The position numbers were made by a program, and so were the translations under genes. This document shows, one piece after another, positions 1-64,000 of a stretch of 64,000 nt of DNA; within the stretch, counting starts at the first letter, position 1, and every line of letters starts with the position of its first letter. Below the pieces are notes generated by a model that was not told where the DNA came from, ran no database searches, and worked only from the letters and a program-made list of their open reading frames with translations. This DNA is from Rariglobus hedericola (GTDB lineage: Bacteria > Verrucomicrobiota > Verrucomicrobiia > Opitutales > Opitutaceae). The stretch lies in contig NZ_VMBG01000002.1 of assembly GCF_007559335.1 (NCBI RefSeq), positions 372,001 through 436,000 on the forward strand, read 5' to 3'.

Positions 1-1024
1 GCGCCCCGAGGATCTCAATGCCAAGCTCGCGGCCAAGAAGGGCCCGATCTCGCAGTTCATCGCGCACAACTACCGCCACTTCAACGCGGCCGCGCTGCTC
101 GATTCCGCCAAGGGCTACGAGGACCACCTCAAGGCCGGTGGCAAGATGCTCGTCACGCTCGCGGGCGCGATGTCCACCGCCGAGCTCGGCCTCACGCTCG
201 CCGAGATGATCCGCGCGGACAAAGTCCACGCGATCGTCTGCACCGGCGCCAACCTCGAGGAAGACATCTTCAATCTCGTCGCTCACGATTACTACGAGCG
301 CGTTCCCAACTACCGCGATCTCACCGCCGCCGACGAGCAGGAGCTCCTTGACCGCCACATGAACCGCGTGACCGACACGTGCATTCCCGAAGGCGAAGCC
401 ATGCGCCGCATCGAGGCCGCCGTCGCCGAGGAATGGATCGCCGCCGACAAGGCCGGCCAGCGTTTCTTCCCGCACGAGTTCATGTATAAGATTATCCGTT
501 CCGGTAAGCTCAAGAAGAGCTATCAGATCGACCCGAAGAACTCCTGGATGCTCGCCGCCTGTGAGAAGAACTTGCCGATTATCGTCCCGGGTTGGGAAGA
601 CGCGACGCTGGGCAACATGTTTGCCGGCCGCGTAATCACCGGCGAAATCAAGAATGTCCACACCGTGCGCACCGGCATCGAATACATGACCTGGCTGGCC
701 GAGTGGTATACGAAGACCGCCAAGCTCCTAAAAAACGGCGAAGGCTCGATCGGCTTCTTCCAGATTGGCGGAGGTATCGCCGGCGACTTTCCGATCTGCG
801 TCGTGCCGATGCTGCACCAGGACCTTGGCCGCACCAGCGTGCCGCTCTGGGGTTATTTCTCGCAGATCAGCGACTCGACCACGTCCTACGGTAGCTACTC
901 CGGCGCGGTCCCGAACGAGAAGATCACGTGGGGCAAGCTCGGCCAGAAGACCCCGAAGTTCATCGTCGAGAGCGACGCGACCATCGTGGCTCCGCTGATT
1001 TTCAGCTGGGTGCTCGGCAAGTAA
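1..1024 (+). CDS. Deoxyhypusine synthase-like protein, 5' end missing
   Basis: The reading frame is open from base 2 of the window, so the start lies upstream; about 340 residues are visible. The residues fit the deoxyhypusine synthase fold: a GAMSTAELG stretch, CTGANLEED (NAD-site region), GGGIAGDFPI, and near the C-terminus WGKLGQKTPKF, whose WGK holds the lysine that forms the enzyme imine intermediate in characterised family members. Bacteria lack eIF5A, the classical substrate, and some bacterial homologues make homospermidine from diamines or spermidine, so a polyamine aminobutyl transferase is the likeliest activity. That choice is inference. The gene ends 70 bases before a strong bidirectional terminator. 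Confidence 0.9.
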   Translation, partial: RPEDLNAKLAAKKGPISQFIAHNYRHFNAAALLDSAKGYEDHLKAGGKMLVTLAGAMSTAELGLTLAEMIRADKVHAIVCTGANLEEDIFNLVAHDYYERVPNYRDLTAADEQELLDRHMNRVTDTCIPEGEAMRRIEAAVAEEWIAADKAGQRFFPHEFMYKIIRSGKLKKSYQIDPKNSWMLAACEKNLPIIVPGWEDATLGNMFAGRVITGEIKNVHTVRTGIEYMTWLAEWYTKTAKLLKNGEGSIGFFQIGGGIAGDFPICVVPMLHQDLGRTSVPLWGYFSQISDSTTSYGSYSGAVPNEKITWGKLGQKTPKFIVESDATIVAPLIFSWVLGK

Positions 1025-1056
1025 GCGCACGGGCTTGGCGCTCGTGCACAATCGCG

Positions 1057-1081
1057 CGAAACGTTTCCGCCGTTTCGCTAC
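1057..1081 (-). repeat. GTAG-footed hairpin (REP-like element 1)
   Basis: Read on the minus strand, a GTAG tetranucleotide (1081-1078) is followed at once by CGAAACG, a seven-base loop and CGTTTCG (perfect arms at 1077-1071 and 1063-1057). It lies in the convergent gap between the DHS-like gene and the SHD1 gene, just before the terminator. At least three other minus-strand intergenic hairpins in the window share the GTAG foot. Confidence 0.4.
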
Positions 1082-1092
1082 GAAGCGGGCAC

Positions 1093-1125
1093 AAAAAAGC
1101 CGCACCTTTCGGGGTGCGGCTTTTT
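1093..1125. terminator. Bidirectional intrinsic terminator
   Basis: Perfect nine-base arms AGCCGCACC (1098-1106) and GGTGCGGCT (1113-1121) are flanked by an A-run on the left and a T-run on the right, so it can act in both directions. It sits between two convergent genes, the DHS-like gene (plus) and the SHD1 exported protein (minus). Confidence 0.9.
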
Positions 1126-1145
1126 GTTGGGACAGACCGGTTGGA

Positions 1146-1796
1146 TTAATTCTGGCTGACCGGAACGCCGAAGAAGCTGGCGACCGGTGCTGCGTGGGCC
1201 GGAGCGGGGGATTTGTCCACGAGGACCACCATGCCGGCGGCGTCGGTTTTCACGCCGAGATCGTTGATGCGGGCAATTTCTTTGACGAAAGAGCCGACCG
1301 ACATGCGGGGCATGTCCCCGCTGATCTGGATGCGCGAAGCCAGATCGGAGGGCTCGGTGCGGATCTGGAGCGACTTGCCAGCCGGCGTTTTCACGGCGCG
1401 CACGGTAAACCGTTGGTTGATGTTTTCGATGACCTGATCGAGAGCGGTTTGGCTATAGGTCGCGGCGGGTTGGTCGCCGGCATTGAGCAACGTCCAGGTG
1501 GCGGCGTCAGCGGACTTCAGTGATGAGCCATCGGTATCCGCGGATTCCTCGACCCACGTTTTCACATAGCTTTGATCAGCAGTGGAAAACGTCTTGAGCG
1601 GCACTGTGAAAATGCGGCCGTCAGCGCGTTCGATTTTAACCGATTCGGCATTGGGCACTTCAACAACGCGCGCACTCATCGTGCGACCGTTGACGTCGGT
1701 CCATTGGCGAAAATCCTGGGTGTCGGTGGCTTGAAGGGTGAAGCCACACGTGAACTGAAGGGTAACCAAGCAAGCGAGGAGCTTGTATGGTTTCAT
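1146..1796 (-). CDS. Exported SHD1-domain protein
   Basis: A 216-residue protein starting at MKPYKLLACL, which opens a signal peptide; in-frame codons further upstream would add an implausible cysteine-bearing leader. Residues about 28-80 contain FRQWTDVNGRTMSARVVEV followed by DGRIFTVPL, the pattern of the SLA1-homology-like SHD1 domain that is common in exported proteins of Planctomycetota and Verrucomicrobiota. The remaining ~130 residues are not recognised, although the segment near DLASRIQISGDMPRMSVG resembles a small alpha/beta secretin-type or STN-like fold. It is probably a periplasmic or envelope protein of unknown role. It is divergent from the YyaL-type gene and ends at a shared terminator. 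Confidence 0.75.
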   Translation of the reverse strand: MKPYKLLACLVTLQFTCGFTLQATDTQDFRQWTDVNGRTMSARVVEVPNAESVKIERADGRIFTVPLKTFSTADQSYVKTWVEESADTDGSSLKSADAATWTLLNAGDQPAATYSQTALDQVIENINQRFTVRAVKTPAGKSLQIRTEPSDLASRIQISGDMPRMSVGSFVKEIARINDLGVKTDAAGMVVLVDKSPAPAHAAPVASFFGVPVSQN

Positions 1797-1958
1797 AAGA
1801 GTTGCATATGCACAAATCCTGCCAACCCGACTCATGCAAGCTGATTGATGTAACAATTGTGCGATTCCGTAAAGGTGGAGGCTGGAGGCATCGGGCGGCT
1901 TTTTGGTTTCCGGGCTTTGCCTCGCGGTGGTTTTGGGGTGAGCGTCGGGACTTTATTC

Positions 1959-4127
1959 ATGCCCAACGCCCTTGCCGCCGAGAAATCGCCTTATCTGCTT
2001 CAACATGCCGACAATCCCGTCAACTGGCTGCCGTGGGGTGAGGCGGCGTTTGCGAAGGCGCGGTCGGAGCAGAAACCGATTTTTTTGAGCATCGGTTACT
2101 CGACCTGCCATTGGTGCCATGTGATGGCGCACGAGTCGTTCGAGAACGAAGCCATCGCGTCGCTCCTCAACGAACACTTCATCTCCATCAAAGTGGACCG
2201 CGAGGAGCGTCCGGATGTGGACAAGGTTTACATGAGCTATGTCCAGGCGATGACCGGTCACGGCGGCTGGCCGTTGTCGGCGTGGCTCACGCCGGATCTG
2301 AAGCCGTTCTACGGCGGCACCTATTTTCCGCCGGAGGACCGGCATGGGCGCAGTGGATTTCCCTCGGTGTTGTCGGCCATCGCCAAGGCCTGGGGCGACG
2401 ATCGTGAACGCCTGGTCGCGGAGTCGGTGCGCGTGATCGCTTCACTGACAGAGTATCATGAATCGCGACGGTCCGAGGCGGGTGCGGCGCCCGATCTGCA
2501 TGACGCGGGCGGCGAAGCCTTCGAGAAGGGTTACCAGTATTTTTATGAGAACTTCGATGCGTCCAATGGTGGTTTTGGCGGTGCGCCGAAATTCCCCCGC
2601 GCGTCAAATCTCGGGTTTCTCCTGCGCGCAGCGGTGATCCAAGGTCTGGAGTCGGATGCAGGTCGCGAGGCGGTGCAGATGGTCGGTGCCACGCTGCAGA
2701 AAATGGCCGGCGGCGGTTTGCACGATCACGTAGGCGGAGGGTTTCACCGCTACTCCGTGGACGAGGCCTGGTTTGTCCCGCACTTCGAAAAAATGCTCTA
2801 CGACCAGGCGCAGATCGCGGTCAACGCGCTCGACACGCATCTGGCCACGGGCGACGAACGCTTCGCGTGGATCGTGCGCGATATTTTCAGTTATGCGCTG
2901 CGTGATCTCGCGGCGCCGGCGGGCGGATTCTACTCGGCCGAGGATGCTGATTCGCTGCTCACCCACGGCGAGCCCGAGCATGCCGAAGGCGCGTTCTATG
3001 TGTGGACGCACGCCGAACTCGAAGCAGCCTTGAATGCGGAAGATGCGGCGCTGGTGTGTGCGCATTTTGGCGTCGTGGCCGGTGGCAACGTGTCGGCTCA
3101 GCTTGATCCCCACGGTGAATTCACGGGAAAAAACATCCTCATGCAACGTCGCCCGCTGGGCGTGACGGCGCAGGAGCTGGGGCTCGCTCCCGAGGTGGCG
3201 GCGGAGCGGTTGGGCGCGGCGCTCGAGGTGTTGCGTGGCGTGCGCGAGAAGCGCCCGCGCCCGCATCTTGATGACAAGATCATCACGGCGTGGAACGGTC
3301 TGATGATCTCGGCACTGGCGCGCGCGGCGGTGTCGACGGCGGGGTGTCTGGCCGATGTGCGTGACGGTTACCGCGCGGCGGCGGTGCGCGCGGCGGAGTT
3401 TATCGAACGGGAACTCTATGATGCGAAGCGCGGTGTGTTGTATCGAAATTTCCGTGACGGCCGCGGAACGAATGAAGCGTTTGCGGAGGATTATGCGTAT
3501 CTGGTCGCAGGATTGCTGGACCTGTATGAGGCGACGTTTGACGCGCGCTGGCTGCGCTGGGCGGACGGCTTGCAGCAAGTGATGGACGCGTTGTTTTGGG
3601 ACGCGGAGCACGGCGGGTATTTCAACTCGCGCGCGGATGATGCGAGCATCGTGCTGCGGTTGAAGGAAGACTACGACGGTGCGGAGCCCTCGCCCAACTC
3701 CGTAGCGGCGGCAAACCTGTTGCGGTTGTCGGCGATGTTTCATGATGACGGGCTACGCGAGCGGGCGCTGGCCACGATCGAGGCGCTGCGTCCGCAGTGG
3801 TCCAAGGCCGCGCACGCGCTGCCGGAGCTGCTGTGTGCGATCGAGCGGGCGCTGGAGATGCCGCGCCAGGTAGTGCTCGCAGGCGATCCCGCGACGACCG
3901 GTTTCCAAGCGTTGGTGGTGGAATTGCACGCGAAGCCCGGTCCGCGCCGGGCCGTGCTGGCCTCTCCGGGAACGGATGAGGTGGGGCGCTGGCTGGCGGG
4001 GCGGGCGCCGTGGCTCGCGGATATGAAACCGGCGGCCGACGGACGGACGCGGGCCTATCTATGTGAACGCTTCACCTGTCAGGCCCCGGTGAATACCCCA
4101 GAGGCCTTGCGGGGGTTGCTGGGTTGA
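1959..4127 (+). CDS. YyaL/SPATA20-type thioredoxin-domain protein (DUF255)
   Basis: Predicted 722 residues from the ATG of [10 protein letters not shown]; an upstream in-frame TTG would add 34 residues unlike the family. The N-terminus carries the family signature [18 protein letters not shown] and a thioredoxin-like CHWC site in [14 protein letters not shown] (about residues 40-55). It is followed by [11 protein letters not shown], then [12 protein letters not shown] and, further on, [12 protein letters not shown]. The C-terminal two thirds match the six-hairpin (alpha/alpha) glycosidase-like region, with an N-acylglucosamine-epimerase-type fold. Family length is usually 650-750, so the gene is complete. 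Function is unproven across the family; roles in redox or sugar-related chemistry have been proposed. It ends just before the adjacent hybrid kinase. Confidence 0.9.
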
Positions 4128-4180
4128 AAAACACTGTCCCCGCGCGGGTTACGGGCTCGCGTCGGGAACCGTTGGGCCTC

Positions 4181-7100
4181 ATGCGTGACAGCACGTTTAT
4201 GGGGTCTCCTTACAGCCACCAGCGGGTGACGGACATGATCGCCTTGCTCGTTACGATGGGCGGGGGCGTGGTCTTTTCCATTGCGACGGTCTCGATGGCG
4301 GTGGCGATGGAGCAACCGGCGGGCGTGCTGTTGCTGGCCGGCAGCGGGTTGTCCGCGCTGTTGTTCATGGTCGCGCTATTCGTGGTGCTGCGCTCGTGGA
4401 AGGCCCATGAAAAAACCCGCGACCACCTGCTGGCCGCGCAAAATCACCTGGAGATTGCGGATCAACGTCAGCGCGCGATGCTGGACGGGAATAAATTTTG
4501 TATCATTGGAACCGATACGCAGGGATTGATCACCGTTTTCAACACGGGGGCGGAGCATGTGCTCGGCTATCGACGCGACGAGCTGATCGGCAAACAGACG
4601 CCGGCGGTGTTGCACGTGCAGGCGGATCTCGCGCGGCGGGCGCAGGAGATTTCCGAGGAGACCGGCCAGAAGATGGAGCCGGGGTTTGAAGTGCTGGTGC
4701 GGCGGGCGCGCTTGAACGGCGTGGAAGAGCGCGAGGTGAATTATGTGCGCAAAGACGGTTCGCTGGTGCCAGTGCTCTTGAGCGTGACCACGCTGCGCGA
4801 CGAACGCGGCGAGATCACCGGTTTCATGGGCGTGGGGCGCGACATCTCGGAACGCCGCAAGGCGGAGCGGGCGCAGCGTGAAAGCGAAGAGCGTGCGCGG
4901 ATGCTGGCGGAACATGCGCCGGCGGCCGTGGCGATGTTTGACCGTGAGATGCGTTACGTGGTCGTGAGCCGCCGGTGGCTGGTGGACTATCACCTGGAGG
5001 CGACCGATGTGATCGGCCGTTCGCATTACGAAATATTCCCCGATATGCCCGAGCGTTGGAAGGCGATTCACCAGCGCTGCATGGCGGGTGCGGTGGAGCG
5101 GGCCGACGCCGATCTGTTCGAACACGCGGACGGGTGGAAGCAGTGGTTGCGCTGGGAAGTGCGGCCCTGGCATACGGTGGAAGGGGAGATCGGCGGCATC
5201 GTGATGTTCACGCAGGATATCACGGGCCAGCAGGAGACCGTCGATGCGTTGGGCGCGAGTGAGGAACGGTTCCGCAACGCTTTCGAATTTGCCGGCATCG
5301 GCATGGCGATCGTGGGACTCGACGGCCGGTGGATCCGGGTCAACGGCATGCTGTGCGGCATGCTCGGTTACGCGGAAAAGGATCTGCTCAAGACGAGTTT
5401 CCAAGTGCTGACGCATCCGGATGACATCCACATCGATCTTGAGAACGTGCGCGCGTTGCTGACGGGTGAGAGCCGGTTTTTCCAGATGGAGAAACGGTAT
5501 TTCCACCGTGACGGGCACGTGGTGTGGGCGCGATTGACCGCTTCACTGGTGCGTGATGCGGCGGGAGCTCCGTTACATTTTGTGTCGCAGGTCGAGGACA
5601 TCAGTGAACACCGCCGGTTGACGGAAAACCTGGCGCGCGCTCGTGACCAGGCGTTGGAAGCCTCGCGGTTAAAATCAGAGTTCCTCGCGAACATGAGCCA
5701 TGAAATCCGCACGCCGATGAACGGCATCATCGGCATGGCGGGGCTGTTGATGGATACGGATCTCACGGTCGAACAACGCGAGATGGGCTCGTTGATCCAG
5801 CACAGCTCCGAGAGCCTGCTCGGCATCATCAACGACATCCTGGATTTTTCGAAAATCGAGGCGGGCAAACTGCGGATCAATCCCGCCGAGTTTGATCTGC
5901 GGGAGGCGGTCGAGGAATCTCTGGCGCTGCTCGCGCCGCGGGCGCACGAAAAGCGTATCGAACTGATCAGCGATTATGGCGAGGGACTCGACACGCCGTT
6001 GATCGGCGATGGCGGCCGGTTCCGCCAGGTGTTGCTCAACCTCGCGGGCAATGCCGTGAAATTTACCGGCAAGGGCGAGGTCGTGGTGCGGATGCGCAAG
6101 GTGCAGGAAGTGGCCGGCAAGGTCTCGTTCCGCTGCACGGTCAGCGACACGGGCATTGGCATCGCGCCGGATGCCCAAGAGCGGTTGTTCCAGCCGTTCA
6201 CACAGGCCGACGGCACAACGACGCGGCGTTACGGCGGCACGGGGCTTGGGCTGGCGATCTCGCGCCAGTTGGTCGGCCTGATGGGCGGACGCATCGAGTT
6301 TGAAAGTGAGCCCGGCCAAGGCTCGAAGTTCTGGTTCGAGCTCACCATGGATCAGCACGCCGCGATGCATCCGCCCGCGCCGCTGGCGTTGCCGGAAGGG
6401 ACGCGGCTCGTGGTGGTCGACGACAACGACACCAACCGCAAGGTGTTCGCCGGGCAGCTCGCTTCGCTGGGCGTGGTGGTGGACGTGCTCGATGATCCGC
6501 ACAAGGTGGTTCCTCATCTGGAGGCCTTGCTGGCGGCGGGCACGCCCTGTCGCCTCGCGGTGATGGACTGGCACATGCCCGGGCTGGATGGGTTGGAGCT
6601 GGCGCTGAAAATCCGTGCGCATGCGCAGTTGGTGAACCTGCCGCTGGTGATGTTGTCATCGACAGGGCAGGTGGGTGACCCGCGCCAGCTGGCCAAAGCG
6701 CGTTTCGCGGCGTTGCTGGCGAAGCCGGTGCGCGCGGGGCAGTTGCGCCGCTGTTTATTGTCGATCCTCGGCCGGCCCGGTTCGGCGGCTGGAGGCGCGG
6801 ACGGGTTTGAAGAGGGGGCGGGCCATTTGCACGTGCTTATGGCGGAGGACAACCGCACCAATCAGATTGTGGCCCGCCGCATGTTGGAAAAAATGGGCCA
6901 CACGGTCGATGTCGTCGCGGATGGTCGGCAGGCGCTGGATCAAGTGGGGTTGCGCAAATACGACTGTGTGCTGATGGATTGCCAGATGCCGGAAATCGAC
7001 GGGTTTGAGGCGACGCGGCGCATCCGTGCGGGCGAAGTGCCGGGGGCCAACAGGCGCATCCCGATCATCGCATTGACGGCCTATGCGATGGCCGAAGACC

Positions 7101-7216
7101 GCTTGAGGTGCCTGCAGGCCGGCATGAACGACCACGTCATCAAACCGGTGCGCATCGAGGACCTGCATCAGGCTTTCCTGCGCTGCGGGTTGTCGGCGGG
7201 ATTGGGCGGAGCTTAA
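4181..7216 (+). CDS. Membrane hybrid sensor histidine kinase (3 PAS, HisKA, HATPase, 2 REC)
   Basis: About 1011 residues from the first ATG; a TTG at 4124 overlapping the previous stop would add 19. Two close transmembrane segments (MIALLVTMGGGVVFSIATVS and the AGVLLLAGSGLSALLFMVAL stretch) form a hairpin with almost no periplasmic loop, so sensing is probably cytoplasmic or in the membrane. Three PAS/PAC units follow, at about residues 95-480. HisKA has [15 protein letters not shown] with the phospho-accepting His near residue 507. HATPase shows LLNLAGNAVKFT, DTGIGI and [10 protein letters not shown]. Two receivers close the protein: VVVDDNDTNR with MDWHMPG, then MAEDNRTNQ with MDCQMPEIDG and IKPVRIEDL. 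This is a BarA/ArcB-like layout without an Hpt domain, so phosphate must pass to an outside Hpt protein. The signal is unknown. Confidence 0.92.
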   Translation: MRDSTFMGSPYSHQRVTDMIALLVTMGGGVVFSIATVSMAVAMEQPAGVLLLAGSGLSALLFMVALFVVLRSWKAHEKTRDHLLAAQNHLEIADQRQRAMLDGNKFCIIGTDTQGLITVFNTGAEHVLGYRRDELIGKQTPAVLHVQADLARRAQEISEETGQKMEPGFEVLVRRARLNGVEEREVNYVRKDGSLVPVLLSVTTLRDERGEITGFMGVGRDISERRKAERAQRESEERARMLAEHAPAAVAMFDREMRYVVVSRRWLVDYHLEATDVIGRSHYEIFPDMPERWKAIHQRCMAGAVERADADLFEHADGWKQWLRWEVRPWHTVEGEIGGIVMFTQDITGQQETVDALGASEERFRNAFEFAGIGMAIVGLDGRWIRVNGMLCGMLGYAEKDLLKTSFQVLTHPDDIHIDLENVRALLTGESRFFQMEKRYFHRDGHVVWARLTASLVRDAAGAPLHFVSQVEDISEHRRLTENLARARDQALEASRLKSEFLANMSHEIRTPMNGIIGMAGLLMDTDLTVEQREMGSLIQHSSESLLGIINDILDFSKIEAGKLRINPAEFDLREAVEESLALLAPRAHEKRIELISDYGEGLDTPLIGDGGRFRQVLLNLAGNAVKFTGKGEVVVRMRKVQEVAGKVSFRCTVSDTGIGIAPDAQERLFQPFTQADGTTTRRYGGTGLGLAISRQLVGLMGGRIEFESEPGQGSKFWFELTMDQHAAMHPPAPLALPEGTRLVVVDDNDTNRKVFAGQLASLGVVVDVLDDPHKVVPHLEALLAAGTPCRLAVMDWHMPGLDGLELALKIRAHAQLVNLPLVMLSSTGQVGDPRQLAKARFAALLAKPVRAGQLRRCLLSILGRPGSAAGGADGFEEGAGHLHVLMAEDNRTNQIVARRMLEKMGHTVDVVADGRQALDQVGLRKYDCVLMDCQMPEIDGFEATRRIRAGEVPGANRRIPIIALTAYAMAEDRLRCLQAGMNDHVIKPVRIEDLHQAFLRCGLSAGLGGA

Positions 7217-7331
7217 CGACATAAGTATGAAGGAGCGCGGCGGGCTCGCATCCGGCATTGTCATGTGCACAGTGCGTGCGACATAGAAAAGATACGTAGA
7301 GCACGTTCCCTGTCCCTTTTTTAAACCAGTC

Positions 7332-7943
7332 GTGAAAATCCTCGCAGTTGAAGATGATCCGGTCGCCCGGGCGGTGTTGCACCAAGCCTTGCTACGCCTC
7401 GGCCATGAAGTCATCGAGGCCAAGGACGGCGCCGAGGCGTTGCGCGTGCTGGAAAAGGAACCCGTGCGTCTGATCGTGAGCGACTGGATGATGCCCGAGC
7501 TTGATGGTCTCGGCCTGTGCCGCGCGGTGCGTAACCGCGTGAATGCCGATTACGCCTACTTTATCCTGCTCACCAGCCGTGAGGCCGACGTGGACAACCA
7601 GCGCGAAGCCATCGAGGCGGGCGTGGATGATTTTCTGACGAAGCCGCTCGACCTCCAGGAAATCTGGATGCGCCTGCGCGTGGCCGAACGCATCCTGCGT
7701 TACGCGACGGAGGTGCGCCAGTTGGAGGCCTTTCTTCCTATCTGCGGCTACTGCAAAAAAGTCCGCGACGACCAAAACTACTGGCAGCAGATCGAGAGCT
7801 ATATCAACGAACGCACGGGCACCGACTTCAGCCACTCCGTGTGCCCCGATTGTTATCAACGCGTCGTGGTGCCCGAGCTCGAAAAACTCCGCGCCGGTGC
7901 GACGCCCGCCCCCGCAAAGCCCCGTGTCGAACGAACGAATTGA
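7332..7943 (+). CDS. Response regulator with C-terminal Cys-pair (zinc-ribbon-like) tail
   Basis: 203 residues from a GTG start. Residues 1-120 are a canonical receiver: VEDDP acidic pocket, phospho-acceptor Asp in SDWMMPELDG (about residue 52), LLTSR and FLTKPLD. There is no DNA-binding or enzymatic output domain. The last ~70 residues carry ICGYCKKVRDD, then FSHSVCPDCYQ, giving two CxxC pairs separated by a conserved-looking W/Y stretch. The same tail occurs in many response regulators and PAS proteins and probably binds a metal or forms a protein contact. It lies 115 bases after the hybrid kinase and is a likely partner for it. The 3' end overlaps slyX. Confidence 0.9.
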   Translation: MKILAVEDDPVARAVLHQALLRLGHEVIEAKDGAEALRVLEKEPVRLIVSDWMMPELDGLGLCRAVRNRVNADYAYFILLTSREADVDNQREAIEAGVDDFLTKPLDLQEIWMRLRVAERILRYATEVRQLEAFLPICGYCKKVRDDQNYWQQIESYINERTGTDFSHSVCPDCYQRVVVPELEKLRAGATPAPAKPRVERTN

Positions 7944-8127
7944 CCGCCTCGAGGAACGCCTCGCCTGGATGCAGCGCCACATGACGGAGCAGGACAAGGC
8001 CATGCTCGAAATGGCCGGCCAGCTGGACCGCCTGAAAGCGGAAGTGACGCGCCTGAAACAACGCCCCGACGCCGGCCAACCCAACGCTGAGACCAATCCC
8101 GCCGACGAACGCCCGCCGCATTATTGA
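7924..8127 (+). CDS. slyX: SlyX-family coiled-coil protein
   Basis: 67 residues starting at a GTG that lies 20 bases inside the end of the response-regulator gene, in another frame. The sequence VSNERIDRLEERLAWMQRHM, followed by a heptad-rich stretch (LEMAGQLDRLKAEVTRL), matches the short SlyX family in length and in its coiled coil; the Pro-rich tail ending in PPHY is also typical. SlyX function is unknown. The overlap implies co-transcription and perhaps translational coupling with the response regulator. Confidence 0.8.
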   Translation: MSNERIDRLEERLAWMQRHMTEQDKAMLEMAGQLDRLKAEVTRLKQRPDAGQPNAETNPADERPPHY

Positions 8128-8161
8128 GCGGGGCCGTTGATCGCCGCGGGTTCGGGCAAAC

Positions 8162-8602
8162 TCAGAGCTTCACCGCGCTGCTGCCGGTGGCTTTCAAGGT
8201 GATCGTATCGTTATCCGAGGTCGTGAGCTCCAGCACGCACTCGACCGAGGCCTGGATTTCGCCGGGGTTTTTCGCGGCGTAGTCGCGGACTTCGGCGGCC
8301 ATTTCGGGCGTAAGCGTGACCTTGTGCAGGACGCTGCGAAGAGGGGGAACGCCGATGGGCTGGCGGTCGGTGATGCGACCGATGCGGGTGTTGCCCAAGG
8401 ACAACGTGTGCGTCGATTTCTCGATGACGAGCGGCACGGTGTTCGGGTTGATGAAGCGCAGTTCGAGCGCCGGGGAATCGCCGGTGGCGGTCAATCGGGT
8501 GATCTGGACGCCGGGGGAATCGAGGCGGCGTTCAGGCGGGGTGCCGCAACCGGCGAGCACGAGCGACAAGGACACGCAGAGAAGGGAGAGCAGGGAGCGC
8601 AT
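8162..8602 (-). CDS. LEA-type-2-like (WHy domain) lipoprotein
   Basis: 146 residues with a signal peptide and a lipobox LAGC placing the lipidated Cys at about residue 19. The mature part (VQITRLTATGDSPALELRFI, NPNTVPLVIEKSTHTLSLG, RIGRITDRQPIGVPP) has the alternating beta pattern of LEA14/WHy immunoglobulin-like domains, in which NPN followed by a strand is diagnostic. It is anchored in the cell envelope; family members are linked to stress and desiccation. It faces slyX convergently with 34 bases between the stops. Confidence 0.8.
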   Translation of the reverse strand: MRSLLSLLCVSLSLVLAGCGTPPERRLDSPGVQITRLTATGDSPALELRFINPNTVPLVIEKSTHTLSLGNTRIGRITDRQPIGVPPLRSVLHKVTLTPEMAAEVRDYAAKNPGEIQASVECVLELTTSDNDTITLKATGSSAVKL

Positions 8603-8652
8603 GTCCCGATGAAACGACTCTTGGCGCGCGGCGCAAACCCGCAGCCGCAGTT

Positions 8653-8850
8653 TTAGAAGAAGGACAACGCCTTCGCGCTCTCCAACGCTATCCAGGTAAC
8701 GCCGATGGCGGCGCCGGTCATGGTGGCGACACGGGTCAGTTTTTGAAACTGGAGGCGGCGATCATGGCGGTCCGGATGACGGCGGCTGTTGCAACCCTGC
8801 ACCGACATGAAACTCGCAAACTGGCCGTAACGCGCGGGTGTGCGGTCCAT
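8653..8850 (-). CDS. Possible small membrane protein
   Basis: A 65-residue frame from MDRTPARYGQFASFMS to ESAKALSFF. The N-terminal half is Arg/His-rich and hydrophilic; the C-terminal ~22 residues (TMTGAAIGVTWIALESAKAL) could form one membrane helix. I recognise no family. It lies 50 bases upstream of the LEA-2 lipoprotein on the same strand, and the otherwise gene-free stretch 8603-9086 contains nothing else that looks coding. Earlier in-frame codons (8994, 8907) would add residues with no sign of conservation. It may be spurious. Confidence 0.3.
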   Translation of the reverse strand: MDRTPARYGQFASFMSVQGCNSRRHPDRHDRRLQFQKLTRVATMTGAAIGVTWIALESAKALSFF

Positions 8851-8863
8851 GCGGCGATACTCT

Positions 8864-8904
8864 TTCCGACCCGTTATAAAGGTCGGAATGCGCAAAAAAC
8901 GCAT
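8864..8904. other. Two adjacent perfect stem-loops in a gene-free stretch
   Basis: TTCCGACC (8864-8871) and GGTCGGAA (8881-8888) enclose a nine-base AT-rich loop; directly after it ATGCG and CGCAT enclose CAAAAAA (8887-8904). They lie just upstream of the possible small minus-strand gene, in a stretch that is less GC-rich than its surroundings. They could be a leader structure or a regulator site. There is no T-run fitting an intrinsic terminator. Confidence 0.35.
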
Positions 8905-9086
8905 AAAATTGAGCCACGCACGGATCACACTCTGACCTTCGCGGCAACCCGCCGGATGTTTCAAGAGGGAAGTTCCCCGATGGACAAATTTCACACGGGT
9001 TTCTCACTTCTACCGATGGAGAACGAACCGCGTGAGGTGGCGGGACTTGTATTCACCGACGCGTGCTGGCGTGATCGCGGTCCTTC

Positions 9087-9989
9087 ATGAGCCGCTCGCT
9101 TTTGCTCCTTCTTCTCGGGGTTTTCGCGTGCTCGACCGCGGCCATCATGATCAAGGCGGGTTCGATGCATCCGGCGGTGTTGTGCGCGGGACGGCTGGTG
9201 ATCGCGTCGACGTTGCTCACGCCACTCTTTCTTCACGAACGCCGTAAGCACCGAGGCGCGATGCCGGCGGGTTGGCTGAAACGCACGACGCTGCCCGCGC
9301 TGATGCTGGCGGCGCATTTCATCTCGTGGACCTATGGCGCACGCATGACGCTCACCGCGCAAGCGACGTTGATCGTGAACCTCGCGCCGATCGCGCTGCC
9401 GTTTTTCCTGCACTGGATGCTAGCCGAGCGGATCAACCGCCGTGAAATCACCGGCACGGTGCTGGCGTTGTCCGGCATGCTGGTGCTCAGCGCCAAGGAT
9501 GCGTTTGGCGGCGGCGGTGATCTGGCGGGCAACCTCGTGTGCTTCGGGTCGATGCTGGCGTTCACGTGGTATCTGGTGCTCGGCCGGCGGAACCGCGACG
9601 TGCCCTCGCTCTGGTTATACGTGGTGCCGGTTTACTGGCAGGCGGCGTTGTTTTGCGCCGTGGCGGCGATTCCGTGGGTGCATACCGTGGGCACGGCATC
9701 GAGCCGCGAGTGGTTGCTCATGGCGGGGCTGGCCGTCGTTCCGACGATCGTCGGCCACAGCATGTTGAACCGGTCGATGCGGGAGTTGCCGGGGCAGCTC
9801 GTAAGTCTCTGCAACATCGGCCAGTTCGTCTTCGCCTCGGTGATGGCGTGGTTTCTTTTCCGCGAGGCGCCGGGCCTGCTGTTTTACGTCGCGGCTGCGC
9901 TGGTGGTGAGCGGGATCGTCTTGGTGGTGTTGTCCCATCCTCGAGGGAATCCCGCGCCAAGAATAGGTAAAGAACGATGCCCTGACTAG
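9087..9989 (+). CDS. EamA/DMT-family transporter
   Basis: 300 residues, about ten predicted transmembrane segments arranged as two EamA repeats (about 5-135 and 150-285), the normal size for the family. Typical residues include the N-terminal RSLLLLLLGVFACSTAAIMI, the helix LILVNLAPIALPFF (approximate) and the second-repeat GNLVCFGSMLAFTWYLVLGR. It exports or takes up a small metabolite across the inner membrane, but DMT substrates cannot be read from sequence. It stands alone, with no operon partner; the next gene is convergent and ends 16 bases away. Confidence 0.9.
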   Translation: MSRSLLLLLLGVFACSTAAIMIKAGSMHPAVLCAGRLVIASTLLTPLFLHERRKHRGAMPAGWLKRTTLPALMLAAHFISWTYGARMTLTAQATLIVNLAPIALPFFLHWMLAERINRREITGTVLALSGMLVLSAKDAFGGGGDLAGNLVCFGSMLAFTWYLVLGRRNRDVPSLWLYVVPVYWQAALFCAVAAIPWVHTVGTASSREWLLMAGLAVVPTIVGHSMLNRSMRELPGQLVSLCNIGQFVFASVMAWFLFREAPGLLFYVAAALVVSGIVLVVLSHPRGNPAPRIGKERCPD

Positions 9990-10005
9990 GCGTAGCGTTC
10001 GTGAA

Positions 10006-10515
10006 TTACTCCGGCCGCTCTTTTTTCAGAGTCTGTCTTACACGTTCCACTTTGCTGAACTCCTTTATTCTCCGATCCGTGGTCTTAACGATCGCTTGGT
10101 TGATTTCGCTTCGGATGTCAGAGCGAATTAAGAGACTCGGGATCAAACCAAACATTTGGTATTGGTTTTCCACGCTCACCTCCATCGTGCCTTCGAAGTG
10201 ACCGTTAAGGGAGAGCGAGATCTGGGCGGTTCCTTTGGCCTCTCCGAACTGAAAGATCGGAAGATACAGGGTGGGAGCTGTCTCGATGTTCTCTGAAGTG
10301 ATGGAAGCCACCAGAACATCTGCCCCCGATCCAATATGGGAAATGTGGCGCGTATCGTCCCCGACCTTTACGGTTACTGTATCCAAAAGGATGTTCTTGG
10401 TTGGGAACCACGCGCCATAGTGGGTCACGTTCGATTTGCTGCCGAAACGGAAGAAGCAGACAGCCGCGACGATGAGCGCCAGTGTCCCGATGCTGAGGGC
10501 CTTCTTAATTGTCAT
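10006..10515 (-). CDS. Hypothetical protein with N-terminal membrane anchor
   Basis: 169 residues. Residues about 5-23 (ALSIGTLALIVAAVCFF) form a signal anchor or uncleaved signal peptide; the rest looks soluble with alternating beta strands and a helical, Lys/Arg-rich C-terminus (TDRRIKEFSKVERVRQTLKK). I recognise no domain. Base composition is visibly less GC-rich than in most neighbours, as in the unknown gene after lysA. The 186 bases between its start and lysA hold no other gene I can support. Confidence 0.6.
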   Translation of the reverse strand: MTIKKALSIGTLALIVAAVCFFRFGSKSNVTHYGAWFPTKNILLDTVTVKVGDDTRHISHIGSGADVLVASITSENIETAPTLYLPIFQFGEAKGTAQISLSLNGHFEGTMEVSVENQYQMFGLIPSLLIRSDIRSEINQAIVKTTDRRIKEFSKVERVRQTLKKERPE

Positions 10516-10701
10516 GAGTTGTTCTCCAATCAGGGGTTGCGATCAGGTGAGAGAAATCGACTTTTGTAAGTCAAAGGCAATGGCGCGATGGATTCATTTA
10601 ACGCCCTTTGATGCGTCCGCAGGCAATGCCCGCTTTAGTGAACGAGAATTTTGGATGGTTTTCGCTCTGAAGACGCGGCAAGTTCGGCGTTTTTACGCGC
10701 C

Positions 10702-12009
10702 ATGCACCACTTCACCTACGTCGGCTCCAACCTCCACTGCGAATCCGTCGATCTCGCCGAAATCGCCCGCCTCTACGGCACGCCGACCTACGTTTACAGC
10801 GCGACCACGCTGGCCGACAACTACACGCGCCTCGCCAACGGCCTCGCCGGCCTCGATGTGCAGGTCTGCTACGCGCAAAAGGCCAACGCCAATATCGCCA
10901 TCCTCCGCCACTTCGCCAACCTCGGCGCGGGCTTCGACCTCGTCAGTGGCGGAGAAATCCGTCGCGTGCTCGCAGCCGGCGCCGATGTGAAGCGCAGCGT
11001 GTTTGCCGGCGTCGGCAAGACCGAGCCGGAAATCAAGCTGGCGCTCGAAAATGAAATCTTCGCCTTCCACGTGGAGAGCGAGCCCGAGATCGCCCGCATC
11101 AACCACGTCGCCGGCAAGCTCGGCGTGAAGGCCCCGATCGCCATCCGCATCAACCCCGACGTTGACGCGAAGACCCACGCGAAGATCACCACCGGCAAGT
11201 CCGAGAACAAGTTCGGCATTCCTCTCAAGCAGGCCGGCGCCGCCTACGAGGCCGCCGCGAAGTATCCCAACATCTTCATCAAGGGCGTGCAGATGCACAT
11301 CGGCTCGCAGCTCACCAGCGTCGCCCCGTTCGTCGAGGCCGTCACCAAGGTCGTGCCGTTCGTCGAGGAGCTGAAGGCCAAGTATGGCATCACCTACTTC
11401 TCCATCGGCGGCGGCATTGGCATCGTTTACCAAGACGCGCTCGCCAGCGGACAGCAGGCTTGGTGGGACGCACAGCCCGCCGAGACGCGCCCGATCACGC
11501 CCGAGGCTTACGGTGCCGCGCTCGCCCCGCTGCTCAAGCCCCTCGGCCTGAAGATTCTCCTTGAGCCCGGCCGCAACATGGTGGGCAACGCCGGCGTGCT
11601 CCTCTCGCGCGTCGAATACCTGAAGCGCGGCGAAGGTCGCAACTTCCTCATCATCGACGCCGCCATGAACGACCTCGCGCGCCCCGCGATGTATGACAGC
11701 TACCATGAGATCGTGCCGTTGCATCGCGACACCGCGCGCCGTGCGTTCACCGCCGACGTGGTGGGCCCGATCTGCGAAAGCGGCGACTGTTTCGCCAAGC
11801 AGCGTCCCTTGCAGGAAATCGGCGAAGGCGAGTATATCGCCTTCATGAGTGCGGGCGCGTATGGCTTCTCGATGGCGAGCCGCTACAACACCCGCAACCT
11901 CGCCGCTGAAGTGCTGGTAAAGGGCGGATCCTTCGAGCTGATCAACGCCCGCGAGACCTTCGAGCAACAGATCGCCAACGAGAAGATCCCGGCGTTTTTG
12001 AAGGCGTAA
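10702..12009 (+). CDS. lysA: Diaminopimelate decarboxylase
   Basis: 435 residues from MHHFTYVGSN; an upstream TTG would add 17 unrelated residues. It is a fold-III PLP enzyme that decarboxylates meso-diaminopimelate to L-lysine, the last step of lysine synthesis. Visible landmarks: PLP lysine in CYAQKANANI (Lys60), HIGSQL, the glycine-rich phosphate loop FSIGGGIGI, EPGRNMVGNAG, and the C-terminal PICESGDCFAKQR with the substrate-site Cys, followed by GAYGFSMASRYN. Length is normal. It is not obviously in an operon; both flanking genes are of unknown function and less GC-rich. Confidence 0.97.
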   Translation: MHHFTYVGSNLHCESVDLAEIARLYGTPTYVYSATTLADNYTRLANGLAGLDVQVCYAQKANANIAILRHFANLGAGFDLVSGGEIRRVLAAGADVKRSVFAGVGKTEPEIKLALENEIFAFHVESEPEIARINHVAGKLGVKAPIAIRINPDVDAKTHAKITTGKSENKFGIPLKQAGAAYEAAAKYPNIFIKGVQMHIGSQLTSVAPFVEAVTKVVPFVEELKAKYGITYFSIGGGIGIVYQDALASGQQAWWDAQPAETRPITPEAYGAALAPLLKPLGLKILLEPGRNMVGNAGVLLSRVEYLKRGEGRNFLIIDAAMNDLARPAMYDSYHEIVPLHRDTARRAFTADVVGPICESGDCFAKQRPLQEIGEGEYIAFMSAGAYGFSMASRYNTRNLAAEVLVKGGSFELINARETFEQQIANEKIPAFLKA

Positions 12010-12019
12010 TCGACGGAAC

Positions 12020-12787
12020 GTGAACCGCGCTGACCAGCAACCGCAGGAGATCGATCGCAAAGAAAAAAATATGCGCCGCACGCGGCGCATTCAAACGATT
12101 GGTTTTGTGGTTCTGGTCGGTGTGGTGTGCGTGCTTTGGATTTCCGTTTCTGCTCTAAGTTATTATTCTGGAAAAGCACTGCAGGTCAGCGGCGAGGGTA
12201 ATTTTTGGACTGTCTTGGTGATGGGGGTAACTTCATGGATACTTGGAATAACGATCTGTGTTTTCGGGTTCGGTGTGACAGTTACGCGATGGCTTAAAAC
12301 ACGCAGTTTTAGTGGCGCGCATTTCTTTGGTGCTCTCGTAGTCGTTGCGATTTTATGTGTGCGTCATAATTTTTACATGCAAGGCATTCGAGATGGGTTG
12401 ATGCCCATTGATGAAGTGGCTTACGTTTCATTTGCACATCAGACGCGCGCATTGTTCGGTTCTGAAATTCAAGGATCGATTATACTGGCGGCGGCGCAGG
12501 ACACGTCGGCGTTTGATTCTACGGATGCCGCGCGTGCTAGAGCATTTTCAAAACTGCTTAAAGATAGCGTGTTGTCGCGGTGGCCGCAGGCGTATGCTTC
12601 CATTAGAGTTGATGATGACTCCGTCTGGCTTGAACGCGGTGGTGGCTTTCATAGAATAGGTATTCAGATTTTTGATCGGGAATCATACACGGGAGATAAC
12701 TCGGCTGTGCGAGAACCAGAGGACACTTATTATATGCCTACTGAACTCGGATTATCGAAACGCGTTGTTTTTACTTCGGGCGATTAA
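12020..12787 (+). CDS. Hypothetical membrane protein
   Basis: 255 residues from a GTG 11 bases after lysA; an ATG at 12071 would shorten it by 17 and leave the first membrane helix intact. Three predicted membrane helices lie in the N-terminal ~110 residues (IGFVVLVGVVCVLWISVSAL; VMGVTSWILGITICVFGFGV; GALVVVAILCV). A soluble C-terminal domain of ~140 residues (QGSIILAAAQDTSAFDSTDA onward) follows, on which side I cannot say. No family recognised. Codon use is clearly AT-richer than in lysA or gpsA, suggesting acquisition or weak selection. A perfect eight-base hairpin covers the internal ATG (12071-12090). Confidence 0.6.
   Translation: MNRADQQPQEIDRKEKNMRRTRRIQTIGFVVLVGVVCVLWISVSALSYYSGKALQVSGEGNFWTVLVMGVTSWILGITICVFGFGVTVTRWLKTRSFSGAHFFGALVVVAILCVRHNFYMQGIRDGLMPIDEVAYVSFAHQTRALFGSEIQGSIILAAAQDTSAFDSTDAARARAFSKLLKDSVLSRWPQAYASIRVDDDSVWLERGGGFHRIGIQIFDRESYTGDNSAVREPEDTYYMPTELGLSKRVVFTSGD
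12071..12090 (-). terminator. Possible minus-strand terminator at the start of the unknown membrane gene
   Basis: ATGCGCCG (12071-12078) and CGGCGCAT (12083-12090) form a perfect eight-base stem with a four-base loop. Just upstream on the plus strand is an A-rich run (12060-12069), which becomes a U-run after the stem when read on the minus strand. Intrinsic termination would therefore work against antisense transcription entering lysA. On the plus strand the T-run is absent. Confidence 0.35.
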
Positions 12788-12838
12788 TGCACTTCTTTTT
12801 CCGTGTGTTTAGCGGATTCCGTGGGCTAATTCTGTCGC

Positions 12839-13837
12839 ATGAATTTTGCCATCATCGGTGCCGGGGCTTGGGGGACGGCGTTTGCCATTCATCTCTCGCG
12901 GCTCAATCACACGGTCACACTCGTGCCGCGGCGGTTTGAGCAGGCGCTGGCCATTGCTTCGACGCGTGAAAACGCGGACTACCTGCCGGGCATCCCACTG
13001 CCGCTCAGCATCCAGATCGGTCATGAACTCACTCCTGTGCTGATGGAGGCCGATGTGATCATCCTCGCGTGTCCGTCGCAGGCATTGCGCGAGACGTGCG
13101 AACGCGTGAAGGCCAATCTCGGGCTCGCCACGCAACTCAAGCTGATCGTGTCGTTGTCCAAGGGACTCGAACTCGGCACGCATCTGCGTCCGAGCGAAGT
13201 CATCGCCGCGGTGCTGCCGCAGGTGTCCGCCGGCTCGTTGAGCGGACCGACCAATGCCGCCGAAGTCGCCAAGGGAAAGCCCGCCGCGATGGTGCTCGCG
13301 GTGACGAAAGCCGATGCGTTTCTCGCCGAGGTGCAGGCCGCGTTGAGCGGACCGACGCTGCGCGTTTACACCAGCGACGACGTGGCGGGCGTCGAACTGG
13401 GTGGGGCGCTCAAAAACGTTTACGCGATCGCCGCGGGTTGTTGCGACGGATTAAAGCTCGGCGACAACACCAAGGCTGCGTTGCTCACGCGCGCACTGGC
13501 CGAAATGGTGCGCGTGGGCGTGGCGCTCGGCGCGAAGGCGGAGACATTTTACGGGCTCGGTGGCTTTGGCGATCTCGTCGCGACCTGCACCGGCGCGTGG
13601 AGCCGCAACCGCACGTTTGGCCAGCATCTGGGCGAGGGTAAAACGGCCGCCGATCTGATCGCCGCGAGCAAGTCGGTCGTCGAAGGCTATCGCACCACCG
13701 AGAGTTTTAATGGCCTGGTGACCCAGCGCGGCATCGATGCGCCGATACTGGCGGAGACGTATCGGATTTTGTATGACCACAAGCCGGTCGGCGAGGCGCT
13801 GCATGCGTTGATGACCCGCGAGCTTAAGAAGGAGTAA
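12839..13837 (+). CDS. gpsA: NAD(P)-dependent glycerol-3-phosphate dehydrogenase
   Basis: 332 residues. The enzyme reduces dihydroxyacetone phosphate to sn-glycerol-3-phosphate for phospholipid synthesis. The Rossmann motif GAGAWGTAFA is at residues 7-16. LSKGLE, GPTNAAEVAKGKPAA and the catalytic-helix region GALKNVYAIAAGCCDGLKLG with GDNTKAALLTRAL are all present; the Lys of ALKN is the expected catalytic base, and GFGDLVATC is the C-terminal family signature. Length matches the family. An AAGAAGGAG at its 3' end is well placed to serve as ribosome-binding site for the GH18 gene starting four bases after its stop. Confidence 0.97.
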   Translation: MNFAIIGAGAWGTAFAIHLSRLNHTVTLVPRRFEQALAIASTRENADYLPGIPLPLSIQIGHELTPVLMEADVIILACPSQALRETCERVKANLGLATQLKLIVSLSKGLELGTHLRPSEVIAAVLPQVSAGSLSGPTNAAEVAKGKPAAMVLAVTKADAFLAEVQAALSGPTLRVYTSDDVAGVELGGALKNVYAIAAGCCDGLKLGDNTKAALLTRALAEMVRVGVALGAKAETFYGLGGFGDLVATCTGAWSRNRTFGQHLGEGKTAADLIAASKSVVEGYRTTESFNGLVTQRGIDAPILAETYRILYDHKPVGEALHALMTRELKKE

Positions 13838-13841
13838 CCCC

Positions 13842-14987
13842 GTGCGTTCCCTCGGCCGCCGGTTGATTGCGGGGCTCTTCGTTTGCGGACTCGCGGCGAT
13901 GAGTCTCGTCGCTGCGCCCACGGCGAAGGAAGCGACGGGAGCGCTGTGGATCTCGGCGTATTACCCGGGTTGGCAACAGCACAACCTGCCGCCCGCCGAA
14001 ATCGATTTTCGCGCGGTGACGCATCTCGTGCAGTTCTCAGTTTTGCCGCGGTCCGATGGCAGCCTCGATTGGACCAAGCACGACCTGGACGACGCGCACA
14101 TCCAGGAAACGGTGCGGCTTACCCATGCGGCGGGACGGAAGATTTTGTTGTGCGTAGGCGGAGCGGATAGCGCGGTGGCATTCCGCGGGGCGATGGCGGA
14201 GAAAACTCGCGCGGCATTTGTGGGCGCGCTGGTGAAGGCCGTAAAAACGCACGGTTACGACGGACTTGATCTGGATATGGAGCCGATGGAGGCGCGTGAT
14301 GGCGCGGCTTACGCGGTCTTCGTTCACGAGTTGCGGGTGGCGTTGAACGCGGGCAAGTCGGGCGCGTTGCTCACGGCGGCGGTGGGAGATCAGGCGGAGT
14401 TGTTTGCGAAGCTCCAAGACCAGTTCGATCAAATCAACGTGATGACCTACGATCTCAGCGGTGCGTGGGAAGGCTGGGTGACGTGGCACAATTCGGCGTT
14501 GTGGAATGGCGGCGTGAAATTTCCCGGTTCGACGCGCGAGTTGCCCGGCGTGGATCTCAAAATCCGCGAATGGTTGTCTGCCGGAATCAGCGCTGAGAGG
14601 TTGGGACTGGGGTTGGCGTTTTATGGTTACGAGTGGGCGGGTGCAGACGGACCGAAGCAGTCCATCGCGGGAGTGAAAACCAAGCAGATCTCGTATGCGG
14701 ATATCATGAAGACGCAGTTCACGCCTTCGCGCTATCGGTGGGATGAAGGCGCGGCCGTGCCTTACCTGAGTCTCGCAAAAGATCCGGCGAAACCGGTCGA
14801 GGGCGGCTCGTTCATCACGTTCGACGACGAGCGTTCGCTGCGCCTGAAGATCGAGTATGCGCGCAAAATGAAACTGGGCGGAGCGATCATCTGGGAACTG
14901 GGCAGTGGCTGGCGTCCCGAGTTGCCGGCCGGCAAGCGTGATCCGTTGCTGCAAACGGTGCGAAGCGCGGCCTCGGTGAGCCGATGA
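13842..14987 (+). CDS. Exported GH18-family glycoside hydrolase
   Basis: 381 residues from a GTG, with a signal peptide (LIAGLFVCGLAAMSLVAAP). The mature part is a GH18 TIM barrel: YYPGW on strand 1, ILLCVGGADSAVAF on strand 3, and the catalytic signature YDGLDLDMEP (DxxDxDxE, general acid Glu near residue 146), then QINVMTYDLSG and LGLAFYGYEW. The C-terminal AIIWELGSGW fits the last barrel strand. It probably cleaves beta-1,4-linked N-acetylglucosamine polymers (chitin or peptidoglycan-derived) outside the cytoplasm. It is tightly linked to gpsA, with no evident metabolic link, and ends at a strong terminator. Confidence 0.92.
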   Translation: MRSLGRRLIAGLFVCGLAAMSLVAAPTAKEATGALWISAYYPGWQQHNLPPAEIDFRAVTHLVQFSVLPRSDGSLDWTKHDLDDAHIQETVRLTHAAGRKILLCVGGADSAVAFRGAMAEKTRAAFVGALVKAVKTHGYDGLDLDMEPMEARDGAAYAVFVHELRVALNAGKSGALLTAAVGDQAELFAKLQDQFDQINVMTYDLSGAWEGWVTWHNSALWNGGVKFPGSTRELPGVDLKIREWLSAGISAERLGLGLAFYGYEWAGADGPKQSIAGVKTKQISYADIMKTQFTPSRYRWDEGAAVPYLSLAKDPAKPVEGGSFITFDDERSLRLKIEYARKMKLGGAIIWELGSGWRPELPAGKRDPLLQTVRSAASVSR

Positions 14988-15004
14988 TCGCGACGGGCGG
15001 ACGC

Positions 15005-15037
15005 AAAAAAAGCGACCCGATGGCGGGTCGCTTTTTT
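15005..15037. terminator. Bidirectional intrinsic terminator
   Basis: AGCGACCC (15011-15018) pairs with GGGTCGCT (15025-15032) across a six-base loop, extended by an A-run before and a T-run after the stem. It separates the convergent GH18 gene and the ActP-type symporter gene. Confidence 0.9.
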
Positions 15038-15069
15038 GTGCACGTTGTCCGGTCGGGCGGTGCGGTCGA

Positions 15070-16836
15070 TTAATGTCCGGCGCCGGCGGCCTGGTCCTGG
15101 ATGTATTCGTTCTTCAGGCCGAGGGCTTCCGGGGCGTGGAGGACGAGCATCTTCATGCGGATGTCTTTCGGCACGTCTTTCGACGTGGCCTTGGAGACGA
15201 CGATCATGAGGAAGATCGCGAGCGGCACGGTCCAGATGGCGGGCTGTTCGCAGAGGATGCGGAGCAGCGGATGCTCGATCCAGAAGGACCCGAGGTCGAT
15301 TTTCTTGAGGTCGCCCAAGTTGATCAACGTCGTGCAGATGAGGGCGGCGATACCGCCGGTCAGCATGCCGGTCGCGGCACCCTTCATCGTCATCCCGCGC
15401 CACCAGACGCTCATGAACAGCAGCGGGAAATAACTCGCCGCGGCGATGGCGAAGGCCTGGCCGACCATGAAGTTGATCTGGAGCTGTTCGACTTGGGAGC
15501 CGAGCAGGACGGACAAACCGCCGATGAGGATGGCGGCAAACTTGAACATGCGCATGCGCTGTTCGGGCGAGGAATTAGGGCGCAGCATGCGTCCGTAAAC
15601 GTCGTGGGCGAGCGCGCCGGTCATCGAGACGAGCAGGCCGGAGAACGTGCTCATGAAAGCGGCAAACGCACCGGCGCAGGCGATACCGCTGAGGATCGAG
15701 CCCCAGACGCCGTAGCGTTCGCTGATCATGCGCGGCAGTTCGAGGACGATCTTGTCGGTGCCCTTGGCGCCCGTGGCGGCGTAGAGTTCAGGCAGCAAGT
15801 TACGCCCGATCACGCCCATGACGGGAGGGAAGACGTAGAAGACGCCGATGAGAATCATCACCCACATGGTGGTGCGCTTGGCGGCGACACCGTCCGGATT
15901 GGTGTAGAACCGCACGAGGATGTGCGGAAGACCCGCGGTGCCGCACACCAGTGCGATGATGAGCGAGTAAGTGTAAACGAGCGACAGTGGCTTGCTCTCT
16001 TCGGCGGAGAGACCGGCGGCTTTGGCGGCCTTGGTCGTGAGCGGGCCAAAGGGTGCGAGCCACACGTCGTCCTTGGGGGCCTTGGCGGGAAGCGGCTGGC
16101 GGACGATGCCGGTCGATTGCTCGATGGCGACGGGGTTGAGCGCGTCGCCGAGCGAAGGATGGTCGTTGGCGGAGAGGTTTTTTCCGTAGCCGCCGAAGAC
16201 TGCCATGAGCACGAAGACGGGCACGCTGATCGCGAACATCTTCATCCAATACTGCATGGCCTGGACGAGCGTGATGCCCTTCATGCCGCCGAGGGCGACG
16301 TTGAGGGTGATGACCGCGCCGACCACCGCGACGCCAACCCAGTAGGGCAGGCCCGGGAAGATGTAGGCGAGCGTGGTGCCCGCGCCCTTCATCTGCGGCA
16401 AGGTGTAGAACAGACCGATGAACAACACGAAAACGACGGCGATCTTGCGGAAGATCGGCGAGTCATAGCGACCCTCGGCGAAGTCAGGAATCGTGTAGGC
16501 ACCGAAGCGGCGCAGGGGTCCGGCGATGAACAACAACAGGAACAGGTAGCCGCACGCGTAACACACCGGATACCACAGCGCGTCGTAGCCGACGGCCATG
16601 ACCATGCCGGCGATGCCCATGAAGGACGCGGCCGAAAGGTATTCACCCGAGATGGCGGAGGCGTTCCAGCCGACGGAGACCGACCGACCGGCGACGAAGA
16701 AGTCACCGGCGGTTTTGGACGTCTTGGCGGAGCGGAAGCCCATCCAGACGGTGATCGCGACGGTGATGAACGAGAAGGCGAAGATCCACGGATCGACGCC
16801 GTTCAGGAAAGCGAGGGGGGCGAGCAGGGCGTTCAT
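15070..16836 (-). CDS. actP: Cation/acetate symporter, SSS family (ActP-like)
   Basis: 588 residues with about 13 membrane helices. Features of the sodium:solute symporter family and its ActP branch include SAKTSKTAGDFFVAGRSVS, WNASAISGEYLSAASFMG, the helix YDALWYPVCYACGYLFLLLF, LPHILVRFYTN and, later, GAFAAFMSTFSGLLVSMTGA. ActP takes up acetate and related short monocarboxylates with a cation. The start overlaps the stop of the DUF485 gene by four bases (ATGA), as in the yjcH-actP pairing of other bacteria. A ~60-residue hydrophilic insertion around GGYGKNLSANDHPSLG is larger than in the E. coli protein. The substrate is inferred from family only. Confidence 0.88.
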   Translation of the reverse strand: MNALLAPLAFLNGVDPWIFAFSFITVAITVWMGFRSAKTSKTAGDFFVAGRSVSVGWNASAISGEYLSAASFMGIAGMVMAVGYDALWYPVCYACGYLFLLLFIAGPLRRFGAYTIPDFAEGRYDSPIFRKIAVVFVLFIGLFYTLPQMKGAGTTLAYIFPGLPYWVGVAVVGAVITLNVALGGMKGITLVQAMQYWMKMFAISVPVFVLMAVFGGYGKNLSANDHPSLGDALNPVAIEQSTGIVRQPLPAKAPKDDVWLAPFGPLTTKAAKAAGLSAEESKPLSLVYTYSLIIALVCGTAGLPHILVRFYTNPDGVAAKRTTMWVMILIGVFYVFPPVMGVIGRNLLPELYAATGAKGTDKIVLELPRMISERYGVWGSILSGIACAGAFAAFMSTFSGLLVSMTGALAHDVYGRMLRPNSSPEQRMRMFKFAAILIGGLSVLLGSQVEQLQINFMVGQAFAIAAASYFPLLFMSVWWRGMTMKGAATGMLTGGIAALICTTLINLGDLKKIDLGSFWIEHPLLRILCEQPAIWTVPLAIFLMIVVSKATSKDVPKDIRMKMLVLHAPEALGLKNEYIQDQAAGAGH

Positions 16837-17135
16837 TTGCTAAGAACCTCCCGTGCCTCGTCGGCTTCGAGCTTGAGCGAGCGTTTGATGAAATAGCCGG
16901 AGATGATCCAGACGTAGGGGAAAAACAATACGCCCAGGATGAGCCAGGTGAGCGTAAAGCCGCCGACGCGCATTGCCATGAACTCGGGGGCGAAGTAGTT
17001 GGCGAGAGGCAGGCCGAGCAGCGCGATGAAAAACGCGAGCGAGCAGCCTATGGACAGACGAAGTTGACGACGCATCAGCGAGCTTAAGAAAGCCTCGCTA
17101 TGCACCGTTTCATCACGGGTGGGGGTGGGGGGCAT
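16833..17135 (-). CDS. DUF485-family small membrane protein (YjcH-like)
   Basis: About 100 residues from MPPTPTRDET; an earlier ATG would add six. Two membrane helices (SIGCSLAFFIALLGLPLANY and GFTLTWLILGVLFFPYVWII), then a short charged tail. DUF485 proteins are usually encoded directly upstream of ActP-type symporters, and here the two genes overlap by four bases, so they are co-translated. The role is unknown; it is likely an accessory subunit of the symporter. Confidence 0.85.
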   Translation of the reverse strand: MPPTPTRDETVHSEAFLSSLMRRQLRLSIGCSLAFFIALLGLPLANYFAPEFMAMRVGGFTLTWLILGVLFFPYVWIISGYFIKRSLKLEADEAREVLSK

Positions 17136-17217
17136 GGGGCGTGAGCGTGCCACTCACTTGCGCGGGGGCAAGCCTGCGTGATGAGGAACGTGCGGAGTTC
17201 CGCCGACTGCGAAACGC

Positions 17218-17670
17218 CTACGATTTCGCCTGCTCGATCTGGGTGACTTTGCCGTCGGCAAAGACGATGCGCATGATCGGTTGTTTACGATTCGAGTAAA
17301 TCGGACGGCTCACCGGCTCGAGGTAAACGCTGGATTTGCCGGTCTTCGGGTCACGAACGACCTGGCGGCGATAACCACCGTAGGCTTCGCCCTGATACTC
17401 CTGCCAGTAACGGTTGTAGATCCACGTGGTCGTCTGGCCGGCGGCGGTGGTGGACTGCTGTTTTTCGTCGGGCCAGCCGAGGGCGATGTAAACCATGTCC
17501 GTGGTGTCGCCCACGTTGATCACCTTGTTTTCGAGGCGCGACTGGTCGGCGGTGGACAGCGCGTTGAAGGCCACGGGCTTTTCCTTGGAGCGACTGGTGA
17601 ATGTGCTGCAGCCGGTGAGAGCGAGCAGGCCGAGGGCTAAAAACAGAACAGGCAGCAAGGGGCGCTTCAT
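17218..17670 (-). CDS. Small lipoprotein, SmpA/OmlA-like
   Basis: 150 residues, signal peptide with lipobox LTGC (Cys at about residue 21). The mature part contains INVGDTTDMVYIALGWPDE, close to the GMTxxxVxxxLGxP pattern of SmpA/BamE/OmlA-type lipoproteins. A TTTWIYNRYW strand, a basic KTGKSSVYLEP segment and IMRIVFADGKVTQIE at the end (a typical last strand) follow. It probably sits on the inner face of the outer membrane. Direct BamE identity is not claimed. Its TAG stop lies inside a GTAG that starts a possible hairpin element. Confidence 0.75.
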   Translation of the reverse strand: MKRPLLPVLFLALGLLALTGCSTFTSRSKEKPVAFNALSTADQSRLENKVINVGDTTDMVYIALGWPDEKQQSTTAAGQTTTWIYNRYWQEYQGEAYGGYRRQVVRDPKTGKSSVYLEPVSRPIYSNRKQPIMRIVFADGKVTQIEQAKS

Positions 17671-17683
17671 GGGAGTGCAGACC

Positions 17684-18178
17684 TTATGAACGGGAATCCG
17701 GTTCCTTGCGAGCGGGATGCAAGGCGGCCAGATCAGGATCGGTGGCGGCCTCGGTTTTCCAATCGGGTTCTCGGGCGATGGCGCGTTTGAGACGGCGGCG
17801 GGCCTCGGTCAGGTCATCGAGCAGGCAGTGGTAACAGGCGAGGTTGTAATCGACGAGCGGACTGGGATTTTGGATCGCCTCCTCCGCGATGATCAAGATG
17901 TCGAGCGCGTCGCCGATGGCTTGTTTCTCGCGCAACGCATAGGCCCAGGCGATCCACGGACGTTCGTCCTCCGGCGTGGCGGCGGTGACTTTTGCGGCCA
18001 GCGTGATGACGCGCGACCAGGCGTGTCTGGCCATGGCGAGTTCGATCTCCACGCCTAGCACCTCGGGTTCTTCACGATCATCGGGCGTGATCAATGCGAG
18101 CTCGGCGCGGGCATCGGTGAGGAGATTCAGGCCGATGTAGCCCAAGGCGTAATCGAGGTGCTTGCGCGTGGAAATCAT
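17684..18178 (-). CDS. Small TPR-like protein
   Basis: 164 residues from MISTRKHLDYALGYIGL; the start overlaps the GNAT stop by four bases (ATGA). It has helical-repeat character: ALGYIGLNLLTDARAELALI, GVEIELAMARHAWSRVITLA, PWIAWAYALREKQAIGDALD and VDYNLACYHCLLDDLTEARR are consecutive TPR-type helix pairs. No signal peptide, so cytoplasmic. Such repeats mediate protein contacts; the partner is unknown. It is translationally coupled to the acetyltransferase and followed 13 bases later by the lipoprotein gene. Confidence 0.75.
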   Translation of the reverse strand: MISTRKHLDYALGYIGLNLLTDARAELALITPDDREEPEVLGVEIELAMARHAWSRVITLAAKVTAATPEDERPWIAWAYALREKQAIGDALDILIIAEEAIQNPSPLVDYNLACYHCLLDDLTEARRRLKRAIAREPDWKTEAATDPDLAALHPARKEPDSRS

Positions 18179-18759
18179 GGGGCGTCGTCCTCCACCTGAG
18201 CGGTCTGCCATTCACGGAGCAAGAGGCTGTTGACAGTGAGATCGACGTAATGGTCGTAAAGCCATTCGGCATCGCGCACCACGCCCTCGCGGATGAAGCC
18301 GAGCCGTTCGCACACGGCCTGGCTCGCGTAGTTGCCGGGCGCGGCACGGATTTCGACGCGGTTGAGTTGCAGGGTGGTAAACGCATGGGCGGTGAGCGCA
18401 CGCACGGCGGACGTCATCAGGCCGCGTCCGCAATGCGCTTCATCCAGCCAGTAGCCGATCTGGCAGGTGCGATTGGCGTGATCGATCAGGTGGGCGCCGG
18501 CGACACCGACCAGCCGACCCTCAAAAAATAATCCGCAGGCGAAACACCGGTCTTCCGCATAACCGAGACGCATGGCTTCGATGAACGCGCTCGAGTGGCC
18601 GACGGCGGTATTGGCATCGATCCACGGGAGCCAGACGCGCAGGTGGGCACGGTTGCGATCCACGAGGGCGAACAACGCGGCGGCATCGTCCTCGCGCAAG
18701 GTGCGAAGACGCAGCGAGGGCCGGTCGGTGAGAAGAAGGAGCGCGGGCTCGGCGGACAT
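18175..18759 (-). CDS. GNAT-family N-acetyltransferase (RimJ/RimL type)
   Basis: 194 residues from MSAEPALLLL; the longer in-frame extension upstream lacks family residues. RimJ/RimL signatures include LRLRTLREDDAAALFALVDR, LRVWLPWID, the acetyl-CoA-binding region QIGYWLDEAHCGRGLMTSAV, LNRVEIRAAPGN and SQAVCERLGFIREGVVRDAE. It transfers acetyl from acetyl-CoA to an alpha-amine of a ribosomal protein or another substrate; the substrate cannot be told. First gene of a three-gene minus-strand unit with the TPR protein and the lipoprotein. Confidence 0.88.
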   Translation of the reverse strand: MSAEPALLLLTDRPSLRLRTLREDDAAALFALVDRNRAHLRVWLPWIDANTAVGHSSAFIEAMRLGYAEDRCFACGLFFEGRLVGVAGAHLIDHANRTCQIGYWLDEAHCGRGLMTSAVRALTAHAFTTLQLNRVEIRAAPGNYASQAVCERLGFIREGVVRDAEWLYDHYVDLTVNSLLLREWQTAQVEDDAP

Positions 18760-18920
18760 GGAACAGGGAATACACGGCGCACGCGTGCGGGCAATCCGGA
18801 GAACAAGGACTGCTGTTTCAGGCTCGATTCGGGCACGGGCTTTGGCCAATCGTCTGCAATCCGCAGCGCACGTTGCGTTACGGTTCCATCCATCAACCCG
18901 TTCAGCCCGCTAAAGTCGCC

Positions 18921-19652
18921 ATGCACTCCTTCGCACGCTTGTTCGCCACGTTGCTCGTCACCGGTTCCTGCACTCTCTCCGTCATGGCCAACACGGCCGC
19001 CGACATCGCCCGCGCCGAGACGGTGATGCGCAAAGTTCTCCTCGTTTCCGGCCAGTATGAGGGCAAGAACCTCGTCCTCACGGCGCCTGCTCCGGTCGCC
19101 GACAAGAAAGGTAAATATTTCGCGCCGTATGACGGAAACGGCGAGCTCACCCCGTGGGCCAAAAAAGCCGTCGAAGCCAACCTGGGCTCAATCGCCGGCG
19201 ACAAAGCCGCCGGCGGTGCGATGACTGCGCTCGGCGGGGCCATTCCCGGTGCCGGCCTGCTGTCACCCTTTGCCAAAAAGAAGGCCAAGGAAGTCGGCGC
19301 CAAGGCGGCGGTCGGCGGCGAAGAGTTCATCAAGAACTCTTCCACCTACGCGTTTAACTCGATCGAGGATTACTCGGTGTTTCTGCATGCGAAGTTTGCG
19401 AATTCGCCGACCTACAAGCAGGCGCTGGCCTCGACGCTGGCCGTGTATCCAGAATTGGAGACGGCACTCGAACCCGCGCTGAAGGCGGCTTATGCCAAGG
19501 CGGAACAGGTGAAAGTCGCGGCGGAAAAACAACTGGCGATCAAGGTTGCCGCCGAAAAGCTGGCGCTCGAAAAAGTCGCCGCCGCCGAAGTGAAGAAAAG
19601 CGAAAAGACCGCCGAAGCCGAAGTGACGAAAGTCGTGGCCGAGGTGAAGTAA
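18921..19652 (+). CDS. Exported protein with Ala/Lys/Glu-rich coiled-coil tail
   Basis: 243 residues from MHSFARLFAT with a signal peptide ending near MANTAADIA. The middle holds a Gly/Ala-rich hydrophobic stretch (AAGGAMTALGGAIPGAGLLS) that may dip into a membrane, then VGGEEFIKNSSTYAFNS. The C-terminal ~70 residues are a long Ala/Lys/Glu helix with heptads (EKQLAIKVAAEKLALEK). No family recognised. Probably an envelope protein; the coiled coil suggests oligomers or tethering. It stands alone between divergent and convergent neighbours. Confidence 0.65.
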   Translation: MHSFARLFATLLVTGSCTLSVMANTAADIARAETVMRKVLLVSGQYEGKNLVLTAPAPVADKKGKYFAPYDGNGELTPWAKKAVEANLGSIAGDKAAGGAMTALGGAIPGAGLLSPFAKKKAKEVGAKAAVGGEEFIKNSSTYAFNSIEDYSVFLHAKFANSPTYKQALASTLAVYPELETALEPALKAAYAKAEQVKVAAEKQLAIKVAAEKLALEKVAAAEVKKSEKTAEAEVTKVVAEVK

Positions 19653-19669
19653 GCGCGGAGAACTTTTCG

Positions 19670-20965
19670 TCAGGGATTGATCTGAACAAAAACCGGTCGC
19701 GGCCCCACGGGGACGGACCAACCACCGGCTCCGGCAGGCGCGATGCGCACCGGAGCCGCTGTGTTTTCGGAGAGCGACATCGGCAGCGCGTCGCCAAGCG
19801 GGCGTTGGTGGATGACGACAGGACTTGTGGCATCGCGGTCGGCCTCGGCGGTCCAGAGCATGAGCCACACGGAGCCATCGGCTTTTTTCCAACGCGCGGC
19901 GTAGCGGTTGGCATTGTGATCCAAGCGTTCGAGGACGGCGTCACCGAGAAGAGTTTGGATTTGGCGGAGCGCATACCACGACGGCTTGGGTTTGCCATGG
20001 CGCAGGATGCCGGCGGCGCCGTGCATCATAGGTTCGTCTTTGTCGTCGAAGAAATAGATGTGTGCACGCTCAACGCCTTCGTTGAGGAAAAGCGGAATCG
20101 AGCGGATCAAGTAGGCGGCTTGGGCGGCGTCGGTGACGTTGCCCGCCCACTTGGCGAAGTCACCTTTGCGGCCGTCCAGGCTGGTGGGGCAGTCCCAGCC
20201 GAATTCGGTGACCCAGACCGGTTTTCCTTTGGCGTGGGCATCGCGCCACGCGACGACGGCGCGCACATCGCGGAGATACGGCGTGGCGGGATCTTCGGGA
20301 AAGGTGCGGTGCCACGTCGGCCAGCCATCGGTCTGCGCGTAAGTGTGGACGGTGAAAATATCCACGCGGTCGAGGAAAGGACGGAAGAGCTCGATGGGTT
20401 TATCGTAACCGCCGCTCTTGGCGGCTGCGGTGACGTTGCAGGTGGCGATCTTGAGTTTCGGGTCCCCTTCGCGGATGCCCTTGCTCATCGAGTCATAGGT
20501 TCGGGCGTAGTCGGCGTCGGAGTAGCTGCCCGGCTCGTTGCCGATCTCGACGGCCTCAAGCCAGTTTTTTCCGCCGGGGCCGGCCATCCGGGCGAAGGCT
20601 TTGCCGTAGGCGCGTGAATCGGCTTCGAGATTTTTCCATTTTGCGGACGGAATACTTTCAATCATCAGGCTGGCGTGAACGCGCATGCCGGCTTTTTTCC
20701 AACCGCCGTAGATGTGGTCCCAGTTGACCTTGTTTTTGGCGAACGGAAGCGGAGCGGGGGTCGCGGTGTCGTTGGCGAGATCCCATTCAACCGGGTGATA
20801 ATCGCGGACGACGCTGGTGACGCCCGTGTAGAGCTCGGGCTTGAACTGCACGGTGTGGCCACAGATTCCGAGGAAGTCTTTGAGTTGAACGGGCGGCGGG
20901 GTCGGAGCGGCGAAAGCGAGCGCGGGAAGGCTCAGCGCAAGACAAGCGAGGCGGGGCAGGGGCAT
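19670..20965 (-). CDS. Exported glycoside hydrolase, clan GH-A-like
   Basis: 431 residues with signal peptide LACLALSLPALAFA. A TIM-barrel glycosidase is suggested by the acid/base motif EIGNEPGSYSD and the nucleophile motif WVTEFGWDCP, the two strand-end glutamates expected in clan A. VHASLMIESIP, FTVHTYAQTDGWP and the C-terminal PSWYALRQIQTLLG (typical of GH39- or GH5-like enzymes) support this, and a small beta domain follows. Family assignment within the clan is not possible by eye. Secreted or periplasmic polysaccharide cleavage is likely. It follows the copper cluster on the same strand after 59 bases. Confidence 0.8.
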   Translation of the reverse strand: MPLPRLACLALSLPALAFAAPTPPPVQLKDFLGICGHTVQFKPELYTGVTSVVRDYHPVEWDLANDTATPAPLPFAKNKVNWDHIYGGWKKAGMRVHASLMIESIPSAKWKNLEADSRAYGKAFARMAGPGGKNWLEAVEIGNEPGSYSDADYARTYDSMSKGIREGDPKLKIATCNVTAAAKSGGYDKPIELFRPFLDRVDIFTVHTYAQTDGWPTWHRTFPEDPATPYLRDVRAVVAWRDAHAKGKPVWVTEFGWDCPTSLDGRKGDFAKWAGNVTDAAQAAYLIRSIPLFLNEGVERAHIYFFDDKDEPMMHGAAGILRHGKPKPSWYALRQIQTLLGDAVLERLDHNANRYAARWKKADGSVWLMLWTAEADRDATSPVVIHQRPLGDALPMSLSENTAAPVRIAPAGAGGWSVPVGPRPVFVQINP

Positions 20966-21024
20966 GCCGTCATCAACCGTGTTTGCGGCACGGGTGCAAC
21001 CGGATGTTGGCCGCCAGGCGTCGG

Positions 21025-21282
21025 CTAGCGGGCGGGCGCGGGCGTGAGTTTTTCGAGGTATTTGGCGGGTTTACGGAGGAAGCGGGCCTCGCATGGTTTG
21101 CAGCAGAATTTGATTTCCTGGCCCTCGTAAACGGTGCGCTGTTCGTCGCCCATCGAGCCGAGGTCGTTGTCCGTGACGATGCAGGTTTTGAGCGGATACG
21201 GCTTCACGGGCGCATCGGCGGCGTGCGCGGCGGAGACGGAAATGGACAGGATAAACAGGATGAGGAGAGGGATGCGGATCAT
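21025..21282 (-). CDS. Small exported Cys-rich protein, copper-cluster paralogue B
   Basis: 85 residues with a signal peptide (LLILFILSISVSAAHAAD). The mature part has PYPLKTCIVTDNDLGSMGDE and then FCCKPCEARFLRKPAKYLEK, a CC-x2-C knuckle like the YHS/TRASH-type metal sites. The protein at 23465 has the same layout (YPLKTCVVSGDALGSDD and LCCKACIRTFKKDPAAYLAK), so the two are paralogues on either side of a multicopper oxidase. They are likely periplasmic copper carriers or sensors. The start lies five bases from the oxidase stop. Confidence 0.75.
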   Translation of the reverse strand: MIRIPLLILFILSISVSAAHAADAPVKPYPLKTCIVTDNDLGSMGDEQRTVYEGQEIKFCCKPCEARFLRKPAKYLEKLTPAPAR

Positions 21283-21286
21283 GACG

Positions 21287-23455
21287 TTAAAAGCGAAAAA
21301 AGAAACCGGCGCCCGCGCCGTAGTCGGAGTCGTAACTGCCGATCAGCGAGAATTGTTTGGTGAGCGTGTAGGTGAGGCCGGTCATCCAGGAAAAATCCTG
21401 GGCGGTGTCGTAATCGGCGCGGACGATCAGGCCGAGGCGGGCGGTGAGCGGGATGGTTTTCGCGAGGCCGAGGCGGGCGTCGCCGTTGCTTTGGAGCGTG
21501 GCGGTGGCGTTGACGAGGTAGGGCAATGTGTAGGTCGCGCCGGCGATCACCGCGTCGTGTCCGTCGGGGATATCGGTGAGTCGATAGCCGCCAAACACGG
21601 TCCAGCGCGGGTTGAAATAGTGGGAGTAGGTGGCGTCGATTTCGTATTCGGCGCGGTCCACGCGACCCCAGCCCGATTCCCAGGCGAGGTTCAGATTTTC
21701 GCGTCCGCGTTGGAGGGTCGCGAGGCCGGTGCTCATCTGTGATTGCAGCGTGCCGTCGAACCAGAAGAACGGGTGATCCATGCCGTGTTCGCCGAGGGCG
21801 GGCTGGTGGTCTGAACCCTGGTTATCGTAACTCACGGCGCGGGCCATGCCGCTCATCATGTGGTAGAGCAGGTGGCAGTGGAGGAGCCAGTCTTTGTCCT
21901 CGTTGGCGTAGAACTCGATCACGCGCCGGCTCATGGGCGGGACATCGACGGTGTGCTTGAGCGGTGAATACGCGGGGTCGCCCGCGTCGGGCATGAGCAG
22001 GCGGAAGAAGTGGCCGTGCAGATGCATGGGGTGGTGCATCATGGTGTTGTTGACGAGGACGAGACGGAGGACCTCGCCCTTCTTCACGGGAATCGTGCTG
22101 TTCTCGGCCATGGTCTGGCCGTTGAGCGACCACAGGTAGCGCTGCATGTCGCCGGTGAGCTTGAGCGTGAGTTCGCGCACCGGAGCACCGGCGGGCAACG
22201 TGGTGGGTGCGGTGGCGTGGAGGCGTTTATAAGGCGGCAGCGGCCGGTCGGCTTCACCGGCGAGCGCCTCGGCATCGGTGAGATCGCCGGATTCGTCGAG
22301 GTCGTCGAGCATGGCGGAAAGCGCCATGTCCATGCTGTAGATTTCAAGCGGTCCGGGTGCGGGTGCGACATGTGGCGCGGTGGCGGCGATGTCGCCGAGC
22401 AGGAGCGAGGCGTGGCCGGAGTTGTCCTGGGACGTGGCGCGGATTTCCCACGCGCCGTCGGCGGGAACGGTGACAAGGACATCGTAGGTTTCGGCCATGC
22501 CGATGAGCAGGCGGTTTTGTTGGATGGGACGCACGTCGATGCCATCGGCGGCGATGATCGTGAGCGGGCCGGTGGCGGAGTTGAGATAGAAGTAGGTCGA
22601 GGCGGCAGCGTTGATCACGCGCAGGCGGATGGTTTCGCCGGGCCGGGCGGCGAGGTGCTGGAGCGGGCGTCCGTTGATGAGGAAGGCATCGTAGGCGACG
22701 TCGGAAACATCCATCGCGGGCAGGCGGGCGCGTTCGCGGTGGAGATAGTCTTTGAGATGGCCGGCGCGGAAAGCACCCAGCAGGGATTGGGCGGTGCCCT
22801 TGCGGAGCGCATACCAATCGCTGCGACGCAGCAGACTGCGTATGACCTCGGAGGGGTTTTCGTTGGTCCAGTCGGAGAGCACGAGGACTTCCTCGCGATC
22901 GATGCGCGGGAGATCCGTGCGGGCGGGCGAGCCGGTGCGGGGTTCGATCACGATGCTGCCGTAAACGCCGCGCTGTTCCTGCAGGCCGGTGTGGCTGTGA
23001 TACCAGTAAGTGCCGGCTTGCTTGAGGTGGAACTCGAAGGTGCGGGACTGGCCGGGGAGAATCGGTGGCGTGGTGAGGTAGGGGACGCCGTCTTCGAGAT
23101 TCGGCACGAGCAAACCATGCCAGTGGACGGAGGTTTCTTCGCGGGCGAGGCGGTTGTTGACGTGGATGCGGGCGACGTCGCCCTCGTGAAAACGCAGGAC
23201 GGGGCCCGGTGTCGAGCCGTTGAGCGTGAGCGCGCGAACAAGTTTGCCGGCCGGCGAAAGCGTGGTCTCGGCGATATCGAGGGAGTATTCGACGACGGGA
23301 GCGTTGGGGAAGAGTTGCGAGGCCTTGGGCGCGGCCTCGGCGGCGGCGAAACGCGACGCCTTGCCCTTGCCGCCGCACACGTTGCACGCGTGCGCGACGG
23401 ATGCGGTCAGCAGCACGGAGGTGCCCAGCAAGGCGAGGAATCGCAGTGCGCGCAT
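21287..23455 (-). CDS. Multicopper oxidase fused to CopB-like outer-membrane domain
   Basis: 722 residues. Signal peptide to about residue 24, then CNVCGGKGKA, a CxxC close to the mature N-terminus. Residues about 45-545 are a CopA/PcoA-like multicopper oxidase with all copper ligands visible: SVHWHGL, YWYHSHTG, HHPMHLHGHF and WLLHCHLLYHMMSGM, so the type 1, 2 and 3 sites are intact. From about residue 555 (DHPFFWFDGTLQSQM) the sequence turns into alternating strands such as RAEYEIDATYSHYFNPRWTV and GLTYTLTKQFSLIGSYDS, ending in FFFRF with a terminal Phe. This is the pattern of CopB/PcoB outer-membrane proteins, usually encoded separately. The protein likely oxidises Cu(I) at the outer membrane. 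Confidence 0.88.
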   Translation of the reverse strand: MRALRFLALLGTSVLLTASVAHACNVCGGKGKASRFAAAEAAPKASQLFPNAPVVEYSLDIAETTLSPAGKLVRALTLNGSTPGPVLRFHEGDVARIHVNNRLAREETSVHWHGLLVPNLEDGVPYLTTPPILPGQSRTFEFHLKQAGTYWYHSHTGLQEQRGVYGSIVIEPRTGSPARTDLPRIDREEVLVLSDWTNENPSEVIRSLLRRSDWYALRKGTAQSLLGAFRAGHLKDYLHRERARLPAMDVSDVAYDAFLINGRPLQHLAARPGETIRLRVINAAASTYFYLNSATGPLTIIAADGIDVRPIQQNRLLIGMAETYDVLVTVPADGAWEIRATSQDNSGHASLLLGDIAATAPHVAPAPGPLEIYSMDMALSAMLDDLDESGDLTDAEALAGEADRPLPPYKRLHATAPTTLPAGAPVRELTLKLTGDMQRYLWSLNGQTMAENSTIPVKKGEVLRLVLVNNTMMHHPMHLHGHFFRLLMPDAGDPAYSPLKHTVDVPPMSRRVIEFYANEDKDWLLHCHLLYHMMSGMARAVSYDNQGSDHQPALGEHGMDHPFFWFDGTLQSQMSTGLATLQRGRENLNLAWESGWGRVDRAEYEIDATYSHYFNPRWTVFGGYRLTDIPDGHDAVIAGATYTLPYLVNATATLQSNGDARLGLAKTIPLTARLGLIVRADYDTAQDFSWMTGLTYTLTKQFSLIGSYDSDYGAGAGFFFRF

Positions 23456-23464
23456 AGCGTGACG

Positions 23465-23773
23465 TTACTTGGCCGCTGAGGGAGTGGCGGGCGTAGCGGC
23501 GGCAGCAGCGTCGATCTTAGCGAGGTAGGCGGCCGGGTCTTTTTTGAAGGTGCGGATGCAGGCCTTGCAGCAAAGGCGCACAAGGCGGTCGGGTTTACCC
23601 TCTTCCTTATGGATGTAGTCGATGGGCGGCCCCATGTCGTCGGAGCCGAGCGCGTCGCCCGACACGACGCAGGTTTTGAGCGGGTAGGCGGCGGCGGCCG
23701 GGCTTTCGTCGGCGCGGACGGTGGTGGCGAAACACAAAGCCAGCAGCGATGCGGCGAAGAAGAGTTTATTCAT
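23465..23773 (-). CDS. Small exported Cys-rich protein, copper-cluster paralogue A
   Basis: 102 residues with a signal peptide (FFAASLLALCFATTVRADE). The mature protein carries one Cys in YPLKTCVVSGDALGSDDM and a CC-x2-C in LCCKACIRTFKKD, plus an Ala/Pro-rich tail. It shares this arrangement with the smaller protein at the other end of the oxidase gene. First gene of the three-gene copper unit, ten bases before the oxidase start. Metal binding is inferred from the Cys spacing and the neighbour; no named family is claimed. Confidence 0.75.
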   Translation of the reverse strand: MNKLFFAASLLALCFATTVRADESPAAAAYPLKTCVVSGDALGSDDMGPPIDYIHKEEGKPDRLVRLCCKACIRTFKKDPAAYLAKIDAAAAATPATPSAAK

Positions 23774-23873
23774 GTGAGGGTGATACGACGGTGAACGCTG
23801 TTTCCCTTGGTTAATTTAAGCGAGGTGCGGGTTGGGATTGTGGGGCGAGGCGCGAGCGGTTTGGGTGACACGC

Positions 23874-24635
23874 ATGATTTACCCGGGTTTGGTTTCCGTG
23901 ACTTTTCGCAAACTCAGCCCCGCTGAAATCTTGGCGCTGGTGAAGAAGGCCGGCTTGAAGGGCATCGAGTGGGGCGGCGACATCCATGTGCCGCATGGCG
24001 ATCTGGCGCGGGCGCGTGAAGTGCGTGAACTCACGCTGGAGCACGGGCTCACGACCGCGGCTTACGGGAGTTATTACCGTGCGGGCCAGAGCGAGGGCAA
24101 CGGGCTGGCGTTTGAACGCGTGCTGGAGACGGCGATCGAGCTGGGTGCACCGACGATCCGGGTGTGGCCGGGAGCGGCGGGGTCGGATGTGACCGACGAG
24201 GAGGGCCGTTGGAAAATTATTCATGACCTGCGGCGCATCGCGGCGATGGCGGCCAAGGCGGGTGTGAGCGTATCCACGGAGTTTCACGGTGGCACGCTGA
24301 CCGACACCAATGAATCCGCCGCGCAACTGCTGGTGGAGGTGGATCACCCGAATCTGCTGACGTGCTGGCAGCCGCACAACGGCGAGGCGACCGACGAGTG
24401 CGTGGCGGGTCTGCGCGAAGTGCAGTCGCGCGTGAGTAACATCCATGTGTTCCACTGGTGGCCGACGCCGGCCGACAAGCATCCGCTGGCGGACGGCGCG
24501 GAACGTTGGGGGCGATTCTGGCCGCTCATCCAAGACATGCCGGGCGACCGGTATGCATTGCTGGAGTTTGTGCAGGGGGATGAGCCCGAAGCGTTCCTGC
24601 GCGACGCGGCCACTTTGCGCGAATGGTTGGCGTAA
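23874..24635 (+). CDS. Sugar phosphate isomerase/epimerase-like TIM-barrel protein
   Basis: 253 residues from MIYPGLVSVTFRKL; an earlier GTG/ATG at 23832 would add an unconserved basic leader. AP-endonuclease-2/xylose-isomerase-like barrel: GIEWGGDIHV on strand 2, AAYGSYYRAG on strand 3, STEFHGGTLTD with the metal-site Glu, HVFHWWPT and the final LLEFVQGDEP Glu. These four acidic and His positions form the usual divalent-metal site. It is probably a cytoplasmic isomerase or epimerase of an unidentified sugar; no pathway genes are next to it. Confidence 0.82.
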   Translation: MIYPGLVSVTFRKLSPAEILALVKKAGLKGIEWGGDIHVPHGDLARAREVRELTLEHGLTTAAYGSYYRAGQSEGNGLAFERVLETAIELGAPTIRVWPGAAGSDVTDEEGRWKIIHDLRRIAAMAAKAGVSVSTEFHGGTLTDTNESAAQLLVEVDHPNLLTCWQPHNGEATDECVAGLREVQSRVSNIHVFHWWPTPADKHPLADGAERWGRFWPLIQDMPGDRYALLEFVQGDEPEAFLRDAATLREWLA

Positions 24636-24718
24636 GCTGATCCGGCGCGCTCCGGGGGCTTTGCGCCTCGACAAGGTGCGGGGCCGAAGTTTGGCTCCCG
24701 CACTTTGTGTAACCTCGC

Positions 24719-27700
24719 ATGAAACGTCTTGTTCCCCTGCGTCTGACCGGATGGGTGCTCGTATCCATAGCGATGCTGGCAACCAGTCTGTATGCTCAAG
24801 ATGCGGGTGCGTCACCAGCGCCGGCGCAGGCCGAGGCCTGGGTGCGGTGGATCGGCTGGGTCTTCGTGGTGATGGCACTGGGCGGTTTGCTCGTGTTTTG
24901 GATCAACCTCCGCCTGCAAGGACAGATCACGTTGCAGACCCGTGCGCTGCGCATCTCCGAGACGCGGATGCGGAATCTTTTTGAGAACACGCCGGTGGCG
25001 ATTGTGGAGCAGGACTTTTCGGCGGTCGCGAAATGGCTCGATGAACTTCGCAAGCAAGGCGTGCGCGACCTTTCGGTTCATTTCGCGGCACACCCCGAGT
25101 TGGTCGCGGCCAAGTTTAATCTTGTGCGCGTGATCGCCGCCAACCGCACCGTGCTCCGCCTCACGGGCGTTGAAGTCGTGCAGGAATACGAGGGCTTGAT
25201 CCGCGGCGTGCCAACGCCCGCGATGCTCGATACGTTCGCCGCTCAGATGCAGGCGATCTGGGCCGGTGACACGGAGATGACGCGCGAGTTGCGCTATCGC
25301 GGCATCGACAGCCTGGCGGGGCACAGCCTCATGCACTGGAGCGCGCCGCATGAAGACGGCCGCCCGGATTACGGACGCGTTCAAGTGGCTTTCACCGACC
25401 TGAGTGTGTTGCGCGCCACCGAGGAAAAATTGCGCGATGTCGAGGACCGCTGGCGGCTTGCCGTGATCGGCATCAACGCCGGTATCTGGGAGTATAATTT
25501 TGTGACGGGCGAGACATTCATCTCCGACCGCTGGCGCGAGATCATCGGTTATCCCGCGTCCGACATGACGAATGCGCGCGACGAATTCTGGCCGCGCATT
25601 CATCCGGAAGACGTGGCGTCGGTGCGGCAGGCGATGCGCGATTATCTGGAAGGCCACCGCTCCAGTTACCGCGTGGAATTCCGCATGCAGTGCAAGGACG
25701 GCAACTACAAGTGGATCCTGTCGCGCGGCATGGCGCTCTTCGATCAGGCGGGCAAACCGCAGCGTCTCGTCGGCTCGCACTCCGACATCGATGAACGCAA
25801 GCGCGCGGAGGAATCCCTGCGCTCTTCCGAGGAACGTTACCGCGTGCTCTTCGAGAACTGTCCGGTCGCCATCATCGAATACGATCTGCGCGGGTTGCGC
25901 GCCTGGCTCGACGAACTGCGGGCCGACGGCGTGGCGGAATTCGATGTGTTCGCTGATGCGAATCCCCAGGTGTTTGCCGAGGCGCTCAAGGGCTCGGCGA
26001 TGGTAGGCTTGAACCGCGAAACATTGGAGCTCGTTGGAGCCACGAGCAAGACCGAGGCGATTGAAGCCCTGCCGCGTATTCTTACCTCCGACATGGAAAA
26101 GGTCCGGCGCGCGCTCTGCCATGCGCTGTGGGAAGGTCGCAACGCCATTGAAGGTGAGATGCGCATCAACGCGCTCGACGGCACGCCGCGCCGCGTTTTC
26201 TACCGCTGGTGGGTTCCCTCGCTCGGCGGTGAATTGAGCTACGCCTGGACGCAGGTCGTGCTCGTGGATCTGACCGGTATCAAGCGCACCGAGGAGGCCC
26301 TGGCCGCCGAACGCGAGCGCCTCGCTGTGACGCTCCGCGCGATGGCCGAGGGCGTCATCACCACCGATACGCAAGGCCGCGTGCTCTTCCTGAACGAAGC
26401 CGCCGGCGAATTGACCGGTTGGACCGAGAACGCCGCCATCGGCCGACTGCTCGAAGATGTCTGCGTCATGCGCCACGAAAAAACGCGCCTGCCCGTGGCC
26501 GCGCCGGCCGCGGCCGCCGTGGCCTCGCACGCAGTCATTGATCTGCCCGCGAACACCGTGCTCCTGGACCGACAGGGATCGCCACGGGTGATCGAAGGCC
26601 GCTGCGCTCCCATCCATGACATGCACAGCCACGCGATCGGCGCGGTGCTGGTGTTGCGCGATGTGACCGAGCGGGCCCGCCTCGAAGGCGAAATCCTGCG
26701 CGCGTCGAAACTGGAATCTGTCGGCATTCTGGCCGGCGGCATCGCCCACGATTTTAATAATCTGCTTACCGTCGTGATGGGCAACATCACGTTGGCCACG
26801 CTCGATTCGCAGGCGATGGCCTCGGCCGGACGCTGGTTGCAGGACGCGGAGCGCGGTGTGATGCGCGCGCGTGATCTCACGCAGCAACTGCTGACCTTTG
26901 CGCGCGGCGGCGAGCCGGTGCGATCCGCGGTGCGGTTGCCGGAGATCGTCAAGGAAGCGGCCAACTTCGCGTTGCACGGCTCCAAGGTGCGTTGCGAGTT
27001 CGCGATCGAAGACGGCCTGTGGACCGCCGAAGTGGACAAAGGTCAAATCGGCCAAGTGGTGCAGAACCTCGTGATCAACGCCGTGCAGGCCATGCCCGAG
27101 GGCGGCGTCATGCACATTTCGATGCGCAACCAGCATCTGAACGCGCTGGCGGTGAGGCAGCTCGATGAAGGTAACTATCTGTGTATCGTCATTAGTGATA
27201 CCGGTGCGGGTATCCGGCCGGAGCATCTGGCGCGCATCTTCGATCCCTATTTTACGACGAAGCAATCGGGCAGCGGACTGGGGTTGGCGACGGTTTACTC
27301 GATCGTTCGCAAGCATCAGGGACACATTGAAGTGGAATCCGAAATCGGCCGCGGCACGCGCTTCCGGTTCTGGCTCCCGGCGGTGCCCGATGCGCGCCCG
27401 ACTGCGCCCGAGGTCGCGCACGCGCCCGACAACCTGACGGGCCGGGTATTGTTCATGGACGACGAAGAGCCGATCCGCGCGATGGCCGATGCGTTGCTCC
27501 GGCGCCTTGGGTTTGAGGTGACCTGTGTGGCCGACGGTCGCGAAGTGCTGCGCGTGTATGCCGAAGGGTTGAGCAACGGCACGCGGTATGACCTGGTGAT
27601 TATGGACCTGACGGTGCCCGGTGGCTTGGGCGGCAAGGAAGCCATGAGCGAGCTCTGCAAGCTGGACCCGATGGTCAAAGGCATCGTTTCGAGCGGATAC

Positions 27701-27826
27701 TCCAGCGACCCGGTGATGGCCAATTATCGCACCTATGGTTTCAGTGGAATGGTCGCCAAACCCTACCGCCTGACCGATCTGGCGAAGGCGATTCGCACCG
27801 TGCTCGAAGGCGGCGATATGGAATAA
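24719..27826 (+). CDS. Hybrid sensor histidine kinase with duplicated PAS-type sensor and one REC
   Basis: 1035 residues. An N-terminal helix (LTGWVLVSIAMLATSLYAQ) and a second (WIGWVFVVMALGGLLVFWI) bracket a short periplasmic loop. Two similar sensor units follow: MRNLFENTPVAIVEQDFSAV with AKWLDELRKQGV, and YRVLFENCPVAIIEYDLRGL with RAWLDELRADGV. Between them is a PAS_3-type domain (GIWEYNFVTGETFISDRWRE) and after them a classical PAS (MAEGVITTDTQGRVLFLNEA). The kinase core has LAGGIAHDFNNLLTVVMGNI (phospho-accepting His) and HATPase motifs DTGAGI and GSGLGLATVY. The C-terminal receiver has FMDDEEP and the Asp of IMDLTVPGGLGG. Phosphate probably returns from the receiver to an outside Hpt or regulator. 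The ligand is unknown. Confidence 0.92.
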   Translation: MKRLVPLRLTGWVLVSIAMLATSLYAQDAGASPAPAQAEAWVRWIGWVFVVMALGGLLVFWINLRLQGQITLQTRALRISETRMRNLFENTPVAIVEQDFSAVAKWLDELRKQGVRDLSVHFAAHPELVAAKFNLVRVIAANRTVLRLTGVEVVQEYEGLIRGVPTPAMLDTFAAQMQAIWAGDTEMTRELRYRGIDSLAGHSLMHWSAPHEDGRPDYGRVQVAFTDLSVLRATEEKLRDVEDRWRLAVIGINAGIWEYNFVTGETFISDRWREIIGYPASDMTNARDEFWPRIHPEDVASVRQAMRDYLEGHRSSYRVEFRMQCKDGNYKWILSRGMALFDQAGKPQRLVGSHSDIDERKRAEESLRSSEERYRVLFENCPVAIIEYDLRGLRAWLDELRADGVAEFDVFADANPQVFAEALKGSAMVGLNRETLELVGATSKTEAIEALPRILTSDMEKVRRALCHALWEGRNAIEGEMRINALDGTPRRVFYRWWVPSLGGELSYAWTQVVLVDLTGIKRTEEALAAERERLAVTLRAMAEGVITTDTQGRVLFLNEAAGELTGWTENAAIGRLLEDVCVMRHEKTRLPVAAPAAAAVASHAVIDLPANTVLLDRQGSPRVIEGRCAPIHDMHSHAIGAVLVLRDVTERARLEGEILRASKLESVGILAGGIAHDFNNLLTVVMGNITLATLDSQAMASAGRWLQDAERGVMRARDLTQQLLTFARGGEPVRSAVRLPEIVKEAANFALHGSKVRCEFAIEDGLWTAEVDKGQIGQVVQNLVINAVQAMPEGGVMHISMRNQHLNALAVRQLDEGNYLCIVISDTGAGIRPEHLARIFDPYFTTKQSGSGLGLATVYSIVRKHQGHIEVESEIGRGTRFRFWLPAVPDARPTAPEVAHAPDNLTGRVLFMDDEEPIRAMADALLRRLGFEVTCVADGREVLRVYAEGLSNGTRYDLVIMDLTVPGGLGGKEAMSELCKLDPMVKGIVSSGYSSDPVMANYRTYGFSGMVAKPYRLTDLAKAIRTVLEGGDME

Positions 27827-27829
27827 CCG

Positions 27830-29608
27830 TCAGTCCGCGCGCAGCATGCGCTTGGCGGATTCGTAGGCACTGCGCAGCACCGAGCGATCCATGGTCTGAT
27901 AGTTCTCCGGTAGAAAACGACGGTCGGAACACGCGAGCACGGCGGCGGCCTCTTGCAAAGCGAGCAGGTTTTCATCGAGCGGATCGATGAACGCGTCCAC
28001 GGCGGTTTGCAGGTCTTCGAGTTCGAGGGTGTCGTCTCGTTTGGCGAGCACGGCGCGTTCGCGGGCGCGCACGAGGACGGCTTCGACATCGCTGCCGGTG
28101 AGCGGACGGCCGCCGAGTTTTTCGCGGATGTAGGCGAGGAGAGGTTCGGCCAGCGCGAGTTTCTGGCTGCGTGCGATCACGCTGAAGAGCTCGACGATCT
28201 CGTCGGGGTTTTGCGCGGGGAAGAGCGGCACGCAGAGGCCGAAGCGGCCCTGGCGCTTGAGGTCGATGGCCATCAAGTCGGGGCGCGAAGTCATGGCGAT
28301 CCACAGCTCGCGTCCGCGGAGGGAGGAATCGCCGAGGTGCGCGGCGAAGGCGGCGAACACGCGGCTCGACACGCCGCTGTCTCCATCGGCGCTGCGGTTG
28401 CCGAAGACGGCGTCGGCTTCGTCCACGACGACAATCACGGGCCCCAGTGCGCGGATGGTGAGGAGAATGCGTGCCTGCTGGCGCTCGGTTTCGCCGACCC
28501 ATTTGGAGCGGAACTGGCCGAGCTCGAGGACGGGGAGTCCGCATTCGCTGGCGAAGCAATCGATGAGGTAGGACTTGCCGACGCCGATGCGGCCGGGGAC
28601 GAGCACGCCGCGTTCGAGCACGGCGTGTTTGCCCTCGCGGATGAGCCAGGCGAGTTCGCGCAGACGGGTTTTGGCGGCGACGTGGGTGGCGACGTCGTCG
28701 AGGGAGCGGCCGACCTTGGGGTCTTTGAATTTAACGAGGTCGCCGCAGTAATCTTCAATGAGGGTGCGTTTGCCGGCGCTGACGTAGGAGGCGGTGATGC
28801 GCTGGTCGTTGCGCAGGGCGGTGGCGAGGAGTTGCTCGATGCGCAGGAGCGGGAGGCCGGAGGTGCGGCGCGCGAGGTCGTCGGTGGGGAGATCGCTTTG
28901 GGCGGCGAGGGTTTTGCCGTCGGTGTGGCGGTCGAGCCAGCCGGAGCCGAGGAAGGCGGCGCGCTCGTCGAGGACAGGCAGATCGATGCGCACGCGGGCG
29001 ACGTGCGGATTTTGCAGAAGGTCCCCGTGAAGTTCGGAGATCGTCTCGGTGACGAGGATCACGCCGACATCGCCGTGGTGCAGTTCGGGCGAGGCGGCCC
29101 AGGAGAGCAAGGTGACGAGGGCGACGCGTTCGTCGTGGGCGGCCTGGTTTTCCTCGGAGGCGGGGACGAGTTTTTCGGCAAAGTTGACGACGAGGGTGAC
29201 ACCGCGGTTCTCGCCGGTTTCCTCGGCCATGCGCAGGAAGAAACGCCGGAGAACCGGTAGCAGGTGAACGAATACACGCGGTGGTCCGTCGCGGTGGAAG
29301 GTGGTGTTCTCGACCTCGTCGTAGATTTTAAGCCACTCGAAGAAACGGGTCTGCATCGCGGGCGTGGCGAAGGTGAGGCCGGCGCCGAGATCGTAATGGA
29401 GCAGGTGGGCGCGGGTGGGGAAGAGACGCTGCGAGAGATACGGACCGAGGGCGGCGTAGGTGGGTTTGGGCGCGGCGGCGACGGGGAAGAGATCGTGGAT
29501 GTTGCCGTGGAGTAGAAAAAGACTGTGGGCGCCGCTATTCCAGAGGCGGGCAAGTTCGGTGGCCCAAGTGGGGAGTGCGGCGCGGTGGGAGATCGGGCTG
29601 GCGGACAT
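27830..29608 (-). CDS. AAA+ ATPase with unusual N-terminal region
   Basis: 592 residues. The C-terminal half is a classical AAA module: Walker A GRIGVGKSY, Walker B VIVVVDEADAVFG, sensor-1 region WIAMTSRPDLM, arginine-finger region LKRQGRFGLC, and a helical lid rich in acidic residues (LTGSDVEAVLVRARERAVLA). The N-terminal ~300 residues (LWNSGAHSLFLLHGNIHDLF; VILVTETISELHGDLLQNPH) look like a second, degenerate P-loop-type domain: HGNIHD sits where a Walker A would be but lacks GKS. It is cytoplasmic. It is last in a minus-strand unit with PspA-like, VWA and SBP-OmpA genes, so it probably remodels that complex, as PspF- or Vps4-type AAA proteins act on PspA/ESCRT-like partners. That role is inference. 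Confidence 0.8.
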   Translation of the reverse strand: MSASPISHRAALPTWATELARLWNSGAHSLFLLHGNIHDLFPVAAAPKPTYAALGPYLSQRLFPTRAHLLHYDLGAGLTFATPAMQTRFFEWLKIYDEVENTTFHRDGPPRVFVHLLPVLRRFFLRMAEETGENRGVTLVVNFAEKLVPASEENQAAHDERVALVTLLSWAASPELHHGDVGVILVTETISELHGDLLQNPHVARVRIDLPVLDERAAFLGSGWLDRHTDGKTLAAQSDLPTDDLARRTSGLPLLRIEQLLATALRNDQRITASYVSAGKRTLIEDYCGDLVKFKDPKVGRSLDDVATHVAAKTRLRELAWLIREGKHAVLERGVLVPGRIGVGKSYLIDCFASECGLPVLELGQFRSKWVGETERQQARILLTIRALGPVIVVVDEADAVFGNRSADGDSGVSSRVFAAFAAHLGDSSLRGRELWIAMTSRPDLMAIDLKRQGRFGLCVPLFPAQNPDEIVELFSVIARSQKLALAEPLLAYIREKLGGRPLTGSDVEAVLVRARERAVLAKRDDTLELEDLQTAVDAFIDPLDENLLALQEAAAVLACSDRRFLPENYQTMDRSVLRSAYESAKRMLRAD

Positions 29609-29683
29609 GGTATGGAAAGGGGCGATGAGCTTGGAGCGGGTTGCGGGTGTGTGCTCTTAAAACAATAATGTAGGTCCAGCGGC

Positions 29684-30106
29684 TTACGGTTTGCTCCTCC
29701 AAGTGTGGAGGCACGATTGACAGGATTTTTTAGAACCATGCGTTGATTTCCAAATCATCCAGCCCAAAGCAGGCAGCATCAGCAGTGGCAGCGAGAACAA
29801 CACGATCCAGACGAACGGTTCGTCCGGGTAGCTGATTTTTCGCGTTCCGCAGCGTGGGCACTGAGACAAAGAGTCGGCGTCGTCAGGATCTTCGAACGCT
29901 TCATCGTCGGTCGCATTGAAATCCAAACCGAGGACCCGTTGCGCCTCCTTAAGATCATCGTATTCGACAAAGATAGCATACTTGGAGTCGCTCGCACGAT
30001 TTCCGTTGGAAAGATACCTCAGCTTGGCTGGCACATTTGCGGCGATCAGAGCTGCCATGCGTTCTTCCGCGGATTCTTGGGTTAATCCCGTAAGCAGATG
30101 TGGCAT
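29684..30106 (-). CDS. DUF2007-like protein with split zinc ribbon around membrane segment
   Basis: 140 residues. Residues 1-70 resemble the DUF2007/putative signal-transducing fold (LTGLTQESAEERMAALIAAN, YAIFVEYDDLKEAQRVLGLD). A Cys pair then occurs in CPRCGTRKISYP, followed by one hydrophobic stretch (FVWIVLFSLPLLMLPALGWM) and a second Cys pair in KKSCQSCLHTW. The two CxxC pairs could form one zinc ribbon only if the membrane segment hairpins. Function unknown. It sits between the coiled-coil gene and the AAA gene, 39 and 75 bases away, on the same strand. Confidence 0.7.
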   Translation of the reverse strand: MPHLLTGLTQESAEERMAALIAANVPAKLRYLSNGNRASDSKYAIFVEYDDLKEAQRVLGLDFNATDDEAFEDPDDADSLSQCPRCGTRKISYPDEPFVWIVLFSLPLLMLPALGWMIWKSTHGSKKSCQSCLHTWRSKP

Positions 30107-30120
30107 GTGAAGGGCTGGGG

Positions 30121-30149
30121 ATCGGAGCGCGAGCGAGCTCGCGGCCTAC
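30121..30149 (-). repeat. GTAG-footed hairpin (REP-like element 2)
   Basis: On the minus strand GTAG (30149-30146) is followed by GCCGCGAGC and GCTCGCGCTC arms; the core CGCGAGC/GCTCGCG is a perfect seven-base palindrome with two bases between. The TAG of the foot is the stop codon of the coiled-coil membrane protein. Confidence 0.4.
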
Positions 30150-31066
30150 GATGAGAGGGGTGGTTCGGGCTGGCGGGTGGCGGTGGCGGACGGAGTGACC
30201 ATCGCGCCGGCGGGGAGGGCGGGGAGTTGGCCGGTGAGGTCTTTGAATTCGGAGAGCTCGGAGAGCCAGCGGTTGGTTTCGGCGAGGTGTTCGATGCTGA
30301 TGTCGATACGCGCGCCGAGGGACTCGGCGTTTTTGTGGGCGACGGCGTCGGCTCGGATGAGCTTGGCCTGTTCGACGAGGCGCTCTTGTTCGGACAAAGC
30401 GAGATCGAGGTTGGCGCGAGCTTGCGCGATGCGGGCGATGCGCTGGCGGAGGGCGTCGAGACGATCGCGACGCGAGGCGAGGAGCTTGCGACGGGTTTCG
30501 AGCGAAGGGCTGGCGGGCGAGGCGGCGATCTCGGCTTCGAGCGCAGAGATTTCGCGGGCGGCGGCTTCCTCGGCTTGAGGGAGTTGTTCGCGGCGTTCGG
30601 TTTCGAGGTAAACTTCGAGGGACTGCTCGATGGTTTGCAGGCGCAGGTAAGTCCAGAGGAGTTCGTCGAGTTTGCGCAGGCGGGTATCGAGCGAGAGAGT
30701 GAGATCGCCGGAGGAGTTTTCGGCGGATGCGGCGGTGATGTCTTTGCAGACGGCGACGAGCGACTGGTGATGGCGGCGGCGTTCGGCGGAAAGGGAAGCG
30801 AGGAGCTGGGTGCGCTGGGCTTCGAACGCGCGTTCGCGTTCGGAGGAGGCGGCGTTGTCGGCAGCGAGGCGTCGGGCGTCGATTTTTTTGCGGAAGCGGG
30901 CGGAGTCGGGCAGATAGACGTGACCGAGAGCGTAGAGCACGCCGCCCACCAGCAGGCCGAGGGGCTCGCCGGTGGCGAACCCCAGGCCGAGCGTGAGCAC
31001 GGCGAGCCAGAGATGGTCGCGGCTCTTCCAGAAGAGCCGGCGGTAGTTGGGCGGAGTGTCGGTCAA
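30146..31066 (-). CDS. Membrane-anchored coiled-coil protein
   Basis: 306 residues. Two short membrane stretches lie near the N-terminus (HLWLAVLTLGLGFATG and PLGLLVGGVLYALGHVYL), followed by about 200 residues of charged coiled coil rich in Ala/Arg/Glu/Leu (LEAEIAASP, RLDALRQRIARIAQARANLD, LSEQERLVEQAKL). The C-terminal tail is Pro/Thr-rich. No named family recognised. The start is 15 bases from the SBP-OmpA stop, so it is almost certainly co-transcribed. The coiled coil is a plausible partner for the PspA-like protein in the same unit. Confidence 0.75.
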   Translation of the reverse strand: MTDTPPNYRRLFWKSRDHLWLAVLTLGLGFATGEPLGLLVGGVLYALGHVYLPDSARFRKKIDARRLAADNAASSERERAFEAQRTQLLASLSAERRRHHQSLVAVCKDITAASAENSSGDLTLSLDTRLRKLDELLWTYLRLQTIEQSLEVYLETERREQLPQAEEAAAREISALEAEIAASPASPSLETRRKLLASRRDRLDALRQRIARIAQARANLDLALSEQERLVEQAKLIRADAVAHKNAESLGARIDISIEHLAETNRWLSELSEFKDLTGQLPALPAGAMVTPSATATRQPEPPLSS

Positions 31067-31081
31067 GGGCGTTGGCCAAGT

Positions 31082-32731
31082 TTACTCGACGGTGAACCAC
31101 TGGACCTCGACGCGGCGATTCTTCTCGGCGTCGGTGCCGGAGGGCTCTTCCCAGCCGCGACCGATGGTTTCGAGGCGGGTGGGGGTGACGGCGAGCTTCT
31201 CGATCAACACGCGGCGGATTTCGTTGGCCCGGAGCTTGGAGAGTTCCATCGCCTTGAGAGACATCTGGCGGACGAAAGCGTCGCCGCCCTGCTGGCGGAA
31301 TTTTTCAACCAAGGCGTTGTCCACGTGACCGCGCAGCAGGATGGTCGAACCGGGGCTGACCTGGAGGAGCCGGCGGATGGAGTCGAGGTTGGCCATGTTC
31401 TCCATGTTACCCATTTCGAGATTGGACGAATTGGGCTGGAAGAGGAACCGGATGTCTTTCGTGAGGAGCGGATCGCCCTCGAGCGCGCCGGCGGCGGAGC
31501 TGCGGATGGGCGAGATGGAAATCTGCTGGCCGGCGAAGGCGCCGGAGGCCTTGAGAGCAGTCAGGTAGGAGACATCCATGTAGCGCTCGGCATCGGTCGG
31601 CTGGTCAATGAGCGAACCGTAGGCGAGGAGGGCGGAGGAGAAGATGCCGCTGAAGCTGCCGGCGGAATCGATGGAGCCGGAGAAGAAGGCGAGATTCTCG
31701 GGAAGGTTGGAGAGATGGACTTTGGTTAACTCGTCGCGGGCGTCTTCTTTGCTCCATTTGAAGGCGCGGGCGATAGTGTCGAGGTGGGCGGCGGGTTGGT
31801 CGCGCACGAGGCGGTTGCCCTCGAGCGTGCCTTCGACGAGACCGGCGACGATCTTGGGATTGGCTTGGGCGAAGCCTTTGTTGAGGACAAGAATGTCGGC
31901 GATAATCAGGAGATTCTTGTTGGTGGTGAGGAGCGTGGCCGCGCCGGCGCTGGCGTCGACGACCTCGGTGGTCTTCGGGGCCCAAGTGATGCAACCGGCG
32001 AGAAGTTTACCGCCGTCCTTCAGGTCTTTGAGGAAGAGATCACCGGCGGCGAAGGCGTCTTCGGCGAAGAGCAAGTTGACCTTTTCGGGATCGGGACGAT
32101 CGGTGGGGGACTTGAGGAGGTTCACGCCGATGCCGGCCTCTTGAGTAAGATAGCGGATGAAGAAATCGGCTTCGGTGAACTGGGCGGTGACGAGGGTCTT
32201 GCCCTTGAGGTCGTTGATGCGGCGGATCTCTTTGCGGACGACGAGACCGTCGGCGCCACGGGAGAAACCGATCTGCACGGGAGCAGTGACGGCGAAGTTG
32301 CGGCAATGGGCGGTGATCACATCGACGGTGGTGGCGGAGGCGGCGATGCGACCTGTGTTGAGCGCGGGCCAGCTCTCTTCCTCGCTGAGTTTGATGCGCA
32401 CCTTGAAGCCGTGCTTCTTGAAGAAGAAGGAGTTTTCGGACGGCTCGAGACCGCCGTTGGCAACGATGATGCCGGCGTAGCCCGCGTATTCGCTGAGTTC
32501 GAGGTCAACGGTGTTGTCCTTGAGGATGTAGGCGGCGGCGGGAGGGAGAATCGGGCACGTGTCGAGGGCGGCGACAAACTCGGCTTCGTCAATGTTGGTG
32601 GCGGCGGCGGGTGAGGCGTTAGCCGCCGCGGACGAAGCGGAGGGGATGAGTTTATCCCACCACTTGTAGGTGCCGAGGCCGGCGATGCAGAGGATGAGGA
32701 TGGTGAAGACTAGTTTGCCGCGAAGGGTCAT
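31082..32731 (-). CDS. Solute-binding-protein/OmpA fusion, membrane anchored
   Basis: 549 residues. An N-terminal helix (LVFTILILCIAGLGTYKWW) acts as an anchor or uncleaved signal. Residues about 55-390 look like a type-2 periplasmic binding protein of the NMT1/SsuA group: VDLELSEYAGYAGIIVANGG, FFFKKHGFKVRIKL, DLKGKTLVTAQFTEADFFIR and GVNLLKSP. Residues about 430-549 are an OmpA-type peptidoglycan-binding domain (LTKDIRFLFQPNSSNL, ILLRGHVDNA, LKAMELSKLRANEIRRVLIE, ETIGRGWEEP, KNRRVEVQW); the expected Asp and Arg ligands for meso-diaminopimelate appear in this block. There is no ABC permease or ATPase gene nearby, so it is probably a ligand sensor or cell-wall-linked scaffold rather than a transporter part. 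Confidence 0.85.
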   Translation of the reverse strand: MTLRGKLVFTILILCIAGLGTYKWWDKLIPSASSAAANASPAAATNIDEAEFVAALDTCPILPPAAAYILKDNTVDLELSEYAGYAGIIVANGGLEPSENSFFFKKHGFKVRIKLSEEESWPALNTGRIAASATTVDVITAHCRNFAVTAPVQIGFSRGADGLVVRKEIRRINDLKGKTLVTAQFTEADFFIRYLTQEAGIGVNLLKSPTDRPDPEKVNLLFAEDAFAAGDLFLKDLKDGGKLLAGCITWAPKTTEVVDASAGAATLLTTNKNLLIIADILVLNKGFAQANPKIVAGLVEGTLEGNRLVRDQPAAHLDTIARAFKWSKEDARDELTKVHLSNLPENLAFFSGSIDSAGSFSGIFSSALLAYGSLIDQPTDAERYMDVSYLTALKASGAFAGQQISISPIRSSAAGALEGDPLLTKDIRFLFQPNSSNLEMGNMENMANLDSIRRLLQVSPGSTILLRGHVDNALVEKFRQQGGDAFVRQMSLKAMELSKLRANEIRRVLIEKLAVTPTRLETIGRGWEEPSGTDAEKNRRVEVQWFTVE

Positions 32732-32781
32732 GGGAGGGAGAGGCGGAGGAAAAGGAGTAGGGTGAGAATGAGAACGAGGCG

Positions 32782-32827
32782 GGGGAGCGGCCGCGAAAAC
32801 GGATCAGTCGCTGGCGCTCCCCGCTAC
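32782..32827 (-). repeat. GTAG-footed hairpin (REP-like element 3)
   Basis: On the minus strand GTAG (32827-32824) precedes an inverted repeat with eight-base arms GGGGAGCG/CGCTCCCC (32822-32815 and 32789-32782) and a 25-base inner region. It lies in the 108-base gap between the PspA-like and SBP-OmpA genes, the largest gap in this unit, and might modulate how far transcription continues. Confidence 0.4.
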
Positions 32828-32839
32828 GAAGCGGACGAA

Positions 32840-33589
32840 TCAGGATTCAGCGATTTTCTGGCGGGCGGGGGCTTCTGCTTGCGGTGTGGTGGCCTGGGGC
32901 TGGGCCATGCCCATCTTCTGCTGGTATTCTTTGAAGAGAAGGGAGCCGCGGGCGCGTTTCATCTCTTGCTGGCGCTGGATGGAGGAGCCCATTTCCTTGG
33001 CGAGGTCGAGGGTGGCGCGCATCTGGCCTTCGCCGCCGGCGGCGGACTGGCGGAGTTGCTGCATGGATTGGCCCATTTCGTCGCCCATCATGCCCTGGAG
33101 TTCGCCGATGGAACCCTTCATGAGGCCGGCGAGCTGCTCGAGGTTGCGCCCGACGGCGACCTTGACCTTCACGGTTTCGAACTCGCGCTGGAACTTTTGG
33201 ATTTCACGCAGGCTGTTGGCGATGATCTGGGTGTTCTGCTGGTAGAGGTCTTCGAGGCTGGTGAGCTGTGATTTGTTTTCTGCGAGATCGTGATCGAGCG
33301 CGGCGAGTTCCTCGGCGTAGTGGATGCCGTTGACCTCGTCGTTGGAAGCGGCGGCGGCTTGAAGGAAGCCTTGGGTGTCGGTGCGCTGGCGTTCCTGGCG
33401 CTTGATCTGGTCTTTGAGGAGGGCGATCTGGCCGGCGAGTTGTCCGTTGGCGTAGTGGGCCTTGTCGGCTTTGGCCTTGGCATCGCGGATGCCGCGTTCG
33501 ACAACGGCTTGGTTGATGGCGTCGGTTTCGGTGGCTTTTTCAGCGGCGAGACCGAGCCAGATAAAGAGACGTTTGAAGGCGCGAAACAT
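32840..33589 (-). CDS. PspA/IM30-family-like coiled-coil protein
   Basis: 249 residues, almost wholly alpha-helical. The N-terminus MFRAFKRLFIWLGLAAEKAT is an amphipathic helix of the kind PspA uses to bind membranes. Long coiled-coil helices follow (KADKAHYANGQLAGQIALLK, EFETVKVKVAVGRNLEQLAG), then a Met/Gln/Gly-rich segment and an Ala/Pro/Gln tail. The length and hairpin pattern fit the PspA/Vipp1 (ESCRT-III-like) superfamily, but sequence identity to a classical PspA is not evident to me, so the call rests on architecture. It is cytoplasmic and membrane-peripheral, and a likely target of the AAA+ protein in the unit. Confidence 0.65.
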   Translation of the reverse strand: MFRAFKRLFIWLGLAAEKATETDAINQAVVERGIRDAKAKADKAHYANGQLAGQIALLKDQIKRQERQRTDTQGFLQAAAASNDEVNGIHYAEELAALDHDLAENKSQLTSLEDLYQQNTQIIANSLREIQKFQREFETVKVKVAVGRNLEQLAGLMKGSIGELQGMMGDEMGQSMQQLRQSAAGGEGQMRATLDLAKEMGSSIQRQQEMKRARGSLLFKEYQQKMGMAQPQATTPQAEAPARQKIAES

Positions 33590-33642
33590 AGTGGTGTGGT
33601 GTTGAGGGCTGGCGGATTAAAGGTGAGGAGAGGCGGCTGAGC

Positions 33643-34362
33643 TTAGGGCGCTTCGACGAGAATCTGGTTTTCGAGAATAAAATCGAGCTGGCTTTGCAGT
33701 TGTTTTTCATCGGCGGCTCCGATGAGGGTGGCGCCGGCTTTCTGAAGTGAGGCAAAAACCTCGGGCGGGATGTCGAGGGCGATGATGTGGACGAAAATCG
33801 GCTGATCCTGGCCGTTGGTTTGTTTCTCCAGTGCCTTGAGGGCGGCCAGGGGCGTGGAGCCCGTGGTATTTTCACCATCGGTGATGACGAGGAGATGTTT
33901 GCTGGCGGCGGGAGTGACTTGCAGGACCCGGCCCGCGGCCAGCATGGCGTCACCCAGCGGGGTGCCGCTGTCCGGCGCGGGAAGAGCTGCGAGCCAGCTG
34001 CGGGCGGCGTCGGCTTGAAATGGACCGAGCGGCAGCGCCATGCGGGTGCGGACGCCGTCGAAGATGACGACGCCGAGATCAAGGCGTTTGGCGGGTTGAC
34101 CGGCCGAGGGCTGGGTGAAGCGTTCGAGGCGGTCGATCACGAGCCCGAACGCGCGCTTGGCGATGACGTGCTTGGCGGCGAGACGACCGTCCTGTGCCCG
34201 AATGGGAGTCTTCATGCTGCCGGAGGTGTCGTAAACAACGGCGAGGGCGACATCGGCGGGCGTAGCTGCCTGGGCGGCAGCCGAAATAAACGCGGTGAAG
34301 ATTATCAAGAATCGTGCGCCTTGAAGCAGACGGCGCCGACACGGGGAGTTGGAGGTGGACAC
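33643..34362 (-). CDS. VWA-domain protein with signal anchor
   Basis: 239 residues. An N-terminal signal or anchor (RFLIIFTAFISAAAQAATPA) precedes a von Willebrand A domain. The metal-ion-dependent adhesion site is present: DTSGSMKT (DxSxS), a Thr region in SGTPLGDAM and an acidic residue in ITDGENTTG. The domain therefore probably lies outside the cytoplasm and binds a protein partner through Mg2+. It is the first gene of the six-gene minus-strand unit, divergent from the Wsp-type operon across a 400-base gap. Confidence 0.85.
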   Translation of the reverse strand: MSTSNSPCRRRLLQGARFLIIFTAFISAAAQAATPADVALAVVYDTSGSMKTPIRAQDGRLAAKHVIAKRAFGLVIDRLERFTQPSAGQPAKRLDLGVVIFDGVRTRMALPLGPFQADAARSWLAALPAPDSGTPLGDAMLAAGRVLQVTPAASKHLLVITDGENTTGSTPLAALKALEKQTNGQDQPIFVHIIALDIPPEVFASLQKAGATLIGAADEKQLQSQLDFILENQILVEAP

Positions 34363-34762
34363 GGCGGATGTTGTAGCAGCTCCGTGCGTTGCATGAAATT
34401 ATAATTACAGGCGGGTTTTCGTCCTTCGTGGAAAAAGCGCACAAAGCCCCGCCCGTTTTTGAGGATGTAATCGGGGCGGATGTAGTTGATTATTTGATAC
34501 GAATTTCCTGGGCGGTTTTGCGGCTGTTGCCATGGTGTTGCCGAAGTCGTCCTGCCAACCAACCAAAAGGATCAAAACGTGGAGTGAAGAGGTGTTTCCC
34601 GACGGATGGAGGGGCTATGCACGGGTTTCCCTGTGCGCGGCCGTCTGGGTGGGTTACCTCAGATGGGGTGTTTGCCTTTGACCCTACAGGGTGTTTGGCC
34701 GAGTGAATAAGGTGCTGGAGCACCCTCTTTTTGGTCCGGGCACAAGCCCAACACTCACACAC
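34363..34762. other. 400-base divergent intergenic region
   Basis: This lies between the VWA gene (minus) and the Wsp-type operon (plus) and should hold both promoters. The left part (34385-34520) is AT-richer than its surroundings and may be the promoter region, but I cannot pick -35/-10 boxes with confidence. The right part (34600-34670) carries two hairpins described separately. I see no supportable gene in it. Confidence 0.5.
34619..34666 (+). other. Two consecutive hairpins upstream of the Wsp-type operon
   Basis: Hairpin one pairs GCACGGG (34619-34625) with CCC-T-GTGC (34629-34636), one bulged T. Hairpin two pairs CCGTCTGGGT (34641-34650) with ACC-T-CAGATGG (34656-34666), again with a bulged T at the same relative place. 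They lie about 100-140 bases before the wspA-like start and could be a leader RNA element. They do not match the GEMM c-di-GMP aptamer core. Confidence 0.35.
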
Positions 34763-36499
34763 ATGATTTGGTCCATCGGTAAAAAAATCCTGCTCGGTTA
34801 TCTGCTCGCCTTGCTGTTGCTGGCGTTGATCGGAGTCGGCGCGTTTCTCGGCGTGCGGGAGTTGTTGTCGGCCGCGGCCATCCGGACTCACACCTATCAG
34901 GTCATCGGCCAGATCGAGCAGATCGAACTGGAGATCGTGAATGCCGAGACGAGCCAGCGCGGCTATGTGTTATCCGGACAAGAAACGTATCTGGAGCCTT
35001 ACAAAGTGGCGGTCGGACAAGTCTCCGCCTCCATCGCGAAACTGGCCGAGCTCACCAAGGATAATCCCGAGCAACAGGCCCGCATCGCCCGCTTGGAAGT
35101 GCTCGCGGATGATAAAATGAAGGTGCTCGCCGAATCGATTTCCTTGCGTCGCAACGACGGCATGGACGCGGCCATGGCGCTTTTCCTGAAAGGCACCGGG
35201 AAGCAGATCATGGACAAAGTGCGCGCGCTCTCCGCCGAGCTGCGCAACACCGAGCTGGAGTTGCTGGCGGTGCGTTCGCTGCGCGCCGAAGCGGATGCGC
35301 GCCGTGTGAATTTAATCATCCTCGCGGGCACGCCGATTGCCGGCGTCATTTTATTGATCGTCGGACTGCTGGTGGCGCGCGGTATCGCCCGTCCTCTGGC
35401 CAGGATTACGCATGCCGCCGAGCAGATCGCATCGGGTGATCCGACGGTCGAATTGTCGTCCGCCGCCGGCCGCAGTGACGAGGTCGGTCAGCTCTCGCGC
35501 AGCTTTACGCGCATGGGCAAGGTGCTCGCCGAGGTCGCCGCCGTGAACACGCGCATCGCCCAGGGTGATCTCAGCGTGACCGTCACGCCGCAGTCCGCCT
35601 CCGATAAATTTGGCAACGCGCACCATCAGATGATCGATAAATTATCCCAGCTGGTCGGCGCCGTGCAGCGCGCCGGTTTGCAGGTCAACACCTCCGCCAC
35701 GGAGATCGCGGCGACTTCGAAACAGCAGCAGGCCACCGCGACGGAAATCGCCGCGACCACGACCGAGATCGGCGCCACGTCGCGTGAGATTTCCGCCACC
35801 TCGAAGGAACTCGTGCGCACCGTCAGCGAGGTCAACCGCGTGGCCGAGGAAACCGCGCAACTGGCCGGCAACGGCCAGAGCGGACTCGGTCGGATGGAAG
35901 GAACCATGCGCAACATCATGGACGCCTCGGGCACGATCTCTGGAAAGCTCGCGGTGCTGAATGAGAAAGCCACCAACATCAACGCGGTCGTCACCACGAT
36001 CACCAAGGTCGCCGACCAGACGAACCTGCTCTCGCTCAACGCCGCGATTGAAGCCGAGAAAGCCGGCGAATACGGCCTGGGCTTCGCGGTAGTTGCCACG
36101 GAAATACGCCGTCTCGCCGACCAGACCGCGGTCGCCACCTATGACATCGAACAGATGGTGAAGGAAATGCAGTCGGCGGTTTCGGCCGGCGTGATGGGCA
36201 TGGATAAATTCTCCGAAGAGGTGCGGCGCGGTGTGGATGAAGTGCGCCAGGTCGGCGCGCAACTCACGCAGATCATCCAGCAGGTGCAGGCCCTGACGCC
36301 GCGTTTCGAGGCGGTCAACGAAGGCATGCAATCGCAGTCCACCGGTGCGCAGCAGATCACCGAGGCGCTTTTGCAGCTCAGTGAATCGGCGCAGCAAACG
36401 GCGGAATCCCTGCGCAGTTCCAGCATCGCAATCGGGCATCTCAACGAGGCGGCCCGCGACCTCCAAAACGGCGTCGCCCGCTTCAAGCTTCGCGGCTGA
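34763..36499 (+). CDS. wspA: WspA-like methyl-accepting chemotaxis protein
   Basis: 578 residues from [15 protein letters not shown]. Topology: helix 1 ([18 protein letters not shown]), a periplasmic four-helix sensor with a CHASE3-like core ([19 protein letters not shown]), helix 2 ([15 protein letters not shown]), then a HAMP domain ([20 protein letters not shown]). The rest is a long cytoplasmic signalling helix, with tip [19 protein letters not shown] followed by [17 protein letters not shown]. First gene of an operon with the exact gene order of the Pseudomonas Wsp surface-sensing system. A role as membrane sensor feeding the CheA-like kinase follows from that order; the stimulus is unproven. 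Confidence 0.9.
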
Positions 36500-36523
36500 A
36501 CCAGGTTCCCGCCGCAACTTCCC

Positions 36524-36985
36524 GTGTCGCTTTTCCTTCAATTCGAGATTGGCGGCCACCGCTACTTGCTTGAGGCGAAGTGCGTGGCGGCGGTGCTGCC
36601 GATGCCGGAACTCAAGCCGGTGCCGGGCTCGCCGGAAGGCGTCGCCGGAGTGGCTAATTACCAAGGCGCGCCGGTGCCCGTGATCGATCTGTCGGCGCTC
36701 GCGACCGGTCGCGCGGCGGCCAATCGTCTGAGCACGCGGCTCGTGCTGGTGCGTTATCCGGCGGCGGATGGTGAAAAGCTGCTCGGGCTCGTCGCGGAAC
36801 GGGCGACGAGTGTGCTGCACGCCGACGACGCGGCGTTCACATCGGCGGGAGTCGAGGCGGCGCCCTGGCTGGGCGGGGTCACACCGGCGGCGGGTTCGCT
36901 GGCGCAACGGATCGAGATCGGGGCGTTGTTGCCGCCTGATTTGCGCGCGGTGCTTTTTCAGGCGGTCGAGGAGGAACGGGTATGA
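36524..36985 (+). CDS. wspB: CheW-like adaptor (WspB position)
   Basis: 153 residues from a GTG. CheW fold: SLFLQFEIGGHRYLLEAKCV, VAGVANYQGAPVPVIDLSAL and LVLVRYPAADGEKLLGLVAE. It couples the chemoreceptor to the CheA-type kinase. It ends within the start of the CheR gene (ATGA overlap), which supports translational coupling. A second CheW-like gene lies two genes on, matching the WspB/WspD pair of Wsp systems. Confidence 0.88.
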   Translation: MSLFLQFEIGGHRYLLEAKCVAAVLPMPELKPVPGSPEGVAGVANYQGAPVPVIDLSALATGRAAANRLSTRLVLVRYPAADGEKLLGLVAERATSVLHADDAAFTSAGVEAAPWLGGVTPAAGSLAQRIEIGALLPPDLRAVLFQAVEEERV

Positions 36986-38211
36986 ATGAGTCCGACATCG
37001 TGCCGCTTGAAAATTACCTGCGCGACACCATCGGGCTGGCGAGCGATTCGATCGGCCGCGGGCTGGTCATGCGCGTGGCGCAACGTTGCATGAGCGCGGC
37101 CGGCGCGCACACCGTGGCGGAGTATGTGGTGCGGTTGCGCAATGACAGCCGGCTGCGGCAGGTGTTGATCGAAGAACTGGTGGTTTCGGAGACGTGGTTT
37201 TTTCGAGACCGGCAGCCGTTTGAATTACTGGCGCGGCTGGCGTTGGACCGGTCACGTGCACGTCCGCTGCGCGTGCTGAGCATGCCGTGCTCGACCGGTG
37301 AAGAACCTTATTCGATCGCGATGAAGTTGCTGGGCGCGGGGCTGGCATCCGATGCATTCCATATCGACGCGGTGGATATCAGCGAAGGCGCGCTGGCGGT
37401 GGCGAAGCACGCCAGCTACGGCTCGAATGCGTTCCGCGGTGACGAAGGCCGCGCGCGCGATATGTGGTTCACGCCGGCGGGGGCGCGCTGGTATCTGGAT
37501 GAACGCGTGTCGTCGCAGGTGAAATTCCATCACGGCAATCTGTTCACCTTCGCGCCCGAGGTGCGTTACGATTTTATTTTCTGCCGCAACCTGCTGATTT
37601 ATTTTGATGCGCCGATGCAGGGCACGGCGGTCCGGCTTTTGCAGGACCTGTTGGTGGATGATGGGGTTTTGTTCGTGGGGCACGCGGAGGCGGCGGTGCT
37701 GTTGCGCGAAGGCCTCGTGTCCTGGCCGGAGTTGCGGTCGTTTGCGTTTACACGACGGGCGGATCGGCCGGTGAAAGCGAAAGCCGTCTCCACGGCGCAG
37801 GCGCATTCCCGCGTGCGTGCGCCGTCGTTGCCGAAAGAACGGCTGCCGTTTTCGGATGTGGTGCGGCGAACGGAGCGGACGTTTACGGTTCAGACGGAGG
37901 ATGCATCGCTGGCGGAGATCCAGTCGATGGCCGACGCCGGACGAGTCGATGAAGCGGCGCTGCTCGCGAAGGCGCATCTGGCGACGCATGAACCCTCGGC
38001 GGAAGCGTTTTATCTGCTCGGGATCATCCATGACGCACGCGGCGATGCGGGTGGAGCGGAGGCGGCTTACCGGAAAACACTTTATCTGAATCCGAAGCAT
38101 GACGGGGCGATCACGCATCTGATCTTGTTGCTGGATAAACGGAGCGATCCCGAGGCGTTGAGACTGAGGCAACGGGCGCGGCGTCCGTCGGGCCGGGGAG
38201 GTAACGCATGA
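36982..38211 (+). CDS. wspC: CheR-type receptor methyltransferase with TPR tail (WspC position)
   Basis: 409 residues. The CheR N-terminal helical domain is followed by the SAM-binding catalytic domain: SETWFFRDRQPFE, the motif-I loop VLSMPCSTGEEPYSIAM, VDISEGALAVAK and YDFIFCRNLLIYFDAPMQ. After a Pro/basic linker the C-terminal ~90 residues form TPR units (EAFYLLGIIHDARGDAGGAE, AAYRKTLYLNPKHDGAITHL). WspC proteins also carry C-terminal TPRs. It uses S-adenosylmethionine to methylate receptor glutamates and so tunes adaptation. Four-base overlaps link it to both neighbours. Confidence 0.92.
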   Translation: MNESDIVPLENYLRDTIGLASDSIGRGLVMRVAQRCMSAAGAHTVAEYVVRLRNDSRLRQVLIEELVVSETWFFRDRQPFELLARLALDRSRARPLRVLSMPCSTGEEPYSIAMKLLGAGLASDAFHIDAVDISEGALAVAKHASYGSNAFRGDEGRARDMWFTPAGARWYLDERVSSQVKFHHGNLFTFAPEVRYDFIFCRNLLIYFDAPMQGTAVRLLQDLLVDDGVLFVGHAEAAVLLREGLVSWPELRSFAFTRRADRPVKAKAVSTAQAHSRVRAPSLPKERLPFSDVVRRTERTFTVQTEDASLAEIQSMADAGRVDEAALLAKAHLATHEPSAEAFYLLGIIHDARGDAGGAEAAYRKTLYLNPKHDGAITHLILLLDKRSDPEALRLRQRARRPSGRGGNA

Positions 38212-38798
38212 GCGAAGAGAGTCCCTCCACGCCGCCGAACGGCGGCGGCATGCGTCGTCGTGTGGTTGATCCTGAAGTTGGTGCGCGGCTGCTGGATCGT
38301 GAGCCGCCTCCGGGTTACCGCGCGGAGTGGACGGCGTATCTGTCGAAGCCTCCGAAGAAGGCCGAGGTCACGACGGATTCGGCGCTGGTGTTTCGCGTCG
38401 GCGCAGAGTGGCTCGCCCTGCCGGCGAGCTGGGTGGGGGAAGTCGCGCCGGTGCGTGCGGTGCATTCGGTGCCGCACCGGCGCGGACGTGCGTTGGAAGG
38501 ATTGGTGAACGTGCGCGGCGAATTGCTGCCGTGTTTCTCATTGGACGGATTGCTGGGCATCGATGCCGCGGACGGAGTCACCGGTTCACGACGCCTCGTC
38601 GTGGCGGGACAAGGCGCGCGGCGGCTGGTGTTTCGGGCCGACGAAGTCTTTGGCGTGATCCGTTATGACGCGGCGCGCAGTCTGCCATCGCCCGGACGCC
38701 TGCGGCATGTGAAGCACCTGCTGGAGTGGAAAGGCCGCACGCCGGGGCTGCTCGATGCGGAGAGCGTATGGAACGCACTCGAAAGGAGTCTCGCATGA
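38208..38798 (+). CDS. wspD: Second CheW-like adaptor (WspD position)
   Basis: 196 residues. A ~60-residue N-terminal extension (RRRVVDPEVGARLLDREPPP, EWTAYLSKPPKKAE) precedes a CheW domain: LVFRVGAEWLALPASWVGEV, HSVPHRRGRALEGLVNVRGE, LLPCFSLDGLL and RLVFRADEVFGV. The extension with LLDR and W-A-Y-L is also seen in WspD-type proteins. It overlaps the CheR stop and the CheA start by four bases each. Confidence 0.88.
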   Translation: MSEESPSTPPNGGGMRRRVVDPEVGARLLDREPPPGYRAEWTAYLSKPPKKAEVTTDSALVFRVGAEWLALPASWVGEVAPVRAVHSVPHRRGRALEGLVNVRGELLPCFSLDGLLGIDAADGVTGSRRLVVAGQGARRLVFRADEVFGVIRYDAARSLPSPGRLRHVKHLLEWKGRTPGLLDAESVWNALERSLA

Positions 38799-41029
38799 GC
38801 GACGACTTGAGTAATTTTTCGTTGATCGAGCTCTTCAAGCTCGAAGCCGAAGGGCAGATCGCGCTGCTCACGCGGCATCTGCTGGCGCTCGAGCAAGGTC
38901 CGGCCGGGCCTGAAGTGCTGGAGGCGATGATGCGCGCGGCGCATTCGTTGAAAGGTGCGGCGCGTATCGTGGGGCTCACGCCGGCGGTGCAGGTTGCGCA
39001 CGTGATGGAGGATTGTTTTGTGGCGGCCCAGCAGGATCGTGCGCGACTGGGACGTGCGGAGGTTGACGCGCTGTTGCAAGGCGTGGACTGGCTCGCGCAA
39101 TTGTCGCGGCTCAACGAGGCCGACGTGGAAAGCTGGACCACGGCGCATGCGGATCAACTCGACGCATATGTGAGGGAATTAGCGGGGTCGAAGACGCCTG
39201 TCGTGAACGCGGCGCCGCCCGTGCCGGTGGCGGCCCACGATGTTCCCAAGGCGGCGACGGTGGAGCCCGAGCCGATGGACCGGGTGTTGCGGGTGACCGC
39301 GGAAAAACTCAACCGCTTGCTCGGCCTGGCTGGCGAATCGCTGGTGGAGTCGCGCCGCTTGCAACCGTTCAACCGCAGCCTGCTTCGCCTCAAACGCGTG
39401 CAACAGGAACTCGGTCGATCGATTGACCGGTTGCGCGAGGTGCTGGGTGATGAGGCGGGTGAACGCGTGGGTGGCTATCTGCGCGAAGTGCAGTCGCGCG
39501 CGGCGGAGAGCCGGGAGCTGCTCCAGGTTCGCATGGAAGAGATGGACCGCTTTGACCGCGCGGCGACGCAACTCTCCGGACGACTTTATCGTGAGGCGCA
39601 GGCCGTGCGCATGAGGCCGTTTGCCGATGGCGTGGCGGCGTTTCCGCGGATGGTGCGCGATCTCTCACATCAATTGGGCAAGGACGCGCGGCTGACGATT
39701 GCGGGTGAACAAACCCAGGTTGATCGTGACGTGCTCGAAAAAATCGAGGCGCCGCTGACGCACCTTTTGCGCAATGCGGTCGATCACGGATTAGAGACGG
39801 CTGAGACACGCATCAACACGGGCAAATCCGCGTGCGGTGAACTGCGGCTCGAGGCGCGTCACCGTGCGGGCATGCTGATCGTTACGGTATCCGACGACGG
39901 GCGCGGTGTGGATATCGAAGCTGTGCGGGCGGCAGTCGTGCGCAAAAAACTCACGACTGCGGAAGTGGCGTCAAAACTCTCCGCACAGGAAGTGCTCGAT
40001 TTTCTTTTTCTCCCTGGGTTTTCACTAAAAACCGAAGTCACCGAAATTTCCGGACGAGGCGTGGGACTCGACGTGGTGCAGTCGATGCTCAAGGCGCTGC
40101 GCGGCACGGTGCGCATCCACACGCAGTCCGGCCACGGCACGACGTTTGAGCTTCATCTGCCGGTGACGCTTTCGGTGGTGCGGGCGTTGCTCGTGGAAAT
40201 CGCAGGTGAACCGTATGCGCTGCCGCTGGCCTCGGTCGCGCGGGTGTTGCGCGTGGAACGTGCGCAGATCGAGACGGCGGAGGGACGTCCGCATTTTGCC
40301 TTCGACGGCGGGCGGGCGGCGCTGGTGTCTGCGCGCGAAGTGCTGGAGCTCGACGAGGCGGGTGCGGGCGGCGACAGCTGGTGCGTGGTGGTGCTCGGCG
40401 ACAAAGGCGCGCGGCACGGACTGGTGGTGGATAAATTTCTCGGCGAACGGGAGCTGGTGGTGCAGCCGCTCGATCCGCGTCTGGGCAAGGTCGAGGACAT
40501 CGCGGCGGCGGCCGTGCTCGAAGACGGTGCACCCGCGCTGATTCTCGATGTGCAAGACCTGCGCCGCTCCATGGGCCGGCTCACCAGTGAAGGCGCGGCC
40601 GGACGCTGGTCGCGTGCGAAGGCGGCGAGCGCGGATGTGCGCCGGCAGCGCGTGCTGGTGGTTGATGATTCGCTTACGGTGCGCGAGTTGGAGCGCAAAC
40701 TTCTCGTCTCGCGCGGCTATGACGTGACGGTGGCGGTTGACGGCATGGAAGGCTGGAATGCGGCTCGCACGGGCGACTTCGACCTGGTGATCACGGATGT
40801 CGACATGCCGCGCCTGGACGGCATCGAATTGGTGAAACTCATGAAGGCCGACGATCGTCTGCGGACGCGGCCGGTGATGATTGTTTCTTACAAAGATCGT
40901 GAGGAAGACCGGCGTCGTGGCCTTGATGCAGGCGCGGATTATTATCTGACGAAGGGCAGTTTTCACGACGAGAGTTTGCTGGACGCGGTGGTCGATCTGA
41001 TCGGTCCCGTGGGGGAGGCGGGCGCATGA
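38795..41029 (+). CDS. wspE: CheA-type hybrid histidine kinase with C-terminal receiver (WspE position)
   Basis: 744 residues from the ATG overlapping the previous stop. Hpt domain with phospho-His at residue 50 (RAAHSLKGAARIVGL), no P2 domain, dimerisation region (RVTAEKLNRLLGLAGESLVE), HATPase (HLLRNAVDHGLETAETRI; DDGRGVD; GRGVGLDVVQSML), and a CheW-like domain. The terminal receiver (VLVVDDSLTVRELERKLL; Asp in VITDVDMPRLDG; TKGSF near the end) completes the WspE arrangement. It phosphorylates its own receiver, the CheB-type methylesterase and, by analogy, the WspR-type receiver encoded downstream. Confidence 0.93.
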   Translation: MSDDLSNFSLIELFKLEAEGQIALLTRHLLALEQGPAGPEVLEAMMRAAHSLKGAARIVGLTPAVQVAHVMEDCFVAAQQDRARLGRAEVDALLQGVDWLAQLSRLNEADVESWTTAHADQLDAYVRELAGSKTPVVNAAPPVPVAAHDVPKAATVEPEPMDRVLRVTAEKLNRLLGLAGESLVESRRLQPFNRSLLRLKRVQQELGRSIDRLREVLGDEAGERVGGYLREVQSRAAESRELLQVRMEEMDRFDRAATQLSGRLYREAQAVRMRPFADGVAAFPRMVRDLSHQLGKDARLTIAGEQTQVDRDVLEKIEAPLTHLLRNAVDHGLETAETRINTGKSACGELRLEARHRAGMLIVTVSDDGRGVDIEAVRAAVVRKKLTTAEVASKLSAQEVLDFLFLPGFSLKTEVTEISGRGVGLDVVQSMLKALRGTVRIHTQSGHGTTFELHLPVTLSVVRALLVEIAGEPYALPLASVARVLRVERAQIETAEGRPHFAFDGGRAALVSAREVLELDEAGAGGDSWCVVVLGDKGARHGLVVDKFLGERELVVQPLDPRLGKVEDIAAAAVLEDGAPALILDVQDLRRSMGRLTSEGAAGRWSRAKAASADVRRQRVLVVDDSLTVRELERKLLVSRGYDVTVAVDGMEGWNAARTGDFDLVITDVDMPRLDGIELVKLMKADDRLRTRPVMIVSYKDREEDRRRGLDAGADYYLTKGSFHDESLLDAVVDLIGPVGEAGA

Positions 41030-42069
41030 GAATCGCGATCGTCAACGACATGCCGCTGGCGGTGGAAGCGATGCGTCGCGTGCTGGCGACCGAGAAGCGG
41101 CACTCGCTCAGCTGGACGGCACGGGACGGCGCCGAGGCGGTGGAGAAATGCGCGGCCGACACGCCCGATCTCATCCTGATGGATTTGATCATGCCGGTGA
41201 TGGACGGCGTGGAGGCGACGCGGCGCATCATGTCCGAGACCCCCTGTGCCATCCTCGTGGTGACGGCTACGGTCGAGGGCAACGCCACGCGCGTTTACGA
41301 AGCACTCGGCGCCGGGGCGCTCGATGCCGTGGAGACGCCCGCGTTTGGGAAAGGATCCGGATTTCTTCTGGTGAAGCTCGATCTGCTCGAGCGCCAGATC
41401 ATGGGCCGGCAGTCGACTTCACCTTTGTTTTCGGCGGCGGCGATGGAGAAAAAAGTCGAGACTCCGGCGGATGGTGCGCAAGCGGCGGACTGGCTGGTGG
41501 CGATCGGGGCCTCCGCGGGTGGTCCGGCTGCGCTGGCCAAAGTGCTGGCGGGGCTGCCGGCGGATTTTCCCGGGGCGATTGTGATCGTGCAGCATATCGA
41601 CACAGCGTTTGCGGCGGGGTTGATCTCGTGGCTGGACAGCCAGTGTGCGTTGAAAGTCGTGGCGGCAGGCGACGGTGTGTATCCATTGCCCGGGCACGTG
41701 TATGTCGCCAGCGGCGACCGGCATGCGGTGATCAGCCCCTCCGGACTGCTGGTGCAAACCGATGAACCACGAGGATGCATCTATTTGCCGAGCATAGACG
41801 TTTTTCTCACCAGCATGGCATCCAACTGGAAAAAAGCAGGAACCGGGCTTCTCCTCACGGGTATGGGTCGTGACGGTGCGGCCGGTTTGCTACGCCTGCG
41901 CCAGGCGGGTTTTTTCACGATCACGCAGGATCGGGAGAGCTCCGCCGTGTATGGGATGCCCAAAGCAGCCGCCGAACTGAATGCGGCATCACAGGTGCTT
42001 TCTCTGCAGTCCATTTCCGGTCAGTTGCGACAACTCGCGCTTGATAAAACCAAATTGAAGCGCCGCTAA
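41026..42069 (+). CDS. wspF: CheB-type protein-glutamate methylesterase (WspF position)
   Basis: 347 residues overlapping the CheA stop by four bases. Receiver at residues 1-120 with phospho-acceptor Asp53 (LILMDLIMPVMDG). After a linker the methylesterase domain has the catalytic triad in GASAGGPAAL (Ser), IVIVQHID (His) and GMGRDGAAGLLRLRQAG (Asp). It removes methyl groups from the receptor and resets the array. In Pseudomonas, loss of WspF locks the system on. It is the sixth gene of the unit; the next starts 15 bases later. Confidence 0.93.
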   Translation: MRIAIVNDMPLAVEAMRRVLATEKRHSLSWTARDGAEAVEKCAADTPDLILMDLIMPVMDGVEATRRIMSETPCAILVVTATVEGNATRVYEALGAGALDAVETPAFGKGSGFLLVKLDLLERQIMGRQSTSPLFSAAAMEKKVETPADGAQAADWLVAIGASAGGPAALAKVLAGLPADFPGAIVIVQHIDTAFAAGLISWLDSQCALKVVAAGDGVYPLPGHVYVASGDRHAVISPSGLLVQTDEPRGCIYLPSIDVFLTSMASNWKKAGTGLLLTGMGRDGAAGLLRLRQAGFFTITQDRESSAVYGMPKAAAELNAASQVLSLQSISGQLRQLALDKTKLKRR

Positions 42070-42084
42070 GTTACCCGATTTTTT

Positions 42085-44196
42085 ATGTCCGACATTTCCT
42101 ACAGGCCGAACGCAGCCTCTTATCATTCGATGGTATTGCTCGTGGACGATCAGGCCATCGTGGCCGAGGCGGTGCGGCGCAGTCTGGCTGGCAACTCCGA
42201 CATCGATTTCCATTATTGCGCCGATCCGTTGCAGGCACAGGCGGTGGCGGCGCAGATCAAGCCGTCGGTGATCCTGCTGGATCTGGTGATGCCCGGCATG
42301 GACGGACTGGAGTTGGTGCGCCGGTTCCGGGCGACGCCGGCGACTGCGGAAATCCCGATCATTGTGCTGTCGGTGAAGGAAGACCCGCAGGTGAAGAGCC
42401 AGGCCTTCGAGGCGGGCGCGACCGATTATCTGGTCAAGCTGCCTGACAAGATCGAGCTCGTGGCCCGCGTGCGCGTGCATGCGAAGGCGTGGATCAACCA
42501 ACAGCAGCGCGACGAGGCCTACCGTGCGTTGCGCGAGAGCCAGCAGCGACTGGTGGACGGCAACACGGCGTTGATCGCGTTGAACCAAAAACTGGCCGAG
42601 GCGACGCAGGCGAAGTCGGAATTTCTCGCCAACATGAGCCATGAAATCCGCACGCCGATGAACGGCGTGATCGGCATGACCTCGTTGTTGCGCGAGACGC
42701 CGCTTGATCCCGAGCAGCGTGATTATGTGGAGACGATCCGGTCCTCGGGCGACGCCCTGCTGACGATCATCAACGACATCCTGGATTTTTCGAAGATCGA
42801 ATCGGGCAAGCTGCAACTGGAGCACCGTCCGTTTCTGCTGGAGAAAGTCGTGTCGGATGCGCTTGAGCTGCTGCAACCCAAGGCGGCCGAGAAAAATCTG
42901 GATCTGGCGGTGCACATGGATGCGTCGCTGCCCGACCTGGTGATCGGCGATGTCACGCGGCTGCGCCAGATCCTGGTGAATCTCGCGGGCAACTCGCTCA
43001 AGTTCACGTCGCACGGCGAAGTGATTATCGACGTGGTTCCGGTGTCCGGACCGCATCCGTCATTCCGCGACAGCTTTGCCGCCGAGGAAGGTGCCTACGT
43101 GCAGTTCAACGTGCGCGACACGGGCATCGGTATTCCCGCGGAAAAACAAGACCGGCTGTTCAAGTCGTTCACGCAGGTGGACAGCTCGACGACGCGCCAT
43201 TACGGCGGCACGGGTCTTGGGCTGGCGATCTGCAAACGGCTCGTGGAGCTGATGGGCGGGCTCATCTGGGTGGAGAGCGAGCCGGGCAAAGGCTCGACCT
43301 TCAGCTTCACGCTGTTGTTGCAACCTGCGGTGCTGGCGGAACCGCCGCGTTGGCGCGGACAGCAGCCCGCATTTGAGGGCAAGCGCCTCCTGATCATCGA
43401 GGACAATGCGACGTTGCGTTCGCTGTTCACGACGAAGGCGGCGTATTGGAGTATCACATCGACGGGTGTGGCTTCGCTGGCGGAGGCCGATGCGGTGCTG
43501 GGCGGCGCGTCGAAGCCTGATGCTGTGTTGCTGGATCGCGAACTGCCGCGGGAGGACGTGCCGGCCTGGATCGCCGCTTTGCGTGCGAAGCCCGAGACGA
43601 GCGCGCTGCCGGTGCTGTTGTATTCAAATTTACGGGGACGCACGGGGCAGTTGCCCGAGGCGTTGCGGGCCGGCGTGGAGCAGCTGCAAAAACCGCTGCG
43701 CCGCCAGGACCTGTTCGATGCCTTTCACCAAGTCTTCACGGGGAGTGCGCTGCCGGCCGCGCGCACGGTGGCGATGGGGCGTTTTGACGAACGGATGGCC
43801 ACGCGCCTGCCGTTGCGACTGCTGCTGGCCGATGACAACGCGGTGAATCAGAAGGTGGGCGCGGCATTGCTGCGCAAACTCGGTTACAGCACCGATGTCG
43901 TGGCTGATGGCAGCCAGGTGATTGCGGCGCTCGAGAAGACGGATTATGATCTGGTGCTGCTCGATGTGCAGATGCCAGAGATGGACGGTTACGAGGCGGC
44001 GAGGGCGATTTGTGCGCGGGCTTCGGAGACCGGCTGGGCGCGTCCGCGGATGGTCGCCATGACCGGCAACGCGATGCAGGGTGACCGGGAAAAGTGCCTT
44101 GAGGCGGGCATGGATGATTACATCACCAAGCCGGTGCGTATCGAAGATCTGGTTACAGCTCTGGAGAAATGGGGTCCGGCTCCCGAGGCGAAGTGA
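42085..44196 (+). CDS. Hybrid kinase with WspR-like N-terminal receiver: REC-HisKA-HATPase-REC-REC
   Basis: 703 residues. The first ~165 residues resemble the receiver and linker of the WspR diguanylate cyclase: [20 protein letters not shown], phospho-acceptor Asp66 in [30 protein letters not shown], then [17 protein letters not shown]. Where WspR would continue into GGDEF, this protein has HisKA (His186 in [15 protein letters not shown]), HATPase ([28 protein letters not shown]), a weak receiver ([14 protein letters not shown]; Asp in [12 protein letters not shown]) and a canonical receiver ([32 protein letters not shown]). It is the last gene of the Wsp-type operon and its likely output: array-driven control of a phosphorelay rather than c-di-GMP synthesis. 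That function is inference from domains and position. Confidence 0.93.
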
Positions 44197-44203
44197 GTGC
44201 GGA

Positions 44204-46750
44204 TTAAACCGCGGTGCCGAGCTTCAGTTCGACCTGGGTCACCGAAGGCGCGATGCGCGCCTGGTGGCTGAAGTAGTGGTCGCTGAGCACGGGATGCAGT
44301 GAATAGAGGCGGTCGAGCAAGTCGGCAAGGGTGTCGCCCAGCTTGGCGGCCTCGGTGTCGTCGAGCAGCGGATCGTCGTTGAAGTGGCGCGCGAGCGGAA
44401 CCGACGCGATGAAATGAAGGGTGTCCGAAACGGCTTCGATTGTCGGATCATCGCCTTGCTCGCGCACGTCCAGGCGGATGGCGCGCAGACTGGTTTTGAT
44501 TTGATGCAGATTGTGGAAAATACTGCGCGGGGCGTCGGGTTGTTGGAGAAACAACTCGGCGACATAACGCGGCTGGCTGCGCATCTGGTAGAGGCGGCGG
44601 TAGGCGTCCTGCGAGCCGAGCATGCGCAGGAGCGCGGAGAGCTCGGGGTTGTCGCGGTAGGGAACCTTGGCAGCCGCGGCGGCTTCGGCGGCGGAGTCTT
44701 TGGTGGTGGCCGCTGAATCCAACGCGCTGAGGATGTGGCGGAGCGCACTGCACGTCATCGTGGCGCGTTCGAGGTGCATGCCCATGTGGAGGAAATGCCA
44801 GCCGGCATCCTGCACCATGGTGCGGGCGGCGAGGCCAATCATGGCATTGATCTCGGTGAGCACGGCCTGCACGGCCTGCGTGGGCAGCGACGGACCGGTC
44901 TCAGGTCGGGCGACGGGCCGGCGGCCGGGGACGGGGCGGAGTTTATGCAGATCGTCGAGGCGACGGAGCAGCCGGCCGAGCGTGGTCCACACCTCGGGGC
45001 TCACGTAGTCGCGGAGTTGGCGGGCGTTTTCCACGGCCCAGCTGACCGAAGAATAGATCGAGCTGGAGTTGGCGGTGTCGAGGGACATGCGCCACATGAG
45101 ATCCGTGGAAAGCGAAGCGTGGGGATTGGCGCGCGCGGAGATCTTGTGGTCGGTGTGACCGGTGGCTTCGAGCAGACCGCGCCAGATGGGCAACCAGCGA
45201 CGACGGTCGCGGGCGGAGATTTCTTCGAGGGCCACGTCGTCGAGAATGGACAACATGCGGGCGGTGGCCTCGGCGCGTTCGAGGTAGCGGCCGAGCCAGA
45301 AAAGATGTTCGGCGGCGCGGGAACCGAGGGTGTTGGCCTGCACGCCGGCGGCGGAGGCTTCGTGGTCGGCGATGTCGCCGGAGTTGTCCTGCGTGTCGAT
45401 GAGCACGACGGCGTCGGCGGTGGCGCCGATGCGGGCGGCGGCGGAGTCAATGTCGCCGAGGCGCACGAGTCCGCCGGGGAACACAGAGAAGCGTTTGCCG
45501 TTGCAGAGGACGAAGGCGCTGAGGCGGGCGGGCGGGGCGTTGCGCGGACCGGGGCTGACGGGGAGGAGCTGAAGCTTGGGTTGCGCGACGAACGCGTGAG
45601 GGTTTTCCAACACGATGCGGGAAAGTCCGCCGGGGCCGAACAGCGCGGGCGACGCGGCGGGGGCCTGCGTGGAATGCCAGTCGCCGTGGCGCGGGTCATG
45701 GGCGGGCAGGATGCGCAGGTCGTTGCCGTTCTCGAGAATGTAGTCGAGGTGGTCGGTGTCGCCGCAGATGTAGGTGGGCACGGTGCCCAGCAGGGGTTTC
45801 TCGCCCAGGTAAAACCGCATGAGGCGCGGCACGTAGGCGTTGAGCGCGCGGCTCTCGGCGATACCCGTGCCGATGGAGTTGGCGATCACGACGTTGCCCG
45901 TGCGGATACACTGGAGGAGTCCGGGGATGCCGGCGTTCTCGCGATCGGTCGAGAAGACGACGGGATCGATGTGCGCTTCGTTCAGCCGGCGGTAGATGAC
46001 ATCCACGCGTTCAAGGCCGGCGATGGTTTTGAAGTAAACGCGGTTGTCGAGAACGAGGAGGTCGTCACCACGGGCCAGCGGAAGACCCATCTTGCGGGCG
46101 AGGAAACTGTGTTCGGAGTAAAACGGGTCGTGCGGACCGGCGGTGAGCACGACGATCGACGGAGCGCGGGCATCGTCGGGCGCCAGGGCGCGAAGATGAT
46201 CGAGCAGCTGTAGTGGAAAATTGATTACGCTGTGGTAGTCGGGCAGCGCGCGGTAGAGGTCGGTGGCCTCCTGGGTCATGAAACGCCGGTTCTGCACTGC
46301 ATAGCTCAGGCCGATGGGGGTGTTGGCGCGGGTATCGTCGAACAGCCAGCCGCCGGCGGTTTTGACGAGATCGAAACGCAGGAGCGTGGCCGGGCTGGCC
46401 CGGTCGGGCTCAAGACCGAGACAAGGCCGCCGGTAGTAAGGATCGGAAAGGACGAGCTCGGGCGGGAGGATTTGTTGATGAAGAGCCTGCTGGCTGCCGT
46501 AGAGATCGACGAGCAGCGCGTTGACGAAGTGCGCGCGCTGGCGGAGGGCGGCCTCAAGCAGCGACCACTCGGGCGCGTCGATGACGAGCGGAGTGGGTTC
46601 CAATTCCCAGAAAGGCTGGGCGCCCGAGCCGGGATTGAGTCCGAAATCCGTCAAGCCGGCGTCGCGGATGGAGGCACGGAGCCGTCCGCGCAACGGGCGA
46701 AGTTGCGCGGGATGGAGCGTGGGATATTGCGGCGACCGGACGGACGACAT
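44204..46750 (-). CDS. Fused circularly permuted ATP-grasp / alpha-E domain protein
   Basis: 848 residues from MSSVRSPQYP; the upstream in-frame extension is Cys/Arg-rich and unlike the family. The N-terminal ~480 residues match the circularly permuted type-2 ATP-grasp family (DUF404/407): LLRFDLVKTAGGWLFDDTRA, SIVVLTAGPHDPFYSEHSFL, VYFKTIAGLERVDVIYRRL, NAYVPRLMRFYLGEKPLL. The C-terminal ~320 residues match the alpha-E domain (DUF403): AEHLFWLGRYLERAEATARM, ARQLRDYVSPEVW and AGWHFLHMGMHLERATMTCS. These are often separate adjacent genes; here they are one. It is predicted to ligate an amino acid or peptide to an unknown substrate. It is divergent from the rhomboid gene across a perfect palindrome. 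Confidence 0.9.
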   Translation of the reverse strand: MSSVRSPQYPTLHPAQLRPLRGRLRASIRDAGLTDFGLNPGSGAQPFWELEPTPLVIDAPEWSLLEAALRQRAHFVNALLVDLYGSQQALHQQILPPELVLSDPYYRRPCLGLEPDRASPATLLRFDLVKTAGGWLFDDTRANTPIGLSYAVQNRRFMTQEATDLYRALPDYHSVINFPLQLLDHLRALAPDDARAPSIVVLTAGPHDPFYSEHSFLARKMGLPLARGDDLLVLDNRVYFKTIAGLERVDVIYRRLNEAHIDPVVFSTDRENAGIPGLLQCIRTGNVVIANSIGTGIAESRALNAYVPRLMRFYLGEKPLLGTVPTYICGDTDHLDYILENGNDLRILPAHDPRHGDWHSTQAPAASPALFGPGGLSRIVLENPHAFVAQPKLQLLPVSPGPRNAPPARLSAFVLCNGKRFSVFPGGLVRLGDIDSAAARIGATADAVVLIDTQDNSGDIADHEASAAGVQANTLGSRAAEHLFWLGRYLERAEATARMLSILDDVALEEISARDRRRWLPIWRGLLEATGHTDHKISARANPHASLSTDLMWRMSLDTANSSSIYSSVSWAVENARQLRDYVSPEVWTTLGRLLRRLDDLHKLRPVPGRRPVARPETGPSLPTQAVQAVLTEINAMIGLAARTMVQDAGWHFLHMGMHLERATMTCSALRHILSALDSAATTKDSAAEAAAAAKVPYRDNPELSALLRMLGSQDAYRRLYQMRSQPRYVAELFLQQPDAPRSIFHNLHQIKTSLRAIRLDVREQGDDPTIEAVSDTLHFIASVPLARHFNDDPLLDDTEAAKLGDTLADLLDRLYSLHPVLSDHYFSHQARIAPSVTQVELKLGTAV

Positions 46751-46870
46751 GAAAACGAAGGTGAATGAAACAGAGGTGCGGGCGACAGGCGCAAGCACGC
46801 CGTTTGCCACACACTGGCGGCAGCCCAAATGAATTGAGCCTGAACGATCGGGGACAATTCAGGGACATGA

Positions 46871-46901
46871 CAGGTTTGTAACTTAATAAGTTACAAACCT
46901 G
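46871..46901. promoter_or_regulatory. Perfect 14-bp-arm palindrome in divergent promoter region
   Basis: CAGGTTTGTAACTT (46871-46884) and AAGTTACAAACCTG (46888-46901) are exact inverse complements separated by AAT. It is AT-rich in a GC-rich genome and lies between the starts of two divergent genes, which favours a dimeric-regulator operator. A T-rich stretch follows on the plus side, so a terminator is a weaker alternative. Confidence 0.6.
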
Positions 46902-46910
46902 CCGGTTTTA

Positions 46911-47756
46911 TTGGCATTGAAGAGGAAGCGCAGGTGGGTTGTGAGGGTATGCGCGCAGGTGTGGCTCGTGGGGTGGAATGGGCGGGACGCAGGCGCGGCG
47001 GAGGTGATCACTGTAAACGTTTTCTTTGCGGTGGTTTTGGCGGTTGGCGCGGCGGCGCTGGGTGGTTTGCTCGCGGGCATGATTCCGCTTTGGGACTCGC
47101 ATCCGCATAAACGCGCACCTGTGGTCACGGTCACGCTGATCTTGGCCAACCTGGTGGTGTTCGGCTACGAGGCGATGTTGATGCTCCAAGGCGGCGGAGC
47201 ACTGGAGGCGTTTGTGACCCGACATGCGCTGGTGCCGTCGCGGTTGATCGCGGGGTGGTCCGAACAGGAGCAGTGGCTGACGCTGGGCTCGCATATGTTT
47301 TTGCATGGCAGCGTGGCGCATGTGCTGGGGAACTGCTGGTTCCTGTGGATTTTTGGCAACAACGTGGAGTGCAAACTGGGGCACGTCCGCTACCTGTTGT
47401 TTTATGTGGCGGGCGGGCTTGGAGCGGCGGCGTTGCAGATTGCGGTGGCACCCTCGGCGACGGTTCCGATGATCGGCGCGAGCGGAGCGATTTCGGCGGT
47501 GCTGGGCGCGTATTTTATTCTGCTGCCGACGGCTTGGATCGTGACGCTGGTGCCGTGGATCGTGCCGATCCTGCCGGTTCCGGCCTTTCTATTTTTAATC
47601 CTGTGGTTCGCCCTGCAAGCCGTGAACGGCTTCGGCGTGCTGTTGGGCGGCACGGCCGGTGCGAGCGGCGTGGCGTGGTGGGCGCACGCGGGCGGTTTTC
47701 TGACCGGCGTGTGTCTGACACTCTGGGCGAAGAGCAATCGCTGGGTGAGGAAGTGA
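46911..47756 (+). CDS. Rhomboid-family intramembrane serine protease
   Basis: Up to 281 residues; the start is uncertain (TTG 46911 or GTG 47004), because no ATG precedes the first helix in frame. A first helix (VFFAVVLAVGAAALGGLLAG) precedes the six-helix rhomboid core. The conserved HxxxxHxxxN helix reads HMFLHGSVAHVLGNCWFLWI, the catalytic Ser is in GASGAISAVLGAYF, and the catalytic His in WWAHAGGFLTGVC. It cleaves membrane proteins within the bilayer; the substrate is unknown. It starts right after the palindrome and faces the GT4 gene convergently. Confidence 0.9.
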   Translation: MALKRKRRWVVRVCAQVWLVGWNGRDAGAAEVITVNVFFAVVLAVGAAALGGLLAGMIPLWDSHPHKRAPVVTVTLILANLVVFGYEAMLMLQGGGALEAFVTRHALVPSRLIAGWSEQEQWLTLGSHMFLHGSVAHVLGNCWFLWIFGNNVECKLGHVRYLLFYVAGGLGAAALQIAVAPSATVPMIGASGAISAVLGAYFILLPTAWIVTLVPWIVPILPVPAFLFLILWFALQAVNGFGVLLGGTAGASGVAWWAHAGGFLTGVCLTLWAKSNRWVRK

Positions 47757-47775
47757 CTCGTGCCGATTTCGCGAT

Positions 47776-48915
47776 TTAGAGGATTCTGGCGGGCTGGGTG
47801 GTTTTGAAGAGCGCGATCAATTGATCGGCGACCCGGTCCACGGTGAAGTGGCGGCGGGCTTTTTCGAGGCCACGGGCGCCAAGGCGGGCGGCGAGCGCGG
47901 GGTCGGTGTAGAGGAGCCAGAGGGCGTCGGCCAGTGCTTGTTCATCCCCTTCGGGGACGAGCAGACCGTCTTCGTTGTGAGTGATCAGGTGAGGCATCGA
48001 GCCGGCGGCAAAAGCGACGACGGGACGACCATGCGACCAGGCTTCGATGATGGTGCGGCCGAAGGTTTCGGGGCCGCCGTCGCGGCTCACACTGGTCACC
48101 ACCACGCAACTACAGTGACGCAGTTCGTCGGCGGGATCTTCGGCGTGTTCGAGCAACTCGAAACCTTCGGAGCCCGCGAGGCCGGCCGCGGCGATTTGTT
48201 GTTCAAGCGCGTGACGCAGTTGCGGTATGCCGGTGACTCCGCGTGAGCGGATGTGGACGGGGCGGCCTGCGGTGCGCAGGAGGGCGGCGGCGCGGATGAG
48301 GTGCGTATGGCCTTTCCACGGGTTGACTGTGGCGAGGTGCAGGACGTAGCCGGAGCGCGCGGTCCGGGCGGTAAGGGACGTGAGATCGGGAAGCGCCACC
48401 ATGTCAGGGATGATGCTCACGGAGCGCGGGGTGGAGGGTGCGACCCAAGGAGTGAGATAAGCAGGGCGCTCGAGCACGGCCGGACCCGGGATCAGCACTT
48501 GGGCTTCGGGGAGACGGGTGAATACTCCGGGGAGATCAAACCAGAGAAAGTCGCGGACATAGATCCAAGTGGGAATGGCGGAGTGGCGGGGCGGGAGTTG
48601 CGCGGCGCGGCTGACGATCATCGCCGAGAGTTCGGTATTCGTCAGGATGACATCGGGGCGGAACAGGAGTCGGGCCGCGTGAAAGGCGAGAACGGTGTTG
48701 CGGGAGCCGCACCGGTTTTCGTCGAGCGGGAGCGGCCAGAGTGTGATAGGCACGCCAGCGCGGCGGGCGGCGGTGTGGAGATTGCGGCGATGTCGGGTGT
48801 TGCCGGTGAGGACGAGCACGTCGGCGCGTTGGGCCAGCTCGGGGGCGAGCAGTTCCAGGCTGCGTTCCGCACCTCCGTAGCCGGTGGCGGTGGAGACAAT
48901 CAAAATACGAAGCAT
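47776..48915 (-). CDS. GT4-family glycosyltransferase
   Basis: 379 residues. Two Rossmann-like halves: the N-terminal acceptor half begins RILIVSTATGYGGAERSLEL with the GGAE loop, and the C-terminal donor half has YVLHLATVNPWKGHTHLIRA, SRDGGPETFGRTIIEAWSHG (E-x7-E donor site) and PVVAFAAGSMPHLITHNEDG. Length is normal for GT4. It transfers a sugar from a nucleotide-sugar to an unknown acceptor at the membrane. It is downstream of the pilT pair on the same strand by four bases, which could mean co-transcription, for example in surface polysaccharide or pilin-related glycosylation; that link is speculative. Confidence 0.87.
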   Translation of the reverse strand: MLRILIVSTATGYGGAERSLELLAPELAQRADVLVLTGNTRHRRNLHTAARRAGVPITLWPLPLDENRCGSRNTVLAFHAARLLFRPDVILTNTELSAMIVSRAAQLPPRHSAIPTWIYVRDFLWFDLPGVFTRLPEAQVLIPGPAVLERPAYLTPWVAPSTPRSVSIIPDMVALPDLTSLTARTARSGYVLHLATVNPWKGHTHLIRAAALLRTAGRPVHIRSRGVTGIPQLRHALEQQIAAAGLAGSEGFELLEHAEDPADELRHCSCVVVTSVSRDGGPETFGRTIIEAWSHGRPVVAFAAGSMPHLITHNEDGLLVPEGDEQALADALWLLYTDPALAARLGARGLEKARRHFTVDRVADQLIALFKTTQPARIL

Positions 48916-48918
48916 CTA

Positions 48919-49995
48919 TCAGTGCGCGCCGTCGAGATCGCCCGGCTGGAGAAACTGGGTGAAGGCGGCTTTGTGGGCGGCTTTCATGTAGGCTTCCTTG
49001 CCGGAGATGCTGCCCTCTTTCACGCGTTCTAGGAGGCTGTGGTCCATGGTAACCATGCCGTCGGCACCACCGCCCTCGATGATGGCGCGGATGTTGTTGA
49101 TCTGGCCGCTACGGATCGTATTGGGCAACGCCTCGTGCTGGAGGAGAATCTCGTGCACAGCGCAACGTCCCTTGGGTAGGGCGCGGCAGAGGAGCTGTGA
49201 GACGACGCCGGCAAGACAACCCGCGAGCATCACGCGGACCTGGTTCTGCTCGTCGGCGGGGAAGGCGTTGATGATGCGGTCGATGGTCTTCGGGGCGTTG
49301 TTGGTATGTAGCGTGCCGAAGACGAGCATGCCCATGCTGGCGCAACTCAGGGCGAGCTTGATGGTTTCCAGTTCGCGCATTTCGCCGACGAGCAGGATGT
49401 CGGGATCGTGGCGCATGGCGCCTTTCAGCGCGGCGGCGAAGGAGCCGGTGTGGTCGCCGACCTCGCGATGCACGATCACGGACTTCTTGTTTTTATGAAC
49501 GAACTCGATCGGGTCCTCGATCGTGATGATGTGGCGCGCCGACGTGTCGTTGATGTAGTCGATCATCGCGGCCAGCGTAGTGGATTTACCACTACCGGTC
49601 GGTCCGGTGACGACGACGAGGCCCTCGTTGAGGTGGCAGAGTTTTTTGAGCGCCTCGGGCAGGCGCAGGTCGGCGAAGGAAAGGATCTTCGAGGGAATCT
49701 GGCGGAGGACGGCGGCCTGGCCCCAGTGGTTGTAGAGGAAATTGGCGCGGAAGCGGGCGAGACCGGGAATCTCGTGGGCGAGGTCGAGGTCCTTCTTTTC
49801 GAGGAACTGCTTCCAGCGGTGGGGCGGGCAGATTTCCTTGAGCAGCGCCTCCATTTTTTCGGCGGTGAAGGGCGTTTCGCTGATGGGCGTGAGCACGCCG
49901 GACAGCCGGGCTTTGGGCGGCAGGCCGACGGTCAGGTGGAGGTCGGAACCGCCGCGCTCGAGCATGAAACGGAGAAGAGTGTCGATGGCGGCCAT
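48919..49995 (-). CDS. pilT: PilT/PilU-type pilus retraction ATPase
   Basis: 358 residues from MAAIDTLLRFMLERGGSDLH; longer in-frame extensions are Arg-rich and lack conservation. Walker A GPTGSGKSTTL, Asp box (HIITIEDPIEFVHKNKKS), Walker B DILLVGEMRELET, His box (FGTLHTNNAPKTIDRIINAF) and the C-terminal AIIEGGGADGMVTMDHSLLE segment are present. PilT powers retraction of type IV pili at the inner membrane. The start lies two bases from the stop of the other PilT-family gene, so the two are co-expressed. No pilin or assembly genes are in the window. Confidence 0.92.
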   Translation of the reverse strand: MAAIDTLLRFMLERGGSDLHLTVGLPPKARLSGVLTPISETPFTAEKMEALLKEICPPHRWKQFLEKKDLDLAHEIPGLARFRANFLYNHWGQAAVLRQIPSKILSFADLRLPEALKKLCHLNEGLVVVTGPTGSGKSTTLAAMIDYINDTSARHIITIEDPIEFVHKNKKSVIVHREVGDHTGSFAAALKGAMRHDPDILLVGEMRELETIKLALSCASMGMLVFGTLHTNNAPKTIDRIINAFPADEQNQVRVMLAGCLAGVVSQLLCRALPKGRCAVHEILLQHEALPNTIRSGQINNIRAIIEGGGADGMVTMDHSLLERVKEGSISGKEAYMKAAHKAAFTQFLQPGDLDGAH

Positions 49996-49997
49996 GA

Positions 49998-51443
49998 TCA
50001 GGTGATTTTTGCGCGCAACATGCGGTTGCTGATGTTCTGGCGGGCGGTTTCGGCGGAGACGGAGCCTTTTTGGTAAAGCTCGAAGACGACGTTTTCCATG
50101 AGGCACATGCCCTCGCGGGTGCCGGTTTCGAGGACGTTGCGCAGACCCTGGGTTTTGCCGTCACGGATGAGGGCGGAGACCGCGGTGTTGGCCACGAGGA
50201 GTTCCGTGGCGAGGACGAGGCCGCCGGAGGTGTCGGGCAGGAGACGCTGGCAAAGAATGCCGCGCAGGCTTTCCGAGACGCTGGCGCGGATCTGCGCCTG
50301 CTGGGCGGGCGGGAACACGTCGAGCAGCCGGTTGAGCGTGGTGGCCGCGTCACTGGTGTGCATGGTGCCGATCACCAAGTGACCGGTTTCGCTGGCGGTG
50401 ACGGCCATCTCGATGGTTTCGAGGTCGCGGAGTTCGCCGATGATAATGACGTCGGGATCTTCGCGGAGGGCGCCTTTCAACGCGGTGGCAAACGACTCAG
50501 TGTGGGGGCCGATTTCGCGCTGGGTGACGTTGCAACCCTTGGCGGGCTGCACGACCTCGATGGGGTCCTCGACCGTGATAATGTGATCGGTGCGGGACTC
50601 GTTGAGCTCGGCCACGAGAGCGGCGAGCGTGGTGGTTTTCCCGGAGCCGACGGGGCCGGTGACGAGGATGAGGCCGTTGTGGTAATTGAGGAGTTTGCGG
50701 ACGGCCTCGACGTTGCGCAGGCCGAGTTGGTCGAGGCGCGGGATGGTGGCGGGCACCATGCGGTAGCAGCCGGAGACACCGGCTTTGTGCACCATGAGGT
50801 TCACTCGAAAACGGCCGGTCGCATCGAGGGCCAAGGGATAATCGAAGTCGCGGGTTTGCTCGAACAGCTCGCGTTGGTGCGGGGTGAGCAGGGCGATGTT
50901 GAGGCGGCGTGAATCGTCTTCGGAGAGGATGTGTTCCGAGAGGTTTTTCAACATGCGCTGGGCGCGGATGAACGGCTTGGTCCCTGCGGAAAGGTGCAGG
51001 TCGCTCGCGCCGTAGCGGGCGCAGGCGCGTAGCAAGGTGCGCATGGAGGCGGCGACGGCGGAATCGTCCATCGCGGAGATCATGTCGAAGGGGATCGACG
51101 GGATCTTGGGCGGGCCCTCGCTGGCGCTGGTCACCATGAAAGGCGGGGCGGTGTCGCCGGTGGCGCGGCGCGCGGGCATCGGTGGCGTGGTGGCGCGCGA
51201 CGGACCGCCGGCGGTAAACGGATCGTCGGCCGGCGGACCGACTTTGCCTTTGGTGAGGGCGAGGCCGGCGATTTTTTCCAAAATGGCGTGGTCCTCGATG
51301 TGGCCGTCGTCGATGAGCTCTTGGGCAAAGTCCATCAGATCGGCGGAGTCGCCGAGCTTGGCACGGACGGTGTTGGCCTGCGTTTGAGTTACGAGGCCTT
51401 GGTCGAGGCAGAGACGGACGAGCCAGCGGATCTCGTTTTGCAT
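49998..51443 (-). CDS. PilT-family ATPase with N-terminal extension
   Basis: 481 residues. The first ~115 residues (EIRWLVRLCLDQGLVTQTQA; FAQELIDDGHIEDHAILEKI) form a helical extension absent from PilT, followed by a Pro/Thr-rich linker. The ATPase core has GASDLHLSAGTKPFIR, Walker A GPVGSGKTTTL, Asp box (HIITVEDPIEVVQPAKG), Walker B DVIIIGELRDLET and His box IGTMHTSDAATTLNRLL. It is probably an accessory retraction ATPase (PilU-like role) or a regulator of pilus dynamics. First of the tandem pair. Confidence 0.9.
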   Translation of the reverse strand: MQNEIRWLVRLCLDQGLVTQTQANTVRAKLGDSADLMDFAQELIDDGHIEDHAILEKIAGLALTKGKVGPPADDPFTAGGPSRATTPPMPARRATGDTAPPFMVTSASEGPPKIPSIPFDMISAMDDSAVAASMRTLLRACARYGASDLHLSAGTKPFIRAQRMLKNLSEHILSEDDSRRLNIALLTPHQRELFEQTRDFDYPLALDATGRFRVNLMVHKAGVSGCYRMVPATIPRLDQLGLRNVEAVRKLLNYHNGLILVTGPVGSGKTTTLAALVAELNESRTDHIITVEDPIEVVQPAKGCNVTQREIGPHTESFATALKGALREDPDVIIIGELRDLETIEMAVTASETGHLVIGTMHTSDAATTLNRLLDVFPPAQQAQIRASVSESLRGILCQRLLPDTSGGLVLATELLVANTAVSALIRDGKTQGLRNVLETGTREGMCLMENVVFELYQKGSVSAETARQNISNRMLRAKIT

Positions 51444-51574
51444 GAATAGCCGGCGAAGCCGGAATCAGGCCAGTGTGCGATGCGCGAGTGCGGAGCCAAG
51501 TCCCAACACCGGCCATATCGAAGGTTGCAAAGCCGGTCGTTTAGCAGACGCTGCGAAGCTTAATCCGTTCATTC

Positions 51575-53236
51575 ATGTTACGAAAGATCATCACGAAGCT
51601 GCGCGACACATTCGCCCCTTCGTCCAAGGCCAATCCCGAGCTCAAAGGCGGCCATCCTGTTTACGACGTTAAGCCCAAATCCGGTCCCGCCCGCGGCGGC
51701 GATCACTCCCGTCCTCGCGAACAAGGTTCCAAGGGGCCCGGCAAACCGGCTCACCCGCATAATCAGCACAATTCATCTCAATCCCAGCCCCGTCCCGATC
51801 GTCCGCCGCGTGAACCCAACGCAGGTGGCGGCGGTGGCGGAGCGGGCGCCGGTCGTCGCAACAACGGTCCGCGCCCCGATCGCGGTCCCGGTCCCCGCAA
51901 CGATCACGGGCATGGCGGTGGTCCGAAACACGCGGAAAAACGCGAGCGTCCGGCCATCGACCAATCCTTCGACGGTCCGACGCGAGCGCCCATCAAGCCG
52001 GTCGCGGCCATTGAAATCCCCAAGCAGGATACGGCCTTCACCAAGATCGGCCTGAGTGATGCGATTGCCTTCGCGGTCGCCGAGATGGGTTACAATGAGC
52101 CGACGCCGATTCAGGCGCAGGCGATCCCGGTGATCCTTGAAGGCAAGGACGTGATCGGTTCCGCCCAGACGGGCACGGGCAAGACGGCGGCCTTCGCGCT
52201 GCCGCTCATGAACCGCCTCGGCGCGCACCAAAAGAAAACGCGCTGCCTCGTGCTCGAGCCGACGCGCGAACTCGCGTTGCAGGTGGAAGAGGCGTTTCAA
52301 AAATACGCCAAATACACCGACCTCACCGTCACCGTGGTGTATGGCGGCGTCGGATACGGCAAACAACGCGACGACCTCGCCCGTGGCGTGGACGTGATTG
52401 CCGCCACGCCGGGGCGCCTGCTCGATCATTTGGAGCAAGGCACCGCCAGCCTCGAGGGCGTGGAGATTCTGGTGCTCGACGAAGTCGACCGCATGCTCGA
52501 CATGGGCTTCCTGCCCGACGTGAAACGCATCATCCAGCGCTGTCCGAAAGTGCGCCAGACGCTGTTCTTCAGCGCGACGATGCCGCCCGAACTGGCGCAA
52601 CTCTCGTCGTGGGCGCTGAGCAATCCGGTCGAGATCAAGATCGGCCAGCGCCGCTCGGCCGCCGAGACGGTGTCTCATGCGTTTTATCCGGTGGTCGCTC
52701 CGCAGAAATTCGACCTGCTGATCGAGCTGCTGCGCCGCACGGAGTTTAAGAGCATCATCATTTTCACGCGCACCAAGATGGGTGCGGACCGCATCGCGCA
52801 TCGTCTGCTGGCGGAGAAACACACGGTGGGCGTGATCCACTCCGACCGCAGCCAGCGCGAGCGCGTCGAGGCGTTGCAAGGCTTCAAGGACGGCACGTTC
52901 GAGGTGCTCGTTGCGACTGACATCGCGGCTCGCGGGTTGGACATCGCGGGTGTTTCCCACGTCATCAATTACGACGTGCCGGAGAACCCCGAGGACTACG
53001 TGCACCGCATCGGCCGCACGGGTCGCGCGCAGACGACCGGCGATGCGTTTACGCTCGTGACCGAGGACGACGTGCGCGACGCGCGATCCATCGAGCGTTT
53101 CATCGGCGCGGCGATCGAGCGGAAGAAAATCGACAACTTCCCTTACACCTACTCGGCGTTGTTTGACGAGAAGGCGCTGGCCGAGGCAGCTCCGCCGCCC
53201 AAGCCGAAGAGCCGTCTGATGCGCGGCTCGCGTTGA
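51575..53236 (+). CDS. DEAD-box-type RNA helicase (RhlE-like) with DEVD motif II
   Basis: 553 residues. The N-terminal ~150 residues are Gly/Pro/Arg/His/Asn-rich and probably disordered, an RNA-binding or phase-separating tail. The core has the Q motif region (FTKIGLSDAIAFAVAEMGYN, EPTPIQAQAIP), motif I AQTGTGKTAAF, Ia PTRELALQ, Ib TPGRLLDHL, motif II VLDEVDRMLDMGF (DEVD where DEAD is usual), III SATMP, V ATDIAARGLDIAG and VI HRIGRTGRA. The tail ends in basic residues. It unwinds short RNA duplexes using ATP, perhaps in ribosome assembly or cold growth. It ends at a strong terminator. Confidence 0.92.
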   Translation: MLRKIITKLRDTFAPSSKANPELKGGHPVYDVKPKSGPARGGDHSRPREQGSKGPGKPAHPHNQHNSSQSQPRPDRPPREPNAGGGGGGAGAGRRNNGPRPDRGPGPRNDHGHGGGPKHAEKRERPAIDQSFDGPTRAPIKPVAAIEIPKQDTAFTKIGLSDAIAFAVAEMGYNEPTPIQAQAIPVILEGKDVIGSAQTGTGKTAAFALPLMNRLGAHQKKTRCLVLEPTRELALQVEEAFQKYAKYTDLTVTVVYGGVGYGKQRDDLARGVDVIAATPGRLLDHLEQGTASLEGVEILVLDEVDRMLDMGFLPDVKRIIQRCPKVRQTLFFSATMPPELAQLSSWALSNPVEIKIGQRRSAAETVSHAFYPVVAPQKFDLLIELLRRTEFKSIIIFTRTKMGADRIAHRLLAEKHTVGVIHSDRSQRERVEALQGFKDGTFEVLVATDIAARGLDIAGVSHVINYDVPENPEDYVHRIGRTGRAQTTGDAFTLVTEDDVRDARSIERFIGAAIERKKIDNFPYTYSALFDEKALAEAAPPPKPKSRLMRGSR

Positions 53237-53255
53237 GTGACGCGCGGTGGACATG

Positions 53256-53287
53256 AAAAAGCCGGACGAATTTCGTCCGGCTTTTTT
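53256..53287. terminator. Bidirectional intrinsic terminator
   Basis: GCCGGACGA (53261-53269) and TCGTCCGGC (53273-53281) form a perfect nine-base stem around a three-base loop, extended by an A-run on the left and a T-run on the right. It lies between the convergent helicase and aquaporin genes. Confidence 0.92.
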
Positions 53288-53308
53288 GTGAGCTTTTGAT
53301 GAGGATGC

Positions 53309-53920
53309 TCAGTCTTCGACCAGCTGCTTGAAGGCGAAGGCGGCTACCGCGCCGCCGGTGAGATTGGCGGCCAGATAAATGCCGAGCTGGCTGATGGACT
53401 CGAAGCCCATGACGACCACGCCCAAACCGACCGCCGGGTTGAACGCGCCACCCGAGATGCCGCCGACCGAGAACGCGCCGGCGACGACCGTGAAACCAAT
53501 CGCGAGGCCGTAGAAAGAGTTATCGAGCGTGCCCTTGGAGGTGGCGGTGTTAAGCACGACCCAGGCGAGGGCGAAGGTGAAGAGGAACTCGACGACGAGG
53601 GAGTTAACCACGTTGTGATCAGCGGGCATCTGGATGCGATTAAGCAGGAGATTCACGAGAAGGCCGGCGACGAGGCCGGCGAGCATCTGGGCAATCCAGT
53701 AAGGGATCACGTCCTTCAAGAGGAGTTTGCCGCGCAACCACACGGCAAGCGTGACCGCGGGATTGAAGTGGCCGCCGGAGACATGGCCGCCGGCAAAAAT
53801 CATGACCATAAGTGACGCACCGATGGCGAGCGGTGCCAGCGGGCTGCCGCTACGGACGGCCATGCCGACCGTGAAGACCAGGAAGAACGTGCCGATGAAC
53901 TCGACGATGTATTTTTTCAT
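53309..53920 (-). CDS. MIP-family aquaporin/aquaglyceroporin beside the ars operon
   Basis: 203 residues from MKKYIVEFIGTFFLVF; an upstream in-frame start would add a hydrophilic leader. Six helices and two half-helices with the NPA boxes GHFNPAVTLA and GAFNPAVGLG. Short for the family (usually 230-280) but complete at both boxes. It is divergent from arsR with 130 bases between. In Sinorhizobium-type ars operons an aquaporin (AqpS) lets arsenite leave the cell, and the position here suggests the same. No arsenic specificity can be read from the pore residues by eye. Confidence 0.9.
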   Translation of the reverse strand: MKKYIVEFIGTFFLVFTVGMAVRSGSPLAPLAIGASLMVMIFAGGHVSGGHFNPAVTLAVWLRGKLLLKDVIPYWIAQMLAGLVAGLLVNLLLNRIQMPADHNVVNSLVVEFLFTFALAWVVLNTATSKGTLDNSFYGLAIGFTVVAGAFSVGGISGGAFNPAVGLGVVVMGFESISQLGIYLAANLTGGAVAAFAFKQLVED

Positions 53921-54015
53921 AAAGAAGTGATCGGCTTTGAGATGGAGCCGCCCGAGCCAGAAAGCAACGTCGCTCTCAGTGTGTGACAAATGGGCGGCGG
54001 CACGGTTTGGTGCTT

Positions 54016-54045
54016 GATCTATATTCCGATAAAGGAATGTAGATC
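54016..54045. promoter_or_regulatory. Putative ArsR operator
   Basis: GATCTATATTCC (54016-54027) and GGAATGTAGATC (54034-54045) are inverse complements except for one position, with a six-base centre, five bases before the arsR start. Its place in the divergent aquaporin/arsR gap fits autoregulation by ArsR of both transcripts. Confidence 0.6.
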
Positions 54046-54050
54046 ATGCC

Positions 54051-54440
54051 ATGAAACTGGTGCAAATCTACCAATGCCTGTGCGATGAGACGCGGCTGCG
54101 TCTGTTGCATCTCCTGCTGCAAGGGCCGCTGTGCGTGTGTCATTTTCAAGGTTTGCTGGGCGAGCCTCAGGTAAAGATTTCGAAGCACCTCGGCTACCTG
54201 AAGACGCGTGGACTGGTGACGGCGAAGCGCTCGGGCAATTGGATGATTTATGCGTTGCCGGCGGAGAAAACCCGGTCGGTTGAGTTGAAGGCAAACCTGG
54301 CGTGCCTGCAGGACTGCGCTGCGGAGAATGCGGTATTTAAACGCGACCTGGCACGGTTGAAGAAACTCGATCTGGAGTGCGCGCCGGCGGCGGTCGCCGA
54401 GGCCTGCGGAACGGGCAAGGGCAAGACGTGCTGCTGCTAA
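54051..54440 (+). CDS. arsR: ArsR-family metalloregulator
   Basis: 129 residues. Winged helix-turn-helix with QIYQCLCDETRLRLLHLLLQ, the metal-site helix GPLCVCHFQGLLGE (CVC, as in ELCVCDL of arsenite sensors), KISKHLGYLKTRGLVTAKRS recognition region and the wing SGNWMIYALP. Extra Cys residues occur in ACLQDCAAEN and in the terminal KTCCC. It represses the operon and is released by arsenite bound at the Cys pair. First gene of arsR-DUF6428-arsC-acr3. Confidence 0.92.
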   Translation: MKLVQIYQCLCDETRLRLLHLLLQGPLCVCHFQGLLGEPQVKISKHLGYLKTRGLVTAKRSGNWMIYALPAEKTRSVELKANLACLQDCAAENAVFKRDLARLKKLDLECAPAAVAEACGTGKGKTCCC

Positions 54441-54451
54441 AAATTGATTTT

Positions 54452-54946
54452 ATGACGACAACAACGACTAACGCTGAACAGGCGACTTTGCTGATTTCCG
54501 AGGTATGTGCGGTGCTGAAGGCGGCGCCCGGCCTGCCGATCACAGTGATCTGGCCGGATGGTGAGCCGATCGAGGCGCATTTTCACGTGACCGAAGTCGG
54601 CCGTGTGCAGAAAGACTTTGTCGATTGCGGTGGCACGGTGCGCCGAGTGACGACCTGCCTGCTGCAGACGTGGGTGGGCGACGATGTCGATCACCACATC
54701 ACGGGTGCGAAGCTGCTGAAGGCGTTTGAATTCGCCGCGCCGGTGCTGAAGGGTGAAGACTTGCCGATGGAGTTGGAATACGAGGCCTGCAATGTTGTGA
54801 CGCTACGCGTGGTAGCGGTCGAGAATACCGGCGCGGCGCTGATTGTGCGACTGGCGGGCAAGCACACCGATTGTCTCGCGAAGGATTTGTGCATTCCCAA
54901 TCCGAAGAGCGACGGCACCTGCACGCCTGGATCTGGCTGCTGTTGA
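54452..54946 (+). CDS. DUF6428-family protein
   Basis: 164 residues from MTTTTTNAEQATLLIS, 11 bases after arsR. EAHFHVTEVGRVQKDFVDCG, CLLQTWVGDDVDHHITGAKL and ELEYEACNVVTLRVVAVENT match the DUF6428 family, whose members occur in arsenic operons between arsR and arsC. The C-terminus is Cys-rich (DCLAKDLCIPNP, GTCTPGSGCC). Function unknown; arsenic binding or delivery is a reasonable guess. It precedes arsC by 27 bases. Confidence 0.85.
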   Translation: MTTTTTNAEQATLLISEVCAVLKAAPGLPITVIWPDGEPIEAHFHVTEVGRVQKDFVDCGGTVRRVTTCLLQTWVGDDVDHHITGAKLLKAFEFAAPVLKGEDLPMELEYEACNVVTLRVVAVENTGAALIVRLAGKHTDCLAKDLCIPNPKSDGTCTPGSGCC

Positions 54947-54973
54947 AACCTGAAACGATTTTCACCTGATTTT

Positions 54974-55438
54974 ATGAGCACTGAAAAACCCACTGTTTTG
55001 ATTCTTTGCACGGGCAACTCCTGCCGCAGCCATCTCGCCGAGGGATTGTTGCGGGCGGCGGCTGGTGATTTTTTAAATGTCGTCAGCGCTGGATCGAAGC
55101 CGGCCGGCTATGTGCATCCGATCGCGATCGAGGTGATGAACGAGATCGGCGTCGATATCTCCGCGCACACCTCGAAGCACATGAACGAGTTTCTTGAGGG
55201 AACGGTTGAGACCGTCATCACGGTGTGTGGCAACGCGGATCAGGCGTGTCCGATTTATCCCGGGCAAGTGAACCGTCACCACTGGCCGTTTGAGGATCCG
55301 GCGCATGCGACCGGAACGGATGAGGAAAAGATGGAGATGTTCCGCCGCGTGCGGAATGAGATCCGTCGCACGTTCACGGCGTATGCCGACGGACGTCGCG
55401 ACCAGTTCAAGAGTGCTGCCAAGAAAGGTGCGGCGTGA
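54974..55438 (+). CDS. arsC: Arsenate reductase, low-molecular-weight phosphatase type
   Basis: 154 residues. The P-loop [13 protein letters not shown] (CX5R) near residue 13 is the arsenate-binding site; [14 protein letters not shown] holds the two further Cys used in the thioredoxin-coupled relay. [16 protein letters not shown] and the preceding [12 protein letters not shown] fit the family. It reduces arsenate to arsenite in the cytoplasm, the form exported by the ACR3 protein whose gene overlaps it by four bases. Confidence 0.95.
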
Positions 55439-56499
55439 GCGGACTCACGAAACAACTGTCGTTTCTCGATCGCTGGCTGACGGCGTGGATTTTTCTGGCG
55501 ATGGCCGTGGGCGTGGCGCTGGGGCGTTTCGCTCCGGCGCTGGCGGAGACGCTGACGTCGTGGAGCGTGGGGACGACATCCGTGCCGATTGCGGTTGGGT
55601 TGATTTTGATGATGTATCCGCCGCTGGCGAAGGTGCGTTACGAGGAGTTGGCGGATGTGTTTCGCGACAAGAAGGTGCTCGGGCTTTCGCTGGTTCAGAA
55701 CTGGCTGGTCGGGCCGGTGCTGATGTTTGCGCTGGCGGCGATTTTCCTGCGAGACCAGCCGGAGTATTTTGCGGGGCTCGTCTTGGTGGGCATCGCGCGG
55801 TGCATCGCAATGGTGATTGTGTGGAACGACCTGGCGGGCGGGAGTCGCGAGTATTGCGCGGGGCTGGTGGCGGCGAATGCGTTGTTTCAGGTGTTCGCGT
55901 TTGCACCGCTTGCGTGGCTGTTTCTGAAGGTGCTGCCGCCGCTGGTGGGGGTGGATCTTGGTGTGCTGGATTTGTCGGCGATCACCATCGGGAGCATCGC
56001 GTGGAGCGTGTTTGTTTACCTGGGGATTCCGTTCATTGCGGGATGGTTGACGCGCGCAATTTTACGGCGCGGATCGGCGGAACGGGTGGCGTGGTTTGAC
56101 GATAAATTTCTGCCGGCGATCAGTCCGATCACGCTGGGGGCGTTGTTGTTCACGATTGTCGTGATGTTCAGCTTGCAAGGAGAGCAGGTGCTGGCGCGTC
56201 CGCTGGACGTGTTGCACATCGCGGTGCCGCTGGTGGTTTATTTCGCGATCATGTTCACGGTCACGTTTTGGATGAGCGTGAAGGCGGGGGCGGATTACGC
56301 GAAGGCAACGACGCTGGGGTTCACGGCGGCGGGTAATAATTTTGAACTGGCGATCGCGGTGGCCGTCGGAGTCTTCGGGCTGACGTCGGGCGCAGCGTTT
56401 GCGGCGGTGGTCGGACCCTTGGTGGAAGTGCCGGCGCTGATCGCGCTAGTGGCGGTCGCGCTGTGGTGGAAGCGGCGGGTGGGTGATGCAGTGAAATAA
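55435..56499 (+). CDS. acr3: ACR3-family arsenite efflux permease
   Basis: 354 residues from a GTG overlapping arsC. About ten helices. Family signatures: [60 protein letters not shown] and the conserved Cys helix [20 protein letters not shown], then [20 protein letters not shown]. Uses the proton-motive force to expel arsenite. Last gene of the operon; the aldo/keto reductase is convergent 39 bases later. Confidence 0.95.
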
Positions 56500-56537
56500 A
56501 CCACTCTCGCTATGTGACAGAGATGCGGCGCAGGCAT

Positions 56538-57746
<1,209 letters not shown>

Positions 57747-57835
57747 TCATCGCCGGGTGGGCTTTTAATTACGTTTAAAGTTTAGCCGATCTGCGCGCAT
57801 TTGCCATTGGCCTGAGGCGTCAATTGACTGGCAGA

Positions 57836-57856
57836 GTCCGCCAGAATGCGGACTAC
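57836..57856 (-). repeat. GTAG-footed hairpin (REP-like element 4)
   Basis: On the minus strand GTAG (57856-57853) leads into a stem in which AGTCCGC pairs with GCGGACT around six bases. The TAG is the stop codon of the mdaB-like gene. The rest of the 157-base gap 57696-57852 holds no gene I can support. Confidence 0.4.
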
Positions 57857-58449
57857 AGGCAGTGTGTCTCCAAGTGCCGTTTGTAGTCTTCGAACGAGGC
57901 AGGGATGGCTTCGATTTTTTTGAAAATGTCGAACACGTTGAAATCGGGGAGCACGTCGTAACCGCAGAACTTGTAACTCGAGGTGATGTTGAGAAACACG
58001 TCTGCCGTTCCTTTGCCGCCGTAAAGGATGCCGTGTGGATTATCGAAGGCTTCGTGCGGGGCATTCCAAGTCGCTGAGACCATAAACCTCTTTCCCTGCA
58101 TTTTACCGCCCGTGCCGTATTGGCGGGTCGGGTCGGAGCGAGTGCGGCCGTCATCTTCAAGAAGGATCTTGGTGCCAATGCCGCCGGCGTTGAAAACTTC
58201 GTCCACGTATTTCTTGTAAATCCACGGTGCGCCAAACCAGTTCACCGGCGTCTGTAGAATGACGAGATCGGTCGTCGCGTGCTTGGCGACTTCGGTGTCG
58301 GGATCATAGCCGCGCTCGATCTTGGTTTCGGTGACGGTGTGCCCGCGCTCGATGAAGAAGGTCTTCGCGAGTTCCGCGAGGCTGTTGTTCAGTTTACCCT
58401 CGGACCAGCCAGGGTAGGTGAGGTGGGCGTTGATGATGAGGATGTTCAT
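57853..58449 (-). CDS. mdaB: NAD(P)H oxidoreductase, MdaB-like (flavodoxin fold)
   Basis: 198 residues. MNILIINAHLTYPGWSEGKL matches the flavodoxin-like N-terminus; LVILQTPVNWFGAPWIYKKY is the strand and loop near the flavin, and KRFMVSATWNAPHEAFDN with GYDVLPDFNVFDIFKK completes the MdaB group. It is a FAD-containing NADPH:quinone reductase that protects quinones. Length matches MdaB. It lies downstream of the AraC-family gene on the same strand with 68 bases between. Confidence 0.88.
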   Translation of the reverse strand: MNILIINAHLTYPGWSEGKLNNSLAELAKTFFIERGHTVTETKIERGYDPDTEVAKHATTDLVILQTPVNWFGAPWIYKKYVDEVFNAGGIGTKILLEDDGRTRSDPTRQYGTGGKMQGKRFMVSATWNAPHEAFDNPHGILYGGKGTADVFLNITSSYKFCGYDVLPDFNVFDIFKKIEAIPASFEDYKRHLETHCL

Positions 58450-58517
58450 GGCGGTCTATGGTTGAAGTTAAAGCAGTAGCTACCCAACGCGGAGCGCGGG
58501 CGGTGAACGGGGGCGTG

Positions 58518-59594
58518 TCAGTTACGTTTGGCCCGGCGGCTCAGGTGCGCGGCGCGCCACTCGGCCGGCGTCGTGCCTTCCCAGGCGCGGAACGCACGGT
58601 AGAACGAGGTCGGGTCTTCATAGCCGACCAGAAAGGCTGCCTCGGTGATCTCGACCGTCGGGTCGCCGAGATAATGGCGAACCAGTTCGTGGCGGGTTTC
58701 GTTGAGTAGTTGGCGGAAGGTCGTGCCCTCATCGGTGATGCGGCGCTGCAGGGTGCGATCACTCATGCCCAGCTCCTTCGCGACCATGGGAAGATCGGGG
58801 CGGCTGCCGGAGAGCAGGCGCTTCAAAATCCATTTCACTTGGGCGAGCGTGCCCGGTGCGATGCGGCCGGACTGGAGTTGGGTTTCAAACTGGGGCGCGA
58901 GCATTTGCAGGAGCTCGTCGTTGTGCGTGGCGAAGGGAAGCGCGAGGTCGGCGGTGCGGAGCACGAGCGCGTCGCGGGTGGCGCGATATTTCACCGGGCA
59001 ACCAAAGTAGTCGGCGAGGCCGTTGTCGCGTTCGGCGGGTCGCGTGAGTTCGATGCGTTTGGGGGTGAGTTTGGTCTTTGTGCCGCGGCGGCCCAGTTCG
59101 GTAACGAGCGCAAACACCGCGTCGATCAACAGCACGGGCGGCTGCACGCCTTCCGCGAAAGGCCACGAGACCTCGACCAGCATCTCGTCGCCCTTCGGCG
59201 TGAATCGGAATTCTTCGGCGCTGCAGAGTTGTTTGTAGCGGGCGAGTCGCTCGATGGATTCGCGATAGGTGCGGGCGTGCAAGGCGGCGAGGAGCGTCGG
59301 ATGATACTGGTCTGTTTCGACCTGGCTCATGAATTTCCAGCCCATCGTCGGGTCGCCCGACAGTTCACGAATCGATCGCCAGATCGCGAAATTCTGAGGG
59401 GTGGTGACGAAGGTTTCTCCGCTGTAAACCGTGGGAGGAAGCTCGCTGTGACGGAGGACGACGGTTGGGCTAAGTCCGATGGCTTTCAGGCCCGCCCAGA
59501 AAACCCCCGGCAGCTTGATCCGATCCTGCGCATGGCCGCTGACGCGAAAGTGATTCGCGAGGGACTTGGGGCTATCGGTGCCGGTGGAGTTCAT
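58518..59594 (-). CDS. AraC-family transcriptional regulator (OruR/arabinose-binding-domain type)
   Basis: 358 residues. The N-terminal ~200 residues resemble the AraC_binding_2 domain (LPGVFWAGLKAIGLSPTVVL, SVETDQYHP-like region around VETDQYHPTLLAALHAR, RRTKTKL-type loop). The C-terminal HTH_18 has LPMVAKELGMSDRTLQRRIT and ITEAAFLVGYEDPTSFYRAF, both helix-turn-helix units. Full length for the family. Probably activates the adjacent mdaB-like gene or other targets; the ligand is not known. Confidence 0.9.
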   Translation of the reverse strand: MNSTGTDSPKSLANHFRVSGHAQDRIKLPGVFWAGLKAIGLSPTVVLRHSELPPTVYSGETFVTTPQNFAIWRSIRELSGDPTMGWKFMSQVETDQYHPTLLAALHARTYRESIERLARYKQLCSAEEFRFTPKGDEMLVEVSWPFAEGVQPPVLLIDAVFALVTELGRRGTKTKLTPKRIELTRPAERDNGLADYFGCPVKYRATRDALVLRTADLALPFATHNDELLQMLAPQFETQLQSGRIAPGTLAQVKWILKRLLSGSRPDLPMVAKELGMSDRTLQRRITDEGTTFRQLLNETRHELVRHYLGDPTVEITEAAFLVGYEDPTSFYRAFRAWEGTTPAEWRAAHLSRRAKRN

Positions 59595-59683
59595 CGTGGA
59601 TCTACTCTATCGCAAAAGACCGAGCCTGTAATTGGCGAAATCCGCCAATCTATTTGCCGAATACGCCATTGATCCGGACATGC

Positions 59684-59710
59684 CAGACGGCGCTCTTCTA
59701 GCGCCGTCTG
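59684..59710. terminator. Strong stem-loop after the sulP gene
   Basis: CAGACGGCGC (59684-59693) and GCGCCGTCTG (59701-59710) form a perfect ten-base stem with a seven-base loop, directly after the SulP stop. No clear U-run follows on the minus strand, so termination may be weak or the stem may protect the transcript end. Confidence 0.55.
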
Positions 59711-59714
59711 CATT

Positions 59715-61214
59715 TTAGTGCGCGGAGGTGGCGGCTCCGGGTTTTTTGTAGATGGCGAGGCGTTCGACGATGGCTTTGCTCTGGTCGTTGAGTCCGGAGA
59801 CTTCGACCTCGGCGCCTTGCTGGCGGAACTTGAGCACGACCTTGTCGAGGGCGCTGATGGAGGTCGTGTCCCAGAAATGCGCGTGGGTGACATCGATGAT
59901 CACGGTGCGCGGGGCGGCGTTAAAGTCGAAGGCGTCGGTGAACGTGGTCGTCGATGCGAAGAACAGCTGGCCGCGCACGTGGTAAACCATTTCGTCGGGC
60001 GTCTGCCCGGTGTGCGCGGTGACGTCGAGGAGCCTGGCGATACGCGCGGCGAAGCAGAGGGCGCTGAGCAACACGCCGACACCGACGCCGAGGGCGAGGT
60101 TGTCGGTGCCGAGCACGACGGCGACCGTGCTGAAGGTGATGAATGTCGCGGTTTTTGGATACACGCGGATGTTTTTTAACGAGGCCCAGCTGAAGGTGCT
60201 GAGTGCGACCATGATCATCACGGCTACAAGGGCGGCCATGGGGATTTGCGAGACCCAGCGGCCCAGCAGCACGACGAGAATCAAGAGAAAGGTGCCGGCC
60301 CAGAACGTGGAGAGGCGCCCGCGTCCGCCGGTTTTTACGTTGATGACCGTCTGGCCGATCATGGCGCAGCCGCCCATGCCGCCGAAGAGACCTGAGACCA
60401 GGTTGGCGATGCCCTGGCCCTTGCATTCGCGATTCTTGTCGGAGGACGTGTTGGTGTAGTCGTCCACGATGGTGGCGGTCATGAGGGATTCGAGCAGGCC
60501 GACCACCGCCATCGAAAGCGAATAGGGGAGGATGATGAGGAAGGTTTCCCAAGTGAGCGGGAAGTCGGGCCAGGCGAAGGACGGCAGGGCGGACGGAAGC
60601 TGGCCCATGTCGCCGACGGTGCGGAGGAGGTCCGCATCGGCCCAGCCGAACCACATGGAAAGGCCGGTGAGGATGATGATGCAGATGATCGGGGACGGGA
60701 CGGCTTTGGTGATGAAGGGAAAACCGTAGATGATCGCGAGGCCGCCGGCGACGCAGGCATACATGAGCGGGCCCTGGCCGTTGAACTCGGGGAGCTGCTT
60801 GAGAATGTAGATGATCGCGAGGGCGTTGACGAAGCCGATCACGACCGAGCGTGCGACGAACCGCATGAGATTACCCAGCTTCAGAAAGCCGAAGATGATT
60901 TGAATGACGCCGGTGAGCAGTGTGGCGGCGAGCAGGTATTGGAGGCCGTGGTCTTTGACGAGATTGACGACGAGGAGGGCGATCGCGCCGGTGGCGGCGG
61001 AGATCATGCCGGTGCGGCCACCGACGAAGGCGATGGTGACCGCGATGCAGAAGGAGGCGTAGAGACCGACCTTGGGATCGACGCCGGCGATGATGGAGAA
61101 CGCGATGGATTCAGGGATGAGCGCGAGCGCGACGACCGTGCCGGCGAGGAGATCGCGGACGGGGTTACCGAACCATTGTTGTTTATATGAAGGCGAAAGA
61201 GAGGAGGCGGACAT
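59715..61214 (-). CDS. SulP-family anion transporter with STAS domain
   Basis: 499 residues from [15 protein letters not shown]. About 11-14 helices with the family block [40 protein letters not shown] and [22 protein letters not shown]-terminal STAS domain follows ([40 protein letters not shown]), with the Asp/Thr-Ser loop that can be phosphorylated in related proteins. Takes up an anion such as sulfate or bicarbonate across the inner membrane; substrate not determined. It is divergent from the HAD gene. Confidence 0.92.
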
Positions 61215-61337
61215 GGCGCTGAGCGGGCGTGCGGTTAAAGTGGCGTGACGTTCGTGGCGAGGGGAGGGATGGCAAGGCCAAGTTTCCGCGGGGCGGGCTT
61301 GCGATTCGTCCGCGACGGCGAAGGATTTCGCCCAATC

Positions 61338-61937
61338 ATGCAGCTCGACATTCCCGCAGGTGATTTCGCCGGTTATATCTTCGATCTTGATGGCACGCTC
61401 ATCAATACGATGCCGCTTCATTACCGTGCCTGGGACTCCGCGATGCGTCAGCACGGGCTTGGCGAAGTGTTGAACGAGGATCTGTTTTATTCGCTGGGTG
61501 GAGTGCCCACGGTGCGGGTCGCCGAGCTGATCGGTGCGCATTACGGGCTGGTGGTGGATCCGTTGAAGGTGGAGCACACCAAGGAAGGGTTTTTTCTGAC
61601 CATGTTGGACGCGGTCGAACACATCGCGCCGGTCGTGGAATTTGCGCGTCGTATGTCGCTGACGCATCCGGTGTCGATTGCGACCGGTGGCATGCCGGAA
61701 ATCGCCTTGCCCGCGATCAAGGCGGCGGGCTTGGACGATCTCTTCAAAATCGTGGTGACGCCGAAAGATGTGGGGCCGGGGCGCGGGAAGCCGGAGCCGG
61801 ATATGTTTTTGGAGGCGGCGCGGCAGATGGGTGTGCCGCCGGCGCAATGCCTGGTGTTCGAGGACGCCGAGCCGGGCATTCGCGCGGCCTTGGCGGCGGG
61901 CATGCAAGTCGTGCGCGTGCCGAGTCGCGTGGTGTGA
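61338..61937 (+). CDS. HAD-superfamily phosphatase (beta-phosphoglucomutase/YniC-like)
   Basis: 199 residues from MQLDIPAGDF; the longer reading frame upstream is basic and unconserved. Motif I YIFDLDGTLINT (nucleophile and acid Asp), motif II in SIATGG, motif III Lys in GKPEPDMFLEAARQMG and motif IV VFEDAEPGIRAALAAGM are present. The helical cap after motif I is the class I type (PLHYRAWDSAMRQHGLGEVL). It hydrolyses a small phosphate ester, such as a sugar phosphate, in the cytoplasm. hisC starts 46 bases later on the same strand. Confidence 0.9.
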   Translation: MQLDIPAGDFAGYIFDLDGTLINTMPLHYRAWDSAMRQHGLGEVLNEDLFYSLGGVPTVRVAELIGAHYGLVVDPLKVEHTKEGFFLTMLDAVEHIAPVVEFARRMSLTHPVSIATGGMPEIALPAIKAAGLDDLFKIVVTPKDVGPGRGKPEPDMFLEAARQMGVPPAQCLVFEDAEPGIRAALAAGMQVVRVPSRVV

Positions 61938-61983
61938 CAAAAGGCTTTTGCCGGACGGCAGGATCGGCTTGGCTGGACGCTTC

Positions 61984-63078
61984 ATGAAGCTGGAAGCCCT
62001 CGTTAATCCCTCTGTCCTCACCCAGCCGGTTTACGAACCGGGCAAGCCCATCGAGGATGTGGCGCGCGAACTCGGTCTCGATCCGGCGACGATCATCAAG
62101 CTCGCGTCGAACGAAAACCCGTTTGGTCCGTCTCCGCTGGCGAAAGCCGCGGCGGTGCGGGCGCTCGATCAAGGCGAGTTGTATCCGGATGGTGGATGCG
62201 TAGCGCTGCGGGCGAAGCTGGCGAAGGTTTATCAACTGGAGCCTGCGCAGTTCGTGGTCGGCAACGGATCGAATGAAATCATCGAGCTCCTCGGGCATGT
62301 TTTCCTACGTCCGGGCGACGAAGTCGTCATGGGCAACCCGTCGTTTGCGGTTTATAAACTAGTGACGTTGCTCTTCGGCGCGAAGCCGGTGGAAGTGCCG
62401 CTGGTCAATCACACGCACGATCTCGCCGCACTGGCGGCGGCGATCACGCCGAAGACTAAACTGGTGTTTGTGCCGAGCCCCAACAATCCGATGGGCACGG
62501 CCAATACTGAGGCGGAGCTGCTGGCGTTTGCACGCGGGCTGCCGGAGCACGTGGTGTTCGCTTACGATGAGGCGTATGCGGAGTATTTGGATAATCCGCC
62601 GGATCTGCGTCCGCTGATTCGTGAAGGGCGCAAGGTCGTCTGTCTGCGCACGTTTTCAAAAATCTACGGACTGGCCTCGTTGCGAGTGGGTTATGGTTAC
62701 GCGTCGCCGGAGCTGGCGTCGCTGCTGAATCGCGTGCGTCAGCCGTTCAACGTGAATGCCATCGGCCAGGCGGCGGCGATCGCGGCGCTGGATGACGGTG
62801 CGTTCACGGCGAAGTGCGCCCGTGAAAACCGGGTGGGGCTCGGGCAGCTTGAAGCTGGCTTCAAGGCTATGGGACTGGAGATCGTGCCGAGCGTGGCAAA
62901 CTTCCTTCTGGTGAAGGTCGGGGACGGTGCGCGAGTGTTCGTCGAATTGCAGAAACGCGGCGTGATCGTGCGGCCGATGCGGGCTTACGGCATGCCCGAG
63001 TGGTTGCGCGTAACGGTCGGAACGCCGGCGCAGAACCAGCGTTTGCTGACCACGCTGGCCGACGTCTTGCGCGGTTGA
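61984..63078 (+). CDS. hisC: Histidinol-phosphate aminotransferase
   Basis: 364 residues from MKLEALVNPSVLTQPV. Fold-I PLP enzyme: KLASNENPFGPSPLA, YPDGGCVALRAKLAKVY, VVGNGSNEIIELLGHVFLRP, NPSFAVYK, SPNNPMGTANTEAE, DEAYAEYLDN with the PLP-contact Asp, and the Schiff-base Lys in TFSKIYGLASLRVGYG. It converts imidazole acetol phosphate and glutamate to histidinol phosphate in histidine synthesis, and related proteins handle aromatic amino acids. No other his gene is near. Confidence 0.93.
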   Translation: MKLEALVNPSVLTQPVYEPGKPIEDVARELGLDPATIIKLASNENPFGPSPLAKAAAVRALDQGELYPDGGCVALRAKLAKVYQLEPAQFVVGNGSNEIIELLGHVFLRPGDEVVMGNPSFAVYKLVTLLFGAKPVEVPLVNHTHDLAALAAAITPKTKLVFVPSPNNPMGTANTEAELLAFARGLPEHVVFAYDEAYAEYLDNPPDLRPLIREGRKVVCLRTFSKIYGLASLRVGYGYASPELASLLNRVRQPFNVNAIGQAAAIAALDDGAFTAKCARENRVGLGQLEAGFKAMGLEIVPSVANFLLVKVGDGARVFVELQKRGVIVRPMRAYGMPEWLRVTVGTPAQNQRLLTTLADVLRG

Positions 63079-63107
63079 TGGCTTGCGCGCCGGCGTCGCG
63101 ACAGGCT

Positions 63108-64000
63108 TCAGGATTTCGACAGCGACACAGTCAGTGCGGCGCGCAGATCCTGAAGCAGGGCGGTGCGGTCGGGCGAGAAGAGGAAGAGATCGCTGCCGAG
63201 CTGGCGATAGGCGGAACGGAGGACGGCCTGCGAGGGCTTGCGCATCGCGAGGAGCTTGCGGACGTTGGCGGCCAGCGGAGGCGTGTTGTTCAAGTCCAGA
63301 TCGAGCTGCACCAGATTGCTGAGGGCGGCTTGATTCAGCGGATCGGCTTGGACGGCTTGATCGAGCACCTGGCGGGCTTGGGCCTTGGCGCCGACGGTCA
63401 GCAAGCGCTTCGAGACAGCGATGAGGTTGTCGGCGCGGACATTGTTTTGACCAAGGAAATTGTTGAGGAAAAGCTGGGCGGCTTCGGCGTCGCCCAAGCC
63501 ATAGTGGGCGATGGCCTGGAGGCCGTTGAAGACGGAATAGTAGCGTTTGTTCCAATCGGGGTTTTCGCTTTGGAGCAGACGGACCATCTCGATGGCGGCC
63601 TGGTATTTTTTGGCGACGATGTTGGCCTCGACCGTCATGAGGGCGGCGCCTTCCCAGTTCAGGTTTCGGGCCTTGGCGTGATCATAGATGCGGCGGGCGA
63701 GCACGGGGTCGCCGGAATTGGCGGCGAAGTCGGCCAGTGCGAGCAAGGCGTTGGGATCGGAGGAGAAGTCGTTAAAGATCTCCTCGACGTTGGATTTCAC
63801 GGAAGCCGCATCGCCCTCTTTTTGGTAGGCGTAGAGCTGGTCGATGCGGGCACGGGCGTTGCGGGGATTGGCGAGGGCGCGAACAAAACTCTCGCGACGC
63901 GCCTCATCGTCGCGACCCGCTTCGCGGAGGTAGGTCACGGTCTGGGTGTAGAGCTCTTCATCGTTGGGCATCTCCGAGGCGAGTGCACGCAAGCGGTCGA
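63108..64000 (-). CDS. TPR-rich protein, 5' end beyond the window
   Basis: The frame is open past base 64000, so the N-terminus is missing; ~297 residues are visible. Tandem helical repeats are seen throughout: TQTVTYLREAGRDDEARRES, ALLALADFAANSGDPVLARR, IAHYGLGDAEAAQLFLNNFL, KRLLTVGAKAQARQVLDQAV and LNQAALSNLVQLDLDLNNTP. TPRs of this spacing are common in PEP-CTERM/XrtA-type and O-GlcNAc-transferase-like proteins, but no catalytic part is visible. Function unknown; it converges on hisC. Confidence 0.75.
   Translation of the reverse strand, partial: DRLRALASEMPNDEELYTQTVTYLREAGRDDEARRESFVRALANPRNARARIDQLYAYQKEGDAASVKSNVEEIFNDFSSDPNALLALADFAANSGDPVLARRIYDHAKARNLNWEGAALMTVEANIVAKKYQAAIEMVRLLQSENPDWNKRYYSVFNGLQAIAHYGLGDAEAAQLFLNNFLGQNNVRADNLIAVSKRLLTVGAKAQARQVLDQAVQADPLNQAALSNLVQLDLDLNNTPPLAANVRKLLAMRKPSQAVLRSAYRQLGSDLFLFSPDRTALLQDLRAALTVSLSKS

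Follow-up and report, generated by a model that had tools for sequence, protein, structure and literature searches.

Five genes of Rariglobus hedericola, encoding a VWA protein, a PspA-like protein, a substrate-binding protein joined to an OmpA domain (SBP-OmpA), a membrane coiled coil (CC) and an AAA+ ATPase, are, as judged by gene content and sequence, a transporter-less variant of an operon class already described by Ravi et al. (PMC11237479). Our best reading, which we favour with modest confidence, is that this module encodes an ESCRT-III/Vps4-like ATPase that would remodel PspA and would be coupled to a periplasmic sensor of cell wall and ligand. All the support for the function of the module is comparative. 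New here are the recurrence of the VWA gene, a large clade of SBP-OmpA proteins without a cognate ABC transporter, and a PspA tail motif that tracks AAA-bearing genomes.

A five-gene module and its probable passenger

The window, a 64-kb stretch (64,000 nucleotides; G000:C2:372001-436000) of the 4.15 Mb host genome G000, contains six minus-strand open reading frames in a row, which we confirmed and which are separated by intergenic gaps of 15–108 bp. With the flanks included, the gaps along the row are 3, 75, 39, 15, 108, 53 and 328 bp, and the row lies between a convergent hybrid histidine kinase gene (ending at 27826) and a divergent chemoreceptor gene (starting at 34691). From the upstream end, the six genes are:

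33643..34362, minus strand: VWA protein, 239 aa, GTG start; signal peptide and one VWA domain with an intact MIDAS; predicted periplasmic.
32840..33589, minus strand: probable divergent member of the PspA/Vipp1/ESCRT-III superfamily, 249 aa (evidence from orthologues that pass PF04012, a profile and a model); disordered linker and C-terminal RQKIAES.
31082..32731, minus strand: SBP-OmpA, 549 aa; N-terminal TM anchor, NMT1/SsuA-type substrate-binding domain and C-terminal OmpA peptidoglycan-binding domain.
30146..31066, minus strand: membrane coiled coil (CC), 306 aa, TTG start; TM hairpin at ~16–54 and long helices predicted to be cytoplasmic.
29684..30106, minus strand: zinc-ribbon protein with one TM segment, 140 aa; probable passenger, outside the module.
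27830..29608, minus strand: AAA+ ATPase, 592 aa; degenerate N-terminal AAA-like half (~1–297) and active classical AAA half (~300–592).

A promoter scan found no sigma-70-like site. Beside the module lies a plus-strand chemosensory cluster (window 34691-44196) that encodes a CHASE3 chemoreceptor, CheW, CheR, a CheA-REC hybrid, CheB and a hybrid histidine kinase, followed on the minus strand (44204-46828) by a gene for a protein with a circularly permuted ATP-grasp and an Alpha-E domain.

The earlier note on this DNA had described a six-gene module. All six genes exist; by comparison with related loci, however, the module is five genes, and the zinc-ribbon gene is probably an insertion or passenger between the CC and AAA genes, its GC3 being 0.59 compared to 0.73–0.82 for the other five and no copy being found in any of the related loci. 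The only relative among 56 related genomes, at 42% identity, lies ~1.9 Mb from the operon of that genome. The zinc-ribbon protein itself has a small N-terminal domain followed by a hydrophobic stretch that is flanked by two CxxC pairs, with a weak LITAF-like match.

The VWA protein has a weak Pfam score (6.8e-5, under the cut-off), and in an alignment of 14 relatives its MIDAS residues D45, S47, S49, T134 and D162 show little or no variation. Because it carries a signal peptide and its relatives in L042, L048 and L063 have a lipobox, it is predicted to work outside the cytoplasm. The model of CC has an N-terminal TM hairpin and a coiled coil (pLDDT 85) and the protein matches no known family in Pfam; basic residues flank the hairpin, so the helices should lie in the cytoplasm. 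We also considered CC as a Snf7/PspA paralogue and do not favour this, since profile comparison, a PDB sequence search and a fold search all gave nothing. Matches to BAR domains were under significance (E 0.24 or worse).

Linkage across genomes and the missing transporter

A scan of GTDB contigs found relatives of SBP-OmpA at 45 loci in Verrucomicrobiota, Planctomycetota, Acidobacteriota, Lentisphaerota and two MAGs labelled Gammaproteobacteria, the nearest named relatives being Opitutaceae MAGs. PspA is encoded near SBP-OmpA in 34 loci, CC in 23, AAA in 21 and VWA in 18, in a set to which loci from nearby genomes were added and which holds some duplicates and many short contigs. Many of these loci are on short MAG contigs of uncertain taxonomy, and neither the two Gammaproteobacteria labels nor an Akkermansia label should be trusted unchecked. 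The core genes are linked in Opitutaceae and their relatives and recur in Verrucomicrobiota, Planctomycetota and Acidobacteriota. Going by these neighbourhoods, VWA is a recurrent component of the operon class; the main text of PMC11237479 does not mention it, and our literature search found no VWA-PspA-AAA system in Verrucomicrobia.

Twenty genomes have no AAA gene beside SBP-OmpA, and 15 of them encode a full-length AAA orthologue elsewhere (at least 563 bits, compared to at most 127 for the next match). There the AAA gene mostly lies with CC in Pedosphaera-type genomes, in which PspA is with SBP-OmpA, or with PspA in Phycisphaerales-type genomes. The remaining five have SBP-OmpA without AAA, so SBP-OmpA can evidently work otherwise. 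A phylum sample of 289 genomes gave AAA (full-length, >500 bits) in 11, SBP-OmpA in 11, CC in 8 and PspA in 13. All four occur together in the same 8 genomes, CC is found only there, and AAA always occurs with PspA; pairwise Fisher tests, which ignore kinship, give p values from 2e-10 to 3e-18. Because three genomes (G300, G303 and G306) have PspA and AAA alone of the core set, and because AAA is never found without PspA, these two are the innermost pair. The search for conserved co-occurrence that the earlier note had called for thus found the genes linked in relatives, or split within the same genome, rather than scattered.

The substrate-binding domain of SBP-OmpA is of the NMT1/SsuA type in Pfam, and the OmpA domain to which it is joined carries, as read from the sequence, the Asp of a GHVDN motif and the Arg of an LSKxRA motif. 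In OmpA proteins, this Asp and this Arg hold peptidoglycan. In three other verrucomicrobial families (L114, L115 and L116), the gene order is VWA, PspA, SBP-OmpA, BPD permease, ABC ATPase, CC and AAA, and the window has this order minus both transporter genes. By gene content these operons are the published class (PMC11237479) with VWA added.

One reading of this arrangement, which we consider unlikely, is a system for solute uptake or ligand handling in which SBP-OmpA and VWA would form the functional core, as in relatives with a linked transporter, PspA, AAA and CC would assemble or protect a transport complex, and the window clade would use an unlinked permease. The SsuA/NMT1 type of the SBP would fit this, as would the cognate permease and ATPase inside the L114-L116 operons and those close by in L068 and L069; a link to solute transport was indeed proposed by Ravi et al. 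(PMC11237479). However, the cognate permease is missing from the window lineage. It scores 438-612 bits in the three carriers, compared to 88 bits (31% identity) for the best match in G000, which is unlinked, and the lineage has only generic permeases, at ~31% identity or less, elsewhere in the genome. The SBP-OmpA tree has a 100/100 split between 8 transporter-type sequences and 44 others that include the window protein, with the root not fixed, and the neighbourhoods of the remaining SBP-OmpA genes of the 44-sequence clade yielded no cognate permease. Despite this, SBP-OmpA remains strongly conserved alongside PspA, CC and AAA. Because SBPs of this type are transporter subunits, we infer loss of the transporter rather than gain, on a tree whose root is not fixed. 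The absence of the transporter suggests that the SBP was retained for something other than uptake.

Four Planctomycete-type loci have one or two coiled-coil proteins of ~250 aa encoded directly upstream of a transporter-less SBP-OmpA (L044 1539-3118; L050 5885-7442 and 9127-9912; L058 8377-9887; L061 2-748). These proteins have a TM anchor or a lipobox and belong to no Pfam family. PspA, CC and AAA were not found nearby in these neighbourhoods, and the coiled coils are predicted to be an alternative, periplasmic partner of SBP-OmpA. A divergent PspA, CC or VWA identity for the cluster-3 proteins of the Planctomycete loci was rejected, since no profile matched. In Opitutaceae nzgw617, a rhomboid protease gene (L062 2277-2849) lies between AAA and SBP-OmpA, and SBP-OmpA is split by an in-frame stop.

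A PspA-like protein with a conserved tail and its candidate ATPase

The 249-aa protein itself has no Pfam match, and the whole genome has no match to PF04012. The cut-off of this family, 33.9 bits, is exceeded by orthologues that occupy the corresponding place in the operons of Opitutaceae VE3, Holophagales, Planctomycetota and a MAG with a Gammaproteobacteria label (L057 56.7, L043 37.0, L069 36.7 and L070 34.8). For a 22-member profile, the best PDB sequences are Vipp1 and PspA, aligned from residue 1 or 2 to ~188 (E 0.004–0.17). The AlphaFold model has a helical hairpin (2–81 and 85–155) and a later helix (189–225), with a block of pLDDT 72–95 over residues 31–140 and low confidence in the C-terminal third. 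Nine of its ten best Foldseek matches are Vipp1 structures (top PDB 6zvr), with E-values of 0.0066 or weaker, which are modest because the fold is a two-helix coiled coil; E. coli PspA (4whe) superimposes at 1.4 Å over 116 columns. Taken together, the Pfam matches of the orthologues, the profile and the fold make it likely that the protein belongs to the PspA/Vipp1/ESCRT-III superfamily, as the earlier note had supposed; that note had named a fold unlike PspA as evidence to the contrary, and the model instead resembles PspA and Vipp1.

This membership could also suit a classical Psp response to envelope stress whose partners are unusual, in which PspA would mainly regulate transcription or buffer proton leak and the AAA protein would be a regulator. 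We regard this as improbable, since the genome has no PspC and no other PF04012 member, the operon has no PspB or PspF, and the AAA protein has no DNA-binding domain in Pfam.

The PspAs of the module end in an Ala/Pro/Ser-rich linker of low confidence followed by a short motif (QKIAE, PKLGE, EIGP, DLGP or TMGP). In contrast, the canonical PspAs found in Verrucomicrobiota without AAA have other C-terminal ends, most often ELAALK-like helices. In the phylum sample, the tail pattern, defined as [ILM][AGSD][PEQ] within the last 15 residues, is present in 6/6 PspAs from AAA-bearing genomes and in 3/34 from AAA-less ones (Fisher 2e-5, ignoring kinship). The motif was first noticed in the operon set, and the pattern was widened once the TMGP tails in the sample were known, which means that the test is not independent; the pattern is also permissive and the PspAs of AAA-bearing genomes are kin to one another, so that the p-values overstate the case. 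The correlation persists where the PspA and AAA genes are unlinked, as would be expected if the tail recruits AAA.

At a Planctomycete locus (L069 6186-11566), a 579-aa ORF has the PspA domain at its C terminus, and the permease is preceded by two SBP-OmpA genes in tandem. At G273:C3:15615-18377, a PspA_IM30 gene adjoins a more distant AAA (219 bits, profile positions 103–567) in the same PspA-AAA order.

The C-terminal half of the AAA protein is a classical AAA domain (PF00004), closest in sequence to CDC48/VAT and not to Vps4. Its invariant residues are Walker A G342/G344/K345, Walker B D396/E397 and the arginine fingers R452/R455. The N-terminal half has no Walker A and gives a weak match (E 0.014) to the AAA lid region of i-AAA and katanin, and hhalign found no match between it and the C-terminal half of the protein. 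A degenerate AAA N-half, for which the lid match is weak support, would be in line with the inactive N-terminal copy in the double AAA of Ravi et al. Neither a MIT domain nor a DNA-binding domain was found in the protein with Pfam. A chaperone pair in the MoxR-VWA (RavA-ViaA) style, maturing proteins of the periplasm or membrane, with PspA supporting it at the membrane, is the least probable alternative and a very doubtful one: AAA and VWA do occur together in several loci and the VWA MIDAS is strictly conserved, but the AAA is classical and CDC48-like rather than MoxR, an exported VWA cannot touch a cytoplasmic AAA, and many genomes have AAA without VWA nearby.

A proposed mechanism and comparison with known systems

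We hypothesize that the module works as a PspA-remodelling ATPase coupled to a periplasmic sensor in the following way. The PspA-like protein would assemble on the cytoplasmic side of the inner membrane via an N-terminal amphipathic helix. The double AAA, with its dead N-half and live C-half, would be recruited by the conserved tail that ends the disordered linker of PspA, and would thread or extract PspA subunits so that ATP turnover controls assembly, with the TM-hairpin coiled coil as the membrane scaffold where PspA and AAA meet. SBP-OmpA, which would hold on to peptidoglycan from its anchor in the inner membrane, might together with the secreted VWA sense a small ligand and/or wall contact, and its state may be passed inward through TM contacts, a signal route that is a guess. 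In the related operons, the ABC permease and ATPase sit between the SBP and CC; since they are gone in the window clade, the SBP there is expected to act as a receptor or tether and not in uptake. The analysis shows the gene content, linkage, co-occurrence and domain make-up, the PspA-like model, the absence of the transporter and the tail-motif correlation, while assembly, recruitment, the direction of signalling, the ligand and the physiological role are all inferred.

A more specific version, which we put forward only tentatively and think somewhat improbable, is that the PspA tail became, in evolution, a tag dedicated to recruiting a double-AAA ATPase for disassembly, under the control of VWA and of a ligand receptor that is anchored to the wall and free of a transporter. 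Such a system would be a bacterial analogue of ESCRT-III/Vps4 with which Verrucomicrobiota, Planctomycetota and Acidobacteriota would remodel membranes in a controlled way, for instance in vesiculation or to couple wall and membrane. The earlier note had likewise pictured a transenvelope device, in which a PspA-like filament lies on the membrane and an ATPase acts inside. That idea survives as our best reading, without the zinc-ribbon protein and without the novelty of the association: the note took PspA-AAA-VWA associations to be described only as genomic neighbourhoods, and PspA, double AAA and PBPB-OmpA had already been published as a conserved operon class (PMC11237479).

Among known systems, MoxR-VWA (RavA-ViaA) differs in that the AAA of the module is not MoxR-type. 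Classical Psp (PspFABC) and Vipp1/IM30 share the PspA hairpin fold, whereas the module lacks PspB, PspC and PspF and its PspA tail is unlike those of AAA-less PspAs. The operons that Ravi et al. described in 2024 from sequence alone (example OGG56892.1) comprise PspA, TM-Snf7, a double AAA+ with an inactive N-domain, an ABC transporter and PBPB-OmpA, and their ABC ATPase and permease may occur in longer operons (PMC11237479) and so are not strictly defining. They share with the module a PspA-superfamily protein, a TM-bearing coiled coil, an AAA+ with an inactive N-terminal copy and the SBP-OmpA fusion; in contrast, the window lacks both the permease and the ABC ATPase, has VWA in addition, and has a CC without detectable Snf7 homology. 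According to the same authors, how PspAs without an associated AAA ATPase regulate their assembly is unknown (PMC11237479). With a compact module and a candidate recruitment motif, it becomes directly testable whether a Vps4-like ATPase is dedicated to PspA/Vipp1 polymers in bacteria.

Like the ESCRT-III/Vps4 (Cdv) systems of archaea and eukaryotes, the module probably combines an ESCRT-III superfamily protein, with a disordered C-terminal tail and short terminal motif, and a classical AAA ATPase that is encoded in the same operon or at least in the same genome. It differs in having no MIT domain, a dead N-terminal AAA-like half, an AAA closest to CDC48, and periplasmic partners. Because MIT is absent and the AAA is CDC48-like, we do not file it as an ESCRT system; paired vps4/ESCRT-III systems are described as restricted to archaea and eukaryotes (PMC10936438). 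The same work reports Meth_adaptin archaeal ESCRT loci with a ProX-type SBP (PMC10936438). These loci are archaeal, have no OmpA fusion and have other partners (adaptin-like, SPFH), yet they offer a striking parallel, in that a periplasmic-type SBP is encoded together with an ESCRT system that includes a Vps4-type AAA.

Follow-up and report, generated by a model that had tools for sequence, protein, structure and literature searches.

A hybrid histidine kinase with a WspR-type receiver as the probable output protein of a Wsp-type chemosensory operon in Verrucomicrobiota

The last gene of an operon in the stretch of Rariglobus hedericola DNA analysed here (64,000 nucleotides, hereafter the window) encodes a hybrid histidine kinase of the architecture REC-HisKA-HATPase-REC-REC. 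This protein is probably the output protein of a complete Wsp-type (ACF-class) chemosensory operon in Verrucomicrobiota, standing in the place of WspR and carrying the receiver of WspR. As part of the same reading of the whole circuit, the operon would most likely act through a His-Asp relay and not through c-di-GMP. In textbooks, Wsp is the pathway that links contact with a surface to c-di-GMP. The window kinase is a real, conserved variant of the H-type Wsp output, with another kinase family, two C-terminal receivers and a new phylum, and the variant itself is without earlier description in the literature examined. New is also that in Verrucomicrobiota the Wsp receiver is found on kinases or PP2C phosphatases and never, in our sample, on GGDEF domains, contrary to the reported restriction of Wsp to beta- and gamma-proteobacteria. 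Complete wsp operons occur in many genera of a second phylum, beyond that described range.

The genes upstream of the kinase gene are assigned as follows:

34691..36499, + strand, wspA-like chemoreceptor CHASE3-HAMP-MCPsignal, 602 aa as called, the true start of which may lie further downstream (Pfam; same position in relatives)
36524..36985, + strand, wspB-like CheW (Pfam)
36982..38211, + strand, wspC-like CheR methyltransferase with a weak TPR match (Pfam)
38208..38798, + strand, wspD-like CheW (Pfam)
38795..41029, + strand, wspE-like hybrid CheA with Hpt (His50), HATPase, CheW and REC, the presumed phosphodonor (Pfam, identity to WspE)
41026..42069, + strand, wspF-like CheB methylesterase with REC (Pfam)

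The gene order from 34691 to 42069 is that of wspA-F, and by Pfam and coordinates the wspABCDEF synteny (MCP, CheW, CheR-TPR, CheW, CheA-REC, CheB) is complete in the window. Since several of the wsp genes overlap by 4 bases, their co-transcription is likely. The window WspE is about 50-58% identical (over 77-99% of the length) to WspE of Variovorax, Azoarcus, Mesorhizobium, Cupriavidus and Burkholderia; the next CheAs among the sequences collected do not exceed 38% identity to it. All six Wsp components exceed 35% identity, counted over the best local segments, to those of Cupriavidus, Mesorhizobium, Novosphingobium, Variovorax and Azoarcus, which places the operon above the component identity to proteobacterial Wsp of at least 30% used as the criterion of Wsp membership (PMC8552884). 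At 53309-56499 the window also holds what looks by eye like an arsenic-type cluster of an aquaporin, an ArsR-like regulator, a low-molecular-weight arsenate reductase and an ACR3-like transporter.

The features of the kinase gene are:

42085..44196, + strand, REC-HisKA-HATPase-REC-REC output kinase, 703 aa, last gene of the operon (ORF, Pfam, alignment)
42124..42486, + strand, REC1, residues 14-134, WspR-type receiver (PDB match to WspR, tree, alignment)
42280-42282, + strand, REC1 phosphoacceptor Asp66; further REC1 residues are Asp21/22 and Lys118 (alignment)
42448..42693, + strand, continuous helix, residues 122-203, predicted to comprise REC1 alpha5, linker and DHp helix with His186 (AlphaFold model, conservation)
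42610..42807, + strand, HisKA/DHp, residues 176-241 (Pfam)
42640-42642, + strand, phosphoacceptor His186 (alignment)
42946..43323, + strand, HATPase_c catalytic domain, residues 288-413 (Pfam, alignment)
43384..43752, + strand, REC2, residues 434-556, degenerate receiver without the MPxMDG motif (alignment, conservation)
43813..44163, + strand, REC3, residues 577-693, conserved relay receiver (alignment, conservation)
43963-43965, + strand, REC3 Asp627 (alignment)

The open reading frame extends from the ATG at 42085 to the stop at 44196 (703 codons) and begins 15 bp after the wspF-like CheB gene. Pfam assigns to it three Response_reg stretches in addition to HisKA and HATPase_c; a GGDEF match is absent and HisKA, HATPase and REC stand in its place. 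This bears out the sequence-only reading, in which the GGDEF domain of WspR was replaced by HisKA, HATPase and two receivers and the order REC-HisKA-HATPase-REC-REC was given. Asp66 and His186 had also been placed correctly; together with Asp21, Asp22 and Lys118 they are invariant in an alignment of 11 homologues. Mean pairwise identity among the homologues is 70% in REC1, 80% in the linker, 69% in the kinase core, 36.5% in REC2 and 70.5% in REC3, which marks the linker as the most constrained part, REC3 as the conserved relay receiver and REC2 as drifting. REC2 is poorly conserved and lacks MPxMDG, yet its Asp is kept and its Lys mostly kept; judged from this alignment it is a degenerating receiver. 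Two more hybrid kinase genes in the window (5639-7664 and 27044-27793) are paralogues of the core of the output kinase.

In a phmmer search against PDB, residues 14-165 matched WspR of P. syringae (3I5A, E=1.6e-62) and of P. aeruginosa (3BRE, E=1.9e-61) in an alignment that is ungapped over this range and includes the linker helix, followed by PleD as the next chain (1e-20). The part shared with WspR is about 150 ungapped residues long and takes in the receiver and the linker helix up to its midpoint; the place after wspF is also the same. The output of WspR is a diguanylate cyclase, whereas the window protein has as its output a hybrid kinase that carries two additional receivers. Against WspR, REC1 reaches 210 bits, and other receivers of its own genome reach about 50 bits against REC1; as background, the best receiver of three Burkholderiales genomes reaches 66 bits and the Wsp-type receivers of the window's phylum 114-307 bits. 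In a tree of 88 receivers all Wsp receivers, REC1 among them, fall into one group of 62 rows (support 99/98), outside of which lie REC2, REC3 and nearly all control receivers; one long-branched control (L012) lies inside the group, and the forks within it are poorly resolved. By these scores and this tree REC1 is a true WspR-type receiver, closer to WspR than to ordinary hybrid-kinase receivers, and the earlier statement that the N-terminal part resembles WspR up to residue 165 holds. It is extremely improbable that an ordinary hybrid kinase with a generic receiver came to lie after wspF by chance: such REC-HK-REC-REC kinases do occur elsewhere (L012, L017), but the PDB scores and the receiver tree rule out a generic hybrid-kinase receiver, and the linkage to wspA-F is repeated in many genera.

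An AlphaFold model of the output kinase (monomer, mean pLDDT 83, from a 26-sequence alignment with few WspR-type receivers) shows residues 122-203 as one helix, which extends from alpha5 of REC1 through His186. Structure prediction, named as a check in the sequence-only reading, thus gives an unbroken predicted helix from REC1 into the dimerisation domain of the kinase. The distance from Lys118 to His186 is 68 residues in this family. The corresponding distance is 61 in L172; Burkholderia WspH has 33, and unrelated REC-kinases have 47, 54 and 110. These distances are all 5 modulo 7 and therefore whole heptads apart; exceptions are 48 (L064), 63 (L151, with another H-box type) and 65 (L012, the receiver of which lacks its Lys). 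A heptad rule for such linkers has already been published for Rec-kinases (PMC13269768) and for Rec-GGDEF proteins (PMC8041772), and the Lys-to-His distance was chosen as the measure after the data had been seen. Heptad phasing was therefore dropped as a discovery and serves here as a consistency check that supports the mechanism. Foldseek against PDB returned ShkA as the best match (E=1e-37, 34% identity), with LvrB among the top matches.

The signal is proposed to run as follows. WspA, WspB, WspD and WspE would sense the stimulus, and WspE, as judged from orthology, would phosphorylate Asp66 of REC1. Phosphorylation would alter the dimer formed by REC1 and the way in which the alpha5-linker-DHp helix is packed, where the helix is predicted and the switch is modelled on the LvrB and Rec-GGDEF structures. 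Autophosphorylation of His186 would be switched in consequence, more probably on than off. From His186 the phosphate would then move to REC3, at Asp627, and from there to an HPt and a response regulator that are separate proteins. For REC2, a structural or inhibitory role as a pseudo-receiver, similar to that of ShkA, is more likely than one as a relay station.

The same circuit could be wired so that phosphorylation of REC1 turns the kinase off or towards phosphatase activity, which we consider unlikely, if still a serious option. Its precedent comes from an ACF pathway of R. centenum, in which CheA3 phosphorylates REC1 of the kinase CheS3 and turns CheS3 off (PMC3868531). CheS3 resembles the window kinase, by its description, in having an N-terminal receiver phosphorylated by an ACF-pathway CheA (PMC3868531), but it is not part of a Wsp operon, may sense through PAS and passes its phosphate to CheY3. 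Against an off-switch stands LvrB of Leptospira (Rec-HK, 8VC9), which follows the same helix layout and heptad rule and is turned on by receiver phosphorylation: its structures show that a coiled coil is formed and the catalytic domain is freed (PMC13269768). WspR itself is likewise activated. As in the window kinase, the receiver of LvrB lies directly upstream of DHp-CA and is joined to it by one helix; held against the LvrB type, the window kinase has its predicted continuous REC-DHp helix at 122-203 and its Lys-His distance in the common phase. Unlike the window kinase, LvrB has no C-terminal receivers, its receiver is not of the WspR type and its driver is the hybrid kinase LvrA instead of a CheA.

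REC1 might instead be an internal phosphate sink fed by His186 and not an input for WspE. Fused receivers do serve as sinks in CheA3 and CheAY2 (PMC3868531), but REC1 is WspR-type over its whole length and is encoded beside the WspE gene, and the usual acceptor in the family of the output kinase looks like REC3 and not REC1, so that a sink appears improbable.

A relay that leaves through REC3 needs an HPt. The window genome has four Hpt matches: one is WspE, two belong to larger proteins, and the fourth is a lone HPt of 119 aa (L181:9394-9753) on another contig than the output kinase; this last is no more than a candidate for the relay partner of REC3. It belongs to a cluster in the same genome (L181:5832-9753) with a REC-HK, a lone receiver and, by eye, a GspE/PilB-like ATPase, and the proteins of this cluster are possible relay partners of the output kinase. 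No further receiver gene was found next to that of the kinase, either in the window or in most of the relatives. The genome encodes one GGDEF protein and each of six other tested genomes of the family with the output kinase encodes one or two, as compared to 12 in one Burkholderiales genome with WspR. The low count fits an output other than c-di-GMP; this is only a correlation, and Burkholderia likewise has a kinase output.

ShkA of Caulobacter (6QRJ, HK-REC1(pseudo)-REC2) shares the HK-REC-REC module with the window kinase (phmmer match 5e-75), and the first C-terminal receiver is degenerate in both proteins; the solved ShkA chain has no N-terminal receiver, unlike the window kinase. In ShkA c-di-GMP is bound by the pseudo-receiver, at a site that probably includes Tyr338, and the linker carries a DDR motif (PMC7010744). 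The position of Tyr338, as read from the phmmer alignment, is not Tyr in REC2 of the window kinase, and gating of REC2 by c-di-GMP as in ShkA is thus unsupported. The window kinase has DER where ShkA has DDR, but DER is not kept by the homologues.

The sequence-only reading had regarded the wiring of a Wsp receiver to a kinase as not known from characterised Wsp systems. This does not stand, since WspH, CheS3, the kinases of CheR-TPR clusters and LvrB have all been published and the wiring in the window is of a known kind. In B. cenocepacia the wsp output WspH (WspHRR) has a histidine kinase instead of the DGC module (PMC4324302, PMC8552884); according to a survey, WspH is confined to Burkholderia and Wsp to beta- and gamma-proteobacteria (PMC8552884). 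In CheR-TPR clusters about 40% of the response regulators include a kinase module, and it has been proposed that the receiver governs this kinase (PMC3447774).

WspH is the closest parallel in type: like the window kinase, it is a wsp output in which a histidine kinase, and not GGDEF, is attached to a WspR-type receiver. This likeness would also suit orthology of the two, in which a kinase replaced GGDEF once, long ago, and was then inherited or transferred, but such a history is very improbable. The WspH sequences come from replicons of B. cenocepacia (L152) and B. multivorans (L153). Their kinase core is only 24-26% identical to that of the window kinase, as against 40-50% for hybrid kinases of other phyla. 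WspH has 377 aa with REC and kinase core and no C-terminal receivers, its joint between REC and the phosphoacceptor His is 35 residues shorter, and its gene lies upstream of wspA, whereas the window kinase has two extra receivers and is encoded by the last gene. Furthermore, Burkholderia WspE nests among the WspR-bearing operons. Orthology is ruled out by kinase identity, joint, architecture and gene position, and from these sequence differences we conclude that the kinase outputs of the window operon and of Burkholderia WspH arose independently.

A WspR-type receiver fused to a kinase is present in 10 other genomes of the same family (the G035 copy is cut short inside the kinase) and in two named Verrucomicrobiales MAGs (L009, L010). 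A complete wsp operon precedes the REC-kinase gene in L127, L128, L130-L135, L241-L243, L246, L248 and L253. The phylum of the relatives is taken from named homologues, which are Verrucomicrobiales MAGs and Opitutaceae kinases. Sampling at phylum, class and family level gave 67 distinct Wsp-type receivers, 33 of them fused to kinases and 30 to PP2C/SpoIIE (31 with L119), the rest other or alone; these counts, made by motif on fetched loci, are of the matches listed, and some matches may be missing. Fusion to GGDEF occurred in none of the 67 receivers sampled in the window's phylum. The sample outside the phylum, nearly all proteobacterial, contained 36 GGDEF proteins and 9 kinases. Pfam recognised SpoIIE (PF07228) in L159 and L160, REC-HK-REC in L157 and L165, REC-HK in L172 and REC alone in L171.

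In a tree of 45 WspE and three outgroup CheAs, the latter on long branches, the proteobacterial operons with GGDEF fall inside the kinase-bearing Verrucomicrobiota, and the WspH operons of Burkholderia fall there with them; the nesting group comprises 13 rows (98/99), including L133, L135 and L250. Holding the Verrucomicrobiota together is rejected weakly (AU p=0.023, for a group picked after the tree had been seen). With a weak rejection, a post hoc group and long outgroup branches, the idea of a derived GGDEF is a lead, and the tree hints weakly that the GGDEF of WspR is the derived output. More broadly, and tentatively, WspA-F with a WspR-type receiver might be an old, output-agnostic cassette of the Verrucomicrobiota, in which one heptad-phased helix would drive hybrid-kinase relays, an RsbU-like PP2C partner switch and a NarL-type pair, the GGDEF of Pseudomonas being a later proteobacterial swap; we lean slightly against this larger picture. 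If the outputs are truly interchangeable, the question arises what Wsp controls in bacteria that have hardly any enzymes for c-di-GMP, and the system would provide a natural domain-swap series of one receiver with different outputs on one helix.

Fusion of the WspR-type receiver to PP2C/SpoIIE was seen in about half of the sampled Verrucomicrobiota (L158-L164, L166-L170, L175, L252), and the full wspABCDEF lies in front of REC-PP2C in 9 of the 14 loci checked. Near the REC-PP2C Wsp output of L169 there are an RsbW-like HATPase_c_2 gene and a STAS-domain gene (L169:10496-11441), which suggests an RsbU-V-W partner switch. At L250:8226-10351 wspABCDEF is followed by REC-PAS-HisKA_3-HATPase and an adjoining REC-LuxR regulator (Pfam), apparently a Wsp system that feeds a NarL-type pair. 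A stand-alone WspR-type receiver of 142 aa follows wspABCDEF at L171:3027-3452.

Small-genome Pseudomonadota (L226, L228-L230; L236-L239) contain WspR-like receivers (51-55% identity) joined to AHDLRNP-type kinases; no wsp operon was found on the contig stretches fetched. B. cenocepacia CMCC(B)23006 (NZ_CP091013.1) carries the WspH operon (L152) and, about 300 kb away, a second locus (L140) with a CheB-like gene and a WspR-like REC-GGDEF; L140 is ruled out as WspH and represents a GGDEF-type locus. The presence of both loci in one genome contrasts with the Wsp survey, which reported no genome with both WspR and WspH systems (PMC8552884). On alphaproteobacterial plasmids of Mesorhizobium, Novosphingobium and a Hyphomicrobiales (L142, L143, L156) the wsp operon is complete and includes REC-GGDEF; these plasmids lie beyond the beta- and gamma-proteobacteria to which Wsp was reported to be confined.
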